Source: a virus. From it: 31,742 bases of DNA. Where the stretch lies: positions 549 through 32,290 of IMG/VR virus record IMGVR_UViG_3300030109_002938; one strand, 5' to 3'. The position numbers and the translations under genes were made by a program. The notes beneath the pieces are model-generated. The model did not search any database. It was not told the DNA's origin and worked only from the letters and a program-made list of their open reading frames with translations. This document shows positions 1 through 31,742 of the stretch, piece by piece. Every line of letters starts with the position of its first letter. Positions within the stretch are counted from its first letter, which is position 1.

Positions 1-252
1 TCTACTGGCAATTTGATTACACATCACATTATCATCATGCAGATGCTCAACAATACTCAGACACCTGATGATGCGTATGCTTTCCTGCGTTACTCTAAAC
101 GTTTGCATGATAGTGCAACAGCTTTGTTTGTGTCATACATCAATGACAGACATGGAACATCTACTGCTTCGGCATGGTACACAGGTGGCCCATGTGCCAC
201 ACTGTGGCGTGAGTTAGTAGAGAAGTTCATTACCTGTATCCCAACTAAGTAA
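1..252 (+). CDS. C-terminal part of an unidentified phage protein (5' end off the window)
   Basis: The reading frame is open from the first base to a TAA at 250-252, so this is probably the tail of a longer gene. A TTG at 13 and ATGs at 37 and 43 are possible starts, but none has a Shine-Dalgarno sequence at a good distance, which favours a truncated gene. The visible 83 or so residues contain an amphipathic stretch (AYAFLRYSKRLHDSATALFV) and no motif I recognise. The next gene starts 10 nt after the stop, so the two are probably co-transcribed. In related phages the gene before a VWA protein is often a MoxR-like AAA ATPase, but nothing in this fragment identifies it as one. Confidence 0.5.
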   Translation, partial: STGNLITHHIIIMQMLNNTQTPDDAYAFLRYSKRLHDSATALFVSYINDRHGTSTASAWYTGGPCATLWRELVEKFITCIPTK

Positions 253-262
253 AGGAGACAAC

Positions 263-1528
263 ATGAGTATAGTAACTATCCAAGAAGATATATCAAATGC
301 AGTGAACATGAATCAGATTGAGATTCAAAAGCATCCGGTATTTTCTTCTGTGTTATACGTTCAATGCCCGTTCATTGGTAGATTTATTTTTACTGATAGC
401 GTGGAGACTGCCGCCACTGACGGCATGAACGTGTTAATCAATCCTTTATTCTTTCTCAAACAAAATCCAAAACAACGACGCTACGTTCTACTGCATGAGG
501 ATTGGCATAAGATCAAGTTTGATACACATCCCATGTACGCAGAGTACGTTGCTCAGTATAGCCACGCGATTGTAAATATGGCTCAGGACTTTTCTAACGA
601 CTCTGATCTTCGGTTGATGGACAAAGACTTTGGTACACGTAATGCGTTCATTGAGTACCCTGACGTAGGTGAGGGACGATCTGTGTTGGATGACCCTAAA
701 TATGATGGTATGTCGTTTCAAGAAATCATACTAGCGTTCACCAAGAAAGATGATGACACTAAGAACAAGATCGACCCAGAGACAGGGGATCTTATCAATC
801 AGGATACAGGAGAAAAAGTTGAGAGCTACGATCAACATGATCCATTACCTGTGGATGCTGATGATGTAGAAAGCATACAAGCTCACGCAGAGAATATTCA
901 AAATGCTGCGGCTGATGGTGAGATGATGAGTTCTCGTATGAAACGTAGTGCAGGGTTAGATGGAACAGGCAGTCCGTTATCTTATGCCTTGCGTAGACGT
1001 CCTGTTGATTACAAGTCTATGATTCTTGAGTTCATGCAGGAGACAACAAAGGGATATGATCGTGAAACATATTTACCTAGTGATGTTTTGTTTCAAGATC
1101 ACATCATGCCTACTTACTACAATGAATCTGCGGCAAACATTGGTATCTTCTGTGACTCATCAGGATCTATGGCTGACATCATGGGTATTGTAGTAGGCCA
1201 AGTAGAAAACATCTGTAAACAAATCCCTGCCAAAAAGATTCAGGTTCTGTGGTGGGATAGCAGTGTTGAGAAACAGCAAGAGTTTGAAGCAGGTAAGTTT
1301 CAAGATGTTGTATCAGATTTAGAACCAACAGGTGGGGGCGGTACTGACCCATGCTGTGTAGTAGATTACGTCAAGCTCAAGCAGTATAAGTTTGATGCAG
1401 TAATTTGGATAACTGACGGGTACTTTTATAGTATGCCGGATAAGTTAGCCAAACGTGTCATGTGGTGTGTGATTGACAATCCAAGATTCAAAGCACCGCA
1501 TGGCAAATTAGTACACATTAAATCTTAA
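263..1528 (+). CDS. VWA-domain protein with N-terminal metallopeptidase-like HExxH domain
   Basis: The protein has 421 aa. The N-terminal part carries HEDWH at residues 78-82 after a hydrophobic strand, the zinc-ligand pattern of the putative metallopeptidase domain paired with VWA-like (DUF2201) proteins. An acidic linker (about 160-230) follows. The C-terminal half is a von Willebrand A fold with an intact metal-ion-dependent adhesion site: DSSGS at 298-302, the Thr of GGGGTDP at 357-363, and ITDGY at 383-387. Family knowledge: such proteins work with MoxR-type AAA ATPases as chaperone or remodelling pairs. A target in the host cell is inference only. The start is supported by AAAGGAG 5-6 nt before ATG 263. 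The next gene follows after 17 nt and is a likely partner. It is not a convincing CobT, which lacks an HExxH domain. Confidence 0.85.
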   Translation: MSIVTIQEDISNAVNMNQIEIQKHPVFSSVLYVQCPFIGRFIFTDSVETAATDGMNVLINPLFFLKQNPKQRRYVLLHEDWHKIKFDTHPMYAEYVAQYSHAIVNMAQDFSNDSDLRLMDKDFGTRNAFIEYPDVGEGRSVLDDPKYDGMSFQEIILAFTKKDDDTKNKIDPETGDLINQDTGEKVESYDQHDPLPVDADDVESIQAHAENIQNAAADGEMMSSRMKRSAGLDGTGSPLSYALRRRPVDYKSMILEFMQETTKGYDRETYLPSDVLFQDHIMPTYYNESAANIGIFCDSSGSMADIMGIVVGQVENICKQIPAKKIQVLWWDSSVEKQQEFEAGKFQDVVSDLEPTGGGGTDPCCVVDYVKLKQYKFDAVIWITDGYFYSMPDKLAKRVMWCVIDNPRFKAPHGKLVHIKS

Positions 1529-1545
1529 TAAGAAAGGAATCAACT

Positions 1546-2562
1546 ATGTTAACAAACACAAATGACTTCGACGCAGTAACAACCAACTCATCAACTGACG
1601 TAGAACAATCTGTTTCACAGAGTACATCACAGAACACTGAGTACAAGTTACACAATTACTTTTCTATCATTCAGTTTAGTGAGAGGTGTCCACAGTACAC
1701 ACGCAAAGACAGTACAGAAACAGCAAAGGTCGTGCGTGATACTGGTGCTAAGGATGACGCGGCGATTGTTACCAAGCGATTGTTCTGTAGTGATACAGCC
1801 CAGAAACATCTATCAAAGATAAAGGAGGTCAACAAGAAAGCTAAGGATCTTGTTACTACTACAGGTATTCCGTTTGCATTCAAAGGACAGCAGCTTATTC
1901 CAAACACAGAGATCATCGATGTGGAACAGAAGTTTGTTGCGTTGCAATCAGAGTATTTTACAGCAGTGGCTGCTCTGGTAGCTGCGTACTCTATCATTCG
2001 TGCAGAAGCAGCCGTTGATCTAGGCTCTATGTTTGATGCAGTAAAGTTTCCGTCTGAGTCCAGAGTTCGTGGTGACTTTGCTTTTGATTACAAGATTCTT
2101 CCGATTGCCCCGGACAATCCTTTGTCAGAGTGTGAGACAGAGAACCAGAGAATCGTAGCGCAGAGTCAGAAACGTATGATGCAACAGGTGATAGACGACA
2201 ACAGCGCTAGAGTTCGTAAGCATATCAAGGCTGAGTTAGATCGTATCATTGACCAGTTCACACCACACAAGGATGACAAAGCAAAGCAAAAGAAAATATC
2301 GCAGTCACTGTTGACTAACAGTAGAGCGCACTGCGAGACTATTCAAAAGTTTTCTGTGTTGTTTGAGCAAGACCCTGAGATATTCAAGTTGCAAGCTAGT
2401 GTACTTACTTTGTTGGACAAGATGGAGAAGTATGCAGGCACTAAGGTGGACAAGAAAACTGGTGAGCTTACGCTTGATGGACTCAAGGGTGAAGATGGTT
2501 TGGGCGCACGTAACGTATTGAAGATCGAAGCTACTAAGATTCGTGACGCTTTTAGTTTCTAA
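1546..2562 (+). CDS. DUF3150-like protein, probable partner of the VWA protein
   Basis: The 338-aa protein starts with a Ser/Thr/Gln-rich, probably disordered 30 residues. A mostly helical, charged body follows, with a short hydrophobic helix near 140-155 (FTAVAALVAAYSIIRAEAAV). Overall shape and position beside a VWA protein resemble DUF3150 proteins, which occur beside MoxR-like ATPases and VWA proteins in phages and mobile elements. I see no catalytic motif. AAAGGAA precedes ATG 1546. The closest functional guess is a structural or adaptor subunit of a MoxR/VWA complex. The family name is recalled from general similarity and gene order, not from a search. Confidence 0.5.
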   Translation: MLTNTNDFDAVTTNSSTDVEQSVSQSTSQNTEYKLHNYFSIIQFSERCPQYTRKDSTETAKVVRDTGAKDDAAIVTKRLFCSDTAQKHLSKIKEVNKKAKDLVTTTGIPFAFKGQQLIPNTEIIDVEQKFVALQSEYFTAVAALVAAYSIIRAEAAVDLGSMFDAVKFPSESRVRGDFAFDYKILPIAPDNPLSECETENQRIVAQSQKRMMQQVIDDNSARVRKHIKAELDRIIDQFTPHKDDKAKQKKISQSLLTNSRAHCETIQKFSVLFEQDPEIFKLQASVLTLLDKMEKYAGTKVDKKTGELTLDGLKGEDGLGARNVLKIEATKIRDAFSF

Positions 2563-2575
2563 GAAAGGAGTACAC

Positions 2576-2743
2576 ATGACCGGAATAAACAAGCAAGACA
2601 AGCAGGCCACTATACCAAAGGACAAACAGGTGTTGTATGACACCTGCTTTGTTCAAGCTAATGGGTGGCTAAAGTTTAATCAAGTTTTACACAAGCATTG
2701 GCTAAGCCAACAACCAAAAGAAAAGGAGAACAACAATGGATGA
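2576..2743 (+). CDS. Small protein of unknown function (55 aa)
   Basis: ATG 2576 is chosen because AAGAAAGGAG lies 5 nt upstream; an earlier in-frame start at 2543 would sit inside the previous gene with no ribosome-binding site. The protein is polar and Lys/Gln-rich, with the sequence VLYDTCFVQANGWLKFNQVL in the middle. The last residues, KEKENNNG, are not a protein motif: they are the translation of the ribosome-binding leader of the next gene, which this gene overlaps by 8 nt. The same accidental tail occurs in the gene at 3654-3863. No function is recognised. Confidence 0.65.
   Translation: MTGINKQDKQATIPKDKQVLYDTCFVQANGWLKFNQVLHKHWLSQQPKEKENNNG
2715..2738 (+). repeat. Repeated ribosome-binding leader, copy 1
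   Basis: A 24-nt element containing AAAAGGAGAACAACAATG, ending in the start codon of the gene at 2736. It is identical over 24 nt to the copies at 3355-3378 and 3835-3858. It is also translated as the end of the preceding gene (KEKENNN). Confidence 0.9.
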
Positions 2744-3353
2744 AATAACTAAGAAAGATGTAAAAGATTACTATTCATATGACGACTGCGTAGAGTTTTT
2801 GACGCACCTTGTTAACATATGTTATCAGGACAAGGAGACACAATACGTAGGGGAACCTTCAATGGTTGAGTCTTATAAATTTGTACGTTCACTTAGCAAG
2901 AAGTTATCTGATGCGAAACGTGAGAAAGTTGAGTTAGATTTATTGAATGATGGAATCTCTCGAAACGAGTTAATGTTTGTCGAGCATTTAGTTGAGCATA
3001 CTGATTCAGGTTTTGTTAAAGAATATATGGACGATCCTGTTTTTGGTTCGGCTATAAGGGTTTGTTATGATGGACAGGAGAATAAACCCGAAACAGAAAA
3101 GTCGATTGCTACACAAAACGACATTGACTTTAAAGAACTTAAAAGACTTAAAGACAAGACTATTATCTCTAGTTTTTTTATAGATGATCTGTGTTTGCAT
3201 ATTAACATTCCCCCAAGAATTGTTTATTTGATTTGGGATAAGGCATGGTTTGATACACACGCTCAAGATATTGACGGCCCTAATTGTTTCGCAGATGCTG
3301 ATATTAAAAATCTTGCGTTTAGCTTTAGAGCAATGAAACTATACAACGACTAA
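2736..3353 (+). CDS. Acidic protein of unknown function (205 aa)
   Basis: This 205-aa protein is rich in Asp, Glu and Lys and is predicted soluble and mostly helical in its first 110 residues. A charged linker around 120-135 leads to a more hydrophobic C-terminal segment (IISSFFIDDLCLHINIPPRI). I recognise no motif. The start is fixed by the repeated leader AAAAGGAGAACAACAATG. It is the first and largest of five consecutive genes using that leader, which suggests coordinated, strong early translation. A host-takeover or anti-defence role is possible from its position, but nothing in the sequence demonstrates it. Confidence 0.75.
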   Translation: MDEITKKDVKDYYSYDDCVEFLTHLVNICYQDKETQYVGEPSMVESYKFVRSLSKKLSDAKREKVELDLLNDGISRNELMFVEHLVEHTDSGFVKEYMDDPVFGSAIRVCYDGQENKPETEKSIATQNDIDFKELKRLKDKTIISSFFIDDLCLHINIPPRIVYLIWDKAWFDTHAQDIDGPNCFADADIKNLAFSFRAMKLYND

Positions 3354-3354
3354 T

Positions 3355-3378
3355 CAAAAGAAAAGGAGAACAACAATG
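3355..3378 (+). repeat. Repeated ribosome-binding leader, copy 2
   Basis: Same 24 nt as copy 1, ending in ATG 3376-3378. Here the upstream gene stops (TAA 3351-3353) before the element, so the leader is not translated in that frame. Confidence 0.9.
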
Positions 3379-3639
3379 AGTGAAAAAGACATTGATTTAA
3401 AAGCATGGTCTTCGCAAAACGGCATTTCAGCTGAAATGTTCCTTCAAGAGTACGAGATAAATGGTTATCGACAAGCGTATGTTACTGCTTCTGTAAAAGC
3501 CAGTAGCTTTCAAAACGCTCGTGAACAAGCGGAAGAAGCACTTCTTAATAGTGAAGATTATTTTTTAGAGGAAGTGTTTGGGACAACTTATGTTAGTCGA
3601 TGTTCGGATAATAAAACCAAATCTTTCCACAGTCTTTGA
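3376..3639 (+). CDS. Small acidic protein of unknown function (87 aa)
   Basis: An 87-aa soluble protein with 14 acidic and 8 basic residues. The segment YVTASVKASSFQNAREQAEE, followed by LLNSEDYFLEEVFGTTY, looks like a strand followed by helices, as in small phage proteins with a VxAxSxxEA pattern, but I cannot name a family. The start is set by the repeated leader. Its TGA stop (3637-3639) overlaps the first bases of the next copy of the leader, so the genes abut very tightly. Confidence 0.7.
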   Translation: MSEKDIDLKAWSSQNGISAEMFLQEYEINGYRQAYVTASVKASSFQNAREQAEEALLNSEDYFLEEVFGTTYVSRCSDNKTKSFHSL

Positions 3640-3656
3640 AAAGGAGAACAACAATG
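3638..3656 (+). repeat. Repeated ribosome-binding leader, copy 3
   Basis: A 19-nt core, GAAAAGGAGAACAACAATG, ends in ATG 3654-3656. It is shorter on the 5' side than copies 1, 2 and 4. It decides the start of the following gene against an upstream in-frame TTG at 3636. Confidence 0.88.
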
Positions 3657-3863
3657 GATGAAGAGATGAGTGGAGATATCCTAGAAGACGTGAGAACAGG
3701 GAGGGTGAAAATAAGCAGTGAGAGGTTTAATTCACACCTTCATGATGTACTTAGACAAGATCTTCTTGGGGATTGGAATTTTGAAGTAATCATAGAATCG
3801 GATGACGACTACGATTACATAACTATTAGCGTGCCAAAAGAAAAGGAGAACAACAATGCGTGA
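3654..3863 (+). CDS. Strongly acidic small protein of unknown function (69 aa)
   Basis: The protein has 69 aa with 18 Asp/Glu against 7 Lys/Arg (net about -11), including the run ESDDDYDY near residue 50. A hydrophobic beta-like stretch (NFEVIIE) and ITISV flank the acidic run. Small, very acidic early phage proteins are sometimes DNA mimics or inhibitors of host enzymes; that is only a possibility here. The start is at the repeated leader; the upstream TTG would lie inside the leader itself. Its last residues KEKENNNA are again the translated leader of the next gene, with an 8-nt overlap. Confidence 0.7.
   Translation: MDEEMSGDILEDVRTGRVKISSERFNSHLHDVLRQDLLGDWNFEVIIESDDDYDYITISVPKEKENNNA
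3835..3858 (+). repeat. Repeated ribosome-binding leader, copy 4
   Basis: A 24-nt element identical to copies 1 and 2, ending in ATG 3856-3858. As with copy 1, it is read through as the C-terminus of the upstream gene in the same frame. Confidence 0.9.
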
Positions 3864-4071
3864 AAAAATAGATATTGATGAATGGCTAGGTTATCAAGAT
3901 GAAGATGGTAACAAGTTCAATTTAAACATTCATAACTATGGTGGCGAAACTAAAATTTACTGTGTTTTGTACAAATGTTCTCTCGAAGAAGATGGAACTA
4001 TAAAAGATGCGACGGCAGAACTGTTAGATGCAAAGTGCTATCACTCTGAACAATTAACAAAATTATTTTAA
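3856..4071 (+). CDS. Small acidic protein of unknown function (71 aa)
   Basis: A 71-aa protein with 15 acidic and 8 basic residues. It starts MREKIDIDEWLGYQDEDG, followed by alternating hydrophobic and polar residues (KIYCVLYKC) that suggest a small beta-rich fold. Three cysteines (two of them in the KIYCVLYKC segment) are spread without a zinc-site spacing. No family is recognised. The start is set by the repeated leader, and the TAA stop at 4069-4071 merges with the next leader copy. Confidence 0.7.
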   Translation: MREKIDIDEWLGYQDEDGNKFNLNIHNYGGETKIYCVLYKCSLEEDGTIKDATAELLDAKCYHSEQLTKLF

Positions 4072-4087
4072 AAGGAGAACAACAATG
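4070..4087 (+). repeat. Repeated ribosome-binding leader, copy 5
   Basis: An 18-nt core, AAAAGGAGAACAACAATG, ending in ATG 4085-4087. This is the last copy of the series. Confidence 0.88.
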
Positions 4088-4690
4088 AGTAAAAGATTAA
4101 CAGGTGAACGACTACGTAAACAACTAGTTAAACGTGGTGTCAATGAGTACGTTATAGAACAGCGTGTAGTTGAAAGTCGGAAGGCAGGCAGTGCTAAACG
4201 TGCTAACAATATGCGAGATGTTGTGTGGCAGCGTATGTATGGAGATAGATGGGCAGCCATTGTTAAAACTTTGACAGCCATAAAGAAAAGTTGTTACTAC
4301 GAAATCAAGCGTTTGAAGACAAGTGAGATTGTTGTGTGGTCACAATTAGGGTTTGTTCTAGTGTCCAACGCCCCTACTACTGAGTACGCAACTCTATTAT
4401 GTGGTGCGTTGAAGTTTCATCTTCGCAAGTTACAGGAGCTAAAGAAACAATGGAAGCCCCTCAAAGATCACGATGACTACTTACTACATGTAGCATTGGA
4501 TGTGTTTAGAGATGAGGAATTAAACGTAGCGCACATGCGACTTTGTAAGTATGAACAGAACAGATTGCGTGAGCCTAGAAAAAACAAGGTAGGGTTGCTG
4601 TTACTAAGTGACATGGCTACAAGCCCGAAGTATAGACAAGCGAGGGAGGATTTATATGTCAAGAATGAGAGCGTATCTACACGCACGTAA
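4085..4690 (+). CDS. Basic protein of unknown function (201 aa)
   Basis: A Lys/Arg-rich, mostly helical protein of 201 aa, in contrast to the acidic small proteins before it. The first 70 residues (RLRKQLVKRGVNEYVIEQRV onward) have the charge pattern of a nucleic-acid-binding helical region. A hydrophobic stretch near 80-105 (IVVWSQLGFVLV) is too polar at its edges for a clear membrane segment. No catalytic motif or family is recognised. It begins at the fifth leader copy, and its end overlaps the next small gene by 35 nt. Confidence 0.65.
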   Translation: MSKRLTGERLRKQLVKRGVNEYVIEQRVVESRKAGSAKRANNMRDVVWQRMYGDRWAAIVKTLTAIKKSCYYEIKRLKTSEIVVWSQLGFVLVSNAPTTEYATLLCGALKFHLRKLQELKKQWKPLKDHDDYLLHVALDVFRDEELNVAHMRLCKYEQNRLREPRKNKVGLLLLSDMATSPKYRQAREDLYVKNESVSTRT

Positions 4691-4790
4691 CATACAAAAG
4701 AAAGAAAAGTATTTTACTAAGAAGAGACAAGAGCGTGTTCAACAAGGACGAGTGTGGAAGCGCAACCAACGTCAAAGAAAAGGAGAGTGA
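4656..4790 (+). CDS. Very basic 44-aa peptide
   Basis: Starting at ATG 4656 (AGGGAGGA 5 nt upstream), this peptide has 16 Lys/Arg and 3 Glu among 44 residues. It has no hydrophobic core, so it is probably an RNA- or DNA-binding peptide or disordered. It overlaps the previous gene by 35 nt. In-frame upstream starts lie deeper inside that gene without a ribosome-binding site. The function is unknown, and the composition alone makes non-coding status possible, but the strong Shine-Dalgarno and the tight junction with the next gene favour a real gene. Confidence 0.5.
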   Translation: MSRMRAYLHARNIQKKEKYFTKKRQERVQQGRVWKRNQRQRKGE

Positions 4791-4792
4791 AG

Positions 4793-4987
4793 ATGATTAT
4801 ATATGTGGTAAGGAGTGTTGGTGGTTCTTTTGAAGTTTTTTCAAATAAGAAAGACGCTGAGAAATGTAAAAAAGAAGAGGGTTATGGTGGTGTCAATATC
4901 TCTATTGATAAATACATAATTAAAACTAAAAACGAACTTATAAATGTAATGAACCTACAATCAGGCGGTTGGGATCAAATGCACTAA
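4793..4987 (+). CDS. Small protein of unknown function (64 aa)
   Basis: ATG 4793 is preceded by AAAGGAG and begins MIIYVVRSVGGSFEVFSNKK. This strand-turn-strand pattern, followed by a DAEKC helix, is common in small phage proteins that report a quantity over a chain (xVYVV..GxxxxVFSxxxxAE). The middle is Lys-rich and the end is NLQSGGWDQMH. I cannot assign a function. It is the last gene before the two-hairpin spacer, and its stop codon lies in the loop side of the first hairpin. Confidence 0.6.
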   Translation: MIIYVVRSVGGSFEVFSNKKDAEKCKKEEGYGGVNISIDKYIIKTKNELINVMNLQSGGWDQMH

Positions 4988-5033
4988 AGAACTGAGTGCG
5001 TACGTGAGAGAACAGCCTAGCAAACTGTTCTCT
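4979..5033 (+). promoter_or_regulatory. Two consecutive hairpins in the largest intergenic gap
   Basis: First inverted repeat: GCACT 4981-4985 pairs with AGTGC 4995-4999, and extends with a G-U pair and an A-T pair to 4979/5001. Second: GAGAACAG 5008-5015 pairs perfectly with CTGTTCTC 5025-5032, extending by A5007-T5033, with a 9-nt loop. Neither is followed by a clean T-run, so a simple terminator is not the best reading. An operator, an attenuator or an mRNA-stabilising structure between transcription units is more likely. TATATT at 5045-5050 could be a -10 box, but I see no good -35 at the right distance. The next gene encodes a winged-helix-like protein that could act here; that is inference. 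Confidence 0.45.
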
Positions 5034-5089
5034 TGCGGTCTGTTTATATTACGATTACAATTAAGTTTAACTATAAGAAAGGAGAACTT

Positions 5090-5383
5090 ATGCGACCGAT
5101 TAAGGTTCTTGAATTACAAAACAAACACGAGGTAGATTTAATAGCTACCTGTGTGCTTGATGTACTGAGTGATTTCAAAGGCTCAGTATCCACACAAACT
5201 CTGGTAGATGAGTGTAGTCAGGACGGCGTGTCCTCTCCTGCTACTACCAATAGAAAAATTAGTTTATTAAAAGGTAAGAATTTTATTGACAGTAAGTTTA
5301 TAAAAGATAAACGTCAGATACTAATTAAAGTTTCTTCTATTGGAATGAACTATCTAAAAGAATGGGAGAAAAATCATGCGTGA
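5090..5383 (+). CDS. Winged-helix-like DNA-binding protein (97 aa)
   Basis: The start at ATG 5090 has AAGAAAGGAG 6 nt upstream; the frame is open further upstream, but only through the hairpin spacer. The 97-aa protein shows helix (EVDLIATCVLDVLSDF), then TQTLVDEC and SPATTNRKISLLKGKNFI as a helix-turn-helix, then a wing-like KDKRQILIKVSS ending in GMNYLKEWE. This pattern resembles MarR-like or phage replication-control winged helices. It could regulate transcription from the hairpin spacer just upstream. It overlaps the next gene by 8 nt. Confidence 0.55.
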   Translation: MRPIKVLELQNKHEVDLIATCVLDVLSDFKGSVSTQTLVDECSQDGVSSPATTNRKISLLKGKNFIDSKFIKDKRQILIKVSSIGMNYLKEWEKNHA

Positions 5384-5777
5384 AAAATCAAAGCTAAGAG
5401 AAAAAATCCTAACACATATCAGTGCGAACCCTAGAACAGAGGGCTATACACCATCCTTCTTTGCGGAAAAGTTTAAGTATGATGTGCATTATTGTCGGCA
5501 TTTACTACTAGAGTTAACGGAGAAAAAAAAGATACTCAAACGTAATTATAAAGCGAAGAACAATAAGCAATGCTATAGATTTTTTTCTACTAATCAAAAA
5601 CTTGGGGCTGTTGGTATGAACAACTTTGTTAGCCCCTCTATATTTTCTAACAATAATGTAGAACCTGATCCTGAATCTATAATTAATTCTAAGGCTTGGA
5701 AAAACTTTGTGAAAGGAACACGCATACATCATTTAATGGGTGAATCAGCAAAGTTGATTAGAGGGGTAATTAAATGA
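5376..5777 (+). CDS. Second winged-helix-like protein (133 aa)
   Basis: The first 70 residues have the order helix (KLREKILTHIS), TPSFFAEKFKYDVHYCRHLLLELTEKKKI, and a basic hairpin KRNYKAKNNKQCYRFF, as expected for a winged helix. The C-terminal half is polar and probably unstructured, followed by a short helix. It starts at ATG 5376 inside the end of the previous gene (8-nt overlap), suggesting translational coupling. Two adjacent winged-helix-like proteins may work as a pair. Target DNA is unknown. Confidence 0.5.
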   Translation: MREKSKLREKILTHISANPRTEGYTPSFFAEKFKYDVHYCRHLLLELTEKKKILKRNYKAKNNKQCYRFFSTNQKLGAVGMNNFVSPSIFSNNNVEPDPESIINSKAWKNFVKGTRIHHLMGESAKLIRGVIK

Positions 5778-5992
5778 CGCACATAATATCTTTTGTTTTT
5801 GGGGCAGTTCTTATTTTGTTCTTTATGGAAATGAATGTAGGGCAGATGAAATCTCACTGGCAACACGCATATCAGGTGGGTCGTGATGATGGCTATACAG
5901 TAGGCAAAGCAGAATATGATATGACCCATGAACAACTACGGTATGAATGTGAGCGCTTACACTGGGAAATGCTTGATGGGAAAGAGAGATGA
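5774..5992 (+). CDS. Small single-pass membrane protein (72 aa)
   Basis: Residues 3-20 (HIISFVFGAVLILFFMEM) form one hydrophobic segment. A charged soluble tail of about 50 residues follows, with a helical pattern (QLRYECERLHWEMLDG). No signal peptidase site is evident, so it is probably anchored with the tail on the cytoplasmic side. Its position among early genes does not support a holin call. The start overlaps the previous stop as ATGA. Confidence 0.6.
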   Translation: MTHIISFVFGAVLILFFMEMNVGQMKSHWQHAYQVGRDDGYTVGKAEYDMTHEQLRYECERLHWEMLDGKER

Positions 5993-6279
5993 CAACCTTA
6001 ATTAAAATGGATGGGTTAGACAAAGCCCTAATTGGTCGTTCATGTATCTGGGATAGCACAGGTAGGAGAGAAGACCGTTTGATATATTCTGGCGAAAAGA
6101 TCGTTGCAATTTTAATTGCAAGAGATGGTATGACAGCAGACGAGGCTCTTGAATATATTGAATTTAATATAGAGGGTGCGTATGTGGGAGAACAAACACC
6201 TTGCGTAATGTGGTCACAATTCATGGATGATTTAGAACGGGACTACGATATTTACGGCACAGAAAAACCAGAGAAATGA
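5989..6279 (+). CDS. Conserved-type phage protein of unknown function (96 aa)
   Basis: The core ADEALEYIEFNIEGAYVGEQ, followed by TPCV, resembles a pattern I recall from many uncharacterised phage proteins (EAxEYxxFNxxGAxVGExTP). That pattern supports a real gene of an unnamed family. The N-terminal 40 residues contain an Arg-rich GRREDR. No enzymatic motif is seen. It starts in an ATGA overlap with the previous gene and ends in an ATGA overlap with the zinc-ribbon gene. Confidence 0.6.
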   Translation: MTTLIKMDGLDKALIGRSCIWDSTGRREDRLIYSGEKIVAILIARDGMTADEALEYIEFNIEGAYVGEQTPCVMWSQFMDDLERDYDIYGTEKPEK

Positions 6280-6428
6280 TTCAACCAAGAGTTTATTGCA
6301 AAACTTGTAATGAATTTAAGATGGTTGGTTACTATGGTGGACGTAATAAAAGTGGTTGGATGTGTAAACAATGTCACAACAAAGAAAGGAATAAAACAAA
6401 TGAACGGGAAGATCGCAGAGAAATTTAA
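6276..6428 (+). CDS. 50-aa zinc-ribbon protein
   Basis: This short gene starts at ATG 6276 (ATGA overlap with the previous stop) and ends at TAA 6426-6428. It encodes two CxxC knuckles, C8-KT-C11 and C30-KQ-C33 followed by H34, separated by 18 residues, then a highly charged tail (NKERNKTNEREDRREI). This is the layout of small phage zinc ribbons and HNH-associated zinc-binding domains, but no HNH catalytic residues are present. It probably binds zinc and may bind nucleic acid or a polymerase. Its last 29 nt overlap the next gene and include that gene's ribosome-binding site. Confidence 0.75.
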   Translation: MIQPRVYCKTCNEFKMVGYYGGRNKSGWMCKQCHNKERNKTNEREDRREI

Positions 6429-7299
6429 AGACAACCTAGCGCGCTGCTTAGACAAAGCAGATAAAGATAATGATGAAACATTAAGTGATGCTGCTCGACA
6501 ACTTGAGTTAGATTTTGGGATATCACAAAAGGAACAAGTAGGACTAAACATATCTCCTTTAACAAAATCAGTAACTCAATCTATTCTGGTGGCCACGCCC
6601 ATGTATGGCGGTATGTGTACAGGGCATTATACTATTGCACTAATGAACTCCATCAACACCCTCAAAGGTTTACAAGTAGAGACTTTGTTAGCTAGTTTAA
6701 TGAACGAGTCTTTGATACCTCGTGCAAGGAATGAGTTAGTCAGGTTGTTCCTAAACGAAACGCAATGCTCGCACATAATGTTTATAGATGCTGATATGTA
6801 TTTTAACGATCAAGCCATTGCTACTTTGTATAAAGCAGATAAAGATGTAGCTTGTGGCATCTATCCAAAGAAAGAATTGGATTGGGGTAAAGTTTCTACG
6901 GCAGCGAACAAAGGCAAAGCTGACTTACCTAATCACTCTTCTTCGTTTGTATTAAACCTACCGCATGGTGTTAATAAAGTAGAGCCTGATGCTGATGGTA
7001 TGGTGGAGGTACGACATGGCGGCACAGGATTTATGCTTATTAAAAGAGAAGTGTTTGAGAAGTTAGCGCCACACGTGCCTGAGTACAGAGCATCGACAAA
7101 ACAAAACGAAAAGGGAGAGTTTGTTAAACCTCTTGTAAAACAATTCTTTGACACAAGTATTGATGAGACAGGCTGTTTATTATCTGAAGATTATCATTTC
7201 TGTGCTTTGTGGAGAAAGCATGGTGGGAAAGTGTATGCGAGTACAAAACTTAAATTTAATCACATAGGTACACACATTTTTGGAGGGAGTATTGAATGA
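6400..7299 (+). CDS. GT-A type glycosyltransferase-like protein
   Basis: From ATG 6400 the protein has 299 aa. GAAAGGA 9 nt upstream supports this start over an ATG at 6310, whose extra 30 residues would be out-of-frame zinc-ribbon sequence. The N-terminal 50 residues are charged. Then come SILVATPMYGGM, a conserved-looking nucleotide-sugar strand, the helix SLIPRARNELVRLFL, and HIMFIDADMYF, which holds the DxD metal-binding motif (DAD). GGTGFMLIKREVFEKL and LSEDYHFCALWRKHG follow the usual order of phage and Anp1/GT2-like transferases. It may modify DNA bases or a surface glycan; the acceptor is not visible. Confidence 0.75.
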   Translation: MNGKIAEKFKDNLARCLDKADKDNDETLSDAARQLELDFGISQKEQVGLNISPLTKSVTQSILVATPMYGGMCTGHYTIALMNSINTLKGLQVETLLASLMNESLIPRARNELVRLFLNETQCSHIMFIDADMYFNDQAIATLYKADKDVACGIYPKKELDWGKVSTAANKGKADLPNHSSSFVLNLPHGVNKVEPDADGMVEVRHGGTGFMLIKREVFEKLAPHVPEYRASTKQNEKGEFVKPLVKQFFDTSIDETGCLLSEDYHFCALWRKHGGKVYASTKLKFNHIGTHIFGGSIE

Positions 7300-7556
7300 T
7301 ATTTAAAAAACAAGAGCCGGGTACAACAGATACACAGGTGGGTGGCACACATTATAAAGATATGGGTAACGCGCAGCCGTGGGAAGTTTTAAGTAAGTGG
7401 TTAAGTCCTACACAATTTAAAGGGTATTTGTTAGGAGAAGCTATTGCGTATCTTGCACGAGTGAATATAAAAGATACCCCCGGCAAGGGGGGTCTACAAG
7501 ATATTAAGAAAGCACACCATACTCTGACGCACTTAATAGAACAGTTAGAAAAGTGA
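7296..7556 (+). CDS. DUF3310 domain protein
   Basis: An 86-aa protein with the hallmark pattern VGGTHYKDM, QPWEVLSKW, GEAIAYLARVNIKDTPGKGG and a C-terminal helix of the DUF3310 family, found in many phages as a stand-alone protein or fused to nucleotide kinases. The biochemical role of the family is not settled; a link to nucleotide metabolism is often assumed. The whole family length is present, so nothing suggests truncation. The start overlaps the previous stop (ATGA) and the end overlaps the next GTG start. Confidence 0.85.
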   Translation: MIFKKQEPGTTDTQVGGTHYKDMGNAQPWEVLSKWLSPTQFKGYLLGEAIAYLARVNIKDTPGKGGLQDIKKAHHTLTHLIEQLEK

Positions 7557-7846
7557 CACCAGAAAAAAAAGTAAAGAATAAAGTTGTAAAGATTTTAAAA
7601 GAATTAGGGGCGTACTATTTCTACCCTGTACAGACTGGGTATGGAAGAGCAGGTATCCCTGATATTGTTGGATGCTATCGAAGTCATTTCTTTGGCATCG
7701 AATGTAAGGCCGGTAAAAATAAAGCTACAAGTTTGCAACTTGTTGAGTTAGAAAAGATACGAGATGCAGAGGGTATAGCAATAATTATTAGTGAGGAGAA
7801 CGTGAATGAAACAGCGAGACTTATTAAGGAGAAGATCGGAAAGTAA
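7553..7846 (+). CDS. VRR-NUC domain nuclease
   Basis: A 97-aa stand-alone VRR-NUC domain of the PD-(D/E)xK superfamily. The start is GTG 7553 in a GTGA overlap. The active-site elements are in order: Glu4 in the first helix, GIPD with Asp37, and GIECKAG with Glu50 and Lys52, then Gln62 in the following helix. Family knowledge: such phage proteins cut branched or junction DNA. Position immediately before the polymerase suggests resolving replication intermediates or degrading host DNA. Its last 41 nt are shared with the polymerase gene. Confidence 0.88.
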   Translation: MTPEKKVKNKVVKILKELGAYYFYPVQTGYGRAGIPDIVGCYRSHFFGIECKAGKNKATSLQLVELEKIRDAEGIAIIISEENVNETARLIKEKIGK

Positions 7847-9884
7847 ATACCTTGCAGGTAACACAGGGTTGTATCTGAGTGCGCCGTATGAGCGCATACT
7901 AGTTATTGATTTTGAAACTAGGTGGGATAAAAAAGACTACACATTAAGAAAACTTACAACAGAAGAATACATTCGACATGAGAAGTTTAAAGCCTTTGGT
8001 GTAGGCTATCGGTACTACGGAGAAGATGAGGTAACTTGGGTATCTGAAAAAGATTTGCCTGAGTTCTTTGACTCTATACCGTGGGATACGACTGCAGTGT
8101 TGGCACACAATGCACAGTTTGATGTAGCTATTCTGTCGTGGGTGTATGGGCACACACCTTGTTTTATATTTGATTCACTGTCAATGGCTCGTGCGCTGCG
8201 AGGGCTAGAAGCAGGCAACAGTTTGATGCAGCTTGCCAAAGAGTTTGGCTTACCTCCGAAAGGTGATGCGGTTCATAGCACTGATGGGTTAGAATTTTTA
8301 ACTCCTGAAATAGAACAAGAGCTTAGTGATTACTGCAAGCATGATGTTGTGCTATGTGAAGAAGTATTTAATCGCTTGTATAACGTATCAACTAAGAGTT
8401 GGAAGTTTAAAGGCTACCCTAAGAAAGAGTTAAAGCTAATTGACATGACATTAAAAATGTTTGTCAATCCAGTGTTACAGTTAGACAGCGATATGCTACA
8501 GGTTGCTTTGGAAGAGGAGCAGCAAAAGAGAAAGTCTTTGTTAGCTAAACTTAATGTAGAAGAAAAAGATTTAGCTAGTAACGATAAGTTTGCAGAGGTG
8601 CTACGGAGTATGAGTATCAAACCTCCGACAAAGATTAGTGTGCAGACAGGTAAAGAAGCATACGCATTTGCAAAGAACGATGCACTATTTCAACAGCTTT
8701 TAAATTCTACCAATGAAGACATAGCTTCTTTGTGTCAGGCTAGACTGGCTGTTAAGTCTACACTGGAGCGCACCAGAGCGCAGAGGTTCTTGGATATATC
8801 TAAGCGAGGAGCATTACCTGTACCTCTTAACTATTATGGAGCGCACACTGGGAGATGGTCAGCTAGTAAAGGATCAGGCTTAAACTTACAGAACTTAAAA
8901 AGAGGTTCGTTCCTACGTAGTTCTATCATGGCCCCAAAAGATTCTATGCTTATAGTGTGTGATCTATCACAGATTGAACCTCGTATCCTAGCGCACCTGA
9001 CAGATGACTACAACATGCTTGATATATTTTCAAGAGGTGGAGATCCTTACGCAGCGTTCGGGGCAAGGATGTTTAACATTCCCGGCATGACAAAGAAGAC
9101 TCACCCTGAGTTACGGCAGTCAGCTAAGTCAGCATTACTAGGCGCAGGGTATGGGCTAGGGTGGTCAGCTTTTGCTGCTCAGTTATTAACAGGGTTTCTA
9201 GGAGCGCCCCCTCTCAGATACACAGAAGAAGATGCTTACAAGTTAGGGGTAACGACAGAAGATGTGTATGACTTTCTTGATATGGAAGATACAAAGCAAA
9301 GACTTAGTGATATAGCGTGTACCTGTACAAAGAAAGAATTAATCATACACGCTGTGACTGCTAAAAAGATTATAGATAAGTATCGGGAGGCCGCAGCACC
9401 TGTTAAAAGTTTTTGGAGATGGTGCGGTGATCGTATTGATGATTCCTTGTCTGATGATGGGAATGACTTTAATAAAGGTAAGGTGTATACTTATAAATGT
9501 TTACAAGTGCAGTACGAAAAAGTAGTATTGCCAAGCGGTCTGTGTTTACGGTATCCTAATTTAAGACCGGATAAAGATGACAAAGGTCGTTTGCAGTGGG
9601 TGTACGGTGAGAAGAAGAAACGATTGTACGGTGGTAAGTTAACCGAGAATATAGTTCAAGCCGTTGCTCGATGTGTTATGACAGATGGAATGCTACGAAT
9701 ACAAAAGAGGTATTCGTGTGTGTTAACTGTGCATGACGAAGTTGTATGTGTTGTACCAAAGGTGGAGGAAGAAGAAGCGAAAACTTGGGTTTTGGCTCAG
9801 ATGACTATGGAGCCAAAGTATTTGCCGGACATTCCTCTTAACGCTGATGTTGATTCAGCACTTAGATATGGAGATGCTAAATGA
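7806..9884 (+). CDS. polA: Family A DNA polymerase with 3'-5' exonuclease domain
   Basis: The replicative polymerase has 692 aa. The exonuclease domain has D35 and E37 (VIDFET), D106 (HNAQFD) and Y176/D180 (YCKHD), so proofreading looks intact; there is no 5'-3' nuclease domain. Polymerase motif A is D386-LSQIE391, motif B has R437, K441 and Y449-G450, and motif C is H643-D644-E645. The position equivalent to E. coli Phe762 is Leu445 (K441 plus four). The start at ATG 7806 has GAGGAGAA 7-8 nt upstream and overlaps the nuclease gene by 41 nt. The DnaJ-like CxxCxGxG insert described for phage HMO-2011 polymerase is not seen. Confidence 0.97.
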   Translation: MKQRDLLRRRSESKYLAGNTGLYLSAPYERILVIDFETRWDKKDYTLRKLTTEEYIRHEKFKAFGVGYRYYGEDEVTWVSEKDLPEFFDSIPWDTTAVLAHNAQFDVAILSWVYGHTPCFIFDSLSMARALRGLEAGNSLMQLAKEFGLPPKGDAVHSTDGLEFLTPEIEQELSDYCKHDVVLCEEVFNRLYNVSTKSWKFKGYPKKELKLIDMTLKMFVNPVLQLDSDMLQVALEEEQQKRKSLLAKLNVEEKDLASNDKFAEVLRSMSIKPPTKISVQTGKEAYAFAKNDALFQQLLNSTNEDIASLCQARLAVKSTLERTRAQRFLDISKRGALPVPLNYYGAHTGRWSASKGSGLNLQNLKRGSFLRSSIMAPKDSMLIVCDLSQIEPRILAHLTDDYNMLDIFSRGGDPYAAFGARMFNIPGMTKKTHPELRQSAKSALLGAGYGLGWSAFAAQLLTGFLGAPPLRYTEEDAYKLGVTTEDVYDFLDMEDTKQRLSDIACTCTKKELIIHAVTAKKIIDKYREAAAPVKSFWRWCGDRIDDSLSDDGNDFNKGKVYTYKCLQVQYEKVVLPSGLCLRYPNLRPDKDDKGRLQWVYGEKKKRLYGGKLTENIVQAVARCVMTDGMLRIQKRYSCVLTVHDEVVCVVPKVEEEEAKTWVLAQMTMEPKYLPDIPLNADVDSALRYGDAK

Positions 9885-10183
9885 GAATACCAAAAAAAGT
9901 AAAGGTAGGTAGAACTAACTACCTAATACACAAAGTAACTAAGATGGATAAAGTTGGAGCAATGGGAGAAATTGATTACGATACTAAAGAGATCACCATT
10001 GCATCACGTAGTAGTAGAAAGCCGCACAGAAAGTTTTCTAAGAAAGAAATATCTGATACATTCTGGCATGAGATCACTCACGCTATTCTTAAAGATATGA
10101 ACTCGAAGCTACATACTAACGAATCATTTGTGACTACGTTTGCAAACAGACTTACAACAGTAATTAGCACAGCAAAGTTCTGA
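9881..10183 (+). CDS. Small zinc metallopeptidase-like protein
   Basis: A 100-aa protein with HEITH at 63-67 in a helix preceded by DTFW, and a downstream Glu81 (TNESFV) placed as the third zinc ligand in related phage proteins. The N-terminal half is a small beta region (LIHKVTKMDKVGAMGEIDYD) followed by ITIASR. It is much shorter than SprT or IrrE/ImmA proteins, so only a minimal peptidase core is present. The substrate is unknown. The location between polymerase and nuclease genes, in an ATGA overlap, suggests an early role. Activity is inferred only from the motif. Confidence 0.75.
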   Translation: MRIPKKVKVGRTNYLIHKVTKMDKVGAMGEIDYDTKEITIASRSSRKPHRKFSKKEISDTFWHEITHAILKDMNSKLHTNESFVTTFANRLTTVISTAKF

Positions 10184-10851
10184 TGGAGCAGAAGATACGC
10201 TGGTCACATTCATCATTAAAAGATTATGAGGGGTGCGCTCGTAGGCACTATGAAGTAAAGGTATTAAAAAATTACCCGTTCATAGAAACTAAACAAGTTA
10301 TCTACGGAAAAGAATTTCATACAGCCGCAGAAAACTTTGCTAAAGATGACACCCCACTACCAAAACAATTTTCTTTTTCTCAACAGTTACTAGACTCTCT
10401 TCTTAAAAAAGACGGAAGAAAGTTTCCTGAGTATGCGATGGGGGTAACAAAAAACATATCCCCATGTAGTTTCAATGACAAGGATGCGTGGGTGAGAGGA
10501 ATTATTGATTTACTAATTGTTGATGATGAGAACTTTACAGCGTGGGTGTTTGATTATAAAACAGGGAATGACAAATACCCTGACATAGATCAATTAAAGT
10601 TAATGTCTTTGTTAACATTTGCACACTTTCCCCACGTTAAAGAAATAAAAGCAGCGTTACTTTTTGTAGTTAAAAACAGTATTGTAAAACATAAAGTTAC
10701 AGTAGCTGATAGAGATAAGTTGTGGTGGGAGTACCGGGAGAGAGTTGCAAAACTTGAAGCATCTTATGCAAACGATGTTTGGAACCCCACGCAGACACCC
10801 TTATGTAATTGGTGTCCTGTCAGTAGTTGTGAGTTTAATCCAAAACATTAG
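10183..10851 (+). CDS. Cas4/RecB-like PD-(D/E)XK nuclease with Fe-S type cysteines
   Basis: A 222-aa nuclease in which the order of motifs fits the RecB/Cas4 family: His46 (GKEFH), Asp109 (GIIDL), Asp124-Tyr-Lys126 (VFDYKTG) and Gln137 (DIDQLKLMSLL). Cys18 near the N-terminus and Cys208, Cys211, Cys216 at the C-terminus match the four-cysteine arrangement that holds a 4Fe-4S cluster in Cas4 and AddB. Family knowledge: such enzymes act as 5'-3' or single-strand DNA exonucleases in recombination. The absence of any CRISPR array or Cas1/Cas2 argues for a phage recombination role. It starts 1 nt before the previous stop ends (TGATG). Confidence 0.88.
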   Translation: MEQKIRWSHSSLKDYEGCARRHYEVKVLKNYPFIETKQVIYGKEFHTAAENFAKDDTPLPKQFSFSQQLLDSLLKKDGRKFPEYAMGVTKNISPCSFNDKDAWVRGIIDLLIVDDENFTAWVFDYKTGNDKYPDIDQLKLMSLLTFAHFPHVKEIKAALLFVVKNSIVKHKVTVADRDKLWWEYRERVAKLEASYANDVWNPTQTPLCNWCPVSSCEFNPKH

Positions 10852-10866
10852 TTGAAAGGAGACTAA

Positions 10867-12438
10867 ATGGAAATTGTAGATAACAAGGCGTTGTTACTAC
10901 GCACGCGCAGTCCAGACAAGTACAACATAATACCCTGCAGTAAAGTTTTATCAGAAGAAAATGGTATTAGTTTAGTTGCTGTACGGTGGGGCTTAGAAGA
11001 AGTAAGAGTATTAAAAAATTTAGGAGTAAGAGAAGTACCTTCTCCTATCAATGGAAAGTACTTATGGCCCGGACGGTTTGTTCCAATGGAACATCAGAAA
11101 GAAACATCTTCGTTTCTAACATTAAATAATAGATCGTTTGTATTCTCAGAACCCGGCACTGGTAAAACATTATCAGCGTTGTGGGCAGCAGATTACTTGA
11201 TGAAAACTAAAAAGGTTAGGCGTTGTTTAATCTTATGTCCTGTATCTATTATGCACAGTGCGTGGATGAGTGATCTTACTAATAGTATTATTCACCGCAG
11301 TGCAATAGTAGCGCATCATCAAAAAGCATCGCGTCGTGTAGAGATGGTGCAGGGAGATTATGAGTTTGTCATTATTAATTATGATGGATTAAATCTTGTA
11401 GCTGATGAGATCAATGCCAATGGTAAGTTTGATTTAGTAATTGCTGATGAAGCCAATGCTTACAAGAACGTATCAACTAAACGCTGGAAGTCTTTGAACA
11501 AGATACTAAGGCCAGATACTTTATTGTGGATGATGACAGGCACACCTGCAGCACAATCTCCTCTTGATGCGTATGGTCTGGCAAAGCTAGTTAATCCAAA
11601 AGCGATACCAAGATTCTTCACAGCGTGGAGAGATTTAACCATGAACAAAATAACAATGTTCAAGTGGCTCCCCAAGAAAGATGCACAAGATAATGTCCAT
11701 CGTGTGCTACAACCTGCTATCCGATTTACGAAGCAACAGTGCTTAGACTTACCCCCTGTAATAACTTTGACTAGAGCAGCTAAGCTAACAGCACAACAAC
11801 AAAAGTATTATTTAATGTTGAAGCAAGAGATGATTGTTAAAGCTGCTGGAGAAACAATCAGTGCTGTCAACGCAGCTACTGAGGTTAACAAGCTACTACA
11901 AATTAGTGCAGGTGCAGCATACGCTGACAACGGAGAAGTAGTTGAGTTTGATTGTAGCTCTCGACTAAATGTTTTGATGGAAGCGTTAGAGGAAACAGAT
12001 AGAAAGGTCTTAGTGTTTGCTACCTATCGACACTCTATAGATACTATTGTTTCTTATTTAGAATCAAAAAATATATCGTGTAAAAAAATTGATGGATCAG
12101 TTAGCGTATCTAAACGCACACAGATATTTAAAAACTTTCAAACTACAAGTGACCCTAGAGTTTTGATAATACAACCACAGTCTGCAGCACACGGTGTCAC
12201 ACTTACTGCAGCAGACACTGTTGTATTTTGGGGGCCAGTTATGTCTACTGAAACCTACATTCAATGCTGTGCTAGATCAGATCGTAAAGGTCAGGATAGC
12301 GACAAGGTAACAGTAATACATATCGAAGGCAGTGACATCGAGCGTAAGATGTTTAAACGATTAGCTTCACGAGTAAAGAACAATAATTTATTAGTTGAAC
12401 TATATGAGGAGGAAATAAAAACGCTTGACAAAAAGTAA
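10867..12438 (+). CDS. SNF2-like superfamily 2 helicase/ATPase
   Basis: A 523-aa ATPase with a full set of SF2 motifs: EPGTGKT at 95-101, a DEAH-like DEAN at 194-197, TGTPA at 224-228, and the C-terminal RecA lobe with LVFATYRHS, IDGSVSVSKR and motif VI QCCARSDRKGQ at 466-476. The first 70 residues are a small extra domain typical of the phage members. Family knowledge: these translocate on double-stranded DNA and act in replication restart or recombination. GAAAGGAG precedes ATG 10867. The neighbouring Cas4-like nuclease may partner with it, as RecB-like nucleases do with helicases. Confidence 0.92.
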   Translation: MEIVDNKALLLRTRSPDKYNIIPCSKVLSEENGISLVAVRWGLEEVRVLKNLGVREVPSPINGKYLWPGRFVPMEHQKETSSFLTLNNRSFVFSEPGTGKTLSALWAADYLMKTKKVRRCLILCPVSIMHSAWMSDLTNSIIHRSAIVAHHQKASRRVEMVQGDYEFVIINYDGLNLVADEINANGKFDLVIADEANAYKNVSTKRWKSLNKILRPDTLLWMMTGTPAAQSPLDAYGLAKLVNPKAIPRFFTAWRDLTMNKITMFKWLPKKDAQDNVHRVLQPAIRFTKQQCLDLPPVITLTRAAKLTAQQQKYYLMLKQEMIVKAAGETISAVNAATEVNKLLQISAGAAYADNGEVVEFDCSSRLNVLMEALEETDRKVLVFATYRHSIDTIVSYLESKNISCKKIDGSVSVSKRTQIFKNFQTTSDPRVLIIQPQSAAHGVTLTAADTVVFWGPVMSTETYIQCCARSDRKGQDSDKVTVIHIEGSDIERKMFKRLASRVKNNNLLVELYEEEIKTLDKK

Positions 12439-12474
12439 AATATTTGACAAACTTTTTCTTTAAAGGAGATTCTG

Positions 12475-12879
12475 ATGACTACAGAAAATACAGTACCACT
12501 CGACAAACTTGCGGCTTGTCGTAGAAAAATTAAAGCTAAGATTCAAGAGATTGATAAGGATGCTGAGAATAAAAAGAAGTCTTTACAAGACAAACTAACT
12601 TTACTCGATCAAGGTATTAAAGATCAGATGTTAGCGTTGGGAGTTAAGAGTGTAAAGACTGAGCAAGGCACTATCATTCTTAGTGAGAAGACAACGTATG
12701 CTACGAATGACTGGGCAGAGATGGACAAGTTTGTTGTAGAGAATGCAGTGCCTAGTTTGTTGCAGCGCCGCATCTCGCAAACAAACATTCAACAGTACCT
12801 ACTTGAGAACCCTGACAATATTCCTGCTGGGTTGTATAGCAATACTAACTATCAAGTATCAGTACGGAAACCCACATGA
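12475..12879 (+). CDS. Coiled-coil protein of unknown function (Gam-like guess)
   Basis: Residues 9-50 are a charged coiled coil (RRKIKAKIQEIDKDAENKKK onward). The second half has LGVKSVKTEQGTIILSEKTT followed by a helix and a beta-type end. A helical hairpin followed by a small beta domain is reminiscent of host-nuclease inhibitor Gam-like proteins, but I see no decisive motif. The length of 134 aa is shorter than typical Gam. It begins with TTAAAGGAG 7 nt upstream and overlaps the next gene by 4 nt. A role linked to DNA ends or replication would suit its neighbours. Confidence 0.5.
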   Translation: MTTENTVPLDKLAACRRKIKAKIQEIDKDAENKKKSLQDKLTLLDQGIKDQMLALGVKSVKTEQGTIILSEKTTYATNDWAEMDKFVVENAVPSLLQRRISQTNIQQYLLENPDNIPAGLYSNTNYQVSVRKPT

Positions 12880-13580
12880 GTTTTATTAAACTATCAATAG
12901 CAAATAGCGTATTTAAGTTGCGTGGGTCTAGTTCTAAGGGAGTAACAGAGTTGGATGTTGTGTTGATAAACGCTGCTAAGAACTACAGTAGAGTTTATTA
13001 CACATCTACTTATGACTCAAACAATCCACGCAGTCCTGATTGTTGGTCTAGTAATAACGTAAAGCCGGATATGTTATCTCGTGAGGTACAGTCTGATACA
13101 TGTAGCACTTGTGAAAAGAATATAGCAGGATCAGGAGTGGGTGCTACAAGGGCGTGTAGGTTTTATCAATACGTCGCGTTGTTATTGGCTAATGATTTAG
13201 GCGGCGCAGTTATTCAGTTAGCTGTGCCGGGGTCTTCTATATTTGGTAAGACAGATGGTGGAAGCTACTCAATGAAATCTTATGCTAAATATTTAGTGCA
13301 AGAAAACATTGATCCTGAAATGCTTGTCACTAAAATGTCTTTTGACTCAACCTCTATGGCAGCAAAGATATTATTTAAACCTGCTAGGTGGTTGACTGCT
13401 GAAGAACAAGCTCTTGTTTTAAACCGGGGTAAGTCGGATGCTGCAATAAGAGCAATCAAGATGTCGTTTGCACCTGCGAGTGTGAGTAATATTGATGCAG
13501 CTAATTTAAAACTTACTGACAAAAACTTTGCAGTGTTGTCGCAAGCTATGGGCATGACCGCAGATATTAAATTTAATTAA
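12876..13580 (+). CDS. Cys4 zinc, probable ssDNA-binding protein
   Basis: The 234-aa protein starts with a beta-rich N-terminus. Four cysteines follow, at C56 (SPDCWS), C76 and C79 (TCSTC) and C94 (RACRF), with KNIAGSG between them. This cysteine and SPDCWS pattern resembles ssDNA-binding proteins of some marine and enteric phages, where a zinc site stabilises an OB-type fold. The annotation rests on that resemblance plus the position between the helicase and the primase. The last 24 residues carry the TDKNFAVLSQAMGMTAD motif, repeated at the N-terminus of the next protein. Confidence 0.6.
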   Translation: MSFIKLSIANSVFKLRGSSSKGVTELDVVLINAAKNYSRVYYTSTYDSNNPRSPDCWSSNNVKPDMLSREVQSDTCSTCEKNIAGSGVGATRACRFYQYVALLLANDLGGAVIQLAVPGSSIFGKTDGGSYSMKSYAKYLVQENIDPEMLVTKMSFDSTSMAAKILFKPARWLTAEEQALVLNRGKSDAAIRAIKMSFAPASVSNIDAANLKLTDKNFAVLSQAMGMTADIKFN

Positions 13581-13591
13581 AGGAGTATTTT

Positions 13592-14536
13592 ATGAGTGAT
13601 TTGACCGTGTTGGACAAGAATAACTTTGCTGCTATGGCAGAAGCTATGGGCATGAATGCTGATACAACGAAAAGTAGTGGCAGTACATTAGCACGTCTTG
13701 CTATTGATACTAAAGGAGTGTTTGGAGAAACGTCTGTCAAAGGTAAAAAGAAAAAGGTGGAGATTGTTTCTGCTGGTAGTTATGTTCTTAAGAAAACTGA
13801 TGGCACAAAACTGTTTCAAGAGACTGTAGAGATTAGATTGTACAGTCAAAGATTTCAGTACGAGTTGTATAAACAGGACGGCGATAAGAAATCTTTTATT
13901 AGATCCGTGTTAGCAGGTAACTTTAATAGTGATCTTCCTGATTCCGCAGGTGGTATGAACTGTGGTAGACAGCGAGGGTATGTTGAAGATTACAATTCAC
14001 TTACGCAAGAACAAAAAGATGTTAAACGTGTAAGAGTATTATTCGGAGAAGTAAAATTTACTGACCCTGTAGATGAAGAAGGTAATGAAGTCGGCCCTGT
14101 TACAACCCCATTCATATGGGATGTTAAGAACAACGAAGCGTTTAAGATTATGGGGCAGCCTATCACAGAGATGATGGAGCAACAGATACTTCTTCCAGAG
14201 CGTTGGATTTCATTAGAAACAGAAGAGCGTTCATCTCCCTCTATCACATGGTATGTTCCAACTGCTTCACTACTTCCTGAAGTATTGCCGTTAGGTAAAG
14301 AAGAGCAGAAACTGTTTGCAGATTTTAATGCTTGGATAAAAAATAGTAACGAGCAAACCATGAGTAAGCACAAGTCAACAAGTGTTGCGCCTGCTACTCA
14401 GAGCGTAGAAGTTTTAGAAGATGTTGTTGAAGAGCCGGAAGTTCGTAAGGTGAAAAAGGTTGCGCCAGTTAAACCAAAACAGTCAGACTTAGGTAATGTT
14501 GTAGACGAGATTGATAATTGGGATACGGATGACTAA
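13592..14536 (+). CDS. Early protein with SSB-like acidic tail (314 aa)
   Basis: The N-terminal 25 residues repeat the peptide found at the end of the previous gene product (DKNNFAAMAEAMGMNAD). A beta-rich domain follows (about 35-240) with positively charged loops. The C-terminal 60 residues are Pro/Lys/Val-rich and disordered, ending in the acidic DEIDNWDTDD. A disordered linker and acidic tip resemble the protein-recruiting tail of ssDNA-binding proteins, so a single-strand-binding or replication-accessory role is reasonable but unproven. AAAGGAG lies 9-10 nt before ATG 13592. It has no zinc cysteines, unlike its neighbour. Confidence 0.55.
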   Translation: MSDLTVLDKNNFAAMAEAMGMNADTTKSSGSTLARLAIDTKGVFGETSVKGKKKKVEIVSAGSYVLKKTDGTKLFQETVEIRLYSQRFQYELYKQDGDKKSFIRSVLAGNFNSDLPDSAGGMNCGRQRGYVEDYNSLTQEQKDVKRVRVLFGEVKFTDPVDEEGNEVGPVTTPFIWDVKNNEAFKIMGQPITEMMEQQILLPERWISLETEERSSPSITWYVPTASLLPEVLPLGKEEQKLFADFNAWIKNSNEQTMSKHKSTSVAPATQSVEVLEDVVEEPEVRKVKKVAPVKPKQSDLGNVVDEIDNWDTDD

Positions 14537-14817
14537 TGGCCTACTCAGAAAAAACTAAACAGCTTATAGCTGATGCACCCCCTTCGCTAGGAACTAACCT
14601 AGCGCAGTGGGCTGTACAGCGGGGTGTGTCAGTACAGCAGGTAGCGACTGCAACTGGAGCAACCCGACAGACTGTATATAACTGGTTTACAGGCACAACA
14701 TTAGTAACTCCTGCGTATCAAGAGAAAGTTTTAATAATACTAGACATACTCAAAAGTATTTCAAAGACTGATGATGCGTGGAAGAAAATCTGTGCTGCTT
14801 TAAAATTACATTTCTAA
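14536..14817 (+). CDS. XRE/Cro-like helix-turn-helix protein
   Basis: A 93-aa protein. Residues 31-53 (VSVQQVATATGATRQTVYNW plus FTG) are a clear helix-turn-helix of the lambda-repressor type: helix 2 on VQQVATAT, recognition helix on TRQTVYNWF. An N-terminal helix and two C-terminal helices complete a small all-alpha domain. There is no room for a peptidase or dimerisation domain. It starts with the A of the previous TAA. Lying between an SSB-like protein and the primase-helicase, it may bind the origin or regulate this block; the site is not identified. Confidence 0.8.
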   Translation: MAYSEKTKQLIADAPPSLGTNLAQWAVQRGVSVQQVATATGATRQTVYNWFTGTTLVTPAYQEKVLIILDILKSISKTDDAWKKICAALKLHF

Positions 14818-14833
14818 GAAAGAGGGAGACTCA

Positions 14834-17692
14834 ATGGAACCAGAAGAGTTCTTATCGGCAGTCCTACCTTCATCGGGACTGTACTGCGTTTGTGAATTTA
14901 CTACAAAGAACCGGAATCATTTCTTCTCGAAGACTACGAAAGAGATGGTGCAAAATTCAGACAACTTAGTACAACAAAATATAGATTCTTACTTTGCTCT
15001 AGCGTCATTCAAAAGTAAACGACGTACTCAGGAGCAGGTTGTAGCACAGAAATCTTTATTTGTGGATCTTGATGTAGATAGTGGCAAGCCTGACAAAGCA
15101 TATGCTACGAAGAAGGAAGCAGAGAAAGACTTTAAAAACTTTATGAAGACTACAGGGTTAGAAAAGTTTGGGCAACCTATCGTTGTTTCTTCGGGGGGTG
15201 GGTATCACATATACTGGCCGTTTGAATCAGAAGTTTTTGATGTGGCTACTAGGTGGGTAGCGTTTACTGAAAACTTTAAACGTCTATGTAAGCAAGAAAA
15301 TTTAAAGATTGACATGGCAGTTACGTCTGACTCAGCTCGTATACTACGTGTGCCGGGGACTAACAACTTTAAACTTGGGGTGGATAAACCTAGACCAGTA
15401 AAAATTCTTAAAGCTAGTAATGATCGGTTTAACTTTGAAGAGTTAGAGCAGTGGGTATCTAGTAAGGTGGTTACTAAATGGCAGGCTCCACAACAAAAAG
15501 TTAACGGCACATCTTCTGAAAGAGTTAAAGAGTTGATTGAAACTACGGAAACAGTTTTTAAAACAATCATTGATAAGTCAATGAAAGATAGTGGCTGTGG
15601 ACAATTAAGATACTTTATTGAGAACGCCCATGAACAAAACATGGAGCCGTTATGGAGAGCGATGCTGTCATTAGCTCAGCCATGTGTTGATGCAGATGAG
15701 CAGACTATGTGGTTGACTAAGCTACATCCGTATGAGCCAGAGAGAATGCACGAGAAGTTAGCGCAGATTAAAGGCCCGTACTCCTGTGTAAAGATTGATA
15801 GTGCGAACCCCGGTGTCTGTGATAAGTGTAAACATGTATCAAAGATTACTAATCCTTTAATTCTAGGCAGACGTGCTAAGACATCTACGAAACAAATAGA
15901 AGTAGTTGTAGAAAAAAATCCTACTGCCCCTGTTAAACGCCCTGTACCTCCACGTCCTTTCTCATATGGTGCAAAGGGTGGAGTTTATATGGATAAAGAA
16001 TTAGTAGACTCTGATGGCACTAAGACAACTCAACAGATAATGATCTTGTCGTATGACTTATTCGTAGTAGATATTCTTCAACATGAATCAGAACACATAG
16101 TTCATATGATTGCAGCTAGACCAGAGGGAAGTGTGGCAGTTACGCTACCGCAACGTGCGGTTGTTTCTAAAGATGAAACAGTAAAAGTGTTGGCACAACA
16201 AAACATCATTGCATCCTACGGACAGGGCAATGATAAAAACTTATTTGCTTATGTTCGTGCGTGTGTAGAAGAAGCATCAGTGCAACGAGGTGCAGTAAAA
16301 GTGCCGTCTAGTTATGGGTGGCAGGATAATAACTCGTTTGTTTTTAATGAGCAGATATATACAGCTAGTCGGCCAGACCCTAGACATGTACCCATGCGAG
16401 GGCTACACAACTTAAACTCAGCTTGTTCTCCTGCAGGTAGCCTAGACAAGTGGGTATCTATAGTGAACATGATAAAAGCAAAAGAATTATATGGGGTGTT
16501 ATGTATGTCACTCATAGGCTTTGGCTCTCCTCTTATGAGATTCACAGGCTTTGATGGGATCACATGGCACTTAGGATCAAGTGCTTCTGGAACTGGTAAG
16601 ACTTTAGCTCTTGAACTAGCATCCTCAGTATGGGGGCATCCTACTAGGTATAGGGTGGGTAAGAATACATCAGACGTAGCTATGCAGCAGCGTCTAGGTT
16701 TACTAAATAGTTTGCCACTTATATCAGATGAGATAACAAGTAAGAATAGAAAAGACTTTGAGTGGTTTCCTGCGTTTGTGTTTGATATGGCAGAGGGTCA
16801 AGGTAAACAACGAATGGAGGCAGGGGCTAACAAAGAACGAGAGAACACAACCTTCTGGGAATCAATGGCGCTACTGTCTTCTAACACACACGTTACAGAT
16901 TACTTATCAGGCGCTCGTAAGCACTCATCTCAAGGAGAAATACTGCGAGTCTTAGAGTGGAAACCTACAGAAAAAATATCATGGGCTGAGGGAGAAACAG
17001 ATCAGATATCAGCACTTAAATCTAACTATGGTGTTGCAGGACATAAGTTTGCTGCATGGCTAGTTAATAATATGGATACGGCAAAGAGTATAGTAGCAAA
17101 AGTTAAGGACAAATTAAAAGTAGAGTTTGAGTTTTCAGATGATGAACGCTACTGGTTGGCAGGGTGTAGTGCATTAGTAGCAGGGGGCATACTAGCAGGC
17201 AGTAAACATGCAGGCATAATTGATTACCCGATACAAGGCATAGTTGAGATACTGAAAAGCATAATCACAGAATCTCGTAAAGCTGTTAAAGATAATGTAC
17301 GTACTGCAGATGATGTATTGAATACTTATATTAGAGAATACTATGGTAAGTTTGTCATCGTTAGAAAGAGCGATAACAATCTTGTATCTTCATTTGGTAG
17401 TGATGGTGTAATAGATCAGACTATAACTCGTAGTGAGATCTTTGGTAGGGTAGAGCATGGCATGTCACCGGGGTATATAGATTTTTATTTAGAAGAACAA
17501 CTGCTAAAGAAGTATTGTTCTAGTATGAGCTTTGGATACTCTGACTTTAAGAATCAAATTGAAAAGAAGTATCGAGTGTCGTACAAGAAAAAAGATATGT
17601 TAGCAAAAACAAAGGGGCCAACCATGCGTGTGAACGCAATGCAGATATCCAGAAAGGAAGATGAAGATTCAATACCCGTGGAAGAAACTTAA
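14834..17692 (+). CDS. Primase-helicase: AEP primase fused to DUF927-like helicase
   Basis: A 952-aa protein. The N-terminal 200 residues hold an archaeo-eukaryotic primase core: D78-L-D80 (LFVDLDVD), SSGGGYHIYW with His125, then ARILRVPGTNNFK. A linker carries a cysteine cluster at C318, C329 and C332, possibly zinc-binding. From about 375 a DUF927-like region leads to a Walker A at 581-590 (SGTGKT at the end), LPLISDE at 627-633 as Walker B, and SSNTHV as a sensor-like segment. Such fusions prime and unwind DNA at phage forks. AAGAAAGAGGGAGA precedes ATG 14834. It overlaps a 59-aa gene by 32 nt. Confidence 0.88.
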   Translation: MEPEEFLSAVLPSSGLYCVCEFTTKNRNHFFSKTTKEMVQNSDNLVQQNIDSYFALASFKSKRRTQEQVVAQKSLFVDLDVDSGKPDKAYATKKEAEKDFKNFMKTTGLEKFGQPIVVSSGGGYHIYWPFESEVFDVATRWVAFTENFKRLCKQENLKIDMAVTSDSARILRVPGTNNFKLGVDKPRPVKILKASNDRFNFEELEQWVSSKVVTKWQAPQQKVNGTSSERVKELIETTETVFKTIIDKSMKDSGCGQLRYFIENAHEQNMEPLWRAMLSLAQPCVDADEQTMWLTKLHPYEPERMHEKLAQIKGPYSCVKIDSANPGVCDKCKHVSKITNPLILGRRAKTSTKQIEVVVEKNPTAPVKRPVPPRPFSYGAKGGVYMDKELVDSDGTKTTQQIMILSYDLFVVDILQHESEHIVHMIAARPEGSVAVTLPQRAVVSKDETVKVLAQQNIIASYGQGNDKNLFAYVRACVEEASVQRGAVKVPSSYGWQDNNSFVFNEQIYTASRPDPRHVPMRGLHNLNSACSPAGSLDKWVSIVNMIKAKELYGVLCMSLIGFGSPLMRFTGFDGITWHLGSSASGTGKTLALELASSVWGHPTRYRVGKNTSDVAMQQRLGLLNSLPLISDEITSKNRKDFEWFPAFVFDMAEGQGKQRMEAGANKERENTTFWESMALLSSNTHVTDYLSGARKHSSQGEILRVLEWKPTEKISWAEGETDQISALKSNYGVAGHKFAAWLVNNMDTAKSIVAKVKDKLKVEFEFSDDERYWLAGCSALVAGGILAGSKHAGIIDYPIQGIVEILKSIITESRKAVKDNVRTADDVLNTYIREYYGKFVIVRKSDNNLVSSFGSDGVIDQTITRSEIFGRVEHGMSPGYIDFYLEEQLLKKYCSSMSFGYSDFKNQIEKKYRVSYKKKDMLAKTKGPTMRVNAMQISRKEDEDSIPVEET

Positions 17693-17840
17693 AAAGGGAC
17701 AAGGATTTTTTGTCCCCTGTTTAGATACGCAAAAGATTTATGAGGAGGGATTAAAAGAGGCTATATCTCAAAAAGTATTAGATGCTAAAGCTATCATAGG
17801 AATTAAGCAGCAACGGCTGGGCGTTCTATTCTTTGTTTAA
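17661..17840 (+). CDS. 59-aa phage protein with KGQGFFVPC core
   Basis: The frame runs from ATG 17661, inside the end of the primase-helicase gene, to TAA 17838-17840. The product begins MKIQYPWKKLKKGQGFFVPC, continues with a helix (EEGLKEAISQKVLDAKAIIG) and ends RLGVLFFV. This layout (W-K-L-KGQGFFVPCLD, helix, GVLFxx) is one I recall from short uncharacterised proteins of many marine phages, so I take it as a real gene. AAAGGA lies only 2-3 nt before the start, but overlap with the upstream gene could give coupling. Its last 38 nt are antisense to the giant gene. The - strand terminator lies within it. Confidence 0.75.
   Translation: MKIQYPWKKLKKGQGFFVPCLDTQKIYEEGLKEAISQKVLDAKAIIGIKQQRLGVLFFV
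17691..17716 (-). terminator. Intrinsic terminator for the late (-) operon
   Basis: Read on the - strand, GGGACAA (17716-17710), loop AAAATCC, TTGTCCC (17702-17696), then five T residues (17695-17691). The stem has 7 perfect base pairs plus a G-T pair. It lies about 87 nt beyond the stop of the giant - strand gene. On the + strand the T-run is missing after the stem, so it is directional. It sits within the + strand 59-aa gene. Confidence 0.7.
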
Positions 17841-20800
17841 GTTCTTTAAATTTTTTTGATATATCAATTCTTAATTGTTTAAGTCTTTTTATTTCTTCTC
17901 TTTTTTCATCTGCTGTTAAATCTTTACTACCTCGAACAAATGCTTCTCTGTTATTTATTTTACCCATAGTACGCACGTATCTACCTGATGCAGTGCTTAA
18001 CTGAATACGTGATAAGTTTTTCTGCAAATATTTTTTTGCCTGTTCTGGTTGATTGTTTTTTATAAAGTTATTGTATGTTTTCTTTGCGCTTGTAGCATCA
18101 GCAACTGTTTCATATGCTTGGCTAATTAAATACCCTGAGTCTGTAGGTTGAAAAAAACTTTTTACTAGAGGTACATCTGTGATATCGAACGATGGCTGCT
18201 CAACACTTTCTCCTGTAGGCATGGCTTTAAATCCAAGTGCATCTGGAATACTAAGTAAAGCTAACCCCAAAGAACCTGTGTAGCCACGCACTATATACTC
18301 TGCTTTTAAAGGAGATATACCAGCGTAGCCTAGTGTTTTTAATAATTCTGGGGTGCTTGATTTGTATTGAGCTATTGGGTCTGTGCCAGAAAATCTACCT
18401 CCTACAACAGGAGCATCTAAAAAGAAAGAATAATTAGATTGAGCTTCTATCACAGGTTTTAAAGTTAAAGGTATATCTCCCGGAACACTACGAACCGCCA
18501 TCTTACCTATGTCTTTTAAAATACTAGAGGCTTTATCATCACTAGCCATTAAACGAACAAGTCCTTCAGGAATAGCTTTAAATATTATGCCTAACTCAAA
18601 AGGTATTGGTACTTTAAAAGGCTTTTCCATACCGGGTACTGGCACAAACCAATTACCAAACCTTTGATACGGCTGTGCATTTTCATAAGTCTCATCATCA
18701 TCCCACGCAAGAGCGTAAGCTACAGTAATACCAGCTAATAAAGCTCCACGTTTTAATAATTTAGATGCAATTTTTAACTTATCTTGGAAAGGCATAGTGC
18801 CTTTCATTGCCCTATAAGTTACATCAAGACCTTGAATGTTTGCTGAAAGAAAAGGAATCATGGCATTTAAAAACATTACACTGGGAGAAACACCTCGCCT
18901 AGTAAAATTCATAAGTTCTAAAGATGCTAACTCAGCTTCACGTTTAGATAGCCCTTGTTTAATAAACGAATTGTAGTTGTCTGCGCGTGTTGCTATATCG
19001 CCCGATACAGCAAGAGCATCTAAGTTAGCTGCTATCATATGCCAACCCGGTTTGCCTGAAGCTATCCCAGAAAATATTTTTTTAACATCTCTAGGAGAAC
19101 CAGAGAATACTTGACCGCCACCAACTCCTGCGGCACGAAGTTCTTTTGCAGCGTCGCTTTCTCCTTTAGCCATTTTACCTAATGTTTTAAACGCTCCTAG
19201 TATGGGTACAGTATTACCTCCACTTGTGAAACTAGCAATCACAGAGTCTCTAAATATCTGACGTAGTGCATAGTCAGGAGAACGAGTAATAAAAGATCTA
19301 AAGATATTTGTAGGAATACTAAACACGTTCATTATTCCGGGCAGTGTAGTTTGTATGCCGTCTAATCCTTTAACTAATAAATCAGCAGGCATATCTTTAA
19401 ATGCTTCTACATTCTCTGGAGTAATTTCCCACGTTGTTTCTTTACCATTTTCTTTTGCGGTAATTGTAGTAGGCTTTTTCTTAACTGCTTCACTAGAAGA
19501 AACTTTCTTTGCTATGCCCAAACCTTCTAGTGTTAAAGCTACGTTTCTTGTAGCTATGTTACGTAACGCAAGATCCATTATTATCTGCGTATTTTGTAAT
19601 GCAGTTTCTGTAATGTCTCGTGCGAGTGGCTGTTGATTCTTTAAGTCTTCTGGTAAACCAATTAACTCTTTAAGCTCTGGCTGTTTAGATAAGTTACCAA
19701 TCCTAAGAACTTCTTCTCCATCAATAACTAAATCAACTATTCCATCTTTTCTAGGACGGTACGCTGGGATATAATCTTTTCTTCGTTTTAATTCTTTTGC
19801 TTTATTTGCATCAATATACCCTGTATCTGCAAGCAAATTAATTAAGTCATTGTTGTATTCGTTGTAATATTTTCTAGCTTCTTGAAATGCTTTATTGTTA
19901 CGGCCAGCCTGCTGTACAGCATCTCTTTGTGCTTTAGAAATTTTATCTAAGCCTAGCTTTCTTACTCCATCAGGAATAGATTCAGCTCTTTCTATTAGCA
20001 TGTACCCAGTAAATGCTTTCGTTGCATTAGCATCTTTAAACTTTGCTCTACCAAGAGCTTCTGCAACTTTTTTTATAGAAGATGTTTCTTTTTTTATGTC
20101 TCTACCAATGCTAACTTCCCCAGTTTTAGGGTCTTTTATAACTTGTGCTACCCCAGTGGTAGCAGCTTCAGCAACTAGACTTTGGCGTTGGTCATACTTT
20201 CTTATAAAATAAGTTAAATTAGTAGCTTCTATTGCATCTAATAATGGATTGCCAAATTTATCTTTTAATGTTTGTCCGGTTATTTTAATTCTTTCTAAGA
20301 TATCAGCTCTATCAATAAACTGCGTTCTAAAATTAAGACCTTCCCAGTTTGCAGTTAATTTTTCATATTGTGATGTAGGCTTTTCAATTATCTTATCTAT
20401 TACTTCCATAACATTAATGTTTGGCGTAGTAAATTCTGGCACAGTCGCTGCGGTAGATAAGGAAATTGTGCCGTCTTCATTGCGGTAGGTGTATGCTTTA
20501 CCTTGTTTAAAGTTTTTCTCAGCTTGACGCATTAAGAAAAATAATTCATCTGTAGATATTTTTGGTAGTGAAATAAAACCAAAGTTTTTTACTAAAGTAT
20601 TTCTAAACATGTAGACCATATCTTGTAAAAACTTTTTAACTTTACTAGCAAATGTTTTTGTAACAGGTTTATCTAGTTTTTGTGCAGTATAAGCAATGAC
20701 TTCACGAAGAGCTTTCAGTTGTGCTAGTCGTACAACTTCTTTACTAGATAATGTACCTTCTTCTAGGCCACGTTGTGTAGAACTAAGGCTTTCTAAGAAT

Positions 20801-23800
20801 GCTTGTTGTGCTTCTTTCTCTACCCCAAGTTCTTTAGCTAATTCAAATACAGCAGGATTATCTTTTGTAGCAGGGTAAGATTTTTCAACACGTTTAAGTA
20901 ACTTATCCATGCCATCTTTACCAAGCATTCCTTCAAACGTGTAGTGTCCTATTAACTCATGGGCTAGTGTAATCTCTAAGTCTTCTATACTTTCGTGATG
21001 ACTAGTAATTACAAACACTGTGCCGTCAGGCATCACTCCACCTTTTACTCTATTAGCATGGGCGCTCATGTTTTGAAATGCTAAGTTGTCAAGTATCTCG
21101 TTTGGTAGTTGAGTTACATCTTCATAAGTAATAAGTTTAATGCCCATCTTTTTAGTTTTAGCTTGCATGTCTTTTAAAAGAGGTGCGGCTTCAGTAAATT
21201 TTACTGTTCCTAAGTTGACTGCCCCAATTCTATATAAAATATCTCCTGCAGCAGCATCTTTTATTTTAGAAGGAATGTTATCATCAGCTTCGTAATACTC
21301 ATTGTTGTAATTTGGATCATAGCCTTTTAATAATTCATCTTCTTTTTCTTTAGCTTTTTTCTGTCCTTCTACATATTTATCGAAGTTAAAGCCTATATTA
21401 TTTTGATGTGTTTTTGCAGCCAAGTAATTATCTTGTGCATTTTTTAATTTTGCTTGAGCATCTGATAACTGACGAGGAGTTGTATCAGCAGCTTTCTCTA
21501 ATTTAATTACTTCAGCTTTAGAATCTGCAACAATGTCTTCTAACTCAACAACTTCTTGTGTAGCTTCTTTATATAAAGTTTGTTTATCTTCAACAGGTAT
21601 GTCTTCAGTAAGTGTTCTTACATTAGTAGCATGAACTTTAGCTTGACTGTACAAGTCCGTTGGGCTTGTTGAAAGCTCTGTTATTGTACGTCTACGAATT
21701 TTTTTAGTATCCCCAGTTTCTTTTAGAATTTTTTCAAAATTATCAATAATTTGTTTTTCTGTTTCTATATCTTTTTTAATATTTTCTTTTGCTTTTTTTG
21801 ATAATTCCGCAACTTTTAAAGAATCCTCAAGCTCTGTAAGAATAGCTTTACGATTTTCTAAAATGCTTTCATCAAAACTACCAAAACTTTGTGCGTTGTT
21901 TCTACTTTTTGCAACGTCTTTTACAGCAATTTCGTAATTAGTTACCATAGCTCGTGCCTTTAGTAACTTACCTTTAAAAGAACTAATCGAGGCTTTTAAA
22001 CTTACTTTATCTTTTTCAGACATCTTAACGGTTGTGTCTGCTATTTTCCCTTTTTTAACTCCTTCTCTTAACTCTTCTTCTTTTTTAGCAATTATATTTT
22101 CATATCTAGGAATGGATGTTATTTTTTGTTTTTGTATCTTTTCTTCTAAAGGGGTTGCGATTGGTTGCGCTGGGTCTATAACTCTAGTTTCTACTCTAAC
22201 TCCCGGTAAATCTAAACCTGTTTGCTGTTTAGCTTTTGCATCTATATCAACCTTTGGCAGTTTTGCAAGTTCACTTTGTGTTTTATTAAGTTGTTTTTGT
22301 ACAAAGTCTCGTAGAGTTTCAGTTTGTTTGTTTCTAAACTCAAGAGTTTTTTGAGTTTGTTCAGCAGCTTTTATTTTTGTTGGAATTTCTTTTAATAAAA
22401 TAGTTAGTACTTTTTTGTACTCAGCCTTTGGCTTTTGTGTAATAGCAGTTTTTATAGTTTTTATGTCTGTTTTTAAATCATTAAGTTGTTTTTTAGCAAG
22501 CGCTGCATCTTTTTCAATAGCTGCTTTATTAGTAAAATCAAATATAGTATTTTTGTTTTCAAACTCTTCAAGCAATCTTACGCCTGAAACTTCTTTTGAT
22601 GTTTTTAAAACTCCTTTTGCTTGTAATTTTTTTAATTGATTAATTAATATTTTTTCTCTTCTATTTAATATAGCGTCATTTTTTTTAGCAATCTTTTCAT
22701 CAGGATTTCTTGGAGCAGCACGGTCATTTTTTAAAGAGTTAAAAGACTCTGAAAGCTCTACAACATTTTCTCTATTTAAAGCTGTTAAATTATTTTGAGC
22801 TTCATTTATTTTTCTAAGGTTTTCTAATCCTTTTTCTAACCGATTATTAAAAGGTTCAAGTTTCTTTTCTAATGTTTTTATTTCATCAATTAATTTTTCT
22901 TGTTTTTCTTTTAATGGTTTTGTTCGACTAATATCTGCAGATGGAAGATCTTTAATTTCTTCAAGTTTATTTTCTAAATTTTCAAGTTTTGTTTGTTCAG
23001 ACTTAATGTTAGTTTTAAACTCTTTTATATTTTTTCTTATGTCTGGTAATCTTTTAGAATCTATAGCAGAATCTTTTTTTGCTTCTTCAAGAATTTTTAA
23101 ACGCTCTTTTAAATTATTAATGTTAGTTTTAACTGTTTCTATATCTATAGGAACTAAAACTTCTTTTTGAGTTGTTTCTATTTGTTTATTTAAGTTGTTT
23201 AATCTCTTAGTTAATCTGGTTTTATCACTTTGTGTTTTTGCAGTTTTTAATTTTTCTTCTATCGCAGATTTTTCGTCTGTTAGTTTTTTTACTTTAATGT
23301 TTACTTTTGCACTAACAGAGTTAGCTCTTGTTGTAATGTTTTTTATATCTTCTTTAACATCTTTTAATTCTGTTTTTAAGTTATTAAGATTATCTCGTAA
23401 AGTATCTTCTTTTTTTCGTTCTCTAACTGGGGCAACATCTTTAGGTGGAAGCTTTACTTCTAGCTCTGGCTCAGGCTTAATACCTTTACTAGCTTCTATT
23501 GTTTTTAAATTATCTTGACGTAGATTTTCTATTTCTTTAAAAAGACTGTAGACTTTTTTATCTGTAGGCATTACTCCTGTAGGCACATCAGTAATTCTAT
23601 TAAGTAAATTATCAAAAGAAACTTTTAATTTTATGCGTAGTTGATTTTCTTCTAACTCAGTAAGAGGCTGCTGTTTTGTAGCATTTCTATAAGCGTTTAC
23701 TTCTTTAACAGCATTTTCTAAATAAGTTAATGTTGCTTCATTAGCATCTTTAATAATCGTAGCTTTTAAACTCTTTGCTTTTGATGGATCTCTTTCACTT

Positions 23801-26445
23801 ATTCCAGCTTTTAATTTTTTTATTTCTGCATCTACGTCAATTTTTTTCTGTTCTAAAAATCTTTGTTGCTCACGATTTGCTGCAGATTTTTTTATTTGAT
23901 CTGCAAAATACTTTGAATCATCTGTTAATCTTTCTATATCTTTCTTAGCTTTTGCGTTACGATCTCTTTCTTTTAAAGTAAGTGTGTCAGTAACACCTAA
24001 ATAATTTCCACGATCTAACTTAAAAGCTGCGTCTTTAAAGTTTGTAAATGCAGGCGTTGTAGCATCAACTTTTTCTGTATCTTTAAAAGGAACATCTCTA
24101 CCTTTTAATTGTTTAGTTATTTGTCTTACTTGAGCCGTAATATTATTTTTTTGATCTACGTTTAAATCTTCTTTTTCTAAACGATCTTCAAGTTCATTTC
24201 TTTTTTGTATTAATTCAAGATCTCTTTGTCTTGTTGCTGCACTTTCAACAGCTTCCCCAGCTATAGCTTTAAATCTCTGAGCAGCAACACCAGTCTCATC
24301 AACTTCGTATTTATCAATAACTTCTTGAGCGTCTGCTGCTAACGCGTTTTCAAAATTTCTTTGATAAGCTACGTCTGCAAATTCAGAATATCTACCTGTA
24401 GGTTCTTTATTTAGATCACTTATAGCTGCTGTTTTAACTTTGTTTAAAACATTAAACTTCATTTCATCTTGAGCTAGTTGTAATCCTTTTCGTGTTAGTT
24501 GGCCTTTTTCATTAAACAATGTAACTTTTGGAGAAACAACATTTAACACATCTCCTATGCGTTTTTTATTTAATTCTTTTAACCGTTCGTTAATTTCAGG
24601 AATATACTCATAAGCACGACTTTCTTTATCAACTTTTATACCAAGAGCTTTTCCTGATACAGGAGTTAAAATACCCTCATACAATTGAGCTTCTAATTTT
24701 TTTCTAGTTTCAAAATCTGCTCTAGGAAATACTCCTGTTGTTTCTAACTTATCAATATATTGTGTAAGTTTTTCTATGTTCTCATCTTTAAGCAAAGCAT
24801 CTTGTCTTGCTTTTTCTCTAGCTTCTCGTTTATCAATACCTTCTTGCGGTCTTTGTCGAGCAGATGCTGTAATTGCTTTTAGAGCAGTCCCTATATCTTG
24901 GCTATATATTTTGTTTACTTCCGCAACTCTTTTTTTATTCTCTATTCCAAACAAATCCCCTTGATCTGTTTCTTGCTGCACTTTCTCTAACTGTTTGTTT
25001 AAATCTGGAAGTTTAGTAAACTCGCCTTTATTACTGGCATTTATCATAGCATTTTTAATACGAATTTCTTCTTGCTCAACTACAGAACGATCCCTAGTTT
25101 TTATTGTCTTACGTGGAGTTAACTTTAAATCAGGCGCAATCTTTTTTGCTTCTTCAACAACTTTATTTTTGTTAGCTTCTAATCTTTCAAGTTGATTAGT
25201 TAATGCACTGATCCGAGATACGTCTGTATCAGTTTTGGTAGCTTCTTCATTTATTTGTATTTGTGTATTAGTAATATCTTCTGACAAACTTTGATACACC
25301 CTTGTAAACTCTGCTTCTTGTTCTGCAGTATCTATTTCTATTGCTTTTTCTAAATCACTTTTTAAACGTTTTCCAGTTACAGGATCAAACTCTTGTTCTT
25401 CATCTCGAATAAAGGGATCTCTTGGCAATCCTCCAAGAAGATCTGTTTCTATTTCTTTTTTAACAGCTTCATCTGCAGCTTCTTCTTGAGCAAGTTGTGC
25501 TTGTCGTGCTTCTTCATCAGCCACAGTTTTTTGATCGAACCTTGTTTTCCTACCGCCTAATGCAGAAGTAGTTATAGCTTCAGCTAAAGCACCAACTGTA
25601 AAGCCAACTCCTGCTTCGTCAATTATTTGATCTCCAACAATAAGAGGTTGGTCAGGATCGTAAACCTTTTGTGCAATAGCATTTTGAATTATGCCTTGTG
25701 TTACTTCTGTAGCTGCTTCAAAAACACCTACTCCCGCAGGATCTAATAATCGTTGAGAAAGTTTTGTGCGTAGTTCACCAGCTATCTCGCTATCAGTTTT
25801 ACCTGTTATACGTTTTAACACTCTAAAAGAAGGAACAACAGCATCTATTAAACCGGGAACAATACCAAGTCCTGTAGCAGCAGCTACTTCTCCTTCTGTT
25901 GCACCTGCTTCTTGCGCTCTTTCACGGGCTTCACCAGCACCTAATGCTCCACCAAAAGTCGTAGCAGCGCCTGTAGCTAGTTGTCCTGTGGCTCTTGTGC
26001 CTGCTCCTGCTAATCTTGCTGCTCCGACTGCGGCTCCACCCGGCACTAAGAAAGATGTAAAGCTACCAATACCTTCTCCAACCTTTGGAAGAAATCCATA
26101 TAGTCCTTCAGCATCTCTGTATTCTGGTGCAAGCTCAGGAGACAAGGCTTCACTAACAGCCTCAAGTCCACTTACTACAGGAGTCTCTGCAGACTCTGGC
26201 AATAATGCAGCTAAACCTTTTCCTGCTGTTTCAAGAGATCCAACAAATCCTCTACCAACACCCTTAACTGTTTCTTTAAGAGCGCCTCCAAAAGTAGGAT
26301 CAGGTAATTCTGGTTCTGGTTCAGGCTCTGGTTCAGGTTCAAAAGAATTTAATACTCTAGCAATAACTTCATCTTCTGTTAATGGAGTAAGAGAATCAAC
26401 TCTATATGATCCTTTGTCTGGTATGTTAACTCGATAACTGGGCAT
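17803..26445 (-). CDS. Giant virion-associated polyvalent protein with peptidase-like and LPD38-like regions
   Basis: A 2880-aa protein. It begins MPSYRVNIPDKGSYRVD, then an EP repeat (36-46) and Gly/Ala-rich membrane-interaction-like helices (about 50-300). A Lys/Glu/Asn-rich coiled-coil body follows, densest around 1000-1270. HELIGHY has His1829, Glu1830 and His1833, with FLQDMVYMFRNTLVKNFGF downstream, as in phage polyvalent proteins with a zinc-peptidase domain. RKDYIPAYRP is near 2225; an LPD38-like stretch begins at RSPDYALRQ near 2386. AAAGGGAT precedes the start. Size and position at the end of the structural block suggest an internal or ejected virion protein (T7 gp16-like in place, not in sequence). 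Confidence 0.85.
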   Translation of the reverse strand: MPSYRVNIPDKGSYRVDSLTPLTEDEVIARVLNSFEPEPEPEPEPELPDPTFGGALKETVKGVGRGFVGSLETAGKGLAALLPESAETPVVSGLEAVSEALSPELAPEYRDAEGLYGFLPKVGEGIGSFTSFLVPGGAAVGAARLAGAGTRATGQLATGAATTFGGALGAGEARERAQEAGATEGEVAAATGLGIVPGLIDAVVPSFRVLKRITGKTDSEIAGELRTKLSQRLLDPAGVGVFEAATEVTQGIIQNAIAQKVYDPDQPLIVGDQIIDEAGVGFTVGALAEAITTSALGGRKTRFDQKTVADEEARQAQLAQEEAADEAVKKEIETDLLGGLPRDPFIRDEEQEFDPVTGKRLKSDLEKAIEIDTAEQEAEFTRVYQSLSEDITNTQIQINEEATKTDTDVSRISALTNQLERLEANKNKVVEEAKKIAPDLKLTPRKTIKTRDRSVVEQEEIRIKNAMINASNKGEFTKLPDLNKQLEKVQQETDQGDLFGIENKKRVAEVNKIYSQDIGTALKAITASARQRPQEGIDKREAREKARQDALLKDENIEKLTQYIDKLETTGVFPRADFETRKKLEAQLYEGILTPVSGKALGIKVDKESRAYEYIPEINERLKELNKKRIGDVLNVVSPKVTLFNEKGQLTRKGLQLAQDEMKFNVLNKVKTAAISDLNKEPTGRYSEFADVAYQRNFENALAADAQEVIDKYEVDETGVAAQRFKAIAGEAVESAATRQRDLELIQKRNELEDRLEKEDLNVDQKNNITAQVRQITKQLKGRDVPFKDTEKVDATTPAFTNFKDAAFKLDRGNYLGVTDTLTLKERDRNAKAKKDIERLTDDSKYFADQIKKSAANREQQRFLEQKKIDVDAEIKKLKAGISERDPSKAKSLKATIIKDANEATLTYLENAVKEVNAYRNATKQQPLTELEENQLRIKLKVSFDNLLNRITDVPTGVMPTDKKVYSLFKEIENLRQDNLKTIEASKGIKPEPELEVKLPPKDVAPVRERKKEDTLRDNLNNLKTELKDVKEDIKNITTRANSVSAKVNIKVKKLTDEKSAIEEKLKTAKTQSDKTRLTKRLNNLNKQIETTQKEVLVPIDIETVKTNINNLKERLKILEEAKKDSAIDSKRLPDIRKNIKEFKTNIKSEQTKLENLENKLEEIKDLPSADISRTKPLKEKQEKLIDEIKTLEKKLEPFNNRLEKGLENLRKINEAQNNLTALNRENVVELSESFNSLKNDRAAPRNPDEKIAKKNDAILNRREKILINQLKKLQAKGVLKTSKEVSGVRLLEEFENKNTIFDFTNKAAIEKDAALAKKQLNDLKTDIKTIKTAITQKPKAEYKKVLTILLKEIPTKIKAAEQTQKTLEFRNKQTETLRDFVQKQLNKTQSELAKLPKVDIDAKAKQQTGLDLPGVRVETRVIDPAQPIATPLEEKIQKQKITSIPRYENIIAKKEEELREGVKKGKIADTTVKMSEKDKVSLKASISSFKGKLLKARAMVTNYEIAVKDVAKSRNNAQSFGSFDESILENRKAILTELEDSLKVAELSKKAKENIKKDIETEKQIIDNFEKILKETGDTKKIRRRTITELSTSPTDLYSQAKVHATNVRTLTEDIPVEDKQTLYKEATQEVVELEDIVADSKAEVIKLEKAADTTPRQLSDAQAKLKNAQDNYLAAKTHQNNIGFNFDKYVEGQKKAKEKEDELLKGYDPNYNNEYYEADDNIPSKIKDAAAGDILYRIGAVNLGTVKFTEAAPLLKDMQAKTKKMGIKLITYEDVTQLPNEILDNLAFQNMSAHANRVKGGVMPDGTVFVITSHHESIEDLEITLAHELIGHYTFEGMLGKDGMDKLLKRVEKSYPATKDNPAVFELAKELGVEKEAQQAFLESLSSTQRGLEEGTLSSKEVVRLAQLKALREVIAYTAQKLDKPVTKTFASKVKKFLQDMVYMFRNTLVKNFGFISLPKISTDELFFLMRQAEKNFKQGKAYTYRNEDGTISLSTAATVPEFTTPNINVMEVIDKIIEKPTSQYEKLTANWEGLNFRTQFIDRADILERIKITGQTLKDKFGNPLLDAIEATNLTYFIRKYDQRQSLVAEAATTGVAQVIKDPKTGEVSIGRDIKKETSSIKKVAEALGRAKFKDANATKAFTGYMLIERAESIPDGVRKLGLDKISKAQRDAVQQAGRNNKAFQEARKYYNEYNNDLINLLADTGYIDANKAKELKRRKDYIPAYRPRKDGIVDLVIDGEEVLRIGNLSKQPELKELIGLPEDLKNQQPLARDITETALQNTQIIMDLALRNIATRNVALTLEGLGIAKKVSSSEAVKKKPTTITAKENGKETTWEITPENVEAFKDMPADLLVKGLDGIQTTLPGIMNVFSIPTNIFRSFITRSPDYALRQIFRDSVIASFTSGGNTVPILGAFKTLGKMAKGESDAAKELRAAGVGGGQVFSGSPRDVKKIFSGIASGKPGWHMIAANLDALAVSGDIATRADNYNSFIKQGLSKREAELASLELMNFTRRGVSPSVMFLNAMIPFLSANIQGLDVTYRAMKGTMPFQDKLKIASKLLKRGALLAGITVAYALAWDDDETYENAQPYQRFGNWFVPVPGMEKPFKVPIPFELGIIFKAIPEGLVRLMASDDKASSILKDIGKMAVRSVPGDIPLTLKPVIEAQSNYSFFLDAPVVGGRFSGTDPIAQYKSSTPELLKTLGYAGISPLKAEYIVRGYTGSLGLALLSIPDALGFKAMPTGESVEQPSFDITDVPLVKSFFQPTDSGYLISQAYETVADATSAKKTYNNFIKNNQPEQAKKYLQKNLSRIQLSTASGRYVRTMGKINNREAFVRGSKDLTADEKREEIKRLKQLRIDISKKFKELKQRIERPAVAA
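26308..26340 (-). repeat. Hexanucleotide repeat encoding an EP run
   Basis: About five imperfect copies of a 6-nt unit (GGTTCT, GGTTCA or GGCTCT on the + strand) encode Glu-Pro-Glu-Pro residues 36-46 of the giant protein. The run acts as a stiff linker between the short N-terminal domain and the Gly/Ala-rich region, and could expand or contract by slippage in units of two residues. Confidence 0.85.
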
Positions 26446-26459
26446 AAATATTTATCCCT

Positions 26460-28229
26460 TTATTGAGGAGGCGTAACCGTGCGATTAAATACTAGTCTTT
26501 TTGCTTGCTTCATATATGTTTCAAAATCATCTTCGTCTAAGGCCGCCCCTAGTTCTTTAGCTTTAGCTTGAATTATACTGTTAAAAACATCGTTTATCAT
26601 TTCAGCTTGTGCTTTAGCGGCTTTGAACTCTATATCATTTTTATATTTTGCTCTTGTTATGTTTAACTCGTTAGCTTTTAATTCATTTGTTATTTTTCGT
26701 TGCTGAGTAGTTAGTTGAGCGTTTGTTATGGTAGCAGATAGCTTAGTTAAATCTTTCCTATTAGTATTTATTGTATTAGTTCGGTTTGCTTGTGCTTTCT
26801 CTACCTTCTTATCTATTGAATCTCGTGCGCTTTTAGTTATAGTATTATCTCTTTTAACAAGTAAATCTTTAAGTTCAGCTTCTTTAAATTTAAGTTTCTC
26901 AGTATTGTCTTTAATTTTTTCTAATCCTTTTATAATAGTTGGAGTAGCTGCTTTAGTTCCTTTGGATATGGCATCAAGAATACTGCCCGGTGTAGAACCC
27001 ATCTCACCTGCAAACACTAATAGAGCTTCATATCCTAATTTTTTCTTCAAGCCTTTTAAACCTTTCATGGATTCATTAATAAGGTCTACACGGTTTTTAG
27101 TTTCATCTCCGTACAGTGCTTTATCTTTTGCTATTTGTTTTTTGTATAGAACATTTACATCTGGTTCTTTAAGAATGGCTTGATCTTGAGGAGATAATTG
27201 AGCCATAAGCCCCTTTCCTTGAACAGGAAAATCAGACGCAAACATAGTTCTATTTTGTTTAAGTAATGTTGCAGCATCTAAAGGATCGCTTATAGGCATA
27301 CTCGGTGGTAAATCAGTAGAAGCAGAGAGATTTTCTACAGTAATTCCATCGCCTCTTCTTTCGACAGATGGTTGCAAACCTCCTATATCAGAGGTTTCAA
27401 CTTTTTGTAAATTAGCTTGTTCTTGCCCTCTTTTAAAAGCGTTAGCTAAACTAAATCTTGCAGCATCTCTGTCGGAAGTTGTTGTTTTTGTTTCTGTAAC
27501 TGGGTTTATTTGTGGAGGAGCTACAGGAGTTTGTGAAGGATCTACCCCTGCCATAGCCTTTTCAAGATTGGCTAAGTAATTTTGTTTTATCTCAGTATCT
27601 TTAGCACGATTAAAGCCTATGCCCGGCGCCATTCCTGTAGGATTTTCATCTAAAAATCTTTGTGTTAAAGCATAATCAGGATTATCTACTTGTTTATAAT
27701 ATCGTTGTCCGGGAATTAATTTATCTCCTTTTATTTTTTCTGGAAAAGGATTTCGTCCACTTCTTAGCAAAGTTTCTACTCTGGCTCTTTCATCTTCATC
27801 ATCAATACCTTTAAGAATTTCTTGTAAATTTACAAAGCCTGTACTTTGAAATGCAACTATACCTCCACCTTTACCCGCAGGAGGTTTGCCCCCAATAGTA
27901 GCCATTTGATTTTGTGCTGCTAAGTTTCTGACAGCAGGCTGTGACATATCTAAACCTAACCCATCTTGAGGAGCAGGCGCAGTTAAAGACTGAATTACAC
28001 TAGGAGGCTTAGGGCCAGCACCTTTCATTTTCTCTGCCGTGTTTTTTCTAGCTTGTAACTCTCCAGCTAACAATAAATACTTTTTACTTCCTACATCCTG
28101 TGGACGTTTAAAAGTTATCTCTCGTAACATATTTTCTAAAAACTTTATTCCTTTTGACCCTTTTGGTACAGCTTGTTTAATTAACGAATCGAGCTTTGCG
28201 ATGTTAGGATCAGATATTGTGAGTGCCAT
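26460..28229 (-). CDS. Virion structural or ejection-type protein (589 aa)
   Basis: The protein starts MALTISDPNIAKLDSLIKQA. It has a short GGGIVAFQSTGF segment near 125-135, a motif also seen in internal virion proteins of other marine phages (GGIVAFxxGG). The middle is polar with Pro/Thr-rich linkers. The C-terminal 200 residues are a long helical, Lys/Asn-rich coiled coil (KDNTEKLKFKEAELKDLLVK onward). No enzymatic motif is seen. The 14-nt gap to the giant gene and its strand place it in the late operon. A role as an ejected core or scaffold-like component is inference. Confidence 0.65.
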   Translation of the reverse strand: MALTISDPNIAKLDSLIKQAVPKGSKGIKFLENMLREITFKRPQDVGSKKYLLLAGELQARKNTAEKMKGAGPKPPSVIQSLTAPAPQDGLGLDMSQPAVRNLAAQNQMATIGGKPPAGKGGGIVAFQSTGFVNLQEILKGIDDEDERARVETLLRSGRNPFPEKIKGDKLIPGQRYYKQVDNPDYALTQRFLDENPTGMAPGIGFNRAKDTEIKQNYLANLEKAMAGVDPSQTPVAPPQINPVTETKTTTSDRDAARFSLANAFKRGQEQANLQKVETSDIGGLQPSVERRGDGITVENLSASTDLPPSMPISDPLDAATLLKQNRTMFASDFPVQGKGLMAQLSPQDQAILKEPDVNVLYKKQIAKDKALYGDETKNRVDLINESMKGLKGLKKKLGYEALLVFAGEMGSTPGSILDAISKGTKAATPTIIKGLEKIKDNTEKLKFKEAELKDLLVKRDNTITKSARDSIDKKVEKAQANRTNTINTNRKDLTKLSATITNAQLTTQQRKITNELKANELNITRAKYKNDIEFKAAKAQAEMINDVFNSIIQAKAKELGAALDEDDFETYMKQAKRLVFNRTVTPPQ

Positions 28230-28231
28230 AA

Positions 28232-29497
28232 TTAACTTCCTGATAGTAATTTACTAAGTGCTAGTCCAGACAAACCTAAACTGGCTACTTGACTAGCGGG
28301 TGCAACAGGTTGTTGATAGATAGCTCGTCCTCCAGTTTGTGCAAGATTAGATGATCCTCTAAGAAGATCAGACATAAATCCTAAACGTGTATAAGGATCA
28401 GCTTGTTGTGCTTGAAAATCTCCATACGCCATATCTAACATAGCTTGTTGCTCTGCTTGACGTTGCGCGGCCATTTGATTTTGAAACTGTATGTTTGCTA
28501 ATTGTGCTTGAGCTTGACGGCCAGCTAAATCTCCTAACACTCCGGCTGATTGTGTAGCTGCTTGTGTTCCTTTTAATCCTAACTCAGACCCAAACTGTTG
28601 ATTAGCTTGATTAGCTAAAGCTGCTTGAAGAGCTTGATTTGCTCCTAACCCTTGCGTTTGTAAAGATGCTGCAAGATTTTGTACTCTAGCTTGTTGCTCA
28701 GCATCTAAATTTGCAAGTGATGTTTTTAATCCTATGTCAGCACCAAGAGCCTGTACTCCTAATTTAGCAGCACGATCTCTTTCAAACTGAGCTTGTGCTG
28801 ATTCATAAGCAGATTGTAGTCCTTGTGCTTGAATGTCTCCAAGCTGACCAGCCAATGCAGTTTCTCGTTCTCCTTGAAGTAGAGCCTGCCTTGCTCCTCC
28901 ATAAGTTCCTTGTCTAGCAGAAGCTAGGTTTGTAGAAAGTTGAGTTCGTTTAGCATCATCTATTGCAGCTAACTTTTGACGTTCTACAACTTCTTGCATA
29001 AACGGAGAACCATATTTAATTACTTCTTCACTACTAAATTCCGGTGCTACAAGAGCAGGATTATAAGTGGTCTGTGCGCCTTGCATACCATATTGTGTAA
29101 GTTGTGGCGCACTAACTGCAGTTGAAGTTGGATCATATTGAGAACCTGTTAAGGCTTGTAGTCCAGCAGTTTGAGCAAGACTTGCTCCTGCATCAAAGCC
29201 TCCGGGCATTTGTATATTTTGTGCGGCTAGTCTAGCTTCTTGTTGTGCAACAGTTGGCCCAGCAATTCGTTCTCCTCCATATACTTGATAAGGAGATTTT
29301 TCTACATCAGAAAGTGCTGCTGCTTTTCCTAATATATCGGTCATGTACGGTTCAGCGTACTCTGGAATAGTAACTTGACTTATTTGACTAGGCTGCCCTC
29401 CACCAGACCCACCTTCTAAAGTCATAGGCCGATTGCCCGGCCCTGCTCTTTTTACAAATGCCCTTTCGGGTAACATTTCATCCCATGCGTTTCTCAT
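28232..29497 (-). CDS. Ala/Gln-rich virion protein (421 aa), ejection-type
   Basis: Residues 45-85 (EYAEPYMTDILGKAAALSDV, then SPYQVYGGERIAGPTVAQQE) form a segment I recall from structural proteins of marine phages. From about 170 onward the protein is almost entirely helical and rich in Ala, Gln and Leu (for example QALGADIGLKTSLANLDAEQ), as in the elongated helical ejection proteins of short-tailed phages. The C-terminus has a small apolar segment (ASLGLSGLALSKLLSGS). It starts in an ATGA overlap with the GNAT-like gene and ends 2 nt before the next gene. Confidence 0.65.
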   Translation of the reverse strand: MRNAWDEMLPERAFVKRAGPGNRPMTLEGGSGGGQPSQISQVTIPEYAEPYMTDILGKAAALSDVEKSPYQVYGGERIAGPTVAQQEARLAAQNIQMPGGFDAGASLAQTAGLQALTGSQYDPTSTAVSAPQLTQYGMQGAQTTYNPALVAPEFSSEEVIKYGSPFMQEVVERQKLAAIDDAKRTQLSTNLASARQGTYGGARQALLQGERETALAGQLGDIQAQGLQSAYESAQAQFERDRAAKLGVQALGADIGLKTSLANLDAEQQARVQNLAASLQTQGLGANQALQAALANQANQQFGSELGLKGTQAATQSAGVLGDLAGRQAQAQLANIQFQNQMAAQRQAEQQAMLDMAYGDFQAQQADPYTRLGFMSDLLRGSSNLAQTGGRAIYQQPVAPASQVASLGLSGLALSKLLSGS

Positions 29498-29907
29498 ATT
29501 TTTACCTCAACAATTTTATAACGCTCTTTAGCATTAGCTATTTGTGTCCAAAACCTTGCCATAGATTCTCTTACGGCTCCTTGAACTTTTGTTGCTCCAA
29601 AACTTTTTACTAAAGTTTTTAATTTATTAAAAACTTCTTTATTAACTATTCCTTTACCGCCCATAGTAATTACAAACGCTACCCTATCATTAGGTAGATT
29701 ATAAATATTTACTGCTGCTGCTCCTTTTATTAATTTATCTTCACTAACAGCAACTATCAACATCCATTCTCCTTTTGTAATATATACCTTAACTTGCTCA
29801 ACAGTATAATCACCTTCACAAAACGATAATCCATCTTTTAAAAACTTTTCTACATCAGGCCACACAGTATGAATTAAAGAAAGTGGAACAACCTCAACAG
29901 AATCCAT
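29494..29907 (-). CDS. GNAT-like small protein in the late operon
   Basis: A 137-aa protein with the order of a compact GNAT fold: helix (WPDVEKFLKDGLSFC), strand WMLIVAVSED, strand LIKGAAAVNIYN, strand DRVAFVITMGGKG (where the acetyl-CoA P-loop should be), helix NKEVFNKLKTLVKSFG, then a strand with RESMARFWTQIANAKERYKIV. The Q/RxxGxG/A loop of active enzymes is only partly matched (MGGKG). Small GNAT-like proteins occur in the structural clusters of T7-like phages (gp13-like), often without proven activity. It overlaps the upstream gene by 1 nt and the downstream gene by 4 nt. Confidence 0.6.
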   Translation of the reverse strand: MDSVEVVPLSLIHTVWPDVEKFLKDGLSFCEGDYTVEQVKVYITKGEWMLIVAVSEDKLIKGAAAVNIYNLPNDRVAFVITMGGKGIVNKEVFNKLKTLVKSFGATKVQGAVRESMARFWTQIANAKERYKIVEVKI

Positions 29908-31007
29908 TAAGTTGGCATAATTTTATTTACATTAACAGCAGGTGCTTGTTTTTCTTTACCTGTTCTTTCTTTACGAATATTATCCATCATAGCGTACAGT
30001 CGTTTTGCTCCTGCATTACTAGAGCCATTCCCTAAATGTGAAACAACATCTGCAGGTATAACAAACTCTCCGTCTGACAGAGCAGCCTCTTGTACATTAT
30101 TTATATTTGCAGGGATAGTATCACTCATACCATCTCCCATTCCTCGTAAATACTCACTTCTATTATTTAGATTAGCTAATCCACCCATTGCAAAAAACCG
30201 TGGTCTAAAATAACGAAGCTCATCGGTGTCTTCATCTCTTACGCCTGTTCTGTAGGCTACGTTCTGAGTGCCGGGATCATAATCGTAATTTTTTATTTGT
30301 CCTGTTTTTTTCTTATATTCATAAGGCTCTTGTTCAAGCATAGGAGTAACAGAAGTTAGTCCATACTTAAATAAATCTCCTCCTGTACCAACAAGTTCTC
30401 CTGCTTTGTTTTGTGATAACCCTTGAACAAAAGCCTCACGCCCTCCTTGAGTTCCTAAATTAGTAAGACCTTCTCCAGCTAGGCTAAAATTTTGCCCTGT
30501 TGTTTGAATGGTAGGGCTTATAACATCAGGATTAATACTAGGAGGCACTGCAGCTTCAGCAGCTTGTATCGTACCATCTGCTAATGTTTTTGCTTTTACG
30601 GCCTCCGTGCCCGGTGTTATTCCGCCGGGTGTAGCAGCAGCACCTGCTGCAGTTAATCCTTGCCCAAGTCCTGCGCCACCATATGCTCCAAGCCCTGCGG
30701 TTAAACCTTTACTTATGTCTCCAGTAGCCACTGTAGTTCCTCCTCCAACAATAGCTCCTGCCATCACAGGGTTTATTGCTCCTTGTGATCCTATAACTAA
30801 AGCAGCACCAGCTAACGTAGGAAGAATGTCTTCAAGAAACCCAGCTTCAGGAAGCCCTGTTGAAGGATTAATACTTAGACTTCTATTATATTTTTGAGCT
30901 AAAGTTTGCAATCCTCCTACTTCAGAAGGAGTCATATGAACGAGCATAGAGTCATTGCCACGTCCTTGAGATTGTATTGCTTTAGCTAACGGTTGCATGT
31001 TATTCAT
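29907..31007 (-). CDS. Gly/Ala-rich virion protein with conserved GEFVIPADVVSHLG C-terminus
   Basis: A 366-aa protein. Residues 55-130 are a long Gly/Ala-rich, weakly hydrophobic region (AGAALVIGSQGAINPVMAGA, then IVGGGTTVATGDISKGLTAG), as in proteins that insert into host membranes during DNA delivery. The C-terminal 70 residues include DGMSDTIPANI, then LSDGEFVIPADVVSHLGNG, then SSNAGAKRLYAMMDNIRKE. I recall this block from many phage tail- or core-associated proteins. Together these suggest a minor virion or ejection protein. It lies directly behind a 99-aa structural-type gene (3-nt gap). Confidence 0.7.
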   Translation of the reverse strand: MNNMQPLAKAIQSQGRGNDSMLVHMTPSEVGGLQTLAQKYNRSLSINPSTGLPEAGFLEDILPTLAGAALVIGSQGAINPVMAGAIVGGGTTVATGDISKGLTAGLGAYGGAGLGQGLTAAGAAATPGGITPGTEAVKAKTLADGTIQAAEAAVPPSINPDVISPTIQTTGQNFSLAGEGLTNLGTQGGREAFVQGLSQNKAGELVGTGGDLFKYGLTSVTPMLEQEPYEYKKKTGQIKNYDYDPGTQNVAYRTGVRDEDTDELRYFRPRFFAMGGLANLNNRSEYLRGMGDGMSDTIPANINNVQEAALSDGEFVIPADVVSHLGNGSSNAGAKRLYAMMDNIRKERTGKEKQAPAVNVNKIMPT

Positions 31008-31010
31008 ATC

Positions 31011-31310
31011 TTATCCAATAGTAACTGTTACACTACCTAAAGATGCTGTTGCACTAAGCCCAGCTACGCCTGTGTCTTGTGGTAGTAATATTTTAACGCT
31101 TCTTCCATCTCTATACAAACTAAAAGGCGGTAATCCTACAGGTGCTTCTGTTAAATCTGTTAAAACCAAACCCTCTAAATGTAATGGGTTTTGTGAATCT
31201 AAGTGAGTAAAGTATAAATTTAATACTCTAACTAATTGATTTAAGTAACCTCTATCATAACTTAATGGCGCTAAAGGAAGTGGAGGCGCACGAAATGACC
31301 TCATTGCCAT
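31011..31310 (-). CDS. Small structural-type protein (99 aa)
   Basis: The N-terminal pattern MAMRSFRAPPLPLAPLSYDR, followed by GYLNQLVRVLNLYFTHLDS, occurs in my memory in small late proteins next to a tail or hub gene of uncultured marine phages. The C-terminal half is beta-rich (SVKILLPQDTGVAGLSATAS, then VTVTIG). It may be a tail-connector or fibre-adaptor component; no catalytic feature exists. The ATG is joined to the previous stop as TAATG. Confidence 0.6.
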   Translation of the reverse strand: MAMRSFRAPPLPLAPLSYDRGYLNQLVRVLNLYFTHLDSQNPLHLEGLVLTDLTEAPVGLPPFSLYRDGRSVKILLPQDTGVAGLSATASLGSVTVTIG

Positions 31311-31742
31311 TATCTTCTCCCATCAGGACGACCGTCTAATCTTGGTGAACCTAACTTCCATGTTGTGCCAAGAGTGTCAGATGTAATTTTAAACCCCATC
31401 TGTCTTGCTCTTGCTCTTAAAAATACTTGTTCAGTGTAAACATTTACAGAAGTTTCTATTACATTTTTATCATTCTCTACACTATACGTGCTGCCCGGAA
31501 AATTTCTAGGTTTCACTGTCATCTTAACTGTAGGTTCACTAGCATTAGAACCTGTAAAATTTACATCGGGAATAATTCTATTAACTAAAGTAAACTTATC
31601 TCCATCTCCAATATCAAAGTCAGATGAAGTTATAAACGATGTCATAGCTGAACCATCTGCATCATTACCTATTTCGTGGTTAAACAAAGTATTTTCTCCA
31701 ACAGCTTGTGGATTACTTCGTAAGTTAGCGTCTAACCAAGAT
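31310..31742 (-). CDS. C-terminal part of a large tail/hub-type virion protein (5' end off the window)
   Basis: The frame is open from the window edge (31742) to the TAA at 31310-31312, so about 143 residues of a longer protein are present; an internal TTG is unlikely to be the true start. The sequence contains NPQAVGENTLFNHEIGNDAD, then DFDIGDGDKFTLVNRIIPDV, TVKPRNFPGS, EQVFLRARARQMGFKI and WKLGSPRLDGRPDGRR. I recall this end from large beta-rich proteins of marine podovirus-type phages, thought to be tail or DNA-stabilisation components. The exact role is unproven. Confidence 0.7.
   Translation of the reverse strand, partial: SWLDANLRSNPQAVGENTLFNHEIGNDADGSAMTSFITSSDFDIGDGDKFTLVNRIIPDVNFTGSNASEPTVKMTVKPRNFPGSTYSVENDKNVIETSVNVYTEQVFLRARARQMGFKITSDTLGTTWKLGSPRLDGRPDGRR

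Follow-up and report, generated by a model that had tools for sequence, protein, structure and literature searches.

The window analysed here is a stretch of 31,742 nucleotides from the IMG/VR virus record IMGVR_UViG_3300030109_002938 (positions 549 to 32,290), and the features described lie on its plus strand unless stated otherwise. Its left end holds a conserved block with the genes for a VWA-domain protein (DUF2201, Pfam PF09967; 263–1528) and a DUF3150 protein (Pfam PF11348; 1546–2562), followed by a gene of 55 aa (2576–2743), hereafter the anchor gene, which is the final gene of this block in three close relatives as well. Behind it lies an array of five genes, i.e. g1 (205 aa; 2736–3353), g2 (87 aa; 3376–3639), g3 (69 aa; 3654–3863), g4 (71 aa; 3856–4071) and g5 (201 aa; 4085–4690), the last of which forms the right anchor of the array. 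None of the five belongs to a known family, as Pfam and PHROG searches gave no convincing match for any of them. They had been described as small genes in a first-pass annotation of the window, which suits g2, g3 and g4 but not g1 and g5 with about 200 aa each. Further downstream, the window encodes a PD-(D/E)XK exonuclease (10183–10851; PF12705, phrog_69 exonuclease) and a probable single-stranded-DNA-binding protein (12876–13580), as well as a reverse-strand ORF of 2880 aa (17803–26445) that takes up more than a quarter of the window. Immediately before the window begins, near base 540 of the record, about ten Ns between two copies of a short repeat (TCTACTG-N10-TCTACTG) mark a scaffold gap, i.e. 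an assembly join.

Each gene of the array is preceded by the sequence AAAAGGAGAACAACAATG, here called the leader, which occurs in five exact copies at 2721–2738, 3361–3378, 3639–3656, 3841–3858 and 4070–4087, each closing with the ATG of the ORF that follows. Dinucleotide shuffles yield 0.09 copies on average. The copies and start codons listed in the first-pass annotation are thus exact and beyond chance, and its statement that three copies agree over 24 nt was confirmed as well, the shared sequence being CAAAAGAAAAGGAGAACAACAATG at 2715–2738, 3355–3378 and 3835–3858. No sixth copy was found in the window at up to three mismatches, nor a further one elsewhere in the 32,290-base record at up to two. 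The leader is composed of AAAAGGAG, the spacer AACAACA and the ATG, sometimes with CAAAAG in front, and contains the Shine–Dalgarno site, with AAGGAG at normal spacing. Within the window, the AACAACA spacer is confined to these five genes; the remaining gene starts have different spacers, and a general leader of the whole phage was therefore rejected. The proteins encoded by g1 to g5 are mutually dissimilar (best E 0.14), which agrees with the earlier view that simple duplication is not involved and led us to reject gene duplication carrying the leader along. A scan of viral contigs for the exact leader returned 104 stretches, with a single copy in all matches listed, while at two mismatches multiple copies were seen only in the close relatives of the window and a few other loci. 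Therefore, the 18-mer alone also arises from common ribosome-binding-site composition.

The joints between the genes are tight, with gaps of 22, 14 and 13 nt at three of the leader joins and an overlap at the two others, and the cassette genes look like one operon. Read in the frame AAA GAA AAG GAG AAC AAC AAT GNN TRA, the leader encodes KEKENNNx followed by a stop. Copies 1 and 4 use this frame as the end of the upstream gene, so that the last residues of the anchor gene (QPKEKENNNG*) and of g3 (PKEKENNNA*) are encoded by the leader, whereas copies 2 and 5 keep the frame behind an earlier stop. The leader had been taken for a lead-in before genes; it does precede their starts, but copies 1 and 4 double as coding sequence, and it is thus not purely intergenic. 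The stop of the upstream gene is supplied by codons 2–3 of the next gene, and starts of the form ATGNNTRA are enriched behind leaders in the window (5/6, against 3/27 at other genes; P=0.001). The relatives show the same trend, with 20/26 against 37/218, although homologous genes are counted repeatedly here and the counts are not independent. Several exceptions (ATGATAAAA, ATGATTATA and ATGAAAGTG) begin with ATGA, i.e. with a stop in another frame. Folding of the leader RNA was no better than in shuffled sequences, with no notable structure or strong hairpin, and the leader is not palindromic. Likewise, promoter- and terminator-like sites in the region 1400–5500 did not exceed shuffles (sigma-70-type promoter scan), and no terminator was found at the leaders.

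Relatives were gathered from IMG/VR by DNA-polymerase and cassette-protein searches, are metagenome contigs throughout and are labelled here by number, the record of the window itself being G000. The close relatives are G001 (3300006919_001409), G002 (3300025071_000169), G003 (3300001472_000119), G004 (3300030106_005687; L111) and G006 (3300030061_002218; L204), and the more distant ones G005 (3300029787_000521; L195) and G009 (3300030107_004741; L203). Annotated phages gave no nucleotide match to window positions 1–20000 and no match for the g1, g2 or g3 proteins. Searches of bacterial genomes (genome_contigs) with g1 and the DNA polymerase retrieved no relatives and pointed to no host.

Gene content and order differ among these genomes. 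While the window reads anchor-L-g1-L-g2-L-g3-L-g4-L-g5 (L, leader), G001 has anchor-L-g3-L-g5, and both G002 and G003 have anchor-L-g2-L-g5. In G004, the order is g2-L-g5 with a differing gene upstream, so that g5 ends the array in all four of these relatives. The order in G005 is MoxR-like gene-L-g3-L-g1-VWA gene, and in G006 it is x-g4-L-g2-L'-g3', with other leaders and a second g3 elsewhere, behind the VWA gene. Accordingly, g2 occurs in G002, G003, G004 and G006, and homologues of g3 are found in G001, G005, G006 (two) and G009, in each case with differing neighbours. The first-pass annotation had named two observations that would speak against its reading. One, an invariable co-occurrence of the five genes, is contradicted by these gene sets and orders. 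The other, the same leader at unrelated genes, does occur in one relative, but there the extra copies stand before additional small genes, in one case at the edge of a block, which fits shuffling. The order of the MoxR-like ATPase, VWA and DUF3150 genes also varies between relatives (window 1–2562, L195 and L204), i.e. MoxR-VWA-DUF3150, MoxR-DUF3150-VWA or MoxR-g3-g1-VWA-small genes-DUF3150, and the cassette genes occupy differing points around this trio.

When the joins are compared, the same gene ends are found in front of different gene starts. The tail of the anchor gene, ACAACCAAAAG, precedes g1, g3 or g2 depending on the phage, the flank upstream of leader copy 1 being matched where g3 or g2 stands behind it; the leader with different genes behind it, which the first-pass annotation had proposed to look for in related genomes, is thus found. 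The g3 tail GCGTGCCAAAAG precedes g4 in the window, g5 in G001 or, with GCGTACC, g1 in G005. Similarly, the g2 tail CAGTCTTTG precedes g3 or g5, being found again where g5 follows in G002 and G003, and the g4 tail AATTATTTT precedes g5 or, together with its leader, g2 in G006. At each join, one side is mostly 0.85–1.00 identical and the other about 0.2–0.45, with the switch at the leader; this count allowed no gaps, and a few low values stem from small insertions.

Comparisons of larger blocks agree with this picture. The conserved block ends at the leader when the window's record is compared with G001 and G003 (96–97 % DNA identity) and with the shorter G002 (93 %). Between G001 and G003, the match (96.4 %) sets in at the leader in front of the MoxR-like ATPase, with unrelated genes upstream. 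Across all pairs, the array edges lie on the leader in nearly all cases, except for one edge in L111, at the 3′ end of g2, and one in G005, in the 5′ part of g3. We also enumerated every subset of retained cassettes, with the window flanks joined at leaders. The best model was anchor-g3-g5 for G001 (93 %) and anchor-g2-g5 for G002 and G003 (92 %), against 78–80 % for the next-best orders. Unlike partners have 8–27 nt of homology in common at the joins. The informative joins are few, coming from only about seven contigs of the group, and do not polarise the direction of gain or loss. Variation that does not involve this leader is seen at other spots of the same genomes (4791/4989 and 5937/5998).

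The cassettes are also shared across larger distances. The segment 2713–3378, which runs from leader to leader and contains g1, is 96.6 % identical to G005 at the DNA level, although G005 and the window share only about 30 % identity in the VWA protein and about 20 % in the DUF3150 protein. The g4 gene is 95 % identical in G006, where it stands behind that phage's own leader AAAGGAGAGTGGAG. In G009 (L203:4965–5375), g3 runs on in frame, through a changed leader, into a second small protein, and homologues of both parts of this fusion stand separate in G006 (L204:7250–7438), with leaders between.

Different leaders are found in different lineages. G006 carries GGAGAGTGAAG (GGAGAGTGAAGATG) four times before neighbouring genes, GGAGAGTGGAG (GGAGAGTGGAGATG) before three genes and GGAGAGCCAGT (AAAAGGAGAGCCAGTATG) before two. 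In a second lineage (L130, L138 and L149) the leader is AAGGAGAAGAACAC, and there a gene of 60 aa keeps its tail and this leader, but the next gene differs between L130 and L138. A joint with this shuffling behaviour is thus seen, as far as contig comparisons go, in at least two lineages, each with its own leader. In eight related records, 9/74 pairs of consecutive genes have identical spacers, against a shuffled mean of 1.8 (0/5000 shuffles); the window alone has 4/10 pairs against 0.74 (P=0.0004), and G006 alone also departs from shuffles (P=0.005). Identical pairs were likewise in excess in 75 more distant loci with related polymerases (18/800 against 3.2; 0/1000 shuffles) and in 90 other loci (8/458 against 2.0; 0/1000 shuffles), some of the loci being related to each other and the counts hence not fully independent. 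The neighbours that share a spacer nearly all encode unrelated proteins. At L052:10023–10610, the leader AAAGGAGAACRACA is common to two adjacent paralogous small genes, and in this case duplication does explain the sharing. Of the mobile or homogenised cassette suggested previously, homogenisation receives moderate support from spacer sharing beyond shuffles and from leader types that differ by lineage, but the leader is better described as a shared cassette edge than as an independently mobile element.

Taken together, the comparative evidence for shuffling is strong, and the contigs point to small genes being lost, gained and reordered, most likely at one repeat that also serves as a translation start. 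The earlier interpretation is supported in part: its core idea, that the leader is a site for recombination between relatives at which genes are swapped, draws support from gene turnover and from the position of the joins. We therefore favour, with a probability of about 0.7, the reading that leader-bounded cassettes are shuffled by recombination through the short homology of the leader. Each cassette would consist of a leader and its gene, with the leader as the common edge of exchangeable units in a variable region of this uncultured phage. Recombination between two leader copies would regenerate one intact leader every time, and each product would therefore keep a start site and the upstream stop; since the leader carries the ribosome-binding site, a swapped gene would arrive with a working translation start. 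Within one genome, such an exchange would delete the genes lying between the copies, while between co-infecting phages it would replace or insert genes. Short leader homology presumably drives the exchange, by an annealing/exonuclease pathway of the phage or by template switching during replication, and translation may be coupled across the joint. A wider proposal, to which we give slightly less than even odds, is that the whole family uses a cassette platform with the leader as joint. Under its docking rule, a gene beginning with ATGNNTRA (or ATGA) would provide the upstream stop along with its own start, so that almost any small gene would fit and be translationally coupled, and each lineage would spread its own version of the leader over its array.

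As to the machinery, the scan of the window proteins revealed no known annealing recombinase, with Red-beta/RecT, Erf, Sak and Sak4 considered. The PD-(D/E)XK exonuclease could possibly act as a recombination partner. A protein of 234 aa (12876–13580), considered as a candidate annealing recombinase, looks gp32-like by its fold. Its structure model (pLDDT 79) matches best a phiC31 integrase–RDF fusion (Z 7.5), followed by the RB69 gp32 core (Z 6.5, weak), both values lying in a range that may reflect a shared arrangement only; we regard it as probably a gp32-type single-stranded-DNA-binding protein. The model of its neighbour of 314 aa is of low confidence. The C-terminal end of the 234-aa protein (NFAvLsQAMGMTAD; 13521–13566) and the N-terminal start of the 314-aa protein (NFAaMaEAMGMNAD; 13619–13664) resemble each other, and a similar pair is present in relatives. 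The motif may be a binding peptide that two DNA-binding proteins have in common.

The homology of 8–27 nt at unlike joins is short for RecA-type exchange, which counts against recombination through the leader. Selection for intact genes would favour gene borders even without homology and hence also put joins between genes. It is conceivable, though unlikely, that the leader is nothing more than the optimal ribosome-binding site for this host and that only those products of illegitimate recombination survive in which intact genes were exchanged. Such an origin would agree with the AAGGAG at normal spacing, with the genes being intact across all joins and with G005, G006 and G004 carrying some genes behind partly different leaders. 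It does not account for an AACAACA spacer that is absent from every other gene of the window, for identity over up to 24 nt that includes bases without an expected role in 16S pairing, or for leader types that vary by lineage yet are common to neighbouring unrelated genes beyond shuffles, and the variation among orthologous leaders (AACAGCA, AACAACT) speaks against an absolute sequence constraint. The different spacers at the same genes across lineages, together with the short and A-rich conserved part and the lack of notable RNA structure or of a promoter or terminator excess, makes it quite improbable that the leader is an RNA- or protein-binding site, of phage or host, that coordinates translation or transcription, with shuffling being incidental. 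What speaks for such a regulatory element is the SAS of cluster K mycobacteriophages, which, as far as described in PMC3203893, is alike in position, asymmetry and Shine–Dalgarno content.

The arrays of small genes with a repeated element between them and a changing order would also be expected if a dedicated enzyme recombined the leader site-specifically, as in integrons. We hold this to be very unlikely, considering that no integrase or transposase was recognised among the window proteins scanned, that the leader has neither a palindrome nor a strong hairpin, and that leader types vary by lineage with edges that do not fall on one fixed base. Metagenome assemblers may misjoin contigs at short repeats, and the exact coincidence of repeats and joins as well as the 10-N gap with its flanking repeat just upstream of the window would be in line with such an artefact. 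An origin in assembly is equally hard to believe, however: the order anchor-g2-g5 is found in two contigs of different metagenomes, the reading frames of the cassettes are unbroken, a second lineage shows the pattern with a leader of its own, and the longest k-mers normally used by assemblers exceed repeats of 18–24 nt.

Recombination through the leader bears on the long-standing question of whether shared short boundary sequences produce the mosaic joins of phage genomes, or whether these joins form at random and are then sorted by selection. What is new here is direct comparative evidence that shuffling can take place at a ribosome-binding leader, drawn from the same gene ends with different gene starts. 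As these ends and starts meet at one sequence of 18–24 nt with a clear job in translation initiation, the question of mosaicism becomes testable. Leader shuffling would offer phages an easy way of trying out and expressing new accessory genes, and searches with the leader may help to locate fast-turnover accessory genes whose function is unknown.

Several known systems invite comparison. In integron arrays, small genes without promoters are flanked on each side by a repeated element and are gained, lost and reordered as units; these arrays are a functional analogy to the leader cassettes, without membership being claimed. In contrast to integrons, the window proteins scanned, from a record not known to be complete, include no recognised integrase, and the leaders show no attC-like hairpin; exchange based on homology is more likely than exchange of the integron type. 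In lambdoid phages, mosaicism involves boundary or linker sequences. Rad52-like phage recombinases are described as carrying out relaxed homologous recombination at short or diverged homology (De Paepe et al. 2014, PMC3945230), the assays reported there using homologies of hundreds of bases or more. Both cases resemble the leader in that growing phages exchange gene modules where homology is short or diverged, but here the joint is a leader of 18–24 nt that is reused before many different genes.

The SAS/ESAS of cluster K mycobacteriophages are described as short asymmetric repeats directly before start codons (Pope et al. 2011, PMC3203893), with a 13-nt SAS consensus, GGGATAGGAGCCC, matched with at most two mismatches (PMC3203893, PMC12699233). 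According to the sections of PMC3203893 that deal with them, SAS lie mostly in gaps of >50 bp, about half of them with 17-bp inverted repeats, are located in the non-structural half of the genome, vary in presence between relatives and are treated as expression signals, not as recombination joints. Like SAS, the leader is a repeat with a Shine–Dalgarno core before the starts of unrelated genes, in one orientation, in the non-structural half of the genome and with a presence that varies between relatives. However, AAAAGGAGAACAACAATG does not fit the consensus GGGATAGGAGCCC, and the tight or overlapping leader joins without inverted repeats differ from the spacing of SAS. The PeSL cassettes of T4-type phages (Arbiol et al. 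2010; Comeau et al. 2014, as summarized in PMC4503421) are mobile regulatory repeats between variable genes for which modular shuffling has been proposed, and combine an early promoter with a terminator stem-loop. They share with the leader the position of a repeated element at the edges of shuffled modules, whereas the leader, as judged by the sigma-70-type promoter scan, carries no such promoter and terminator stem-loop and is a ribosome-binding element only, inside an apparent operon. The leader lacks defining features of each and is a member of neither, with SAS as its nearest counterpart in form and PeSL in proposed function.
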